From a virus: 46,249 nucleotides of DNA. Made by a program: the position numbers and the translations under genes. Every line of letters starts with the position of its first letter. Position 1 is the stretch's first letter. Under the pieces are notes generated by a model that was given only the letters and a program-made list of their open reading frames with translations, searched no databases and had not been told where the DNA came from. Positions 1-46,249 of this stretch are shown piece by piece. The DNA is taken from the IMG/VR virus record IMGVR_UViG_3300037191_001380, positions 1 through 46,249 of that record; one strand, written 5' to 3'.

Positions 1-1
1 T

Positions 2-373
2 CCTTCTAAACTTAAAGCAGAATTTAAAGAATTAGAAGCACAGTATAAAAGAGTAAGACCTGAAAACGAATCAGTAGTTAATGAAGCAGATAAAACTGCA
101 ACAATGTTATTAGCTGATGAAATTGAAGGTGCTGAACATCATAATGCAACCGGTGACGGTGCGGCAGTTAATGCTAGATCTACTAAGAAAACATGGGAAG
201 ATGGTGTTCCTGTACTTAAGTATATCGCCAGAGCTCCTAAGAAGAGTGTGGACGTGCCAAAAGGAAAGTTTGAAGTAGTTATCGACGATAAGTTCGGATG
301 GATCTACTGGCAAGCCAAAGGTGTCTGGTACGGTATGGACTACGATGAAGATTATATCCCATTTGAGTTTTAA
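2..373 (+). CDS. C-terminal part of an unknown protein (5' end outside window)
   Basis: The frame is open from base 2 to the TAA at 371-373, so this is the last 123 residues of a gene that begins upstream. An internal ATG at 104 is in the same frame, but the open frame and protein-like composition before it argue for a longer gene. The N-terminal visible part is charged and probably helical (KAEFKELEAQYKRVRP). The end is rich in aromatic and acidic residues (FGWIYWQAKGVWYGMDYDED). I do not recognise the family. It is followed at once by a strong intrinsic terminator, so it is probably the last gene of its transcription unit. Confidence 0.7.
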   Translation, partial: PSKLKAEFKELEAQYKRVRPENESVVNEADKTATMLLADEIEGAEHHNATGDGAAVNARSTKKTWEDGVPVLKYIARAPKKSVDVPKGKFEVVIDDKFGWIYWQAKGVWYGMDYDEDYIPFEF

Positions 374-402
374 TATTTGAGTATCATCGAATTAAACTTT
401 TT

Positions 403-443
403 AAAGAGTCTATGTATAACTTAATGTAACATAGACTTTTTTT
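403..443 (+). terminator. Intrinsic terminator abutting the next start codon
   Basis: The arms AGTCTATGT (407-415) and ACATAGACT (429-437) pair perfectly over 9 bp around a 13-base loop. Flanking A and T residues extend the stem with A-U and G-U pairs. A run of seven T follows at 437-443. The ATG of the dCMP deaminase gene begins at 446, two bases after the T-run, so the hairpin would also lie in that gene's leader if transcription enters from upstream. Confidence 0.8.
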
Positions 444-445
444 AT

Positions 446-970
446 ATGCCAAGAATACCAGTAGACCTAATTTATATGCAGATGGCTTACCAAATAGCCA
501 AACTATCCTATGCCAAGAGACGGCGCGTAGGCTGCGTTATCGTAAAAGATACACAAATCATATCAACAGGATATAACGGTACGCCACATGGCTTTGAAAA
601 CGACTGTGAAGAGGTTAAAACTGAAACACAATATTATGAAAATCCAGATATTGCAATAACACTAACCGAAGACCATGGATTTACATGTGAAAACGGATGT
701 TGTACTAAGGATGTTCAAACTACAAGAAGAGAAGTCCTACATGCAGAATCAAATGCATTGGCAAAAATCAGTAAATCCACACTATCCTCTAATGGCGCTG
801 ATCTTTACACTACAACTTGCCCATGTTTCGATTGTGCAAAATTAATCATTCAATCAGGTATTAAAAGAGTATTCTATTCAGAGGACTATAGAGATATGTC
901 AGGGGTAGCACTATTAGAAAAAGCCGGTATTGAAACTAAAGAAGTAATATGTTGGAACGCGGAACAGTAA
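446..970 (+). CDS. Deoxycytidylate (dCMP) deaminase
   Basis: A zinc-dependent cytidine/deoxycytidylate deaminase that would convert dCMP to dUMP, feeding dTMP synthesis during phage replication in the cytoplasm. The catalytic motif is HAE at residues 99-101, with H99 as zinc ligand and E101 as proton shuttle. The second zinc motif, PCFDC, supplies C127 and C130. The early GYNGTPHGFENDC stretch is typical of phage and bacterial dCMP deaminases, and extra Cys/His residues between it and the HAE motif could hold a structural zinc as in T4. The length of 174 residues is normal. The ATG at 446 has no Shine-Dalgarno sequence and follows a terminator directly. A later in-frame ATG (YMQMAYQ) is possible but would trim the first helix. 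The last 22 bp overlap the helicase gene. Confidence 0.9.
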   Translation: MPRIPVDLIYMQMAYQIAKLSYAKRRRVGCVIVKDTQIISTGYNGTPHGFENDCEEVKTETQYYENPDIAITLTEDHGFTCENGCCTKDVQTTRREVLHAESNALAKISKSTLSSNGADLYTTTCPCFDCAKLIIQSGIKRVFYSEDYRDMSGVALLEKAGIETKEVICWNAEQ

Positions 971-2685
971 AAGAACTTATAGATCAATCACTTAGTAAAG
1001 GTATATTCGGTGAAGGCTTTGAATTTAGAGCAGGCCAAAGAGAAGTTATTGAAGCTATCTGCAATCATTATATAGAGGATCCGCAAGGAACTATTATATT
1101 AGATGCACCAACAGGTTCCGGTAAATCCTTAATCGCTATGTGGTCTTCACATATCCTAAAAGAAATGGGTAAGCGTGGGTATCTGGTAACTTCCGACCTA
1201 ATGCTACAAGATCAATATGAAGAAGACTTTAAAAGGCTAAAACTTAATTGGCCCAGTATAAGAGGAGTAGACAATTACACATGTGATGTAAATGACCTTC
1301 CATTCTCATTAGGAGACTGTAAGATGAAGGGTATGGGTTATGAACAGGCTGAGAAATTAAAATGCTGGGGAACTTGTGGGTATCTCCAAGGCCGCCGGCG
1401 CGCAAAGGAGCTACCAGTAGCTCTCTTTAACTATTCATATTATCTAATACAAAGAAACTATGTAGAGGATAAGATGCAAGAACAAGACAGAGAGGTACCA
1501 TTCCCTATAAGAGACTTTGTATTCTTTGATGAGGCACATAAGGTAGACAGTATAGTACAGGGACACTTTAGTCCTAGAATAGACATAGGTACACCAAAGT
1601 TATTTAAAGAAGTAAACAGATTTATACAGAAGCATGGATTGGAAGCTGCCTGGGTATCTGATAACAGAATAGAAGACATTGTTGACCGCTTAATGCGGGA
1701 AGACGATCACCAGGAGCTTATGCGCCACATCAGCGAATTCAGAGGTATTGCCAAGGTTTACCGCAAGGCCAGAACTGCAGCCCTCAAAGTTAGTAAGCTA
1801 CAGTATAGGACCGGAGACGTCCCTAAGGAATGGCAGAGCTTTTTTGGTCGTATGGACAGACTTAAAGACATTTGGTGCAAATTTGATGACTATCACGATA
1901 TTATTAAAGAACTCGGTAACGACGCTATTGTTATTGATCGCAAAGAAACTGAAGTACGATTCTTATGTTTAGAGGAAGCAATGATGATTGATAAATTCTT
2001 ACAAAAGAAATCAGGATTCAAAGTATTCATGTCAGCGACTCTAGGGGATATTAGATCATTTGCAAAACACACTAGTATGGGAGCTGCGAAGGTTATTAGG
2101 ATGAATAATAATTTCGATTACAAAAAATCCCCCATAATATTCGTTAACAGGCATAAATTATCTTTTAGAGAACGCGAAATAAATCTCCCCCATGTAGTTA
2201 AGACTTTAGATAAGATCTTAGACAAACACAAAGGACAAAGTGGGATTATACATTGCGGATCCTATCAGTTCATGAAAGAAATTAATGCCAGATCAAAACA
2301 TAGTTTTAACTTAATAACCTATGACATGGCAAAGGAGAGAGGTGGGGCGATTGATCATTTTAACAGAACTGAAGGCAAAGTCTTAGTAGGTCCCTCTCTT
2401 TTAGAAGGATTAGATCTTAAAGATGATAAGTCTAGATTTCAGATCTTCTTTAAAGTACCATATCCATCACTGGGCGATCCACTAGTAAAAGCTAAGATGC
2501 AAACATTCCCTGGATGGTATGATTGGAAAACAGGCATTGCAATACAACAAGGCACTGGGAGATCAATTAGATCTAAAGATGATTGGGCAGTAACATATAT
2601 CTTAGATGGTTGCTTTAGAAGCTTGATAAATAAAAAAGGGTTCTTCCCTCCATCTTTCGAGGAAAGACTTAAAACAATTAACTAA
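949..2685 (+). CDS. XPD/DinG-like superfamily 2 DNA helicase with iron-sulfur cluster motif
   Basis: A superfamily 2 helicase of 578 residues. Walker A is APTGSGKS (53-60), the DEAH box is at 194-197, motif III is SATL near 362, and motif VI is QGTGRSIRS near 534. Between motifs I and II lie four cysteines, C112, C124, C139 and C143, in the position of the 4Fe-4S cluster of XPD, DinG and Rad3 helicases. By family knowledge these are ATP-dependent 5'-to-3' DNA helicases acting in repair or on unusual DNA structures. T4 itself uses other helicases (Dda, UvsW, gp41), so this is a different choice. The start overlaps the deaminase by 22 bp and the end overlaps the next ATG by one base, which implies one operon. 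The family is clear; the exact role in the phage is inferred. Confidence 0.88.
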   Translation: MLERGTVKELIDQSLSKGIFGEGFEFRAGQREVIEAICNHYIEDPQGTIILDAPTGSGKSLIAMWSSHILKEMGKRGYLVTSDLMLQDQYEEDFKRLKLNWPSIRGVDNYTCDVNDLPFSLGDCKMKGMGYEQAEKLKCWGTCGYLQGRRRAKELPVALFNYSYYLIQRNYVEDKMQEQDREVPFPIRDFVFFDEAHKVDSIVQGHFSPRIDIGTPKLFKEVNRFIQKHGLEAAWVSDNRIEDIVDRLMREDDHQELMRHISEFRGIAKVYRKARTAALKVSKLQYRTGDVPKEWQSFFGRMDRLKDIWCKFDDYHDIIKELGNDAIVIDRKETEVRFLCLEEAMMIDKFLQKKSGFKVFMSATLGDIRSFAKHTSMGAAKVIRMNNNFDYKKSPIIFVNRHKLSFREREINLPHVVKTLDKILDKHKGQSGIIHCGSYQFMKEINARSKHSFNLITYDMAKERGGAIDHFNRTEGKVLVGPSLLEGLDLKDDKSRFQIFFKVPYPSLGDPLVKAKMQTFPGWYDWKTGIAIQQGTGRSIRSKDDWAVTYILDGCFRSLINKKGFFPPSFEERLKTIN

Positions 2686-3275
2686 TGGCATACAGTGTAA
2701 TAATAATTGACGACTTCTATAATAACCCAGACAATGTTAGGGAATTTGCACTAGAACAAGATTTTGATGTTGATGGGAATTACCCAGGACATAGAACAAA
2801 ATCATTTCTAACAGATAGTATTAAAGGATTTATTGGTGAACATATAGAGCCGTTACACGGTAAGATAGAATGGCCAGTCCCAGGTACAGAAGAATATACT
2901 GGAGCTTTTCAATATACTACTGCTGCAGATAGAACATGGATTCATTCTGATGGTAATACCCAATGGGCCGGAGTGATTTACCTAACACCAGACGCTCCTT
3001 TATCTGGAGGTACTGGTTTATTTAAACATAAGGAAACAGGGGCCACTGAAACACCTAGATTAGATAACGGTGAAACTAATGAGGCTTTGCTTGATATAAT
3101 ATACCAAGATGGGCAAGATTACACTAAGTGGGAAATGACAGATAGAATAGCTAATGTATATAATAGATTAGTAATTTATAGAGGGGATAACTTTCATGCG
3201 TCATTAGATTACTTCGGATCAGATATTAACAACGGAAGATTGTTTCAGACATTCTTCTTTAACACAGAAAACTAA
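2685..3275 (+). CDS. 2-oxoglutarate/Fe(II) dioxygenase-like protein (DUF6445-like)
   Basis: A protein of 196 residues with the layout of a 2OG-Fe(II) oxygenase. HSD at 87-89 gives the HxD iron ligands, H171 in NFHAS is the distal iron ligand, and R185 in GRLFQTFFF is a candidate 2-oxoglutarate-binding arginine. The double-stranded beta-helix pattern is visible in the strands around WAGVIYLTP and NRLVIYRGD. It resembles the DUF6445-type proteins that occur in phages and marine bacteria. The substrate cannot be read from the sequence; protein, sugar or nucleobase hydroxylation are all possible. It is translationally coupled to the helicase (TAATG overlap) and followed directly by the next gene. 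Confidence 0.65.
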   Translation: MAYSVIIIDDFYNNPDNVREFALEQDFDVDGNYPGHRTKSFLTDSIKGFIGEHIEPLHGKIEWPVPGTEEYTGAFQYTTAADRTWIHSDGNTQWAGVIYLTPDAPLSGGTGLFKHKETGATETPRLDNGETNEALLDIIYQDGQDYTKWEMTDRIANVYNRLVIYRGDNFHASLDYFGSDINNGRLFQTFFFNTEN

Positions 3276-3494
3276 ATGGGATTTAATAAAATGTATTTAC
3301 CAGAGGTAGAGGAACTAGAATCATTCTTAGAAAGAAATGGCAATGAGAGGTTCCATGAACGTTGGGTTATACCATTCCAAAAGAGAGATGCTGTAATAGG
3401 ATCCGATGAAAGTTTTAAATTTATTAAACAATTTATAGAAAGTGAGTATAATAATAGACCAGGCATATCAACAAGCGATGGTATTGGTCAATAG
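3276..3494 (+). CDS. Small hypothetical protein, 72 residues
   Basis: The ATG follows the stop codon of the dioxygenase-like gene without a gap, which suggests translational coupling. The protein is charged and probably helical (EVEELESFLERNGNERFHER), with no signal peptide, membrane segment or known motif. I do not recognise it. It precedes another unknown gene by 19 bases. Composition and tight spacing support it as a real gene, but it is short. Confidence 0.6.
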   Translation: MGFNKMYLPEVEELESFLERNGNERFHERWVIPFQKRDAVIGSDESFKFIKQFIESEYNNRPGISTSDGIGQ

Positions 3495-3513
3495 ACTAAC
3501 AAATAAAAAAACA

Positions 3514-4140
3514 ATGAATACAACAGAAGTTAAAGAAAGGATTTTAGTATGGTCTAAAACTGAACGAGCTGGAGACATTGTTACCGTTGATAAAGTGGAT
3601 GGTGATTTTACTCTATTCACTGACGGTAGTAGATGTTATACAAACATTATTGGAGAAGAGTTCTTTATAGAAGCAAGATCAATAGAGGCTGCTGAACAAC
3701 TAGCAATTCCTTTTAAAGGGCCTAGTAATATTATACCAGTTCCTACTAAAGTAGAACGAAGAATCACAGATGAAAAATCTGCTCCATCTGAAGAAGTTAA
3801 CATTATGTTAGAGATGTTAAAGAAAATGAGTGCTAAGAATACTATTACTATGCCACTCGACTTAAACATCCCTTCAAAAGAAGTTTACAATCTATTTAAA
3901 GATCAAATGGATATTACAAAGGCTGATCTAAACGAGCAAATATCGCTACTGATACAGAGTCAGATAGATAACTTACAGCAACAATTAAAACCACAAGCAG
4001 AAGAATTCATTAAAAACTACTATAATGGCAGAAACGAAAAAACAAACAACAGGACTATCCCAAACACCAGAACTGAGCCAGCCTCAACAGGAAGCTCAAA
4101 AGGAGGTGCAAACCCAACAGCGCCAAGTATCGAGTACTAG
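3514..4140 (+). CDS. Hypothetical protein with low-complexity C-terminus
   Basis: An unknown protein of 208 residues. I chose the ATG at 3514 (MNTTEVKERI), which follows an A-rich leader as at other starts here and lies just after the previous gene. An in-frame ATG at 3442 would overlap that gene by 53 bp. Residues 1-65 look like a small beta-rich domain (IVTVDKVDGDFTLFTDGSRC). Residues 90-170 are helical (LLIQSQIDNLQQQLKPQAEE) and may be a coiled coil. The last 40 residues are polar low complexity and overlap the next gene for 116 bp in another frame. No function can be assigned. Confidence 0.65.
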   Translation: MNTTEVKERILVWSKTERAGDIVTVDKVDGDFTLFTDGSRCYTNIIGEEFFIEARSIEAAEQLAIPFKGPSNIIPVPTKVERRITDEKSAPSEEVNIMLEMLKKMSAKNTITMPLDLNIPSKEVYNLFKDQMDITKADLNEQISLLIQSQIDNLQQQLKPQAEEFIKNYYNGRNEKTNNRTIPNTRTEPASTGSSKGGANPTAPSIEY

Positions 4141-4498
4141 GGCTCAAAGAAGGGGTATGATGAAGCAGCAAGGTATACTTAAATACCTAAGCAGTCTTCC
4201 ACCAATGGGCGAGATTAGATCTAGAGTTAGATCAGAGAATATCATCAATGGCAAAAAGATGCATCAACAACATGTAGATGCTATGGAAGCTAAAAACGCT
4301 AAATACTTAGAGACTGTATTAGAGGGTTTAAAAGCTTCTTGGACAACTCAAGGATTTAATGCAGAAGAAATTAAAACTCTAGAAGAAGCTTGGGCTTTAA
4401 CAGCAGTTAAAGATAAGGCTAATTACAGAGCAGATAAGAAGGCATCGAAGAAATTATATAAAGAGGCTAGAGCTTCTTTAGCTTCACGCCAAAAATAA
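4025..4498 (+). CDS. Hypothetical helical basic protein, starts inside previous gene
   Basis: A protein of 157 residues. The first 40 are Gln/Thr/Ser-rich and probably disordered. The rest is helical and rich in Lys, Arg and Ala (KNAKYLETVLEGLKASW), ending in a basic tail. The first 116 bp overlap the end of the previous gene in the +1 frame. The ATG at 4025 has an A-rich leader. A later start near 4157 (MMKQQGILKY) would remove the overlap and only the low-complexity part. The family is unknown; assembly chaperone or small virion protein would be guesses. Confidence 0.65.
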   Translation: MAETKKQTTGLSQTPELSQPQQEAQKEVQTQQRQVSSTRAQRRGMMKQQGILKYLSSLPPMGEIRSRVRSENIINGKKMHQQHVDAMEAKNAKYLETVLEGLKASWTTQGFNAEEIKTLEEAWALTAVKDKANYRADKKASKKLYKEARASLASRQK

Positions 4499-4507
4499 AG
4501 ATACAGT

Positions 4508-4831
4508 ATGATAAGTATTCAAATAGAACCAGCAGACAACGGTCTTCTTAAATTATTATTTGACGATAATGTTAATGGTGGTGGCGAAGAATATACTACT
4601 AGGACAGTATATGACTTCGAAGGCATTGTTGGTAAACAAAACCAAGTTAAGTTCTTAAAAGAACTAGTACTTGATTTGGGTTTAGTAACCGGCAATGAAT
4701 TAGAATCTAATTGTTTACGCATTAACACTGAGTGGGGAACGCAGTATACCCCGAATGATACTGAACTTAAAAATAAGATTGTAACACTTGCAAAAGAATT
4801 AAAGAGGTTACAATCTATGTTAAAGAAATGA
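4508..4831 (+). CDS. Hypothetical protein, 107 residues
   Basis: A small acidic protein. The N-terminal half is beta-rich (MISIQIEPADNGLLKLLF) and the C-terminal helix is charged (NKIVTLAKELKRLQSMLKK), which may form a coiled coil. It overlaps the next gene by four bases (ATGA), so the two are translationally coupled. No family recognised. It sits in a run of small unknown genes just before the baseplate block and may be virion- or assembly-related by position only. Confidence 0.65.
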   Translation: MISIQIEPADNGLLKLLFDDNVNGGGEEYTTRTVYDFEGIVGKQNQVKFLKELVLDLGLVTGNELESNCLRINTEWGTQYTPNDTELKNKIVTLAKELKRLQSMLKK

Positions 4832-5235
4832 CACTACAAATAGAAGGTGTTTGGTGTAAAACTAGAACTGAGTTTGAAAAACTATCGAAGTCTGGAAATT
4901 ACGATTTAACTATATCCTATTTTGATATTGTAAATAGATTAGTTAAGAGTGATCCTTACAGTGAAGAGCCATCCGATGTTATAGTCTCTCTTTATATTAG
5001 AAAATTGATTAAGAAATTGATTGATGATAATGTCGAGAAAGAAAATGAGCACGCCAAGTTATTGTATATGTTTAAAACATTAGATAGTTCTGCTGTCTTA
5101 AACTTTAAGCACTTTATTACAGACTTAACAGGCGGCCCATTCGATATAGATCTAGTTATTATCAACAGATGCGATTACCCTAAAAGGGGAGTTCTCAGCA
5201 AGTTTGATAATGTTAGATTTATAGACCATGATTAA
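4828..5235 (+). CDS. Hypothetical protein, 135 residues
   Basis: An unknown protein with mixed helix and strand character. It lacks a signal peptide, membrane segment or recognisable active site. The start overlaps the previous gene by four bases and the end overlaps the next by eight, so it belongs to the same coupled operon. The middle (SLYIRKLIKKLIDDNVEKE) is a basic amphipathic helix. Function unknown. Confidence 0.65.
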   Translation: MTLQIEGVWCKTRTEFEKLSKSGNYDLTISYFDIVNRLVKSDPYSEEPSDVIVSLYIRKLIKKLIDDNVEKENEHAKLLYMFKTLDSSAVLNFKHFITDLTGGPFDIDLVIINRCDYPKRGVLSKFDNVRFIDHD

Positions 5236-5824
5236 ACACAAAGTATTTACTAAAGGTGAATATGTACAGGCTTTAATATCTACGACACAAAACCCTAATG
5301 TACTAATTCCAGTAAGAGCCCTAATTTACGACGTTAAATTCGACGATGTAAATCCTAGGTACCAACTCCGTATAAAAAAGTTCTATGATAATATAGTCTT
5401 TTTAAAGGCATATCTATTTGGAGGTAGGTTTATTAGAGATTTCGAAGGCAAAGAAACTCGCATAAATCTAAAGAGACAAGAACATACTACAGTCAAAGGC
5501 CTAGAAGATGAAGTCTTTAATGGTGCTAAATGGAAACAGTATCTTATTACTGTTGATTCAGTATTCTGTGTAAAGACCAAGGTTGAACAAGATAGACTAT
5601 TTAATAAGATACAAGACTTCCAGGCTGAAGTTACTCTAAAGGAACTATATGAGCTCACGAACCGTTCTACATACAGCGGTCAGTATTATTTCCACAGTAA
5701 AGGTGAATATGTCAAAGCTTTAGAAAAGTTTTTAGGAGATAGATATCCTAATGATGCTGATTGGATAGATAAAGTACTATATAGACCAGATCATAATGAA
5801 TTAGACCGAGGAGAATGGGTCTAA
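5228..5824 (+). CDS. Hypothetical protein with a repeated KGEYVxAL motif
   Basis: An unknown protein of 198 residues. The motif TKGEYVQALIS near residue 8 recurs as SKGEYVKALEKF near residue 158, which suggests either an internal duplication or two copies of a short binding helix. The middle is beta-rich (RYQLRIKKFYDNIVFLKAYLFGG). It is the last gene before the baseplate block, from which it is separated by 53 bp containing a candidate promoter motif. No family recognised. Confidence 0.65.
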   Translation: MIKHKVFTKGEYVQALISTTQNPNVLIPVRALIYDVKFDDVNPRYQLRIKKFYDNIVFLKAYLFGGRFIRDFEGKETRINLKRQEHTTVKGLEDEVFNGAKWKQYLITVDSVFCVKTKVEQDRLFNKIQDFQAEVTLKELYELTNRSTYSGQYYFHSKGEYVKALEKFLGDRYPNDADWIDKVLYRPDHNELDRGEWV

Positions 5825-5848
5825 ATATATTATCCTGATATGTAGTCA

Positions 5849-5860
5849 GATATATATAAA
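5849..5860 (+). promoter_or_regulatory. Candidate phage promoter motif GATATATATAAA
   Basis: An AT-rich box in the 53-bp gap before the first large structural gene, 17 bases before its ATG. Closely similar boxes occur at 15271, 16621 and 30288, also in gaps ahead of structural or accessory genes. It resembles the T4 late promoter element TATAAATA in composition and position. The assignment rests on recurrence only. Confidence 0.4.
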
Positions 5861-5877
5861 AAACAAATAGATTTTTT

Positions 5878-7698
5878 ATGCCTTTAACTCAAACCGGAGT
5901 ATTGCCCGGAGCACCTACGATGTACACTTATGAGGATTACGAAACCGGCGAAAAGAAGGTAAGTAACAAACCATTAAATGAAGACGGAACTCCTGTTGGT
6001 AGCCCAACTAGTAATCCTGAAGCTGCTGATAATGGAAGTAATGCTGCATTAGGAGCCGACCAACAAGAAGCAGTAGAACCTGTTTCCGGTGGTAATACTG
6101 ATACGACTATAGTTAGTGACGAATCACAGGCAGATGTACAAACATCTCGCATATATGGTACTAATAGTTTAGATTCTAGGGCTTATGAAGTTAAAGACCC
6201 AGATAAGACTATACCCGGTGTTAATTCTATTAGATCTAAAACAAATGCATGGGCTTTATTAAACTATAGAAACTACCGAGGTGGTACTATGTACGGAGAT
6301 CCTGATTATTCGCAATGGGGAACTGCTGTTGTAGGTACAGGTTCATCTGCTGGTGAGATTTTAAATCCAACTGCACATAGAATTGTAACACATTGTGAAG
6401 AGAATGGTGGTGTAGGTTTTTCTTATGGATATAGAGATTTTATTCAAACAGAACATTACGGCCAAATTTCAAATGAGTATCTTATTACTCTAAGAAGATT
6501 TTCATTTCCAGTTGGAGATGATATAGTAAACGCCAGATCGTATGGTGAGAACGGAGAACATTTAGATATTTCAGAACCGGATTTAGCTCGAGCTATAACT
6601 TGGTTATCTCCTAAATTAGGAAATGACATAAAAGAAATATTAGGATTTAGTACTGGATTCGGTTGGGAAGAGATTGAATCTTCTGTGCAAACTGCATCAG
6701 GTGGTAGTAATGAAAAAAGAAGAGGTACTATTGGTCAGTTGATTGATGGTAGTCCTATAACAAAGGCTGCTGAAGCTGGAGCGAATGGTTATTCTGCTGC
6801 ACAATCAGATCAAATTAATACTAAGGGTGAAGGTTTTGATGGATTAAGTGCAACTTATCCAAATCACGTTTATGGTCCTTACAATGCTATTAAGAAAGTA
6901 TTAGCTAGAAATGATAAAGGTCTTAAATTTGATAGTGAATTTAATCTTAACTTTTATTATGATTTAAGAGGTTTTGATAATACATCGCCGAAGGTAGTCT
7001 TCATGGATGTTATCTCAAACCTTTTAGCAATGACATATAACAATGCTCCTTTCTGGGGTGGTGCTACTAGATATAGTGGTAGTGGTTCTACCGGTAAACC
7101 TTTCGGTGACATGGATAAACTTAAGTCTGGAGATTACTCTGGCTTTTTAGGTTCTGTTGTTACTCAATTAAAATCTACACTAGGTGCTGGATTTGATGAT
7201 TTAGGAAAGGCTGCTAGTGGATTAATGAATGGTAAAGGACTTAATGCCATAGGAGATTCTAAGATTTTAGATAACATGGTCGGTGGAGCTCTAATGAAGC
7301 ATTTAGGCTCACCTTCTGGTGGAGATATTATTAAAGCATTTTTAACAGGTGATCCAACAGGACAGTGGCACTTAACAGTAGGTAATCCAATGAATCCTAT
7401 ATTGGTTTGTGGTAACCTATGTTTAGAAACTTCTAAGTTTGAATTTGAAGGTCCTTTAGGTTATGAAGGATTTCCTACTAAATTAAAAATGACAGTTGCA
7501 TTAAAACCAGGTAGACCTAGAGATAAATCAGAGATTGAATCTATGTTTAATGCAGGTAGAGGTAGAATGTACTTACAACCAGAAGTAGAAGGTAAATCAT
7601 TAGATGACGTAATGGATATGTCAGCTTATGGAAATAAAGACAGAAGTAGGTTAACGCCAGATAGAGCGTTGCGTAATTCAGATATGTCAGCAGGATAA
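5878..7698 (+). CDS. Putative baseplate/tail structural protein, 606 residues
   Basis: A large virion-type protein opening the baseplate block. Residues 1-90 are acidic and low complexity. The C-terminal part (about 495-570) has a compact beta pattern, WHLTVGNPMNPILVCGNLCL followed by a glycine-rich turn and KMTVALKPGRPRDKSEIESM. I recall similar segments from structural proteins of other large phages, possibly with a tail-tube-like fold. No enzyme motif is visible. It sits directly upstream of the gp53-like and hub genes with a one-base gap, so a role near the baseplate core or tube is likely. The leader is T-rich without a Shine-Dalgarno sequence. Role inferred from context. Confidence 0.6.
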   Translation: MPLTQTGVLPGAPTMYTYEDYETGEKKVSNKPLNEDGTPVGSPTSNPEAADNGSNAALGADQQEAVEPVSGGNTDTTIVSDESQADVQTSRIYGTNSLDSRAYEVKDPDKTIPGVNSIRSKTNAWALLNYRNYRGGTMYGDPDYSQWGTAVVGTGSSAGEILNPTAHRIVTHCEENGGVGFSYGYRDFIQTEHYGQISNEYLITLRRFSFPVGDDIVNARSYGENGEHLDISEPDLARAITWLSPKLGNDIKEILGFSTGFGWEEIESSVQTASGGSNEKRRGTIGQLIDGSPITKAAEAGANGYSAAQSDQINTKGEGFDGLSATYPNHVYGPYNAIKKVLARNDKGLKFDSEFNLNFYYDLRGFDNTSPKVVFMDVISNLLAMTYNNAPFWGGATRYSGSGSTGKPFGDMDKLKSGDYSGFLGSVVTQLKSTLGAGFDDLGKAASGLMNGKGLNAIGDSKILDNMVGGALMKHLGSPSGGDIIKAFLTGDPTGQWHLTVGNPMNPILVCGNLCLETSKFEFEGPLGYEGFPTKLKMTVALKPGRPRDKSEIESMFNAGRGRMYLQPEVEGKSLDDVMDMSAYGNKDRSRLTPDRALRNSDMSAG

Positions 7699-7699
7699 T

Positions 7700-8755
7700 A
7701 TGAAATTTAGAACATTATTAAATAAAACACAGGGAGAAGGCAAATACATTTTTGCTCAACCTTCCATGATCTTTAGAAATAAAGATCAAATTACTAATGT
7801 ACGTTACCATACTGTGCGAGATGATGAGGTTACACGACCTGATCTAATTGCCCTAGAATATTATGGTGATCAAACTAAAACCGATTTGATTCTAAAATGG
7901 AATGGTATTTCAGATCCATTTAGTTTAGCACCAGGAGATGTATTAGTTATACCTCCATCAACAGTGCCTTTTATTAAATTAGCAAGACCTACTGGAGCAG
8001 AAGATAATCCAATTAAGAATCAATTCTTACAAAGCAAGAGGTTTACTAAGAAGGATCAAAGAAGATTGGATGCATTAAAAAAGAAATATAACAAGGACGC
8101 ATTATTGCCACCTAACGTAATACCATTAGGTCAAAAGAACTATAAGTTTGATAAGGATGGTAATATTATTTTTGGCGCACACGCACAGAATGGAGCACTT
8201 AATCCAAGGACTGGTGGAAATTCAACAGGCGGAAATGGAGATGGGAATGCAGCAGGAGCCTGTTCATTAGGACCTGAATATACAACCAGAGCTGCTTGTA
8301 TCGCAGCTGGTGGTAAATGGACTACTGGAGATAATGTAGTTGATGAAATATTTGATGAATTCGGACAATCTGTAAGAGATGCTCTTTTAGCTGCACAGGC
8401 TGCTGGATCAGTTAATGGGGATGGTAACGGAACTGGCAATGGGACTGGCAATGGAAACGGGAATGGATCTGGGTCTGGTGCAGGAGGATCTGGTGCAGGA
8501 AACGGCCTAACTGAGAATCAATTGAACAATAACTTGAACAATGGTGTTGGTAAGGGTGGTAATACAACCTCATCTGGAACTGGAGCTGGAAATGGAAAAG
8601 GATCTGGGTCTGGTGCAGGCGGATCTGGTGCAGGAAATGGAAAAGGATCTGGTGCTAACGCAACTGGAACAGGAAATAATAGTAACTCAGGTACTAGCCC
8701 TCAAGGTAGTAGTAATGCTTCAGGCGTTTCTAACGACGGAGCTCCCTGTAATTAA
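7700..8755 (+). CDS. Baseplate wedge protein gp53-like with LysM-like domain and Gly-rich tail
   Basis: Residues 1-90 resemble T4 gp53: YHTVRDDEVTRPDLIALEYY followed by GDQTKTDLILKWNGI, DPFSLAPGD and VLVIPP, the LysM-like pattern of that baseplate wedge subunit. T4 gp53 clamps neighbouring wedges to each other. Residues 110-160 are basic and helical. Then comes a cysteine-pair module (CSLGPEYTTRAACIAAGGKW) of a type I associate with tail proteins of marine phages. From about residue 235 to the end the protein is Gly/Asn/Ser low complexity with duplicated segments. At 351 residues it exceeds T4 gp53 (about 196) because of this tail. It is followed by the hub gene. Confidence 0.7.
   Translation: MKFRTLLNKTQGEGKYIFAQPSMIFRNKDQITNVRYHTVRDDEVTRPDLIALEYYGDQTKTDLILKWNGISDPFSLAPGDVLVIPPSTVPFIKLARPTGAEDNPIKNQFLQSKRFTKKDQRRLDALKKKYNKDALLPPNVIPLGQKNYKFDKDGNIIFGAHAQNGALNPRTGGNSTGGNGDGNAAGACSLGPEYTTRAACIAAGGKWTTGDNVVDEIFDEFGQSVRDALLAAQAAGSVNGDGNGTGNGTGNGNGNGSGSGAGGSGAGNGLTENQLNNNLNNGVGKGGNTTSSGTGAGNGKGSGSGAGGSGAGNGKGSGANATGTGNNSNSGTSPQGSSNASGVSNDGAPCN
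8465..8640 (+). repeat. Two 41-bp direct repeats within Gly-rich coding sequence
   Basis: The segments 8465-8505 and 8600-8640 are 41 bp each and differ at two positions. Each encodes GSGSGAGGSGAGNG within the tail of the gp53-like gene. Shorter GGN/GGA units (NGTGNGTGNGNGNG) precede the first copy. Such repeats can expand or contract by recombination, so tail length may vary between related phages. Confidence 0.85.
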
Positions 8756-8764
8756 TACTGAATC

Positions 8765-10279
8765 ATGGAATTAGAAAATCACATCTTAGCGGTTGTTGAA
8801 CCGGCTATACTTCCAACAGAAATTAAAATGGACGCCCTGGCTGAAGAAGGCGGGGATAATGTAGATAAGCAATCTAAACAGGTTGGTGCGTTCGAGCCAT
8901 TTATTATGTGTAATGGCGTACAGTTTACTTCAAATACTATAGAATCTTTAGATTTAGAGTTAAATGGTAAAGTACCTAAGTGTACTGTAGCGTTTAATGA
9001 TGAACATGGTGCTTTTAAAGTGGACTCAATGCCCAGAGATGGAGACTTCTTTACAGTATTGTTAAATTCAAAACACCAAGAAACTTTTAAATCAGTTCAC
9101 ATGGATTTCGATATTATTGAAATTACAACAGATGCTGATAGTCCTAACTCACCTGGAGGTGGATTAATTACTTTAAGAGGTGTTTGTAAAATACCTAGGC
9201 TATATGCAGAAGACTGTCAAGTACTAGATGCTGATACTTCATTGAATCATTTAGAAACAGTGGTACGAGATTTAGAGATTGGCCTTGCAACAAATGTCGA
9301 TTCAACTGATGATAGCCAAGCTAGAATACAAGCGTACGAAACTTACCTTGATTTTATTAAAGGTATTGTAGATGATTCTTATATTTCAGACGACGCGTTT
9401 GTAAAGTTTTACATAGATCAATATTACTACTTAAATTTTGTAGATATTAATAAGATCTTTAATTCTCCTAGTCCTAAATTAGATGAAGTAATGAAGGTTT
9501 TAACTGGATTTGCAGAATCTGAAGCTAAGAAAGGTGGAACTGAAGATTCAACTGATTCAGATAATGTAGAAGTTCCATTGATATTAACTAACCATAACGA
9601 TCTATCAGGGCTGTCCTGTTTCATTAACACATTTGAATTGATAAACAACTCATCTAAAGTTAGCCTTAAGGCAGGGTATGCTAGAACTGCTCAGATCTAT
9701 GATAACAATTCTGATACTGGAGATAGATTTCAAGAATTTACAATTGAGCCTCTAGTAACTGAAGAGCTATCTGAACTTGATGAACCATTAAGAGGTAATA
9801 GAAAAGATGAGCGTTACAAAGACATGGTTAAGTATAAATACATGGGAAGACAAAACGCAGGTGATGATGGTTTAGGTAATACACATGCAAACGCAATATT
9901 TACTAAGCTACATGATAGACAAAATAACATGGAGATAGAAAAGATGAAGTTAAAAGTTGAGGTAATTGGCTTCAACCCATCAATCTATAAGTTTTGTAAA
10001 ATACCTGTAGTAATATATCATTATGATGGAGTAAAGATTGAAGCAGAACAAAAGGCAGATCAAAAGAGAGAAGAGGCTGGTTTAACAGAAAGACCATTAG
10101 GTGCAGGTAAACCTGAAGGAGATCCAAACGACTTTAGTCAAATGATGGACAAGTTTATATCAGGTTATTATATAGTAGAGAATATCGATTATAGATATGA
10201 CCAAGAAAATGCAATCACTACAGAACTAACTCTGATTAGAAGAGAGTGGCCTAGTAGATCAGGCAACCTGGCAGAATAA
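8765..10279 (+). CDS. Baseplate central hub protein (gp27/gpD-like)
   Basis: A protein of 504 residues with the layout of a contractile-tail hub. The N-terminal domain has FEPFIMCNGVQFTSNTIESL and KCTVAFNDEHGAF, a tube-like beta domain. The middle has a charged helical insert. Later beta segments (GLSCFINTFELINNSSKVSL, MKLKVEVIGFNPSIYKFCK) and the end GYYIVENIDYRYDQ...LTLIRREW match the late-control-D/hub family that binds the spike and caps the tube. Its neighbours, gp53-like before, tube-like and spike after, support this. The start follows the previous stop by nine bases with no Shine-Dalgarno sequence. Family assignment is fairly firm; exact T4 equivalence is inferred. Confidence 0.7.
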   Translation: MELENHILAVVEPAILPTEIKMDALAEEGGDNVDKQSKQVGAFEPFIMCNGVQFTSNTIESLDLELNGKVPKCTVAFNDEHGAFKVDSMPRDGDFFTVLLNSKHQETFKSVHMDFDIIEITTDADSPNSPGGGLITLRGVCKIPRLYAEDCQVLDADTSLNHLETVVRDLEIGLATNVDSTDDSQARIQAYETYLDFIKGIVDDSYISDDAFVKFYIDQYYYLNFVDINKIFNSPSPKLDEVMKVLTGFAESEAKKGGTEDSTDSDNVEVPLILTNHNDLSGLSCFINTFELINNSSKVSLKAGYARTAQIYDNNSDTGDRFQEFTIEPLVTEELSELDEPLRGNRKDERYKDMVKYKYMGRQNAGDDGLGNTHANAIFTKLHDRQNNMEIEKMKLKVEVIGFNPSIYKFCKIPVVIYHYDGVKIEAEQKADQKREEAGLTERPLGAGKPEGDPNDFSQMMDKFISGYYIVENIDYRYDQENAITTELTLIRREWPSRSGNLAE

Positions 10280-10302
10280 AATAAAAGTTAGATAAATAAC
10301 TT

Positions 10303-11895
10303 ATGGCTGATAGAGATAACGGTAGAAATGCGTTCAGAAAAGGACAAAGAACAAGTACGATCCACGAGGATCCTACATACTTGTCTTTTATGATTTTATT
10401 CCACGGAGATGATAGATCTTCAGTGGCACATTCTCCCCTACTTAATGGTGAAGCTAATTCTTATCTAAGAAATGTTGTTCGAACTGACCTTGGTGACATA
10501 TATGCTGATAATTTAGCAGTGTTTAAAAGAGTATTATTAAAGGTTAATAGAGAAATGCCTTGGTTTTGGCAAGGACTAAAAGGAATGGAAGCTGCAATGA
10601 ATTATGGTGATTTTAAAGAACCATGGAGAGGAGCTGAAAAACCACAGTTAGAAATTGAATGTTTAGAAGAGAACGTAGAATTAACTGCGATCGGACTTAT
10701 GGAATTATATAGAAATTCTTGTTTCGATTTACAGAGATATGTAGAAATAGTTCCAAAAAACTTAAGAGAGTTTTCCATGGACATTTATATGTCAGAGGTA
10801 AGAACATTCCAAAAAGACACAGATGCTAGAAACTTAGGTATTACAGACAATCCTGATTCTAGAATTACTTCAGCTGGATCTGATGCTAAATCGGTAAAAG
10901 ATATACACCCTATTTTTAGCAGTAATATAGTACAACCAGGTTCTGCAGATTCTAGACCATTTGTAGCATTAAGATTTACACATTGTGAATTTGATATGAA
11001 CTCAGTTGCAGATTATTTTGCAGACATGAGTAAAAATCCGGAAAAGAAAAGACCAACCATTAAAATAAATTGGGGAACTTGTACGCCATTAGCTTCAAGA
11101 TTAGGTCCTAATGTATTTAACGAAAACAGAGATGCTAATTCAGTAACTACAGGTCAAGTTACTAACCCAGCTTCTGATCCAAATCAAATACCATTGAATA
11201 AAGTTAATCCTAATTCCTCAGTGAAAGTAAGCTCAATGGATTCATTAACTAACGTACACGATGCTTCTGATCCTAGGGCAGAATCTATAACAGAAAGAAA
11301 AAAGATTGGACTTAAAGATCTAGCTAAAAATACAATAGGTAGTATTGTAGATGATGTTAAAGACACTGCAGCAGGTTTAGTAGCTGGAGTTACAAATGCA
11401 CTTGATAGTTTTAGCTTACAGCCAAACGGAATTGGTAATGTACATGGTACACAAATCGGTGGTTTTGCAGGTAATCTATTAGATAAAGCAGTTGGTGATC
11501 TTACAGCTAAGTTATTATTAGATAACGTACACGGTGCCGGAGGATTAGGTAGTATACAAGATGCTATTAATGGTGGTTTAATTAATGCCGTTGGTAATTT
11601 AATAACTGGTTCATTAGCAGGTGGCTCACAAGCTTCTGTTGGAATTGGCGGAGGTGGAGCTAGTGTTGGAGAACGCATACATGCAGCTGCAATCGATAGC
11701 ACACCAGATGGAAACTTAAATCAACAAGTACATAACCGGGTTGCTCAACCGCAAACAGGTCCTTTAAATCAAAAAGTATACGACCCAATTGCCCCGGTAC
11801 AACAAGGTCCAATAAACGATAATGTACACGGAGGTGTTAATACAGGAGTAGACTCAACACCAGACGGGAACTTAAACAGCAATATACATGAATGA
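10303..11895 (+). CDS. Tail-tube-like baseplate protein (gp48/gp54 type) with NxxVH repeat tail
   Basis: Residues 1-260 contain LSFMILFHGDDRSSVAHSPL, then MPWFWQGLKG, LEIECLEENVELTAIGLM and LREFSMDIYMSEVRTF. This order of strands with a large aromatic insert suits a tube-fold protein of the baseplate, such as T4 gp48 or gp54 that start tube assembly. The C-terminal 200 residues are different: Gly/Ala-rich with short recurring N-x-x-V-H-like motifs (near residues 317, 379 and 408 and clustered at 470-530) and the phrase DSTPDGNLN twice. It overlaps the spike gene by eight bases, which suggests they act together. Tube-fold assignment is moderate; the tail is unexplained. Confidence 0.6.
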   Translation: MADRDNGRNAFRKGQRTSTIHEDPTYLSFMILFHGDDRSSVAHSPLLNGEANSYLRNVVRTDLGDIYADNLAVFKRVLLKVNREMPWFWQGLKGMEAAMNYGDFKEPWRGAEKPQLEIECLEENVELTAIGLMELYRNSCFDLQRYVEIVPKNLREFSMDIYMSEVRTFQKDTDARNLGITDNPDSRITSAGSDAKSVKDIHPIFSSNIVQPGSADSRPFVALRFTHCEFDMNSVADYFADMSKNPEKKRPTIKINWGTCTPLASRLGPNVFNENRDANSVTTGQVTNPASDPNQIPLNKVNPNSSVKVSSMDSLTNVHDASDPRAESITERKKIGLKDLAKNTIGSIVDDVKDTAAGLVAGVTNALDSFSLQPNGIGNVHGTQIGGFAGNLLDKAVGDLTAKLLLDNVHGAGGLGSIQDAINGGLINAVGNLITGSLAGGSQASVGIGGGGASVGERIHAAAIDSTPDGNLNQQVHNRVAQPQTGPLNQKVYDPIAPVQQGPINDNVHGGVNTGVDSTPDGNLNSNIHE

Positions 11896-12604
11896 TAACG
11901 AATTATACAAAGATAATATCCGAGAGACTCATTGGCTCGGAGAGGTAGTTATTAATGAAGACCCGCTTCTTCAGGGCAGAGTACGAGTAAAGGTTTTTGG
12001 TAAATTTGATAAATTAACAGACGATGCTATTCCGTGGGCAACTCCTATGAATAGAGATCATGTCGGTGCACATTCAGTTCCTAGAGTTGGAGATATTGTT
12101 GCAGTTAGATTTGACAATGGAAACATATACCACCCAGAATACTGGTTTCAAGTAGATCAGAATGAAGATTTAAAAGGAGACATCTTAGAGAATTCAGATG
12201 CCCCTCATGATGTCGTAAGTCTAGTGTATGACGCGGAAAGAAATGTTAGGATATATCACTCACCAGAGGATGGTCTTGTCATAACGCGTGGTACTGGAGC
12301 TAAAGAGAGGCCTATCATTCAACTAGATGAAGAAGGAATTATTAAGATTTCAACAGATGCTAAAATATTTATGGACTGTGGTGATATATTTGTATCGAAC
12401 ACTGGAGAAGGTGGAGCAGATGAAACTGAGCCAGCAGTAAGAGGTCAATCTCTACAAGATTGGTTACAGGCTTTATTAGATGATTACAATGCACATATAC
12501 ACCCTACAGGAGTTGGGCCATCAGGTCCTCCAATGCCTCCTACGCCGGCAACCGTTGCAAAATTATCAAGCACACATATTAAGTATCAACAAAAGAATAA
12601 GTAA
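11888..12604 (+). CDS. Baseplate spike protein (gpV / gp5 OB-fold type)
   Basis: The N-terminal 100 residues form the OB-fold of phage spike proteins: WLGEVVINEDPLLQGRVRVK, AIPWATPMNR, HSVPRVGDIVAVRFDNGN and the PEYWFQ ending. Residues 125-170 are a short beta region, and AHIHPTGVGPSGPPMPP near 215 is typical of gpV-like spikes. By family knowledge three copies make the needle under the hub that pierces the outer membrane. At 238 residues it has no T4 gp5-type lysozyme domain, so any cell-wall lysis activity must lie in another protein. It overlaps the tube-like gene by eight bases. Confidence 0.82.
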   Translation: MNDNELYKDNIRETHWLGEVVINEDPLLQGRVRVKVFGKFDKLTDDAIPWATPMNRDHVGAHSVPRVGDIVAVRFDNGNIYHPEYWFQVDQNEDLKGDILENSDAPHDVVSLVYDAERNVRIYHSPEDGLVITRGTGAKERPIIQLDEEGIIKISTDAKIFMDCGDIFVSNTGEGGADETEPAVRGQSLQDWLQALLDDYNAHIHPTGVGPSGPPMPPTPATVAKLSSTHIKYQQKNK

Positions 12605-12606
12605 CT

Positions 12607-14499
12607 ATGCCTGCACTGTGGCCCAAATTTATACCGGATCTGGCAAATACAATAACAAGCCAGCAGTTTACTAAACCGGGAGGTGCGATACTTTCATATC
12701 CACTACCATCGGTCGGGACTGATCAAGTGCCTATCTTTCCTCCAGGCGGAGATTTAATTAAATCAATTACTCCTGGAAATCCCCTTAATGCACAATTAAC
12801 TACGAATCCTGCTGGAATGATAAATGCAATTAATCTTGCACCATTAAGCGGGCGTTATGATTTTGGTAAAGCAGTTGCCGAACATTATATTGATGCAGTA
12901 AAAGGTTCGCCGAAAGCACAGACTCCATTTGGAGCTTTCCATGCTAATAATGGTCTTGCTGAATTAATCTTAAAAGAAGGTTATGGTATTTGCTTTGAAA
13001 GATTATTAAAAGAGGGGGACATACCTTTACAAGATCAATATGATGAAGATGGTAATCTAACTCAAATGGGCAAAGAGTCTCATCCTGCGTATGCTGATTT
13101 TTGTCCGGATGTTGATGCTCCACCAGATGCAGAAGCTTTGGCTGAGATGGAAAAAGATAATGCTAAAGCTTTTAATAAGTTTGTTGAAGACAATAAAACA
13201 GAATACAATTTATATAAATATAAGTTCTTTCAATTTCCATGTCTTTATGGAGGAGAGTCTCAAGTTGAAATTGAACGTATTTTTGCAGCTAGATTATTAC
13301 AAAAATTTGAAAGAATAACCAATACGAATACTAAATGGGAATTCTATATCTGGGCAGCGTGTCTTGGTAAAGACAATTATAGTAACTCTAGTGGTTTTGG
13401 AGGCGGGTGGTCAGGAATGCCTTATCCAAATATAAACTCACAGGCAAAATCAGATATTACTGCTGCTGGATATGATTGGAGAAAACTAGCAGATAATGTA
13501 AGTAAGTTAGTTACTGATGCTATTTTAGAAGTACATCCTGAAAGAGAAAGTAATACATCTCCGTTTTTTAACACTTCTGTTTTAAAGAGAAGAATTAAAG
13601 CCAATCCTTCCGGACCAATTACATTACCACATGATTTAGAATGCCCGCTAAATGAATATAAGATGCAAGTGCCTTATGATTTTGAACACAACCCACCAGA
13701 AAATCCAAGTGCTAGGCCGAAAGTTTTAACATCAAATGTTGTGGCTACTTTTAGTTGGTACCCAAATATGAGAACTGGTTCATTTAGTATAAGTAATGCA
13801 ATGGATCCTCCGATAATCACGAATGCTCCTAAATTTATTAAGTCAAAAAATTGGGTCAAATCTAAATACGAAAATATTGAGTGGAAACTTAAATGGAGAA
13901 AGGTACCTGAGGCAAAATTAAAAGCAGCCTCAACTAAGCCGGATGCTCAGGCCGCATTTTTTGAAATTGATCCTAAACCAGAAGGTACTCTATTTAAGTT
14001 TGAATTTCATAAAGCCATGTGTGCTAAAAACGCAGCAGCTGGTTGTGAAGAAGATGCAGCAGTAATCGATCACCCATTTGAAGCAAGTGGAACTTTACCG
14101 CCGAAAGACAATGGAGAACCCGGGGATGCATTTGAGGGAGATCCCTATGAAATGATGGCAAAAGTAACAATAGCATATTGGTATGCTTGTATTGTTAAAC
14201 CATTTGGACCAATGCCAGCAGCTCTACCTGCGATGATTAATGCACCATTGGGAGGACTTTACATTCCGATATATTATGGAAGTGCAAATAGACTTGCTAA
14301 TAATTTAAGAAAGGCATGGTCTACAGGAAAGACGTTTAGTGTAATACCTGCACTTCAGCCACCAGCACTTGCAACATCAGCTGCAGTTGCCGGGGCTTAC
14401 GCATTACACTTATTAGAATTTAAGCTATTGTATCTTGGTGGAATACCGACACCAGTTGGACCAGTGCCGATGGTTGGTTTTGTACCAGTTGTATTTTAA
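12607..14499 (+). CDS. Putative virion protein following the spike, 630 residues
   Basis: I do not recognise this family. The first 70 residues are Pro/Gly-rich (PGGAILSYPLPSVGTDQVPI). The middle is mixed, with an acidic helix (AEALAEMEKDNAKAFNKFVE) and several Cys and Trp residues. The C-terminal 100 residues are hydrophobic and Pro/Gly/Ala-rich (FGPMPAALPAMINAPLGGLY) and end in VGFVPVVF. This could pack against the spike tip or a membrane. It follows the spike gene by two bases and ends the first baseplate block. Its stop overlaps that of a convergent minus-strand gene at a TTAA. No lysozyme or peptidase motif was seen. Confidence 0.55.
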   Translation: MPALWPKFIPDLANTITSQQFTKPGGAILSYPLPSVGTDQVPIFPPGGDLIKSITPGNPLNAQLTTNPAGMINAINLAPLSGRYDFGKAVAEHYIDAVKGSPKAQTPFGAFHANNGLAELILKEGYGICFERLLKEGDIPLQDQYDEDGNLTQMGKESHPAYADFCPDVDAPPDAEALAEMEKDNAKAFNKFVEDNKTEYNLYKYKFFQFPCLYGGESQVEIERIFAARLLQKFERITNTNTKWEFYIWAACLGKDNYSNSSGFGGGWSGMPYPNINSQAKSDITAAGYDWRKLADNVSKLVTDAILEVHPERESNTSPFFNTSVLKRRIKANPSGPITLPHDLECPLNEYKMQVPYDFEHNPPENPSARPKVLTSNVVATFSWYPNMRTGSFSISNAMDPPIITNAPKFIKSKNWVKSKYENIEWKLKWRKVPEAKLKAASTKPDAQAAFFEIDPKPEGTLFKFEFHKAMCAKNAAAGCEEDAAVIDHPFEASGTLPPKDNGEPGDAFEGDPYEMMAKVTIAYWYACIVKPFGPMPAALPAMINAPLGGLYIPIYYGSANRLANNLRKAWSTGKTFSVIPALQPPALATSAAVAGAYALHLLEFKLLYLGGIPTPVGPVPMVGFVPVVF

Positions 14500-14897
14500 C
14501 CCCAATCTTTTTCAAACGCGTACCAATGGTCTGCACCCGCACAGTCACGACATGCATCAACCACGATAGTTACCTTATCTTCAGTAGTTAAGGTCTTTAA
14601 AACGGCTGGTATGTGCATCTCTATCAACTCATCGCTATCAAGGTAAGTAGAACAATGTCTTGCAAGTGCACTGATAAGTCTATATGCATTATTTTCAACC
14701 TCTTCGAATCGATGGCCTCGGTGATAATCATTTGTACTATCTTCAGTGATTAATTCAAAGATCTTATCTAGACCTAATAAATCTCTAACTTCTTGACAAA
14801 CTTCAACTATTGCGTCTTTGTGTTTAAGAACAGCCTGGTAGCCGTTACCACCAACCCCATTACTTTTAACTTCGCTTACTTTAAATTGTTTAATCAT
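14496..14897 (-). CDS. Hypothetical protein, minus strand, 133 residues
   Basis: One of only two supported genes on the minus strand. It is acidic with a mostly helical character (IVEVCQEVRDLLGLDKIFEL) and ends in VVDACRDCAGADHWYAFEKD, where a CxxC pair and a histidine could bind a metal. Its stop overlaps the stop of the convergent virion gene. It lies 19 bases after the other minus-strand gene and is probably co-transcribed with it from the divergent region at 15103-15307. The opposite orientation suggests expression at a different time from the baseplate genes, perhaps early. Function unknown. Confidence 0.7.
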   Translation of the reverse strand: MIKQFKVSEVKSNGVGGNGYQAVLKHKDAIVEVCQEVRDLLGLDKIFELITEDSTNDYHRGHRFEEVENNAYRLISALARHCSTYLDSDELIEMHIPAVLKTLTTEDKVTIVVDACRDCAGADHWYAFEKDWG

Positions 14898-14916
14898 AAT
14901 ATACGTGTTTTAATTT

Positions 14917-15102
14917 TTAAAGATATACATCACATCCTCCGTTTTCATTGTATGCAATATAATCAAGTAGCTCTTCTATTTGATGAGTCTTATTACTAAA
15001 TGTTTTACTTTCCAATTCGGCTCCTTCGAATACTATAATAGGTGTGATTTCTTGCCCTCTTGAAAAATCGATTTCGGTTGCTGTTTGAGTGTGTACGTTC
15101 AT
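14917..15102 (-). CDS. Small hypothetical protein, minus strand, 61 residues
   Basis: The first gene of the two-gene minus-strand unit. The ATG at 15102 follows an A/T-rich leader without a Shine-Dalgarno sequence. The protein is acidic (FSRGQEITPIIVFEGAELES) and ends in GGCDVYL; no motif is recognisable. Small acidic early proteins that bind host factors are common in phages, but nothing here identifies a target. The codon and base composition resembles the surrounding genes. Confidence 0.6.
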   Translation of the reverse strand: MNVHTQTATEIDFSRGQEITPIIVFEGAELESKTFSNKTHQIEELLDYIAYNENGGCDVYL

Positions 15103-15145
15103 AATATGTTTGTTTTTAATTACAGTACTAATATACGAATAATAA

Positions 15146-15178
15146 TTGACACTAAAAAACTTTTTGGCAACTATTTTG
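15146..15178 (+). promoter_or_regulatory. Possible Bacteroidetes-type promoter before the S1-like gene
   Basis: TTGACA (15146-15151) is followed, 23 bases after its TTG, by TATTTTG (15172-15178). This fits the known Bacteroidetes housekeeping pattern of a TTG element and TAnnTTTG with a 17-23 base spacer, allowing one base less in the downstream box. It points toward the S1-like gene. Position in a 205-bp divergent gap supports it, but AT-rich DNA gives chance matches. Confidence 0.35.
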
Positions 15179-15224
15179 CAAAAAAGATCGGATTAATTGA
15201 GTTGGATAGATAACTTATACTAAA

Positions 15225-15239
15225 TCTTAATAATTAAGA
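15225..15239. repeat. Perfect 7-bp-arm palindrome in divergent control region
   Basis: TCTTAAT (15225-15231) and ATTAAGA (15233-15239) are perfect reverse complements around a single A. The palindrome lies between two copies of ATAACTTATRC (15210-15220 and 15251-15261) in the gap between the minus-strand pair and the S1-like gene. It could be a regulator-binding site. It is AT-rich, so chance is a real alternative. Confidence 0.35.
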
Positions 15240-15270
15240 AGCGAGTACGGATAACTTATGCACTTAAGTA

Positions 15271-15280
15271 GATATATAAT
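15271..15280 (+). promoter_or_regulatory. Candidate phage promoter motif GATATATAAT
   Basis: The same GATATATA box as at 5849, 16621 and 30288, here 28 bases before the ATG of the S1-like gene. With the upstream TTGACA/TATTTTG pair it would give this gene two start sites, one host-like and one phage-type. The call rests on recurrence in intergenic gaps. Confidence 0.4.
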
Positions 15281-15307
15281 ATGTTAATACCTTTAAATAA
15301 AATATAA

Positions 15308-16603
15308 ATGTCAGACAAAAAAAGACGAAGAATTAATGATTCTTCAGCCCAAGCGGCAAACAAAGTTGAACTAGTTGAAACAGTTCAAAACCCAAACAAC
15401 CAGGAAGAAGTAAAAGTAGAAACAAAGATCGAAGATAACGGTCCGGACTTTTTACTACCAGACGGAGAATTCGATTGGGACGCGTTCGAGGCAACCTGCC
15501 CAACAAGAACGAGAAAAGCAAATCCACATATTAAAACCAAAAACGGAGATAAAGTATTCTCTCGTGAGTCTTATGCTCAAGAGTTATATGATCTCATGGA
15601 AGGTACTAACGCATGTGATATCATACCTCAATTATTTATAGGTGAGATCCATGAAGGTATTATTTATGCAGTGGACCAAGAATATATCACGGTAGATATT
15701 AAATATAGAGAATTAGTCTATATTAAAGCTGGTAAAGAATCTGAAGAGGTTAGGCAAATGCTTCCAGGGCAAGAAACTTCTGTTTTAATTACAGAAACAA
15801 AAGGTACATTAACTGGAACTATCACAGGAGGAGTTAAACACAAAACATTCATGGATCTTAGAGATGCTATCGAAGAGGGCAATACAGCCTGGATCGGTAC
15901 TGTTAATAACATGATTGAAAATGGTGGTTATATTGTAAAAGTACAAGGTGTAGATTGCTTTATGCCAGGATCACTTGCAGGTATTAATAAATTATCGGAC
16001 TTTAGTTCTATCGTAGGAGAAGAACTTTATGTAGTTCCGGTAAGTTTCTCACCAGAAAGAGGTACGTTAGTAGTTTCACATAGAAAATACTTACAAGCTT
16101 TAATCCCAACTGCAATTAATGAATTAAAAGAAACTCTAGACGAACCTAAACATGGTTTAGTAACAGGTACTGCAAAGTATGGTGTGTTTGTTGAATTCAA
16201 TAAATGTTTAACAGGAATGATTCATACAAATGAACTTGACGAAGCAACATCTGTGAAATTCAAAGCTAGAGAAATTAAACCAGGTGAACCAATTGAATTC
16301 TTTGTAAAAGATATTATTACTAATAATAAGATTACATTAACTCAAAAGGAAAATACTTCGGTAAATCCTTGGATTAATATATCTACTAGGTATTCAATAC
16401 CATCTGTTGTTAAGGCTAAAATCAAGACTAAAAAGGAATATGGAGTGTTTGTAAACATCGAAGATGGTGTTACTGGATTATTGCATATTAGTGAATTACC
16501 AGGTGATATATTAGATACTTATAGAGTTGGAGATGACATTGAGGTGCAAATCACAAGGATTGATGAAGACTCAATGAAGGTCTTTCTTAAGCTGCCCCAA
16601 TAA
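15308..16603 (+). CDS. Four-S1-domain RNA-binding protein related to ribosomal protein S1
   Basis: Residues 1-100 are a basic start then an acidic, probably flexible extension. Four S1-type OB-folds follow at about 110-178, 193-262, 281-348 and 364-431. The last two are the clearest: TGTAKYGVFVEFNKCLTGMI then H, and TKKEYGVFVNIEDGVTGLLH then ISELP, with VGDDIEVQITRID. This is the repeated-domain layout of bacterial ribosomal protein S1, which binds mRNA leaders and brings them to the 30S subunit. Bacterial S1 usually has four to six domains. The protein ends right after the last domain. Likely role, by inference: binding phage mRNA or replacing host S1. RNase E/PNPase-type nucleases carry single S1 domains with catalytic domains, which are absent here. 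Confidence 0.85.
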   Translation: MSDKKRRRINDSSAQAANKVELVETVQNPNNQEEVKVETKIEDNGPDFLLPDGEFDWDAFEATCPTRTRKANPHIKTKNGDKVFSRESYAQELYDLMEGTNACDIIPQLFIGEIHEGIIYAVDQEYITVDIKYRELVYIKAGKESEEVRQMLPGQETSVLITETKGTLTGTITGGVKHKTFMDLRDAIEEGNTAWIGTVNNMIENGGYIVKVQGVDCFMPGSLAGINKLSDFSSIVGEELYVVPVSFSPERGTLVVSHRKYLQALIPTAINELKETLDEPKHGLVTGTAKYGVFVEFNKCLTGMIHTNELDEATSVKFKAREIKPGEPIEFFVKDIITNNKITLTQKENTSVNPWINISTRYSIPSVVKAKIKTKKEYGVFVNIEDGVTGLLHISELPGDILDTYRVGDDIEVQITRIDEDSMKVFLKLPQ

Positions 16604-16613
16604 CTAGTGCCAC

Positions 16614-16649
16614 AGAGTTTGATATATATTGAAAGTAATATCATACTCT
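16614..16649 (+). promoter_or_regulatory. Long inverted repeat (hairpin) before the amidoligase gene
   Basis: The 12-base arms 16614-16625 and 16638-16649 are reverse complements except for one T-T mismatch, with a 12-base loop between them. In RNA they would form a stable hairpin ending six bases before the ATG at 16656. There is no T-run after it, so a classic terminator is unlikely. The left arm contains the start of the GATATATATT motif. It may be a protein-binding site on DNA or RNA, or an mRNA end-protecting or processing structure. Confidence 0.6.
16621..16630 (+). promoter_or_regulatory. Candidate phage promoter motif GATATATATT
   Basis: A GATATATA box 25 bases before the amidoligase ATG, in the 52-bp gap after the S1-like gene. 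It overlaps the left arm and loop of the inverted repeat at 16614-16649. If it is a promoter, the transcript would begin inside or just after the hairpin, separating the full hairpin from mRNA made there. Confidence 0.35.
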
Positions 16650-16655
16650 TAATTA

Positions 16656-17969
16656 ATGCAAAAGTTAAAAAGTAATTCAACAAGACAAGAAGTACTGAAT
16701 GCCAGTCAAATGGGCATCGAGTTCGAATTCTATTCTAACCTAGAACTGGAAGAGACTGTAAAGTCTGTATCTAAGCTCTTAAATAGAAAGATTCAACTAG
16801 AGGAGAAAGCCCATTCAGATTTCGTACCATCCGCAGATGTGTTTAAGATGGAACCGGATATGTCTGGTGGTAAAGGTTTAATTGAACTGGTAACAGGTCC
16901 AATGCCTTATAGAAGTGCTAGATTAGTTATTATGAAAATGTTAGGGTGGATTCGTGAAAACGGGTACACATCTGATCGAGCATCGATCCACCTAAACATG
17001 TCATTCAAACCAGAATATTTAGAAGATCCTAATATGATTCAGCACATGGATGTGTTGAAATTCATACTTGAGTTTGATGAAGCTAGGGTATATAAGTATT
17101 TCCCTACTAGGGAAGATTCTACCTATGCAAAGTCTGTTAAATGGATTATGCCTAAACACGAAGCGTTCTACTATAACGCTGACTTAATTAATAAAGACAA
17201 CTTTACATTTGCTAATACTAAATATTATGGTATTAACTTTGAAAAGGCCCAAAGTAATTATTTAGAGTTTAGATATATTGGCGGTAAAGATTATGAAAAG
17301 AGGCAAGAAGATATTCTAACATTAGCTGATGTGTTTATTATGGCTATATGGAGATCTTGTAGAGATCCTAAGTTCAGCCATGCTAATAAAATTGAATTAC
17401 AACGTATCTTAAGAAAGAATGAACCTCTAATGGCGATGTTAAGAGATTACACTGCTGTAAATAAACATTGGCCGAAGATAGATATACTAGTTGATTTACA
17501 AGATCATCCTACTATCATTGGTGTACAATGGGATAGATTTAAACATAAAGTACTAGAATTGCTATCAAACGGTACTATGATAGAAGGAATTATTAACTAC
17601 GATTCAGATTATTCAACAGTCCAAGTTAAAAATGGTAAGTTTGAAAGTGCTTATTTATTAAGCGGATTTGAGTTTGTTGATTGTGAATTATCAGGTAATA
17701 TAGAAAATAGCGCAATATATGGAGGTGAAGTAAACGGGGCACAAATCCTGAGATCACAAATATATAAAGGGTGCACAATAATGGATTCAAAAGTAGAATC
17801 TTGCTTCGTGCACGGAAGTGTAACTATAAAAAACAGTTTTGTCTTTGGAAGAGATGGTATCTTTAAAGGTAGAATGGAAGGTGGAATATTTAGAGAAGGC
17901 GGAGTTGGACCACATGCTAGATTCTCTGATGAGACTGAAGTTGTGGTAAGTAAAAAAATAAAATCATAA
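16656..17969 (+). CDS. Putative amidoligase (glutamine-synthetase fold) with beta-solenoid-like C-terminus
   Basis: Residues 1-300 carry motifs of the putative amidoligase family: GIEFEF (20-25) with acidic E22 and E24 as likely metal/ATP ligands, IELVTGPMPY (76-85), ASIHLNMS with H112, and YLEFRYIGG with E204 and R206. By family knowledge these are ATP-dependent enzymes that join an amine to a carboxylate, making peptide-like or glycan-linked amides. Residues about 315-420 are a different module of short alternating repeats (FESAYLLSGFEFVDCELSG, NIENSAIYGGEV, CTIMDSKVESCFVHGSV) that look like a beta-solenoid. The substrate is unknown; tail protein, cell-wall peptide or host protein are options. 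The gene lies between the S1-like gene and baseplate genes. Confidence 0.72.
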   Translation: MQKLKSNSTRQEVLNASQMGIEFEFYSNLELEETVKSVSKLLNRKIQLEEKAHSDFVPSADVFKMEPDMSGGKGLIELVTGPMPYRSARLVIMKMLGWIRENGYTSDRASIHLNMSFKPEYLEDPNMIQHMDVLKFILEFDEARVYKYFPTREDSTYAKSVKWIMPKHEAFYYNADLINKDNFTFANTKYYGINFEKAQSNYLEFRYIGGKDYEKRQEDILTLADVFIMAIWRSCRDPKFSHANKIELQRILRKNEPLMAMLRDYTAVNKHWPKIDILVDLQDHPTIIGVQWDRFKHKVLELLSNGTMIEGIINYDSDYSTVQVKNGKFESAYLLSGFEFVDCELSGNIENSAIYGGEVNGAQILRSQIYKGCTIMDSKVESCFVHGSVTIKNSFVFGRDGIFKGRMEGGIFREGGVGPHARFSDETEVVVSKKIKS

Positions 17970-17970
17970 G

Positions 17971-18813
17971 ATGAGTGAAATTAGAAGTGGCAATCAGAAT
18001 AACTTAAACGCCGGACGTAATTTTGGCGATAGCTGTTTAAATGCTTTCCTAACAGAACTAGGTGATGACTTAACAGGGGCTTGTATGGTTCCGGTTAATT
18101 TACCGCAAAGAGAAATACTTAATATAGTTACAAGAGCTAAGAAATGGTTCTATAAAAACTATGAAGATTCAGTATCTGAAAATTACTATCATATTCCTAA
18201 CTCTGCATTTAAGTCAGCTTACTTTAAAGCTAATAGAACATTAAATCTACCAAACGCAAGTGTTGATGGATCTGGTTCTGTATTTTCAGTTTATGGAGTA
18301 CATGATATTAAATCTGGATGGGGCGGAACTGGCGGAGGAATGGATATTAGATTTGAAGCTGGTGGAGACTTTGGTTTAGAAAAGATGTTATTTAGAGGAA
18401 TGTATGAAGGATCTGGGCCTGCTGAATCAGCACAAGAACTAGAATATTACGTATTAAATCAGTCTTTAGCTGACATGGCAAGACAGATTATGAATAACCC
18501 AATCTCTTTTAATTACTCTAGACTTACTGGAGAGTTAAAGATTATGGGAGACACTCCGAAGGGAGATGTGATACTTGATGTGTACGAAACAATTCCGGAT
18601 TGTGCACTATTTGACGACGAAATCTTTTTTAGATATTGTTCTGCTAAGATTAAGCAATCACTAGGCGCTAAGCTTGGTATTTTTAAATTTGCATTACCTG
18701 GTAATGTAGAATTCGACTACGACGCAATAAAAGACATGGGAGACACCGAATTAGAGTCAATTGTTGAAGAGATAAAAGGAGACGAAGGAGTGGACTGGAT
18801 GTTTCATTCATAA
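17971..18813 (+). CDS. Putative virion protein before gp25, 280 residues
   Basis: This follows the amidoligase gene by one base and precedes gp25 by 21. The segment PQREILNIVTRAKKWFYKNY, then EDSVSENYYHIP, resembles N-termini of neck or tail-connector-type proteins in large phages, but this is recollection rather than a firm match. The middle is Gly-rich (SGWGGTGGGMDIRFEAGGDF), and the C-terminal half has an ordered beta/helix mix ending in an acidic tail (ELESIVEEIKGDEGVDW). No catalytic motif. A structural role is likely from its place in the gp25-gp6-gp7 group. Confidence 0.5.
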   Translation: MSEIRSGNQNNLNAGRNFGDSCLNAFLTELGDDLTGACMVPVNLPQREILNIVTRAKKWFYKNYEDSVSENYYHIPNSAFKSAYFKANRTLNLPNASVDGSGSVFSVYGVHDIKSGWGGTGGGMDIRFEAGGDFGLEKMLFRGMYEGSGPAESAQELEYYVLNQSLADMARQIMNNPISFNYSRLTGELKIMGDTPKGDVILDVYETIPDCALFDDEIFFRYCSAKIKQSLGAKLGIFKFALPGNVEFDYDAIKDMGDTELESIVEEIKGDEGVDWMFHS

Positions 18814-18834
18814 AAAAGTAGAATACATATATAA

Positions 18835-19191
18835 ATGGATTTTTATATAAAATACATAGGAGACCCAAATTATCAAACTGGTATTGTTCAAAACGTAAGT
18901 GAAGTTGAACAATTACTAGCTCAGATAGAAACCGTTCTTTTCACAAGAAAGAGGGATGTTTTAGGTACTCCAGGATTTGGTTGTAACTTAGAAGATATTG
19001 TTTATAGTTTAGGTCAGAATGAATTTCAAATCAAAAACGAAATACAGGAACAATTTGCTAACTACGTACCTCTTGCAGGTAAGTATCATGTTAGTGTAAG
19101 TGTTAAGTTTATGAAAGGTGAAGTTAGAGATGTGGCGTTCATTGATATTACTGTTAACAACGAGTATATAATCAAAGTAAATTTAAGATAA
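18835..19191 (+). CDS. Baseplate wedge protein gp25-like
   Basis: A protein of 118 residues, close to T4 gp25 (about 132). It has the GPW/gp25 pattern: VSEVEQLLAQIETVLFTRKR, LGTPGFGCNLEDIVYSLGQN, and a beta-rich end (VRDVAFIDITVNN). By family knowledge gp25 starts sheath assembly at the baseplate and is among the best conserved contractile-tail proteins. It precedes gp6 by seven bases, the usual order. The ATG is embedded in a TATAAATG context with no Shine-Dalgarno sequence. Confidence 0.85.
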   Translation: MDFYIKYIGDPNYQTGIVQNVSEVEQLLAQIETVLFTRKRDVLGTPGFGCNLEDIVYSLGQNEFQIKNEIQEQFANYVPLAGKYHVSVSVKFMKGEVRDVAFIDITVNNEYIIKVNLR

Positions 19192-19198
19192 ATAACTA

Positions 19199-21028
19199 AT
19201 GGCAGAACTAAAATTTTTAAGCACACTAAGAACATCGTCTAATCAAATTAAGACAGATGCTCGAACATATATCGCTAGAGTATACAAGCGTGCGAATACT
19301 CTATTTACTGAAGCATCGCCATTTGCTCAGATTATTTCTGTTATGGCAGAATTAGGTGAATTGGTTATGTTCTATATTGAAGACTCTTTAGTAGAGCAAA
19401 ACATATACACTGCACAACAGCCTGAATCTATCTATGGTTTATCAAGACTAACAGGACATGATGCGACCAGAGGCTTCGCAGCAACTGGTGAGATTGAATT
19501 TAGATGGAAAGTTGGAGCGGATCTTACTAAGATTGCAGGGACTGGATTAAACATTGATGCAAGATCAGAATTAAAATGTGAATTAAATGGATTAATTTAT
19601 ACGTTATTAACTTCACAAGAAAAGGTTAGATTAGAAAAGTCAAATAAGTATAATATAAAATGTGCAATCATACAGGGTAAGTTTGAAAAACAAACCTTTA
19701 CTGGAACTGGTGAGCCAATGCAGTCATATAATATACAAACAAGTGCTTTAACAGATCATTCTAAAGTTAGCGTTTCAGTTAACGGTGAGAAATGGACAAA
19801 GCACGATTCAATGTATGACATATTAAATCAAGAAAAAGCATATATCCTTAAGACTGGTATTTCCGGTGGTTTGGATGTTTATTTTGGAACTGGTAACTTC
19901 GGTGCAATACCTGGTGCTGGAAATTTAATAGAAATAGAATACGTTAAACATGCAGGATTCCAAGGAAACTTAGATGATGCACAAGATATTACCTTTAAAT
20001 GGGATGCAGAAGGTTCTGATTCTAACGGAGATGAATTTGATTTGAATGAATTCTTAGAACTTGCAGTAACATCGTCTCCTAAGATGGGGGCTGATAAAGA
20101 GTCTGTTGAGTTTACAAAACTATTAGCACCTCTAGCGTCTAAATCATACGTTCTAGCAACGCCAGATAATTATGAGTATTTCCTATCAAGATATGGAATG
20201 TTCTCGTATGTGGATGCTTACAACACGACTGATGATCAGTATTTAGATGATGATAATGTGATTTACATATTTGCAATTCCAGATGCTACAAGAAAATTAT
20301 TAGCAGAACAAGATTACTTCTCAATCCCAATTAGCGAAATGTTCTTCGATCAAAACGAATATGATAAGATGTCACAAGTAATTCAGGATAGTGGTCAACA
20401 AATGGTTACTACTGAAGTTATATTTGTAAAGCCTAAAGTTAGAAAGTACAGTATGGATATTAATATTAGATACTTTGAGGGTTATACAAAACAAGAAATA
20501 TTTACTAACGTTAGAAAGGCTGTAAGTGATTACATGCTTAATGTTACTAGAAGAGATAAATTACCTAAGTCGGATATTGTTTATATCCTAGAGACTATCG
20601 ATGGAATTGATGCGGTTAATATTAGATTTATATCTGAAACAGAAGAGACTGCAAGAAGATTAGGTTATTATGAATCTACAACAGTAACTGTTGTGCCACA
20701 GGAGCCTGTTGTTTTAGAAGAAATCGGGAACGGTAAACAGAAATATATTTTCTTTAAGCAAATAGAGGAAGTTAAGACAGTAAATGTTGATGCAACTACT
20801 GTTATTCCATATAGCATAGCAGGTTTAGATGAATGGGGAGATATTATTATGGACAAGGAAGAAGTTGCAGTCTTTAGAGGCGGATGGCTAGACAGAGATG
20901 GAGACGTTATCGTAGATGACGCATTGATGAATGCCGAAGCAGCACTTTCTGTTAATTTTGACGCAACGCCAGTACCTAGAACTATTTACACTAGAGTACA
21001 AGCTGGAAATAGAAAATCCACAAAATAA
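19199..21028 (+). CDS. Baseplate wedge protein gp6-like (baseplate J type)
   Basis: A protein of 609 residues, near T4 gp6 (660). The N-terminus (ARTYIARVYKRANTLFTEAS, MAELGELVMFYIEDSLVEQN, YGLSRLTGHDATRG) is typical of gp6, followed by the beta-rich core and a J-type C-terminal region (VRKAVSDYMLNVTRRDKLPK, DIVYILETIDGIDAVNIRF). Gp6 dimers form the inner ring of the baseplate that drives sheath contraction. Its neighbour gp25 upstream and gp7-like gene downstream match T4 wedge order. The stop overlaps the next ATG by one base. Confidence 0.85.
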   Translation: MAELKFLSTLRTSSNQIKTDARTYIARVYKRANTLFTEASPFAQIISVMAELGELVMFYIEDSLVEQNIYTAQQPESIYGLSRLTGHDATRGFAATGEIEFRWKVGADLTKIAGTGLNIDARSELKCELNGLIYTLLTSQEKVRLEKSNKYNIKCAIIQGKFEKQTFTGTGEPMQSYNIQTSALTDHSKVSVSVNGEKWTKHDSMYDILNQEKAYILKTGISGGLDVYFGTGNFGAIPGAGNLIEIEYVKHAGFQGNLDDAQDITFKWDAEGSDSNGDEFDLNEFLELAVTSSPKMGADKESVEFTKLLAPLASKSYVLATPDNYEYFLSRYGMFSYVDAYNTTDDQYLDDDNVIYIFAIPDATRKLLAEQDYFSIPISEMFFDQNEYDKMSQVIQDSGQQMVTTEVIFVKPKVRKYSMDINIRYFEGYTKQEIFTNVRKAVSDYMLNVTRRDKLPKSDIVYILETIDGIDAVNIRFISETEETARRLGYYESTTVTVVPQEPVVLEEIGNGKQKYIFFKQIEEVKTVNVDATTVIPYSIAGLDEWGDIIMDKEEVAVFRGGWLDRDGDVIVDDALMNAEAALSVNFDATPVPRTIYTRVQAGNRKSTK

Positions 21029-21300
21029 TGAGTTTATTTAAAGACCTATTAGTATATAAACGTAAGAGACTATATAAGATTTCTAAACACAGGAAAGATG
21101 AAAATCTTAATGTTAGATATGACTATAAGAAACATGGTTTGTTGAATAACCAAGTTTCGCCGCACATTAGAAGGAATCAAACAATGAGAGAGTTTCTTAT
21201 ATTTGTTAATGATTATTTCTTAGCATTGCTAGATCAGGTTAGATCCTTAAAGAATTTTGGTAACTACACGGTAGAAAAAGACGACGAAAGAACTAGATAA
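21028..21300 (+). CDS. Small basic hypothetical protein, 90 residues
   Basis: Coupled to gp6 by a TAATG overlap and followed one base later by the gp7-like gene. It is rich in Lys and Arg in the first half (VYKRKRLYKISKHRKDENLN) with a hydrophobic helix near 53-70 (MREFLIFVNDYFLALLDQVR). I do not recognise it. Position between two wedge genes suggests a small baseplate subunit or assembly factor. Confidence 0.65.
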   Translation: MSLFKDLLVYKRKRLYKISKHRKDENLNVRYDYKKHGLLNNQVSPHIRRNQTMREFLIFVNDYFLALLDQVRSLKNFGNYTVEKDDERTR

Positions 21301-21301
21301 T

Positions 21302-24085
21302 ATGTATAATAATTTAAGATTCTTTAACGGCACAAAATCAGAACTACAATTAGTTCAAGATGAAAATAATATATGGACTGGTTCTATATACTTACCAGAA
21401 GTATCTGCTGCACTATATGAAACTGTCAATCTTTTTATTTTAGAAGAATGTATTCATAAGGGAGATGTGGTTATTAATACACCAATATCACCTGATGGAA
21501 CTATTACTAAATTTAAGTTTGAATGGGATTTATTAGCAGTTGATGAGTCAGTAGATGTCATCATGTATGGTACTAGAATGGATAAGGGTAAAGCCTTTGT
21601 GGTTGCACATAAAACACAAGAATTAGAATTAGCACCTTTTAATAATATAATATCTCAAGATGCTAGTTATGTTAAAACAATAACTGACAATACTAATATT
21701 GCATTACAAGTTAATATTGCAGTATCTTCCGAAAATCCTGGTATTCATAAAAGACATTTATTAATTAAAGCAGGTGATGTAATAGTTGCTCGTATTAAAA
21801 TTTATGGTGAAGTTGAAGGTGAAGATGAAAGATTTAAAGTTTTATTAGCTAACTTAGGCGCTTCATTAGAGACTGAAGACTTTATGATATTTAAGTCACA
21901 TGATATTTCTGAAATGCATCCTGACTATCAACTGTTAAACCAGAAGAGAAAGGAGATGTTGTTAGAGCTTAATAATATTAAACCGTTTGTTGGTACATAT
22001 AAGGCTATATTAAATGCAATTGATTTCTTTGGCTATGATAAGATTACTCTTAAAGAATATTGGATTAATGTAGATAATAGTTCTAAGACTTTTGGTAAGC
22101 TACATGGCATACCAGTACCTAACTCTTCAGTTAGGGGTGAAATGACTAGAAAGAAGTTAAGATTCAAAGTACCTTCAAAAACTCAAAAGAAAACTAGTAG
22201 ATTCTCTTTAGTATATAGATTAAATGAGCCTAATGGAACTTTTGATGAATGGGATTTTGCTAATGTTACTGAAACCTTTGATTTTACTCCAGAAGAAGTA
22301 TTAATCAAATTATACGGTTTAAAGAATAGATTACAAAGAGATTTCTTACCACTAGAGGCTAAGATTGTAGATATTACAGGAGAGGGTGATTATTTCACTC
22401 AGAAGAATATAAACATGTGGAAGATTCAAAATCCAATTGGATTCTTCACAGAAGGACATAAGGTTAAGTTTGATGTATGGCCAAAAGATAGAGATCTTTT
22501 TATTGAAGATACATCATTGGTTTTAAAATCATTATTGGACCATGATGATACAAGTACTAATTACGATACATTATTAACATTAGGAATTGGAGAAGAGGCT
22601 AGTCTAACTACTGCACAAAGAACAGACCATAAGCTAGTATTTGAAAAGTTTTATGAAACGTATCATGATAGAAATTTAGAATCATATAACTCAAATTATG
22701 GACAATCTAATACACCAATCGGATGTCCTGTTATTTTAGATTCTATGGAATCTTATGACGACGTCTGGGATGAGGCTAAATTTGTTTGGGATGACGCGGT
22801 TGATGCAAACTCTCAATTAAAAGTAACTTGGGATAATTGGTGGAAACGTTGGATATATGAAATCGAATGGTTAATCGACGGGCCTAATGGATGGTCTAAA
22901 GTATATAGAGGTCCGATAGACGACTATAAACGATTAGCACTTAGTTTACCATACGTTGGAAGTTATACAGTAGAGATGAGGTTATATGATCTGTTCGGAC
23001 ACATGTCATACTATAAGAAGTCTGATTTGTTTGAGGTTAAACTCAAAGAGATAGAATTATATGGTGTGTATAAATGGTTAGAAACAGATGATAAAGGTAA
23101 CGTAACCCCATGGAATCTTAAATCTTTAGACTGGGACAAGTCTGGAGGCTATTGGGACATGCCACAAGACAACACTGCGAAAGTAGAGGATAATATAGCA
23201 ACTCTATATCAAACACTAGACAGAGCGAACTACGTGCATTTTGAAGAGGACCAAGGTGTTAGATTTTCTACAGTTAGAAGATACGGAGATGTATTTTCAG
23301 ATACTGGATATTCAGAAACTACAGGTCCTTATCAATGGGATGAATGTAGATTTAGATGGAAAGATACTCAGCATAACTGGTGGGAAAACTTAAGAGTTGG
23401 GCCAGATTTAACATCATCATTTAAAATAATGTATATTGCAACAGGTGATATATTAGTCATTACACATAAGGATCCAAAAACAAACGTTATTAGAACAGGG
23501 AAACATGTATTGCAAGCTGCAACACCAACCACGTCAAACGACGTTACGGCATGGCAAGTTATATGTAAAGAATTAGAGGCTTCAATTGATCCTATAATTT
23601 CTAAGTTTAACTACAACCCTATATTTAAAGACGTAGATAGCGATGATGACATAGACACGGCCGATACATTTTATCACATATTATGTGTAGGACAAGATTA
23701 TTCTAAAACCTATGACTTTGAAACGGTAATGATTGAGGATGTTGGTGTGAATAGTATTTATGATGCTGGGAAAATACACGGCGAAGTACACACGAAGCAC
23801 TATAATCCAACCTGGGATAACGTAAAAGTATTTAAAGACTATGCGACGGTCGAAAGATCTACGCATTTAACTATATCAACTGACATTTCTAAGTTTCCTG
23901 GTGCTAGAAAGCCAAAATGGACTATCACCAATATAACTAACCCAGAAATTAATGATATATACTATAATAATATGTGGCTTACCTACATTTTTCAGGAACC
24001 GGGTGATTACTCGATCCAGTTAGAAGCAGAAGACACGTATGGAAATAAGAACGTTGTAAAACGCAACATGTTAAAAGTAAAATAA
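21302..24085 (+). CDS. Large baseplate wedge protein, gp7-like
   Basis: A protein of 927 residues, comparable to T4 gp7 (1032). About residues 200-260 have a tail-protein-I-like segment (KEMLLELNNIKPFVGTYKAI, LNAIDFFGYDKITLKEYW). Two Ig/PKD-like beta domains can be seen: about 512-580 (YEIEWLIDGPNGW ... SLPYVGSYTVEMRLYDLFGH) and the end, about 866-927 (PKWTITNITNPE ... EPGDYSIQLEAEDTYGNK). The middle contains several Trp-rich segments. Its place after gp6 supports the outer-wedge role of gp7, which clamps the gp6 dimer. The Ig/PKD domains may face outward and carry fibres. Confidence 0.65.
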   Translation: MYNNLRFFNGTKSELQLVQDENNIWTGSIYLPEVSAALYETVNLFILEECIHKGDVVINTPISPDGTITKFKFEWDLLAVDESVDVIMYGTRMDKGKAFVVAHKTQELELAPFNNIISQDASYVKTITDNTNIALQVNIAVSSENPGIHKRHLLIKAGDVIVARIKIYGEVEGEDERFKVLLANLGASLETEDFMIFKSHDISEMHPDYQLLNQKRKEMLLELNNIKPFVGTYKAILNAIDFFGYDKITLKEYWINVDNSSKTFGKLHGIPVPNSSVRGEMTRKKLRFKVPSKTQKKTSRFSLVYRLNEPNGTFDEWDFANVTETFDFTPEEVLIKLYGLKNRLQRDFLPLEAKIVDITGEGDYFTQKNINMWKIQNPIGFFTEGHKVKFDVWPKDRDLFIEDTSLVLKSLLDHDDTSTNYDTLLTLGIGEEASLTTAQRTDHKLVFEKFYETYHDRNLESYNSNYGQSNTPIGCPVILDSMESYDDVWDEAKFVWDDAVDANSQLKVTWDNWWKRWIYEIEWLIDGPNGWSKVYRGPIDDYKRLALSLPYVGSYTVEMRLYDLFGHMSYYKKSDLFEVKLKEIELYGVYKWLETDDKGNVTPWNLKSLDWDKSGGYWDMPQDNTAKVEDNIATLYQTLDRANYVHFEEDQGVRFSTVRRYGDVFSDTGYSETTGPYQWDECRFRWKDTQHNWWENLRVGPDLTSSFKIMYIATGDILVITHKDPKTNVIRTGKHVLQAATPTTSNDVTAWQVICKELEASIDPIISKFNYNPIFKDVDSDDDIDTADTFYHILCVGQDYSKTYDFETVMIEDVGVNSIYDAGKIHGEVHTKHYNPTWDNVKVFKDYATVERSTHLTISTDISKFPGARKPKWTITNITNPEINDIYYNNMWLTYIFQEPGDYSIQLEAEDTYGNKNVVKRNMLKVK

Positions 24086-24091
24086 TTAAAA

Positions 24092-24655
24092 ATGGCAAAC
24101 ATTACTGAAATTTTAGGTACAGATTCGGTATCATCTTCGAGACCAACTATAAATAGTAACTTCGAATTATTGAATGACGAATTAGCATCTGTAGCAGCTT
24201 TATTAAACCCCGTGACTGGCGTCTTGGCAGGTTTAACATCAGCTACAGCACAACAACTAAGTGTAATAGACGGTACGTCTTTATTGGTTGTAAACTCAGC
24301 AGGTATGAATGTTAGTACAGCTGCAAGCTTTACTCAATCTATCAACCTTGGTGGTTCAATCATCAAGTCTGGTGTTGTAGGTACGGCAACTGCTGCAACT
24401 ACTAATTTAGCTCCATCGAGTTTAGATAAAGGTACTTACTTTATTAATGGTAACTTTGTAGTTCCTGTAGGAGTTGACGGACAAGAGGTTACATTAATAA
24501 GTGTAGCATCCGCAAGTATATCGCTAGGCGCAAACACAGGAGCTTCTTTGCAAGCAACTCAAATAGCACTAGATGCGGTTAACTCAACAATAACACTTAG
24601 ATGTTTTAACACTAAATGGTATGTAATTGCTTCTCACAAGGCAACTATATCATAA
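24092..24655 (+). CDS. Short fibre-like or fibre-attachment protein, 187 residues
   Basis: The N-terminus NITEILGTDSVSSSRPTINS followed by NFELLNDELASV is a form seen at the start of trimeric tail or whisker fibre proteins of large phages. The rest is Ala/Thr/Ser-rich and beta-repetitive (VVNSAGMNVSTAASFTQSIN), with a compact C-terminal domain ending in CFNTKWYVIASHKATIS. No enzyme motif. It sits between the gp7-like wedge gene and large virion genes, so it may be a baseplate-attached short fibre. Trimeric state is inferred. Confidence 0.6.
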   Translation: MANITEILGTDSVSSSRPTINSNFELLNDELASVAALLNPVTGVLAGLTSATAQQLSVIDGTSLLVVNSAGMNVSTAASFTQSINLGGSIIKSGVVGTATAATTNLAPSSLDKGTYFINGNFVVPVGVDGQEVTLISVASASISLGANTGASLQATQIALDAVNSTITLRCFNTKWYVIASHKATIS

Positions 24656-24678
24656 TTAAACAAAAACCGAAACTGTAG

Positions 24679-26616
24679 ATGGCAACTCCGTTAGTTAGAA
24701 TACCACAGCCGCAAGGCGGCACGATGTATGCATTTGCTTCATCGGCAAGAGACATTACTAGAGCATTTAATAGTGCTGATATCAATTTTGAGTTTAGTAA
24801 ATATGCTTTACTAGACCTACCTGATTTCACACAGTCTACAAATGGCTCGAACGCAATAGATTTCACAGCAAATCTAAAGCAAGCGTCAGGGCAACCTTAT
24901 GTCGCTAATATGCCGAATGTGGATTTCGCACAAACATTCCAAAATTACGCATTAAATTTAGAAGAGCTTCTTTTAAACGATGATGACTATGATCCAATCC
25001 TCATGCAATCAGATGCAGAGAAGATCTTTTTTAAATGGTTATCCTCTTTAGGAGCAATTGATTTTAGACCAACTGATTCTAATGAATCTTCAACTGGTGA
25101 TTATGCAGAGAATGATAACGCAATTTTAGGAGGAGCAAACTATGACAGAGTAGTAAAGTATCTAGGTAGCATCGACGCAGAGAATGACGTTGCTTACCAG
25201 GGTAATACTTATCATGAAGTTTATATTAACGTGCCGACATCGGTAGGTTATACACCTCAAGTATTGTTTAAGCCCACTGACTATAATACAACAGCAACTA
25301 AAATGTATCTTAGTGATACGGAAGCTGTAAATGTAGAAGGTAGAGAGGGACAAACACACCCAGATCCTAATATTGATCTGTTGCCTATTGTAGATCAATG
25401 GACCCTGAACTCAGGACCATATTATGATGTACAAACAAATGCTACAAATTCTGTACAAATTGATTGGGACACTCTTTCTTATGAGCAGATCCAAAACAAT
25501 CCAGACGTTAAGTCGTTATTGGATTATGCAAAAACCGGACAACAGTTTAGATTTAATGCCGTTTTAGTATATTATGATTTATATAGCGCTTCTGTACCTG
25601 CGAATAGATCTACAAACTTATATGGTATCTTAATATTAGATGATATTACAGATGCTTATGGTCCTGGATCTAAGATTCATGAACAAATTAAATTTAAGCC
25701 AAACGAAGTAACTGGTCTAAATGGTAATGCATATTCTTTAAAGTTAAATCTTAAATTTAATTCATCTCTTGATAATGTAGGCGTTGAGACTAGTATAAAT
25801 GATTTCACTACATTCTCTATGGATTTATTCATGGACACGACCACAGCGCTTGAGAATGCCACTGATTTACTATTACAAGCTAATAATAGATATGGTAAGA
25901 TTGCTGATAGATTAACTAGTTTAGAAAACATTATTTTAGGAACAGCTCAAGCAGCTCAACTAGAAGCTAGGATTAAAGAAGTCGAAGACGATTTCACTGC
26001 ATCCTCATTACAATTAAGAGATTCAAATGCACTATTAACTTTAATTAATAATGCTCATAATAAAATAAATTCATTAATTGACGGAACTATTCCAGTAGAA
26101 TTACAATATAATACAGATGTAATATTTGCAGGTAGAGGAACTACAGTTGATAAATCAATACCTGGTAAAATTAAAGTTAATAATGAGGTTGAAGGTTATG
26201 TAGTATCTGATTTATATAAATGGGATATTGCTTCTGGTATTACAACCGGAGCTTTAACATCAACTAATTTATTTGAAAATTCATCAGCTAATCAATATGG
26301 AGTATGGGCTAAGTTAAACCTTTACACTAATAGATTAAGTCTGAATAATGTATTAAACAACGAGTCACTAAATAGTAGCCTAGATATATACATTGATGAT
26401 TCCACTAACGGGTGGAAGAAAGGTCAGGTATTTAAAATAGCGATAGATACTATTGATGTAAATGGTAACAACATAAAGATTTTGACTAACAAATCTGGAG
26501 GTTGGATAAACATTGCTGACATCGACCCATCACAGTTAATAACGACTAAACCTTACATTGAATTGGTTTGTATAGATCCAATAAACTATGTATTTGAAGT
26601 AGATATTTTAAGATAA
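24679..26616 (+). CDS. Conserved large-phage virion protein with central coiled coil
   Basis: A protein of 645 residues. The start (TPLVRIPQPQGGTMYAFASS, then ARDITRAFNSADINFEFSKY) and VDFAQTFQNYALNLEELLLN look to me like a structural protein family shared by many large phages, without a known T4 role. Residues about 388-470 are a heptad-like helix (YGKIADRLTSLENIILG, LEARIKEVEDDF), probably an oligomeric coiled coil. The C-terminal 150 residues are beta-rich. It precedes the adhesin genes and follows the short fibre gene, so a baseplate-periphery or fibre-connector role is plausible. Confidence 0.6.
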   Translation: MATPLVRIPQPQGGTMYAFASSARDITRAFNSADINFEFSKYALLDLPDFTQSTNGSNAIDFTANLKQASGQPYVANMPNVDFAQTFQNYALNLEELLLNDDDYDPILMQSDAEKIFFKWLSSLGAIDFRPTDSNESSTGDYAENDNAILGGANYDRVVKYLGSIDAENDVAYQGNTYHEVYINVPTSVGYTPQVLFKPTDYNTTATKMYLSDTEAVNVEGREGQTHPDPNIDLLPIVDQWTLNSGPYYDVQTNATNSVQIDWDTLSYEQIQNNPDVKSLLDYAKTGQQFRFNAVLVYYDLYSASVPANRSTNLYGILILDDITDAYGPGSKIHEQIKFKPNEVTGLNGNAYSLKLNLKFNSSLDNVGVETSINDFTTFSMDLFMDTTTALENATDLLLQANNRYGKIADRLTSLENIILGTAQAAQLEARIKEVEDDFTASSLQLRDSNALLTLINNAHNKINSLIDGTIPVELQYNTDVIFAGRGTTVDKSIPGKIKVNNEVEGYVVSDLYKWDIASGITTGALTSTNLFENSSANQYGVWAKLNLYTNRLSLNNVLNNESLNSSLDIYIDDSTNGWKKGQVFKIAIDTIDVNGNNIKILTNKSGGWINIADIDPSQLITTKPYIELVCIDPINYVFEVDILR

Positions 26617-26617
26617 T

Positions 26618-29600
26618 ATGAACACTAACAATTCCATATCTAATTCCTTAAAGAAGCTTTTAGAAATTAATACTAATTCTCTAAAGACATTTGAAAGAAT
26701 CAACGAAGCAGTAACTACTAATGCGAAATCTATTCCATTAGAAATACTAACTGACGAAGGTACTAAAATAGTTTCTATACCAGGATTTGGTTATATGAAG
26801 CAAGAATTACTAAGATTAGATAATAATCTTAAAGCACTTGCTGGATTAGGAAAGGGTAGCACTAAGGTTAAATTACCAGATGGCACTTTCCAAAATATTA
26901 TTACTACATCTTTAAAGACTGCTGCTAACGATATCACATCTTTATCTAGGCCGACTGCATTTGCTTCTAAACCGAATTATTTTGCAGAGGATTTTTTAAA
27001 CCCAATGTTAACAACATCAATCGATGTGAGTGGTCAAATTCCAAACGACACAGAGAGAATTCTTGTTAAAAGAATTTTGTTTGATGGAACTAATCAAGTT
27101 GCTGTAGATTTCTTTAATGATAATTATAGAAACCAAGATGGTATTGATTACTTAACTGCAATTAGAGACATTGTCAATAATAATATAGCATATACTCTTG
27201 ATGAAGAGATGAGAGATATGCCTTACAGAACTACACAGTATACTGGAAAGTTTGATGTTCTATCAATTTCAAATTCTAAGAGAGAAGTTATTGAAGCTGG
27301 TGTAACTAAAAAACAAGCTATAAAATTATATACATTAGATAGCTTAACTTATTCAGATAATAACAAAGACTTAGACTCTACTGAATTATTACGCGTTGGA
27401 GATCAATTGATGGTTCGTGGTGGTTCTAAAAACACTAGGTATGTAATCGACAAATTAGATGCTTCAACTAGACAGGTTGAGCTTAGATTGATCGAGGGAT
27501 ATGAAGCTATTAAAATAGACGGAGGCATTTTATCAATATACAAGACTGAAGATAATAATTTAAGTATTGAAACTCCAGTTGGATTTGATGAAAGAATCTT
27601 AATGTTTGTAAAAGCAATTGATCCTGAATCAAAAATCTTAGCTGAGAAATGGTCTCCAGGTGTTGGATTCTATTCAAATGATTTAGAAGTATTACAAGAC
27701 GATGGTAGTATTATTTTACTATCTTCGTTCTATAAAGATAACGTAGCTGATTTCGGTAAGTTTATCACATCTATTAAAGAGGATAATATTCCTCCAGCGA
27801 CAGTTGGTGTTACACCAGATGCTCCTGTATTAAATGGAGATAACTTTAAAGTAATTCAGATCAACAAGCATTTAACTGAAAATGATGCTGCTGATAAAAT
27901 TAAGAAATTATCTGCTGATAAAATATCTGTACAAGAGGCTATTAAAAAGCTAGACGATACGATCACTAAAAAGAGATCTGTTATTGCTAGTACTAAATAT
28001 GCATCTCAAGTACAAAAAGACAAAGATAAGAATGAGTTAATTGCGCTAATTGAAGAAAGATCTTCTGAAGCTAAATTATATAACTCTATTGTAACTCAAA
28101 TACAAGCCTTATCATCTTCGTCAAATGCACAGAACATTAACCCTAAATATAGAGTTAGAGGTTTCTGGAAAGTACCTACTGCAAAACAAGTTGCTGATAC
28201 ATTAGATCAAGAGGTTGTACGATTTTTAGTACAATATAGATACTTATCAACATCTGGTAAGGCAGCTGAAGCTTCACAACTTAAGTTTACAGTTGATGGT
28301 AGAGAAAAGTCTGCTATCTTCTCAAACTGGAATGAACATAAAGGTAAAGTAAGAGCAAGAGCTAAAACTATTAATAGCGATGGAACGATCGAAAAGAAGT
28401 TTACATGGCAAGCGAGTAAAATTGAAGATGGACAGGAGATTAACTTTAATCAATTAGATATTGCAATTAATCAAGGAGAACTAGTAGAAATTAGAGTTAA
28501 ATCTGTTTCTGAGGCTGGATTCCCTGCTAACCCAATACTTTCTGATTGGTCAGAGCCTATTCAAATTTCATTCCCTGAAGACGCAATCGATACAACTGAT
28601 GTTGCTGCAGTAGTTCAAGTGAATACTGCTGAATTAGCAAAAGTACAAATTACCGAGGAATTAACAGGACAAGGAGTATTTACTCACGTTAGTGATGCAT
28701 TTACTGCAAATGAAAATTATTATGCTCACATTGCAACTAATATTGCATCAGGATTCTTATCACCAGAACAAAAACCAATTTCTGTCTATGACAAAATAGC
28801 AGAACTTGAAGCTCAAATTGCTGGACTTAAAGGAGCTGTCGAGGCTGAGGTTGGAGAACTTATGGTTAAGGTTGTTTCAGAAGACGGATCAGTTACAAAC
28901 ATTAATAAAGATACAACTACACAATTATTTGCAGGGTATTATGTTGATGAGGTTGCTGATTTAACAGTAAGAAAAGGGCATATTGTTACTAAAACGTTTA
29001 AATTACAATTAGAAAATAGTAAATCTACTAAATTAGAACTAGTTTCTAGATTGATTGGTGATAGAACAAAACCAGTATATAGATCTATTAGTGTAAATTC
29101 AGATGCTACATCTAAAAAGTTTGGTATTCTTAACGAAACTACAACTGGAGGATCTGCAATAGACACTAAAATAGAAAGAGATAATTATTATCAAGAAGAA
29201 GGTAACTATGATTTAGTTCCTATTCAATACCAGAATATAGATACGAATGCGTATACATTAACATCAGACGCTCCTTATCAATCGGCGCAAAGAAGAGGTC
29301 AGTTTATTTACAGTAGATATATGGATATTGCAAATCAAAATCCACACTATGTTACTGCACCAATTGGTGAAAACATACCAACTCCTCTAATATCTGATTA
29401 TGAAGTTAAATTATCAACTTCTGGAACAGGTTCGGGAACAGGTGCAGGAATTTGGCCTAACCCAACTCCTAGCACAGACAATAATAATTTTATATGGTCC
29501 GGTAACTTTACAGATACTGACGGTTCTACTGCATGGTCTAAAAATAAGGTTAACGTTTCTGCTATTAGTGAAGTAAACATTACTGAATATAACTCAGGTT

Positions 29601-30268
29601 TATTTGTTCACAAAGACCACCCTAATTTAGCTAATATATGGGCAAGTGCTACTGACGGAAGTACATATTATGTACAAACAGTAGTAGATGAGATGATATT
29701 CTCAATGCCTAAGACCGCTACGCTGGCAACAGGTGCTACTTTATTTAGTATCTTTGGTGCTAATGCAGATAGTGGTAATCAAATACAAGCTAAGCAACAA
29801 TTAGCATATCACCAAGGTACTGATTTATACGGTGCAGGCACTGATGAACGACCTATGAAAATGTCGTTTGAAGCAAATGACCAGTATATGTTAGGTGGTA
29901 AATCATGTGGAGCATTCTTATTTATGTCTCCAGTAAATACTGATACGTTAAAAGTAGGTGGTGAAACTAAAAGATCTTCTAAAGAAATAAAAGCGAAAAA
30001 AGACAATGAGTCTAACGCTGTTTCTGTAGATGTTGTATTTCAATTTAGAATGACAGATTATTTTGGTAACGAAGATTCTATCGATACTGGTAGAATTGGT
30101 GGTTTTGCTAGACTTGCGTATAACAACTTAACATATACTAAGAAAATCGGTTTAGATATTTTCGATAAGTATGGTGAGCAGTTCTCATTTGATTTAGAAG
30201 TCTTCGCAAAGTATAGTCCTAAAGGTAGAAATTTAAACTCTATTAAGGCAGCCAAGTTATTTAGATAA
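26618..30268 (+). CDS. Large virion protein with coiled coil and fibronectin-III-like region
   Basis: A protein of 1216 residues. The N-terminal 400 residues are a mixed domain with RVGDQLMVRGGSKNTRYVID. Residues about 425-497 are a long charged helix (ADKIKKLSADKISVQEAIKK). About 511-652 look like fibronectin-III or similar (VVRFLVQYRYLSTSGKA ... VEIRVKSVSEAGFPANPILS, DWSEPIQI). A second short helix lies near 720-745 (YDKIAELEAQIAGLKGAVEA). The rest is beta-rich with a Gly/Pro linker (GTGSGTGAGIWPNPTP) near 940. No catalytic site was noticed. Position and domain types suggest a peripheral baseplate or fibre protein facing the host. Confidence 0.6.
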   Translation: MNTNNSISNSLKKLLEINTNSLKTFERINEAVTTNAKSIPLEILTDEGTKIVSIPGFGYMKQELLRLDNNLKALAGLGKGSTKVKLPDGTFQNIITTSLKTAANDITSLSRPTAFASKPNYFAEDFLNPMLTTSIDVSGQIPNDTERILVKRILFDGTNQVAVDFFNDNYRNQDGIDYLTAIRDIVNNNIAYTLDEEMRDMPYRTTQYTGKFDVLSISNSKREVIEAGVTKKQAIKLYTLDSLTYSDNNKDLDSTELLRVGDQLMVRGGSKNTRYVIDKLDASTRQVELRLIEGYEAIKIDGGILSIYKTEDNNLSIETPVGFDERILMFVKAIDPESKILAEKWSPGVGFYSNDLEVLQDDGSIILLSSFYKDNVADFGKFITSIKEDNIPPATVGVTPDAPVLNGDNFKVIQINKHLTENDAADKIKKLSADKISVQEAIKKLDDTITKKRSVIASTKYASQVQKDKDKNELIALIEERSSEAKLYNSIVTQIQALSSSSNAQNINPKYRVRGFWKVPTAKQVADTLDQEVVRFLVQYRYLSTSGKAAEASQLKFTVDGREKSAIFSNWNEHKGKVRARAKTINSDGTIEKKFTWQASKIEDGQEINFNQLDIAINQGELVEIRVKSVSEAGFPANPILSDWSEPIQISFPEDAIDTTDVAAVVQVNTAELAKVQITEELTGQGVFTHVSDAFTANENYYAHIATNIASGFLSPEQKPISVYDKIAELEAQIAGLKGAVEAEVGELMVKVVSEDGSVTNINKDTTTQLFAGYYVDEVADLTVRKGHIVTKTFKLQLENSKSTKLELVSRLIGDRTKPVYRSISVNSDATSKKFGILNETTTGGSAIDTKIERDNYYQEEGNYDLVPIQYQNIDTNAYTLTSDAPYQSAQRRGQFIYSRYMDIANQNPHYVTAPIGENIPTPLISDYEVKLSTSGTGSGTGAGIWPNPTPSTDNNNFIWSGNFTDTDGSTAWSKNKVNVSAISEVNITEYNSGLFVHKDHPNLANIWASATDGSTYYVQTVVDEMIFSMPKTATLATGATLFSIFGANADSGNQIQAKQQLAYHQGTDLYGAGTDERPMKMSFEANDQYMLGGKSCGAFLFMSPVNTDTLKVGGETKRSSKEIKAKKDNESNAVSVDVVFQFRMTDYFGNEDSIDTGRIGGFARLAYNNLTYTKKIGLDIFDKYGEQFSFDLEVFAKYSPKGRNLNSIKAAKLFR

Positions 30269-30287
30269 TATATAGCCTGAATAAGGT

Positions 30288-30297
30288 GAATATATAA
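30288..30297 (+). promoter_or_regulatory. Candidate phage promoter motif GAATATATAA
   Basis: A variant of the GATATATA box in the 68-bp gap before the giant adhesin gene, 40 bases upstream of its ATG and directly followed by a 7-bp hairpin. The gap is one of the largest in this stretch of fibre genes, which fits a new transcription start. The call rests on similarity to the boxes at 5849, 15271 and 16621. Confidence 0.35.
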
Positions 30298-30315
30298 TAG
30301 AGGAGACATCCTCTA
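30298..30315 (+). promoter_or_regulatory. 7-bp hairpin in leader of the giant adhesin gene
   Basis: TAGAGGA (30298-30304) and TCCTCTA (30309-30315) are perfect reverse complements around a GACA tetraloop, 21 bases before the ATG at 30337. No T-run follows, so it is not a standard terminator. It would lie at the very 5' end of an mRNA started at the adjacent AT-rich box and could stabilise that end. Confidence 0.5.
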
Positions 30316-30336
30316 GAAAATAGATATGAATAATTA

Positions 30337-33300
30337 ATGGCTGCTATACAAATAGATTTAAGAGATACTGGTTACGAAACCCTAGCCCTGGCACTGACTG
30401 GAGCACAAAACGGTTCTACAAGCCCAACAACACCTTTATTTTATGATGATGCTGGCGCTTTCGGCCCTGGCACAAGCGTGTTTAGCGATAACACTATGCT
30501 GGCAGCATTCTCTACAACCTCAACAACACAATTTTGGATTGATGATGTTAATAAGAGAATTATACAAATTAATAATGGTTCTGTAAATAATACAGATCCT
30601 TTTATTAATTGGGATTGTAGTATGTTAACGGTGAACGATGGTGCTACTGGAACATCTATAAGCTCCTCGTGGACGCCTGGGCAAACTGGCAGTAACATAG
30701 TAGTCCGAGAAAATAACGGTACCGGAACGATAACAACTGTTTATGTTGATGGCATTACAGATTATCATTTCAGTTTTACTATTCCTACGGTTGGTTTTTT
30801 AAACTCCGGAAATGCTCAAGAATGTATTATCACAGGAGTGAATGTGACAACGACACTTGCTCCGGTGCCGAACTACTATGAGTTTGAACACCAAGGTAAT
30901 GCAGTGCAAGCTTATACTGAAGGCGCGACTTTATTATTCCCAACATTTACATTAAAAAGTACCAACGTACCAGATGGTACAACAGTTGGATATACAATAT
31001 CCGGATATGCCTCCGGGAGTGGTTTTGATGCTGCCGATATTTCATTAACCTCGTTAACTGGGGTTATTACAATGCAAAGTAACGAGGGCGAACTTACATT
31101 TACCCTAATAGACGATCAGCTAGCTGAAGGCGACCCTGGACTTGCAGGCTCAGAACTGTTTAGAGTTACATTAGATGCTCAAGATAGTTTAAATAATAGT
31201 ATAACATTAGCAGATTTAGACCGGAATGAATGGCCGCTAGCACGTAGTGTTGATCCGACGACAACAACGACGACCACATTACCAGAATATACATGTGCTA
31301 TAGCAGCACCGGTATTGGGTAATGGTAATGATGGAGATGTTATTGTTATAGCGAGTGCAATTACATGGGGAATACAACCTGATGCCAGCTCAACTTTAAC
31401 AATTAGCCCGGCTACTTATACTTATGGCCAGGCAACATACACTATTAGTGGAATTGAAGCTCCGGCTGGATATTCAAATACAGGGAATACTATATCATGT
31501 GATATTGATGGCACGACTGTTGATGAGGCAACAACGGCAACAACAATTGCAACTACTATAGCACCGACATTCGATTGTGACACAGAGACATTAACAATTG
31601 CCAATGGTGTGATTGGTGAGCAGATTACGGCTGCCGACTTTTCAACTGACGGTACTGCAACTTTTAATAGCATTACCAACTCTAATAATGATTTATATTT
31701 AGATGGCACCTTTATTTATACACTAACTGTTAACATACCTGCTGGCTATCTTAATTCTGGTACAATTGATTGTGATGTTTCAGTAACTGGTGGTTTAGGT
31801 GCTGCAAGTATTTCAATATCCGATAATGCAACATTATCATTTGGATCATCGGGCACACCGATTCAATCGAAAGCGGTAACTATTACCGGTAATGCAACGG
31901 CGTTTGATGTCGATGATGATATTACGTACAGTTCTTCTGTAGATTGGGTAAACGTAGTTCCAAATGCTTTTACGGTTAATGGAGGTGCTCTTAATATCAC
32001 ATGTAGTGCATACTCAGGAAGCACTGCAAGATCAGTTGATGTAACATTAGTACATCCAGAGGATAATACTAAAACATCTCAAACTTTTACAATAACACAA
32101 TCTGCTGGAAACCAGGCTCCAATTGGATCTGATTTAACTAAAAGCATAACATATAGCGGAACACCAACTGCAAACAATATTGATTTTAATGATGTCGCTA
32201 CAGGAGGATGGGCTGGCTCAAATGTTAACGACCCAGACGATGCTACTAATAGTACATTACAGGTAATAATCACAGATATTAGTGGTTTAACACTAGGTGC
32301 TAACACAAGCACACTGGTAGATACATCAGGTAACTCTAATGCTAGTATTACTAGTGCTCCTGATACATTAAACGGGATGGCTACTCCATTGACAATCCAA
32401 CTAACACCAGCACAGAGTCTTGGTGCTTCTGCGATACAAACAGCTAGTTTTAAATATAAACTAGACGATGGGAGTTCTGTTAGCAACCTATCACCAGAGT
32501 ATACTGTTACATTAACAATAAACCCTCCTGGTAATACAGCACCGACAATAAGCCCTGTAGCTAGAACTATTAGTGGAGCACAAACCAATGACGTCGCAGC
32601 TGCTATTAATATTGGACAATTTATTTCTGATGATAGCGATTCGGATGAAAACTTAGACCTTTTTTGGACTAATAGTGGAGGCTCAAGTACTACTCCGTTT
32701 TCAACGGTAACTCCTAATACAGGATCATACGGTTCTATCGCATATAATAGTAGTGGTTTATTAACATATACATACACTGGGACTTCACTTAACCCTAATA
32801 GCCAAGATGTAGTAGAGACCTTCTGGTATAAAGCACAAGATACTGATGGTGAGTACTCATCAGCAGCAAGTATAACTATTACAATGACTGCTTCGGCTAA
32901 CTCAGCCCCAGTAATTTCATTTAATGGACAAACTGGCACGACCGTAATAGAGAAGCAATTAAATCAATATGACACTGTAACATCTACATCAGATGTTATT
33001 ACTGCTACGGATCCAAACGGAGATACTTTAACATGGTCTTTCGCATGGGATTTCGCGACTAGTCAAAGTTCTCAGGCTGGAACTTTTACTCTTGATTCCG
33101 GTGGACAATGGACATATAGTACAGGTACATGGGTTATCTCTCCTGGAAGCACAGTACAAGAACGATTTGTGGTTACAGTCACTGACCAATACGGGATGAC
33201 TGATTCATATACATTGAAATTCTTCTCTACTGGAGTAACTTATATTAGTGGTATTACAGGATCTAATGACTTTAGATCTACTGCATCGCCAACATGTGAT

Positions 33301-36300
33301 GATGGTAGATCTGACACACTTTATTTAGATGCAGACGCAGGGGCTGATGATATCAATGGACTAAGCCCAAACCAGTATCTATACACAACCAACCTATTAG
33401 ACGGTGATGATGTTAAGAAAAACGCAGATATTACTAATGTAACAAATAACCCTTGGGTTTCAATTCAACAAGATATTGGCGGTGAGGTAATCATTAGAGC
33501 TGTAAAATTAGCAGGAGATGGTAAGATTATACAAGTCGTTAATTGCGAGACTAGTTTAGATAACGCATGGCCGATTGAAATTAATTTTTCTAATAAAACA
33601 AGTGAACTGTGTGCGCAAGAACTTACATATACCGTAAGTACTGCGACAGTTTATCAAAACGTATTAAATCCCGCGGATGGGGTTTTTGGATTAGCTGATG
33701 TAATTGCACTTGGTGGACAATTGTTTACGAGTCAGTATTATGCTAACCTACCAGAATATAGAAATCTTGATGATGGATTTGCAGCAGCATCTTTATGTGT
33801 TGCGACCGGATTCTATAATGATGGAACTAGACAAAACACAAATGGTGATTTCATATATTATGAGTTTGTTGAGAGTGGTGATGGTATCGGTGTATGGAAC
33901 GATAACGAAACAGACCCTCTTAATCTAACTAAGACATTTATATGCCCTGCGCTTATAGAATATGATACAGTAAGTATTAAGGCATATTATAGCCCATCTA
34001 ATAGAGTTGCGGTTGACGCAGCATGTCTTGCTGGGGAAGATAATCTAGTATTAGTAGATTTATATGCTAGATTAGAAGCAGGAGGAACATTACCGTATAC
34101 TACACACCAGGAAGGTTTAGAATATTTAATTAAAAATCAAATCTTAATATACACAACACATGCTGCCGCAAGTGAAGTTAATTATGATGGACTGTGGGAT
34201 AATACCACCTTTATTGCAGTTGATACTGCCGGTGGTGATTTAAACGATGATCCTTTTGGATATACACCTAGCCTTAGATTTGCAATATGGGATAATGAAA
34301 ATGATAGTGGTTATTTAGAACCGGAATCTCAAAGTTTTACGTATTCGTGGCTTGGAGTTAATACTAATGGAGAATTAGAATATGCTGGGAGCTCTACTAT
34401 ATTAGGAGATTGTAATACACAATTTAATAAACCGGATGGAAATAGTAATTACTGTTTAGGACTTCCAGGTGATTTATGTTTTTTAAATAATAACAATTCT
34501 AGAGTTAATGTATTCTATGCTTTTTATTCATGTGCAGCTAAGATTGAATCAGGTAAGCCGTATTGGTCTTTATATTTAACAGATGGACTGCATACTTACG
34601 CTGAAAATTCAACATCATATATTAAAAAACTAATAGATGAAGTAGGACCGGATAATAATAATGGTATCGCGATGAATATCGGAGGCGATAGCATGTTAGA
34701 ATGTGTTACTATTCAACATAAAATATTTGCAGCTAATTATGATGATGCTGTTAACATATTATTAGAGAGAGAAGAATACGGAACCGACATTAGAATTATT
34801 GAAATTAACCCAGTTGAATTAGGGTTTACAAGCGGAGCTGTAATTGAATATAGAGATAATTGTACAAGTTGTTTATTAGACAAACAAGACTTTTTAGAAT
34901 TTATTTTAGATGGAGTAGATGACGCTGAAATAATTAATAGATCTATTCCTAACTTTGATTTAGAAAAGAACTATGAATTAGATAATTTATCTAAACCGTT
35001 ATTAAGAACAAACCCTAAATTATCTACAAATGCTAAATTGGTAGTTAATAGCCTTGACAATATGTATATTGAGTCTATTGATGCTAGTAAAGAGTTAGCT
35101 GCTGTTGAATATAAAAAATGGTCTGTTAGCAAGGATGGCAAATGGGCTTATGATTTAGCTAAATTTTTTAATAGCAATAAAACTCCTTCAGATTTAATAT
35201 ACAATGTTAGATCTAGATTTTCAGATCTTTCAGTACAAGAGTCTTTTGAAAAGCAAATTGAAGAAGATTACCACTACGGAACTACATATAACTATTCTAA
35301 ATTACATAACGAGGATTTTAGAATGTTAGCTCCAATTTGGTTAGATAAAAACATACCTAGTAATTTCGTAATATTTAGAGTTAGTGATCCTGCTGCTATT
35401 TTAGACTTTGATACTCAAAGTAACTTTAATAACATGGATTCTATTCTAAAAAATAGTGAATTAATTAAAACGTTTGATTTAACTAGAAACTCTAACATCG
35501 GGACTTATATTAGAAACCATGTTCAATCTGAGTTATTTCCAAGCACGCCACTTAATGTAAACTTTAGTGAAAATGAAAGAACAAACTTTAATGGAATTGA
35601 TTTAACACAAGGTGGGTTTACAAACAAAGGTGAATACTTATTTGATGATTTTGTAAAACAAGATCAAACTATCATTAACGAAAACGATTTAATCACTGGT
35701 GGTTTTGAAAGAAATAAATTAGCATGTGCGAATCTTATTAACCTAGAATTCTTATTTGATGACGACGGCGCTGAAGACTATGCGGTAAATAGATATTTTG
35801 GATTATACGTAAATGATGTAGATTCTGGATATGGTACTTTAGAATCTAGTTTCGATGGACTACTTAAGTTTAAAACTTTAAATTCTTATATTAACACTGA
35901 TGCTAAGTCAGCAATACCTCCGACGGAATTGATGACATCTACTCCAACTCTAGGGTATGCACATATTTCTGATAACTTCTATAAGATTTCCCCATTATAT
36001 TATGATACTTCAAAATTAGAGGTACATGTTGAGGATTCGTCTAATACAATTCCTGCTGAAATTAAAATATCGGCAATTGGAACGTCAGTAGACACTACTA
36101 AGAATGAAGCTCCTGGAAGTGATTTTGTTAAACTTACAATTAACGGTTCACCGGCAAATAATGATAGAATATCAATATTCCCTTCTAAAGAACAAGACTA
36201 TAGAATTAAATTCATGAGATTTACTCCTGGAGAACAATTCGTATTAAGCCTTAACCTTGATGAACAAGTTGGAAATCAAAACTTTTTACTAACACTACAA

Positions 36301-39300
36301 GCTACTGCACAAGAAACCATTGACGATCAATTAGGAGGGTTACATAATATCGATCCTAATTTAAGATGGAAAGCAGATGGTGATGATATTTTATTTTATG
36401 AAGATAAAGTTACACTAAGACCTATAAGACCTAGCATCGCTCCATATACAAGTAATGGATGGACTTTGGCTAGAATTGAATATACACAAATACCATACGA
36501 TCTTTCGAACAATATGTTCTTTGGATCAGATGCTCTATTGGCTGGTCATTTTAATACTACTTCGTTTTCATCAAATGGTAGCAACGCTGAAATTGCAACA
36601 GCACTTACTAAATCTATTAACTCTAAAGAAAATGGATTTACTGCATTAACGTTTGATGGCGCAGATCACCTGTATATCAAGAACAACGTTGTTGGATATA
36701 GACTGATGCAGTCAGGGATCGCCCTGCCTAACAATAATGCAAATGACTGGGTAACTATTGAAGGAGACAACGAGATCAACTACACGCCTAATAATGTGTT
36801 AAGATTGCTACTAACAGGTAATACATCAGATGTATTCAAATCTAGTAAAATATACTACTTTACTGGTGGTAACTCTGCTGGTAAATCTGTGTTAGCATCG
36901 TTAGATTCTGTAGCCGATATTAATATTGGTGATTATTTAGAAACTAGTTCGAATGGTAATTACAATAAGGTTATTGATATTGTTGATGACATTGAAAGAT
37001 TACCTTTAAAATATAAGAAACTTGTATTAGAAAAGAAAAACACAATAGAGTCGGGAGAGGTAAATGCGTTTGCAGATAACTTAGTTAAACTAGGTTTATT
37101 TTCTGCATTTGATATACATGATATGAATTTTGATTTCTATGATACTTCTAATTCAGATTTAAAAGAATTAAAATACGAAACATCAGGTGAGATCAAATAC
37201 GAACCTGAGTTAAATAATAACAGTGACATATATCCTTTTGGAGAAAGAGAAAACACTGAGTATATAACAGCACCCGCGAGTTACTTTACAGGATTAACTG
37301 GAGTATTAGAAGATGAAATAACTGATACTTTTAATGAAGATTTTGTTGAAAGTGAATACGACAGATTAAAAGAAAACTATTTAAAAGAGAACTCTATAAG
37401 GAGTAGAGTTGTTCCTTCAATTAACAAGTGGGTATTAAAAGATACATTAACTGTTAGAGAACAACCATATTACTTAAACGCTAACGAGGCGTTTGGTAGA
37501 TCTAACTTCTCAGCAGATCTTTCTGTTGCAGGCCGAGATAGACTTGGAATGACTCATGAGTGGTTCTATATTAATAACTTACCAAAACATCTTAAAGAAA
37601 ACGTTGGTAATTCAACAACTCCTAATTATAGATTAAATGAATCATTTAGTTACCTTAACTTTATGGAAGGATTTGAGATGACTCCTGATATGTTTAAGGA
37701 TATTAATTATGATTACTTTGATAGATTCTTTGTAACCGAAGGATTTGAAACTAAAGGAGACAACAAATACAAAACATTCGTTAAGACTAATAGACAGAAA
37801 AAATATACATTAGTTAATGGCGGTAACAATACTGCGTTTGCCGATTCTATATTTAAAGGTCTAAAAGTAATATTCAAATCTAGAAAAGAATTTGCATCTG
37901 CAAGCCCTGTTGATTTTGTTAAATCATCTGAGTTTAATGGATATAGATTTAGTACAGTATTGAATGTGAAAACATCACAAGACTCGAATGGTATTGAGTA
38001 TGAAGTAATACAAAATAAGAAATTTAAGTATGTTGTGTTCTTTATCTCTCTAAGCCTAGATGATTTATGGGCAGATCAAACTTTAACTAGAAAGTTATTG
38101 TATGAGTTAAACCACTCGCTAATATGGAACAACGAAGAGGGTACATTTAAGTATTCTGATATTAAAGTTGATGGCCATTTAGATTTGGTAGGGGCTAATT
38201 TCTCAGATCCAGCTGGTGATAATTATTTAGTAGTACATGGTTTACCACATGGAGACGGAAGTGTGCCACAGTTCTTAGAACAAATTAATAAGAATGAAGA
38301 TGATGAATACGGAAGTATTATAGTAAATATAAACACTGCGTTTGGTCTTCAAAAAATACAATTAGATATTTCTAATGTAGGGAGCCAGTCTGAATTAATA
38401 CTTGCAAGACCTCCTCAGGATATTACTGATGGAAATGAAGTTCAAACGACGTTAGACAACTTACCAGGTTATTTACAATATAATGCTGAGTATATTTACA
38501 AAGGTGGAGGTATTAATGCATATAAATATATTTTAGAATCATTAGGTGCTCAAAATATGTCGACCATGTTATTAAGAAACCCTGATAATATTAAATACTC
38601 AACGGTAGAATTAGATGGTAGTATTGCTCTTAGTAAATTTATCATCCTTCTAGAAGATGGTGTTGAGATTATTAAGAAGTCTGAAATTAACACAGAAGTA
38701 GATGATGAGAAACCGGAATCGTTTAAATTATCATCCGGAAATATTGGCTATAACTTAGGGTTAACAAGAACGTATTATCCATTCTTAATTAGACATCACG
38801 GTGGATATACTATTGATACAACTCCGGTGGTAACATTTACAGACATATACGCACACATGAAAACAAATACTCTTCAAAACGCTTCGAATATCGCTGAGTT
38901 AGAATTAGAAGAGCAAATGTATAAACACTCGTTAACTAGCACTGAAGATATTCAATTAGCTAAAGATTATTACAAGAGATATAATAGATGTGGTGTTGCA
39001 TTCAACTTAGGATTTATTTATGATGATGGAACTCATGATTCTCAATGGGGTTATATTAAAAATCATTTCTATAGAAAAGTGAATGAATTCAAATCTAGTG
39101 GTGTTATTAAGCTATCGACATCTTCTGATAAGCCGCCTTTATATCCATTAATTGGTGAGGTTGCTATCGATAAGAAAGATGTTCACGTGTTTAAATCTTC
39201 ATGGGATAAAAACTATTATACTAGGGCTTTATCGGGCGACCTTACGGAACTCGTACCTGGTACATTTGAAACTAAAGAGGAGAGATCTTATTTAGCTTCA

Positions 39301-39828
39301 ACGATTATGAAAATTAAAGACAGTTATACTCTGTTAAACTTTGAAGTTGAACAAGTAAAAACTGGAGAGATTCAAGATGACATATTATCTAATTCAACAA
39401 ATACAACCGATGTGGTGTTATTTGAAGATAAAAATAGAGTAGTAATGGATTTCTATGTAGATTTTACAATTAATAAAAAATTAAGTGCAGACGGTGTTTT
39501 AGAAACTATTAAAAAATATGTTCTAGCAGCTAATTCAGCTGACGACAAAACAACATTAACAGATGATGCTCAACTTTACATAGGTGACAATTTAGTAAAT
39601 GTGTTTGGAATCAGTCAAATCAAGCTGTATACTCAAAGAATTAAAGGCAGAGGCTCAGTTTTAGAAAGTGTAGCTGAGGTTACGGATTTAGATAATAACA
39701 ATTATATTTTAGATCAAAACTTTACCTTTTCTTCGCACGAACAAAAGCCCCTTAATTTTAGGTTGATATATAATAAAAGATTAGGTTACTCTTATAGAAT
39801 TAGACCTATGGTAAAAATAACGTCATAA
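30337..39828 (+). CDS. Giant adhesin/virion protein, 3163 residues, with BACON-like and Ig-like domains
   Basis: The N-terminal half looks like a surface adhesin. It has a beta domain with Calx-beta-like features at about 178-300, Thr-rich linkers near 304-312 and 398-410, and a BACON-like domain at about 488-590 (SSVDWVNVVPNAFTVNGG, RSVDVTLVHPED, QTFTITQSA). Three cadherin/Ig-like repeats (about 595-970) follow, each with a D-x-D/D-x-N type loop, then a Cys-containing region to about 1540. From about 1545 (LSKPLLRTNPKLSTNAKLVV, then NSLDNMYIESIDASKELAAV) the sequence changes to a long, Gly-poor region resembling conserved virion proteins of large phages. BACON domains are linked to carbohydrate or mucin binding in Bacteroidetes and occur in crAss-like phages. 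Likely role: host surface binding. Confidence 0.7.
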   Translation: MAAIQIDLRDTGYETLALALTGAQNGSTSPTTPLFYDDAGAFGPGTSVFSDNTMLAAFSTTSTTQFWIDDVNKRIIQINNGSVNNTDPFINWDCSMLTVNDGATGTSISSSWTPGQTGSNIVVRENNGTGTITTVYVDGITDYHFSFTIPTVGFLNSGNAQECIITGVNVTTTLAPVPNYYEFEHQGNAVQAYTEGATLLFPTFTLKSTNVPDGTTVGYTISGYASGSGFDAADISLTSLTGVITMQSNEGELTFTLIDDQLAEGDPGLAGSELFRVTLDAQDSLNNSITLADLDRNEWPLARSVDPTTTTTTTLPEYTCAIAAPVLGNGNDGDVIVIASAITWGIQPDASSTLTISPATYTYGQATYTISGIEAPAGYSNTGNTISCDIDGTTVDEATTATTIATTIAPTFDCDTETLTIANGVIGEQITAADFSTDGTATFNSITNSNNDLYLDGTFIYTLTVNIPAGYLNSGTIDCDVSVTGGLGAASISISDNATLSFGSSGTPIQSKAVTITGNATAFDVDDDITYSSSVDWVNVVPNAFTVNGGALNITCSAYSGSTARSVDVTLVHPEDNTKTSQTFTITQSAGNQAPIGSDLTKSITYSGTPTANNIDFNDVATGGWAGSNVNDPDDATNSTLQVIITDISGLTLGANTSTLVDTSGNSNASITSAPDTLNGMATPLTIQLTPAQSLGASAIQTASFKYKLDDGSSVSNLSPEYTVTLTINPPGNTAPTISPVARTISGAQTNDVAAAINIGQFISDDSDSDENLDLFWTNSGGSSTTPFSTVTPNTGSYGSIAYNSSGLLTYTYTGTSLNPNSQDVVETFWYKAQDTDGEYSSAASITITMTASANSAPVISFNGQTGTTVIEKQLNQYDTVTSTSDVITATDPNGDTLTWSFAWDFATSQSSQAGTFTLDSGGQWTYSTGTWVISPGSTVQERFVVTVTDQYGMTDSYTLKFFSTGVTYISGITGSNDFRSTASPTCDDGRSDTLYLDADAGADDINGLSPNQYLYTTNLLDGDDVKKNADITNVTNNPWVSIQQDIGGEVIIRAVKLAGDGKIIQVVNCETSLDNAWPIEINFSNKTSELCAQELTYTVSTATVYQNVLNPADGVFGLADVIALGGQLFTSQYYANLPEYRNLDDGFAAASLCVATGFYNDGTRQNTNGDFIYYEFVESGDGIGVWNDNETDPLNLTKTFICPALIEYDTVSIKAYYSPSNRVAVDAACLAGEDNLVLVDLYARLEAGGTLPYTTHQEGLEYLIKNQILIYTTHAAASEVNYDGLWDNTTFIAVDTAGGDLNDDPFGYTPSLRFAIWDNENDSGYLEPESQSFTYSWLGVNTNGELEYAGSSTILGDCNTQFNKPDGNSNYCLGLPGDLCFLNNNNSRVNVFYAFYSCAAKIESGKPYWSLYLTDGLHTYAENSTSYIKKLIDEVGPDNNNGIAMNIGGDSMLECVTIQHKIFAANYDDAVNILLEREEYGTDIRIIEINPVELGFTSGAVIEYRDNCTSCLLDKQDFLEFILDGVDDAEIINRSIPNFDLEKNYELDNLSKPLLRTNPKLSTNAKLVVNSLDNMYIESIDASKELAAVEYKKWSVSKDGKWAYDLAKFFNSNKTPSDLIYNVRSRFSDLSVQESFEKQIEEDYHYGTTYNYSKLHNEDFRMLAPIWLDKNIPSNFVIFRVSDPAAILDFDTQSNFNNMDSILKNSELIKTFDLTRNSNIGTYIRNHVQSELFPSTPLNVNFSENERTNFNGIDLTQGGFTNKGEYLFDDFVKQDQTIINENDLITGGFERNKLACANLINLEFLFDDDGAEDYAVNRYFGLYVNDVDSGYGTLESSFDGLLKFKTLNSYINTDAKSAIPPTELMTSTPTLGYAHISDNFYKISPLYYDTSKLEVHVEDSSNTIPAEIKISAIGTSVDTTKNEAPGSDFVKLTINGSPANNDRISIFPSKEQDYRIKFMRFTPGEQFVLSLNLDEQVGNQNFLLTLQATAQETIDDQLGGLHNIDPNLRWKADGDDILFYEDKVTLRPIRPSIAPYTSNGWTLARIEYTQIPYDLSNNMFFGSDALLAGHFNTTSFSSNGSNAEIATALTKSINSKENGFTALTFDGADHLYIKNNVVGYRLMQSGIALPNNNANDWVTIEGDNEINYTPNNVLRLLLTGNTSDVFKSSKIYYFTGGNSAGKSVLASLDSVADINIGDYLETSSNGNYNKVIDIVDDIERLPLKYKKLVLEKKNTIESGEVNAFADNLVKLGLFSAFDIHDMNFDFYDTSNSDLKELKYETSGEIKYEPELNNNSDIYPFGERENTEYITAPASYFTGLTGVLEDEITDTFNEDFVESEYDRLKENYLKENSIRSRVVPSINKWVLKDTLTVREQPYYLNANEAFGRSNFSADLSVAGRDRLGMTHEWFYINNLPKHLKENVGNSTTPNYRLNESFSYLNFMEGFEMTPDMFKDINYDYFDRFFVTEGFETKGDNKYKTFVKTNRQKKYTLVNGGNNTAFADSIFKGLKVIFKSRKEFASASPVDFVKSSEFNGYRFSTVLNVKTSQDSNGIEYEVIQNKKFKYVVFFISLSLDDLWADQTLTRKLLYELNHSLIWNNEEGTFKYSDIKVDGHLDLVGANFSDPAGDNYLVVHGLPHGDGSVPQFLEQINKNEDDEYGSIIVNINTAFGLQKIQLDISNVGSQSELILARPPQDITDGNEVQTTLDNLPGYLQYNAEYIYKGGGINAYKYILESLGAQNMSTMLLRNPDNIKYSTVELDGSIALSKFIILLEDGVEIIKKSEINTEVDDEKPESFKLSSGNIGYNLGLTRTYYPFLIRHHGGYTIDTTPVVTFTDIYAHMKTNTLQNASNIAELELEEQMYKHSLTSTEDIQLAKDYYKRYNRCGVAFNLGFIYDDGTHDSQWGYIKNHFYRKVNEFKSSGVIKLSTSSDKPPLYPLIGEVAIDKKDVHVFKSSWDKNYYTRALSGDLTELVPGTFETKEERSYLASTIMKIKDSYTLLNFEVEQVKTGEIQDDILSNSTNTTDVVLFEDKNRVVMDFYVDFTINKKLSADGVLETIKKYVLAANSADDKTTLTDDAQLYIGDNLVNVFGISQIKLYTQRIKGRGSVLESVAEVTDLDNNNYILDQNFTFSSHEQKPLNFRLIYNKRLGYSYRIRPMVKITS

Positions 39829-39831
39829 GGC

Positions 39832-42222
39832 ATGGCCATATTCAATATACAAGAAATACTACACCCTAATGACTCTAACCAGATCAAGTGGGAGAAGGTT
39901 AACTATAACTTCGATCAACTACTGGCTAACGGCGGCGGACCCGAGGGTACAAAAGGTTCTCTAGGACAGCAAGGTTCTGTTGGACTGACCGGACAAAAAG
40001 GAAACCAGGGTGAAATAGGACCGCAAGGTTTAACTGGTGCTACTTCTTCTAGATGGCAAGTTATTCCTATTAATCCGGCCGGAGCAACAAATAATGATTA
40101 TGTTATACTTAAGCCTAAAGTATCAACAGATAATTATCATCCGGTAATATTTTTAGGAGACCAGAGTTTTGACGAAGGCCAAAGCAATAATGGATTAACT
40201 AACTTAAGGTCTACGATAACAATTGGTAAACATGCAGTTGGAGGAGTTTCTCCATCTGATGAATATGTTACATTTTGGCATGGACAAAGAACAGGCACAA
40301 CAAACGATATAGCAATAACTCTTTCTTCATCAGAAGTAACTGAAACAATCGGTGGTGTTACTACTGATTGGACTAGATTTACTTTAGCGGAAACTTATGG
40401 TGTTAATTTAAACACCAATCCAGCTGAAATAGTTGAGTTTTATGTAGAGTTGGACAAATATACTTTTAAATCTAAAGTTGGATTTAGCTCAGAGGCAGCT
40501 AACAGCTTTAAACTACCTAATACTAATCTTGCAGTAAATGAATTAGAAGGCGGTATGATTAGATATTTCGCTGGTAGTTTTTGGGGAGCTTTCGAAGACG
40601 CCAACGGAGCAGTTGAATGGAAAGAATTCTGTACAGCACCATGTGGAGCTGGCAATGTTTCTGGAACTGTATCAATTGTAGAAGATCCAGCAGATCTAAA
40701 CTTAAATCAATACGGTGGACAAATAGGTAATACTGTATCAATAATTCCTTCTGGAAATCTTGAATTAGATGAAAATGGAGCTGTATGGACTGGGCAAGGA
40801 GTTCCAGGATGTACGGACCCAACAGCACAAAATTACGATCCAAATGCCACTGTAAATGATGGCTCATGTATAGCTTCTATTTATGGTTGTATGGATCCTG
40901 CAGCATTAAATTATTATCCAGGTGCAAATATTGATTTCAATTGTTGTTATATCTCAGGTTGTACGGACCCAAATGCCTCAAATTACAATCCGGATGCATG
41001 TATGGATGATAATACATGTAATTTAGAAACAATCGAGTTTACAGGTGCTGCTAATGCATTACTAAATATGAGTGCTTCTGGTGGTGTTGGTGACATAGGT
41101 TATATTACAGGGCCAACAGCAGGAATGATAGTATCTACTGCTACTAAACCAGCATGGATTACTATAAACTCATACCAAAATTCTAATTTTGAACCTGAAT
41201 TGGCTTTTAGTGTTCAAGCAAACGCCGGTGCAAGTACTAGAACTGGTACTATCGTAATAGCACATCCTGATGATCCATCAGTAACTGCTACTGTTAATGT
41301 ATCGCAATTAGCTGTTTCATCAACTATTGCAACGACTTTAGCGACTTCAGCGACTGCAGCAACGACATTAGCTACAGTGGCTACAACTCCAGCGACTGGT
41401 GCAACTGCTGCGACAACACAAGCAACTGATGCTACAACACAAGCAACTATTCCACCACCAGTATATAATTCATTAATTGTAACACCAACTTCTGCTAGCT
41501 TCGGCAACGCAGACGAGGGTACTACACTTACATATACTGTTGCAGGGTCTTATATACCTAACGGTACTAAGGTATGGCTAGATTACACGGGTACTCATAA
41601 TAGATCAGATGTCGCAGGTGAAGGTTCTGGAGGCGGAAGTGGTGAATCTCCTCAAACTTCTAGTTGGGGTAACTTCGTCATAATGAACAATAACGTCGGT
41701 ACTACATCGATTACTATTGAAAATGACAATATATTAGAAGCAATGGCTCTAAATGATAGAGAAACTATCATAGCTACTCTTTGGCCTCAAGATTTTGATG
41801 GTAATTCTACTGAAGGTCACAGTGTGACTACAAATATTACTGATACATCATTCCCGGCGACTGCATCATTCTCTGGAGGATTTAACCAACAAATGGCATG
41901 TGATAATAACAATAACGCATGGTCAATATCGTATGATGGTACTCAAGCTGATTTCATTAGCAAAATGACATCGGTGAATTTGAATACGTACATAAACTAC
42001 GGTAGAGTTATTAGTGCAAGTAATAATACTTTAAGAACTCCGGATGCTGGATGGGGCGCTGATAAAGTGGATATGATATTCCAGATCGGTGGACCAACTA
42101 ATCAAAGTGGAACGGATTGTTCAATTTATGCAACAGTTGCAACAACAACATACGGAGGTGCTCCATCTAATACAACAGAAACACCAACAACAACTAGTGG
42201 CGGTGGAACTCCTTCTAATTAA
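39832..42222 (+). CDS. Collagen-like tail fibre with GCTDP repeats and BACON-like domain
   Basis: A protein of 796 residues built from modules. The N-terminus (IKWEKVNYNFDQLLANGGG) is a fibre attachment form. About 33-70 is a Gly-X-Y collagen-like stretch (GLTGQKGNQGEIGPQG). Beta domains follow to 320. Three Cys repeats of the form GCTDPxAxNYxPxAxxxDxxC lie at 326-395. About 401-496 is BACON-like (KPAWITINSYQ ... RTGTIVIAHPDD ... TVNVSQLA). A Thr/Ala-rich linker spans 497-543, then a Calx-beta-like domain to about 673 and a final domain ending in Thr/Gly-rich sequence. Likely a trimeric receptor-binding fibre. The BACON, linker and Calx-beta-like parts also occur in the giant gene upstream, three bases away. 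Confidence 0.75.
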   Translation: MAIFNIQEILHPNDSNQIKWEKVNYNFDQLLANGGGPEGTKGSLGQQGSVGLTGQKGNQGEIGPQGLTGATSSRWQVIPINPAGATNNDYVILKPKVSTDNYHPVIFLGDQSFDEGQSNNGLTNLRSTITIGKHAVGGVSPSDEYVTFWHGQRTGTTNDIAITLSSSEVTETIGGVTTDWTRFTLAETYGVNLNTNPAEIVEFYVELDKYTFKSKVGFSSEAANSFKLPNTNLAVNELEGGMIRYFAGSFWGAFEDANGAVEWKEFCTAPCGAGNVSGTVSIVEDPADLNLNQYGGQIGNTVSIIPSGNLELDENGAVWTGQGVPGCTDPTAQNYDPNATVNDGSCIASIYGCMDPAALNYYPGANIDFNCCYISGCTDPNASNYNPDACMDDNTCNLETIEFTGAANALLNMSASGGVGDIGYITGPTAGMIVSTATKPAWITINSYQNSNFEPELAFSVQANAGASTRTGTIVIAHPDDPSVTATVNVSQLAVSSTIATTLATSATAATTLATVATTPATGATAATTQATDATTQATIPPPVYNSLIVTPTSASFGNADEGTTLTYTVAGSYIPNGTKVWLDYTGTHNRSDVAGEGSGGGSGESPQTSSWGNFVIMNNNVGTTSITIENDNILEAMALNDRETIIATLWPQDFDGNSTEGHSVTTNITDTSFPATASFSGGFNQQMACDNNNNAWSISYDGTQADFISKMTSVNLNTYINYGRVISASNNTLRTPDAGWGADKVDMIFQIGGPTNQSGTDCSIYATVATTTYGGAPSNTTETPTTTSGGGTPSN

Positions 42223-42227
42223 TAATT

Positions 42228-43040
42228 ATGATGAACAAGATAAAAGATATATTTTCGAACAAGACTCTAGTGATGTTTATCGCTGGAGCTCTCTTCGTTA
42301 TGTTGTTTCTTAGACAATGTAATAGTATTGAAAACTTAAAACAAGACGTTAAATTAGCACAAGAAGATGCTGGTAGGCAACTTAATAACTTTAAGGCATC
42401 TCAAGATTCTATTGTATTACTAATAAATGAAAATGGAGATCAACTTGCTACTATTAGATCTTATGAGTTTGATTTATCAGACATGGCAGATAGCCAATCT
42501 AAACTAACAGACAAGTATAAGAAAGCTTTAAACTTAAATAAAGATTTGAAAGAAGTTAATTCATTAATCTCTGCTAATCTAGAAATAAAAGATAGTTTAA
42601 ATGTAACAACAACGACTGAAGTAATAGGATTAGATACTACTAAGATTACATTCGAATCATCCGACGATTTTGGAAACGGCAATTCAAGGCTTTTGACAGG
42701 ATTTACAGATGTTAAGTTTGACACGAGTATTAATCAATTCTCAGTATTAATGACTAGATTTGAATTAACACAAACACTAAGCCTGATGGCTGCAATTGAA
42801 AATGTAGACGGTGCAGATAGATTAAAGTTATCAACAAGCTACCCTGGATTAGTGATTAAAGATATTGAAAACATTAACCTAGTTAATACGCGATTAAACA
42901 GAAAGGACCAAAAGAAATCTCGATGGATGGTTGGTTTTGGAGTTGGGTATGGTATTAACTTAAATAACAATCAAGTGATTAGCACAGGGCCTTCCATCGG
43001 AGTGGGTCTTTATTTCTCACCTAAATTTTTACAATTTTAA
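42228..43040 (+). CDS. Membrane-anchored protein with coiled coil; possible spanin-like
   Basis: A protein of 270 residues. One hydrophobic segment at about 13-30 (TLVMFIAGALFVMLFL) follows a basic N-terminus (MMNKIKDIFSNK), so the rest should lie in the periplasm. Residues 30-125 are a helical, probably coiled-coil region. The end (RWMVGFGVGYGINLNNN, then PSIGVGLYFSPKFLQF) has alternating Gly/aromatic strands and a terminal Phe, like the last strands of outer-membrane beta-barrels. Such an arrangement could link inner and outer membranes, as spanins do in lysis. It sits between fibre and virion genes. It could instead be a generic Bacteroidetes-phage membrane protein. The membrane segment is firm; the function is a hypothesis. 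Confidence 0.6.
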   Translation: MMNKIKDIFSNKTLVMFIAGALFVMLFLRQCNSIENLKQDVKLAQEDAGRQLNNFKASQDSIVLLINENGDQLATIRSYEFDLSDMADSQSKLTDKYKKALNLNKDLKEVNSLISANLEIKDSLNVTTTTEVIGLDTTKITFESSDDFGNGNSRLLTGFTDVKFDTSINQFSVLMTRFELTQTLSLMAAIENVDGADRLKLSTSYPGLVIKDIENINLVNTRLNRKDQKKSRWMVGFGVGYGINLNNNQVISTGPSIGVGLYFSPKFLQF

Positions 43041-43043
43041 GAC

Positions 43044-45152
43044 ATGGCTGAATCTTCAAGATATTTTAGAATAGACCAAGACATACTACTTGAGTTTATA
43101 TACCACGACCAAGGCGATCTAGAGAAGTATCGTATCGAGGTAGATGATAATGGTAGTGAGGTTAAATTCCTAGACACTATGAAAGGTGATTCTTCAAGTA
43201 CTAGACATTTAATTTCAGAACTTGGAAGTGCAGTAGTTAACTTTGACGTAACTGTTATGTCGGGCTATCTTGCAGTTGAAAACTTTGCTGCTAGGACTTT
43301 ATTAATGCAGAATGGAAAGACTTACAAGTTTGATTTAAGTGCTTTGCCACAACCTGAATTATTTGCAATCAGTGATAGCTTAGGAGTTTATTCATACTCT
43401 GCTATTACTAATATTGCTGAGTATACTCCGGTAATGAACGGAACAGCATCATACACATACCCTGATTTAATTGGTGGTAAAGCAATTGTCGATACAAGAG
43501 CTAATCCTTTATTTGCAACACCAGATGAAGAAACAGGAAACGATATTAATCAGACAATCGGTCGATACCATGCAATAAATGTACCAGGTGCTGATAAAAC
43601 TAAGTATGCTTTATTAGGATATGATTCTACTGGGAACTACGAACAACAAAATTTTATTAATAATTCACTTGATTGGCCAGGTTCTAGAGAAGACGATCTA
43701 TTAAACTACCAAACAGATGCAACTGCTAATATTAACTTTATCTTATATGATACAGTTAGGTTACACTTAAAATCTGGTTTTAGTTTTGCAGCAAGAGGAT
43801 ATGAAGGATTTCTATTTGAAGTTAGCACAGAAAGAACTACTAGAATTAAAAACTACTTAACACAATTAGTTTATTTGAATCAAAGTAATTATGAGCTTTC
43901 AAACCCTAAGCCTTTTATTTTAGGAGAAACTCTTTGGTCTAAATATATTAATATTAAGATACCTAGCATTGTTGGCCAAAACCAAGAATTCTTAGATAGA
44001 TTTTATGGAGATGGAACACTTAATACAAGTGATTTAAACCCATATTCTAATTATGGTATTAACTTTAAATTATTAGACAGATTAGAAACTTCAGGTGGAT
44101 ATGATTATGTTTACACTGGAGAAGAGAATTCATTTTCAGTCGCAAGAGAAGATGAGTTTGCTGATTTTACAGTAGTAGTAGAAGATGCAGATGATGGAGA
44201 TTACTTTAAGATTTATGGTGAAAAAGATAATTCGCTTGCAGGATTTGAAGGACATATTCTAAATAGAATAGGAACTTCGTCTGATGACATAGTGGTTATT
44301 TTTGATGTGGATGTATTCGAACAAATAGGTACTTCTTTTGTTAAGACTAATTCAAACACGTTTACTCAATATGAAGACTTTAGTACTCCTGTTACATTTA
44401 GGCCAGTAATTACAAATGCGAATGTCGCAGTTAATTTCTCAATTGATGTAACTATGAGAATTTACAACCAAACAGATAATACTCAAATTACTAAGAAGGC
44501 TTCGCTTACAGTGAGTCAAGCAGCTAGATATGGTAAAAAACTACAAGCACTTAAAATTGATAACCCAAATATATTAACAGAAGTATATAATGTTTTACCT
44601 AGTTTAACTTCTAATAAAACAATTTCTGGATTTATCACAGACAACTTACCTAGAACATTAAAATATGTGCCTGTATTTATTGAAAGATACAATGTTGTTG
44701 CTTCTAGTACTAGAGTTGATTTAACTAGCATTGGATCTGGATCTGGCGCTGGCGCTGGATATGGTGGAAGAGGTGTTAATGAAATGTTAGCAAACGTTGA
44801 AGAATTAGAAACTGGTGCATTTGTAAACGAGGGAGATTTAACTATCACAATACCTCCATTTGCAACATACCTTAAGTTTGTAATTGCAAAAAAGAGAGGT
44901 GATGATTTTGAATATGTCTCATTTGAGAATGCTGAGTTAGTTGTCTTATCGTTTAGTGACGGCAAGACTACTTTAAAGTTTAACCATGTATATAATAAAG
45001 ATATTGATATGGGACAAGGTGAAGTCTTGTTTAAAATTAATAAACAAAATGCAAACTCTATCAGAGGTATGAAATCTAACATATTTTATATTAGTATTGA
45101 TAATGGACAAGATGAGACTATGGTTACCAAAGGTAAATTTATACGTAACTAA
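43044..45152 (+). CDS. Large virion protein, unknown role, 702 residues
   Basis: The N-terminal 60 residues (SRYFRIDQDILLEFIYHDQG) and the rest are beta-rich with no signal peptide or catalytic motif. Near 480-495 there is a strand pattern ending in ITKKASLTVSQAARYG. A Gly-rich linker (GSGSGAGAGYGGRG) at about 567-580 divides it from a compact C-terminal domain (DLTITIPPFATYLKFVIAKK). Its place between the membrane protein and the tail-tube-fold gene, and the tight spacing (three bases and a one-base overlap), suggest a virion component. I do not recognise the family with confidence. Confidence 0.55.
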   Translation: MAESSRYFRIDQDILLEFIYHDQGDLEKYRIEVDDNGSEVKFLDTMKGDSSSTRHLISELGSAVVNFDVTVMSGYLAVENFAARTLLMQNGKTYKFDLSALPQPELFAISDSLGVYSYSAITNIAEYTPVMNGTASYTYPDLIGGKAIVDTRANPLFATPDEETGNDINQTIGRYHAINVPGADKTKYALLGYDSTGNYEQQNFINNSLDWPGSREDDLLNYQTDATANINFILYDTVRLHLKSGFSFAARGYEGFLFEVSTERTTRIKNYLTQLVYLNQSNYELSNPKPFILGETLWSKYINIKIPSIVGQNQEFLDRFYGDGTLNTSDLNPYSNYGINFKLLDRLETSGGYDYVYTGEENSFSVAREDEFADFTVVVEDADDGDYFKIYGEKDNSLAGFEGHILNRIGTSSDDIVVIFDVDVFEQIGTSFVKTNSNTFTQYEDFSTPVTFRPVITNANVAVNFSIDVTMRIYNQTDNTQITKKASLTVSQAARYGKKLQALKIDNPNILTEVYNVLPSLTSNKTISGFITDNLPRTLKYVPVFIERYNVVASSTRVDLTSIGSGSGAGAGYGGRGVNEMLANVEELETGAFVNEGDLTITIPPFATYLKFVIAKKRGDDFEYVSFENAELVVLSFSDGKTTLKFNHVYNKDIDMGQGEVLFKINKQNANSIRGMKSNIFYISIDNGQDETMVTKGKFIRN

Positions 45153-45703
45153 TGATATTAAATAGTAGAAATAACGCATACGATTTTAGGTTCCCTAGAA
45201 AGTTTATCCCACAGGAAGTTGCAGACAAATACAAAAAGTATTTAAACAAGACTCCAGGAAATCTTTTAGCTGAGCCGATCGATATAATTAATTACTCGAT
45301 ACAAGGCGTTGGTATTCCCGGGATTTCGTTTGACCCAATTACTCAAGCAGATAATGATGGTACTACAAGATATCACAGAGGTGCAGTTCCAATTCAAAAT
45401 ACAGTACAGAGAGAATTTACAATAACATTCCAGTTATTAGATGGTTTTATTAATTATTGGATTATGATGGACACTCTACTTTACTATTATGCTAGATCAA
45501 CAAAGGATCCTTATATAGAACCAATGACTTTAAGAATCCTAGATGCGGAAGGTAGTTCGGTAGCATATATGGAATTCCAAAAAATAATAATGAACTCTAT
45601 TAATGAGTTAAACTTAAATATGGCTGAGAATGTTGCAGACTTTAATACGTTTGAATGTACCTTCTTTTACAACAAGCTAGATTTAAGGTTAGAAATAGAC
45701 TGA
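45152..45703 (+). CDS. Tail-tube-fold protein (gp19-like or baseplate tube relative)
   Basis: A protein of 183 residues, similar in length to T4 tail tube gp19 (163). Characteristic segments are YSIQGVGIPGISFDPITQ, REFTITFQLLDGFINYWIM, the charged loop after it, and the last strands with FNTFECTFFYNKLDLRLEI. This is the beta-sandwich of myovirus tube proteins. It may be the tube itself or a tube-like initiator at the baseplate; no sheath gene adjoins it in the window. The start overlaps the previous stop by one base. Confidence 0.65.
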   Translation: MILNSRNNAYDFRFPRKFIPQEVADKYKKYLNKTPGNLLAEPIDIINYSIQGVGIPGISFDPITQADNDGTTRYHRGAVPIQNTVQREFTITFQLLDGFINYWIMMDTLLYYYARSTKDPYIEPMTLRILDAEGSSVAYMEFQKIIMNSINELNLNMAENVADFNTFECTFFYNKLDLRLEID

Positions 45704-45713
45704 TATATAACCT

Positions 45714-46094
45714 ATGAAAGATACTAAAACATTTAACCAGTACCTAGTTGAGACACACTTAACTGAATCTGACATGACACTTTTAAAGGAGTCATTGCAA
45801 ACTGAGTGGACTCCTGAACTAGAAGAAAAGGTAGATCATGCAGTTGAACAATTTGTACAACAATACCGTAATGAAAAAACTGATGCATTTGATTTAGATA
45901 GACTTGAAGAAGATCTAGTTGAAGAAGGTTTATTAGGTAGTATTATTGGTGGTCTAGGTGGTTTTGCTTTAGGTAAATCCGTAGGTAAAGTACTTGCTAA
46001 GGTATTAGGTATTCAAAAGGGTATCTTCTACGATTTATTAACCTCCCGTTTAGTTGGCGCTGCTTTAGGTGCTGCGATGGGTAAAAGATTTTAA
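45714..46094 (+). CDS. Small protein with glycine-zipper C-terminus
   Basis: A protein of 126 residues. The first 68 are acidic and helical (FNQYLVETHLTESDMTLLKE). From about 70 there is a run of small residues in zipper spacing (GLLGSIIGGLGGFALGKSVG, VLAKVLGIQKG, LVGAALGAAMGKRF), which could insert into or cross a membrane. The N-terminal phrase recalls small internal or prohead proteins of T4-like phages. Alternatives are an ejected pore-forming protein or a holin-like protein. Function unassigned. The leader overlaps a GATATATAA stretch but the start is only four bases after it. Confidence 0.6.
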   Translation: MKDTKTFNQYLVETHLTESDMTLLKESLQTEWTPELEEKVDHAVEQFVQQYRNEKTDAFDLDRLEEDLVEEGLLGSIIGGLGGFALGKSVGKVLAKVLGIQKGIFYDLLTSRLVGAALGAAMGKRF

Positions 46095-46096
46095 TA

Positions 46097-46249
46097 TTGA
46101 ATTTAGTTACAGTTGACTTCTCGCTTAATTCCCCTGGTATATGTGTCTGGCAGTCTGACACGAATGAATATCACTTTATCTCCTATATTAAAGCTGGTTC
46201 AGGAACAAAAGCCGAACAAAAGAGACAAGAAGAAATAAGTCTATTTAAA
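46097..46249 (+). CDS. N-terminal part of a RuvC-like (RNase H-fold) nuclease, TTG start, runs off window
   Basis: From TTG at 46097 the frame is open to the window end and encodes NLVTVDFSLNSPGICVWQSD, then TNEYHFISYIKAGSG. The first strand with VDFSLNSPG is the pattern of RuvC-like Holliday-junction resolvases of phages, where the Asp is a catalytic metal ligand. The upstream in-frame stop is at 46082-46084 and there is no ATG before the conserved motif, so TTG is the best start. It begins two bases after the previous stop. Only 51 residues are visible, so other RNase H-fold enzymes cannot be ruled out. Confidence 0.5.
   Translation, partial: MNLVTVDFSLNSPGICVWQSDTNEYHFISYIKAGSGTKAEQKRQEEISLFK

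Follow-up and report, generated by a model that had tools for sequence, protein, structure and literature searches.

An amidoligase domain fused to a pentapeptide-repeat-type β-helix in the tail module of jumbo phages and megaphages

The window, a 46,249-nucleotide stretch of viral DNA (IMG/VR record IMGVR_UViG_3300037191_001380), contains within its tail module an intact open reading frame for a protein of 437 residues, which we describe here as an amidoligase/β-helix fusion. The strand opposite to this reading frame carries many stops, and the reading frame is a genuine gene. The gene, its two domains, and the surrounding genes are as follows.

11888 to 12604, + strand: baseplate hub protein, upstream of the amidoligase gene (phrog_37871 and phrog_430)
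15308 to 16603, + strand: ribosomal-protein-S1-like protein with multiple S1 domains (PF00575, E 1e-21; NCBIfam 30S S1 matches below the cut-off)
16656 to 17969, + strand: amidoligase/β-helix fusion protein (ATG start, 437 residues)
16656 to 17570, + strand: glutamine-synthetase-like amidoligase domain, residues 1-305 (PF12224; AlphaFold pLDDT 93.8; Foldseek matches to glutamine synthetases)
17571 to 17966, + strand: pentapeptide-repeat-type β-helix domain, residues 306-437 (Pfam and profile matches of relatives, structural model, periodicity)
17971 to 18813, + strand: neck or head-tail adaptor protein (phrog_211; PTm1 neck protein, Vibrio phage Ad2 adaptors)
18835 to 19191, + strand: gp25-like baseplate wedge protein (Pfam and PHROG matches)
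19199 to 21028, + strand: gp6 or baseplate J-like wedge protein (Pfam and PHROG matches)

The S1-like gene ends 52 nucleotides upstream of the amidoligase gene, and the neck gene, which among the loci compared is nearly always directly downstream, starts 1 nucleotide after it; further tail genes besides that of the hub protein lie farther upstream. An earlier note, made from the letters of the window, had given these same coordinates for the amidoligase gene and had placed it next to baseplate genes. The location among tail genes stands, but the immediate neighbors are the S1-domain gene and the neck gene, with the baseplate genes coming after. The S1-like protein, with its several S1 domains encoded inside a tail module, also has homologues in Lak and further megaphages, in most cases unlinked. 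An open reading frame of 133 residues (14496 to 14897, − strand) is reversed within the otherwise forward tail module; it matches no family and is kept in three of the representatives examined. The window also encodes a 3163-residue protein with BACON and cadherin-like domains (30337 to 39828, + strand) and a fiber-like protein with BACON and collagen-like repeats (39832 to 42222, + strand); these BACON-domain proteins, together with the nearest phages, hint at a Bacteroidota host.

The assignment of the N-terminal domain begins with the Pfam family Amidoligase_2 (PF12224), which matches the 437-residue protein with 22.9 bits against a curated cut-off of 22 (E 9e-5) and also matches 14 of 45 relatives at E≤0.01. 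No other Pfam family, the glutamine synthetase catalytic domain included, matches the protein at E≤1, and searches of PDB sequences gave no significant match with either the single protein or a profile of its N-terminal domain; phrog_33777, a family with no function assigned, matches as well. The earlier note had proposed an amidoligase from four motifs, all of which are present where it put them: GIEFEF at residues 20-25, IELVTGP at 76-82, IHLN at 111-114, and LEFR at 203-206. These motifs go beyond chance resemblance, as the PF12224 match is above cut-off and their key residues are conserved, and the family claim is borne out by agreement of the Pfam match with the fold and the catalytic motifs.

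A full-length AlphaFold2 model built from a 45-sequence alignment has a pLDDT of 91.7, and the domain of residues 1-305 modeled alone has a pLDDT of 93.8 and a pTM of 0.88. In Foldseek comparisons with the PDB, glutamine synthetases are the top matches (E 2-3e-4, probability 1.00, ∼10% identity), and γ-glutamylcysteine synthetases appear as weaker matches in the full-length search. It should be noted that the TM-scores of domain 1-305 to PDB entries are 0.35-0.41, so that the likeness to glutamine synthetase is at the superfamily level only and is not close. Comparison with BFVD places phage amidoligases at the top (probability 1.00), the majority of the named matches being amidoligases, and an uncharacterized 439-residue phage protein matches over the whole length with a TM-score of 0.86 and 21% identity. 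Structure prediction had been suggested as a check, with a fold unlike glutamine synthetase counting against the assignment; the closest matches of the model are instead glutamine synthetases and phage amidoligases.

Conservation was examined in an alignment of 45 diverse sequences of 29-92% identity, in which Gly20, Glu22, Glu24, Asp68, Gly72, Glu77, Lys135, Glu142, Arg152, Tyr157, Lys189, Asn194, Glu204, Arg206, and Gly209 are invariant. The motifs that contain the predicted active-site residues are located as follows.

16713 to 16727, + strand: Gly20-x-Glu22-x-Glu24 motif, predicted metal ligands (45/45)
16884 to 16898, + strand: Glu77-LVTG motif, Glu77 a predicted metal ligand (Glu77 45/45, Thr80 44/45)
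16986 to 16997, + strand: Ile111-His112-Leu-Asn114 motif, His112 a predicted metal ligand (41/45, Gln in 4)
17109 to 17111, + strand: Arg152, predicted phosphate contact (45/45)
17220 to 17237, + strand: Lys189-YYGI-Asn194 motif (Lys189 and Asn194 45/45)
17262 to 17273, + strand: Leu203-Glu204-Phe-Arg206 motif, predicted metal ligand and phosphate contact (Glu204 and Arg206 45/45)

Glu77 was absent from the residues listed in the earlier note, and His112, which was listed, is replaced by Gln in the four sequences that lack it. Loss of the acidic residues in close relatives, named beforehand as an observation that would speak against the assignment, is not seen, and they are retained to ∼30% identity. 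When the family was compared by profile with the annotated amidoligases of the three phages tf, phi14:2, and CW02 (E 5.5e-5), Glu77, the His112 region, Arg152, Asn194, and Glu204-Phe-Arg206 aligned with their counterparts. Pairwise dN/dS is 0.06-0.11 in three pairs, two of which are close to saturation at synonymous sites, and judged by these ratios the amidoligase gene is under strong purifying selection. The roles given to individual residues in metal and ATP contacts are predictions that follow established glutamine-synthetase chemistry. Together, the sequence comparisons and the structural model make the enzyme potential of the domain well supported, and it is very probably an active ATP-dependent carboxylate-amine ligase.

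Residues from about 306 to 437 are modeled as regular short strands. The proposal that the C-terminal repeats form a solenoid is real at the level of the family, and the solenoid can now be named as a β-helix of the pentapeptide-repeat type. Pentapeptide_4 of Pfam matches 20 of 45 relatives, and a profile of the C-terminal domain matches pentapeptide proteins in the PDB (McbG-like, MfpA, QnrB1, and designed β1) with E down to 1e-7. The family-average hydrophobicity recurs every five residues (lag-5 r=0.49, with none of 5000 shuffles as high), a recurrence that is absent from control stretches of the N-terminal domain. The identification is a family-level one: the window protein itself has no pentapeptide Pfam match, and the five-residue period is not significant in its sequence alone (p=0.32). 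The five-residue repeat and the profile match are shared with MfpA, QnrB1, and McbG-like proteins, but here the repeat domain is short and fused to an enzyme, and there is no hint of the gyrase binding or DNA mimicry associated with pentapeptide-repeat proteins. A limited literature search found no relevant report of the combination of an amidoligase with pentapeptide repeats.

The window falls within a large clade of jumbo phages and megaphages with T4-like tail genes, an assignment based on its relatives and on comparison of baseplate J proteins, the nearest of which outside the clade are those of Lak-B5, PTm1, PAU, and pT24; none of these four phages matches the profile of the amidoligase family. 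Searches of phage records with tblastn found a partial match in Salicola phage SCTP-2 and full-length relatives, 31-39% identical, in several uncultured megaphages: LR756500 (462 kb), LR756502, LR745206, LR756504, and LR756501/LR756503 (735 kb). The clade, which spans marine and freshwater giant phages, is related to records analyzed in the studies of Al-Shayeb et al. and of Michniewski et al. (PMC7162821, PMC9723777); as of 2020, no phage larger than the one of 735 kb had been described (PMC7162821). Bacterial and archaeal genomes yielded 18 pattern matches, none a true relative, so that there is no sign of a recent host origin.

Scans of IMG/VR found about 260 loci, of which nearly all have a single full-length copy; some of the loci come from contigs that overlap. 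A genome-wide PF12224 search of 12 records gave no match, and neither did its control; copies were therefore counted with the family's own profile, which finds one full-length copy per record in the megaphage records and long contigs. Linkage was assessed from loci anchored on the gp6-like gene and hence not chosen by the amidoligase; 80 were fetched, and in all 70 that have at least 2.7 kb upstream the amidoligase is present. The gene order is broken up in megaphages, where 45 of 52 loci have a homologue of a gene of the window tail module within 8.5 kb of the amidoligase and 37 have at least two. The S1-like gene is the immediate upstream neighbor in 203 loci, whereas in four of five megaphage records it lies tens to hundreds of kilobases away. 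The position in the tail module is thus a fixed trait of the clade, and the amidoligase is a core, single-copy gene.

The megaphage loci also gave several separate observations. Open reading frames flanking the amidoligase were inspected for a small Pup-like partner, but no family is constant among them, and no shared modifier protein is therefore proposed. In 14 of the 52 megaphage-group loci a neighbor of the amidoligase belongs to one family of 490-740 residues (for example, L206:9406-11040 and L208:9379-11094), with a weak DHH phosphoesterase match in one member and a FEKF/FESF-like tail in several. Among 926 distinct open reading frames of this group, 37 start with M[KR][KYHNT][LIVY][KRN]x[FY][ED] (MKYLKxFE type), and their carriers look otherwise unrelated; none is expected by shuffling, and none of 1301 open reading frames of the window's marine group starts in this way. 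These starts occur in loci L001-L005 and L190-L236 (for example, L003:16350-16778, L195:9467-9850, and L231:9356-9772) and look like an N-terminal address tag, with a layout that we take to be reminiscent of the T4 capsid targeting sequence.

The family shares PF12224, alignable motifs, and matching structures with the amidoligases of LUZ24, tf, CW02, and phi14:2. However, in tf, UFV-P2, CW02, and phi14:2 the amidoligase is part of a cassette near replication genes that includes some or all of a glutamine amidotransferase, an ATP-grasp protein, a cyclotransferase, and a second ligase, whereas the family of the window appears to lack such a cassette, has an added β-helix, and resides in the tail module. 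No glutamine amidotransferase (PF13522) was found in any of 21 family records, most of them fragments but five of 462-735 kb, and the same search finds the enzyme in all three cassette phages used as controls; the usual early host-modification cassette therefore appears to be absent. A cyclotransferase is present in 5 of the 21 records, unlinked to the amidoligase. The corresponding search for ATP-grasp proteins (PF13535) did not recover even the ATP-grasp genes that are annotated in the control phages. With respect to the glutamine synthetase superfamily, which provides the top structural neighbors in the PDB, the same type of metal/ATP site is predicted from established chemistry, but the identity of ∼10%, the TM-score of ∼0.4, and the lack of a glutamine synthetase Pfam match set the domain apart. 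The gp124 and gp125 proteins of Salicola phage SCTP-2, with phrog_33777, have the amidoligase domain's C-terminal half, motifs included, in common with the window family but are longer (606 and 647 residues), in tandem, and 21-28% identical; both SCTP-2 paralogues keep Glu22, Glu24, Glu77, His112, Glu204, and Arg206, although their identity is as low as 21-23%. These adjacent paralogous hypothetical proteins (L006:8924-12684, gp125-gp124) carry the amidoligase motifs unannotated and match no Pfam family. The enzyme thus belongs to a known superfamily, and its architecture, context, and partners differ from those of known phage amidoligases.

The presence of a glutamine-synthetase-type ligase with a putative docking domain of stacked repeats among tail genes suggests that a virion protein may well be modified, and the gene order favors a virion-related role, although the linkage to tail genes may in part be inherited gene order instead of function. 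The best explanation overall, which we hold tentatively and with a little less than even confidence, is an ATP-dependent ligase, docked by its β-helix, that amidates, glutamylates, or crosslinks a virion component; that the substrate is a virion protein we regard as a comparably close call. The ligase would be made as part of the tail/neck morphogenesis module and would act as a late enzyme. Glu22, Glu24, Glu77, His112, and Glu204 would hold divalent metals and Arg206, Arg152, and Lys189 the ATP phosphates; a carboxylate, either an Asp or Glu side chain or a C terminus, would be phosphorylated to an acyl phosphate, and attack by an amine would then form an amide or isopeptide bond. As there is no glutamine amidotransferase, ammonia derived from glutamine is a less likely amine than free ammonia, an amino acid, or the side chain of a lysine. 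The rigid β-helix may dock the enzyme on the protein that it modifies, for which neck, tail-tube, sheath, and baseplate proteins are the most likely candidates; the target would be modified during assembly, or the enzyme may ride in the virion. Mass spectrometry of phage SU10 detected its own glutamine amidotransferase and ATP-grasp products (PMC4281155), which is a precedent for enzymes of this kind in particles. A more specific and distinctly less likely form of this explanation is a virion-assembly ligase of giant phages that welds or tags tail or neck proteins by forming amide or isopeptide bonds; if welding were true, it would be an enzyme-catalyzed counterpart of the HK97 capsid crosslinks, which are self-catalyzed.

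The main rival reading is that the enzyme modifies the host cell wall or surface, namely peptidoglycan peptides, so that superinfection is blocked or entry eased, and it could do so either after infection or as a baseplate-borne enzyme. Such modification has been proposed for the amidoligase cassettes of phages of the phiEco32/LUZ24/RIO-1 type, and peptidoglycan modification against superinfection is the prevailing hypothesis for other phage amidoligases (PMC5498523, PMC10580990); the unlinked cyclotransferase of some family records is of the cassette type. We nevertheless consider it unlikely here, as the glutamine amidotransferase of the cassette phages is missing from all 21 family records searched, the gene is in the tail module and not beside replication genes, and the short cassette amidoligases (CW02 gp9, 266 residues) have no β-helix. 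The S1-like gene immediately upstream raises the further alternative of an intracellular protein target, such as the adjoining S1-like protein or the host ribosome, by analogy with RimK, which glutamylates S6; this appears quite improbable, since the S1 linkage is lost in most of the megaphage records and the tail linkage is often kept. It is also improbable, and if anything slightly more so, that the protein is a structural tail component in which an old ligase fold serves as a scaffold and enzyme activity is gone. A fixed place in the tail module and a β-helix typical of structural or docking parts would fit such a component, but the most conserved positions are the predicted catalytic ones, and their invariance to ∼30% identity speaks against a dead scaffold, in which some losses among these positions would be expected.

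Phage amidoligases are numerous and, to our knowledge, essentially uncharacterized, and most descriptions treat them as accessory genes for host modification. In the widespread clade described here, to which the 735-kb phage belongs, an amidoligase is a core gene of the tail module, present in single copy, and its occurrence without the usual ammonia-supplying partner and with a putative docking domain sets this family apart. Should its targets be virion proteins, the tails of these phages would undergo covalent maturation driven by ATP during their assembly, a step of which we know of no previous description.
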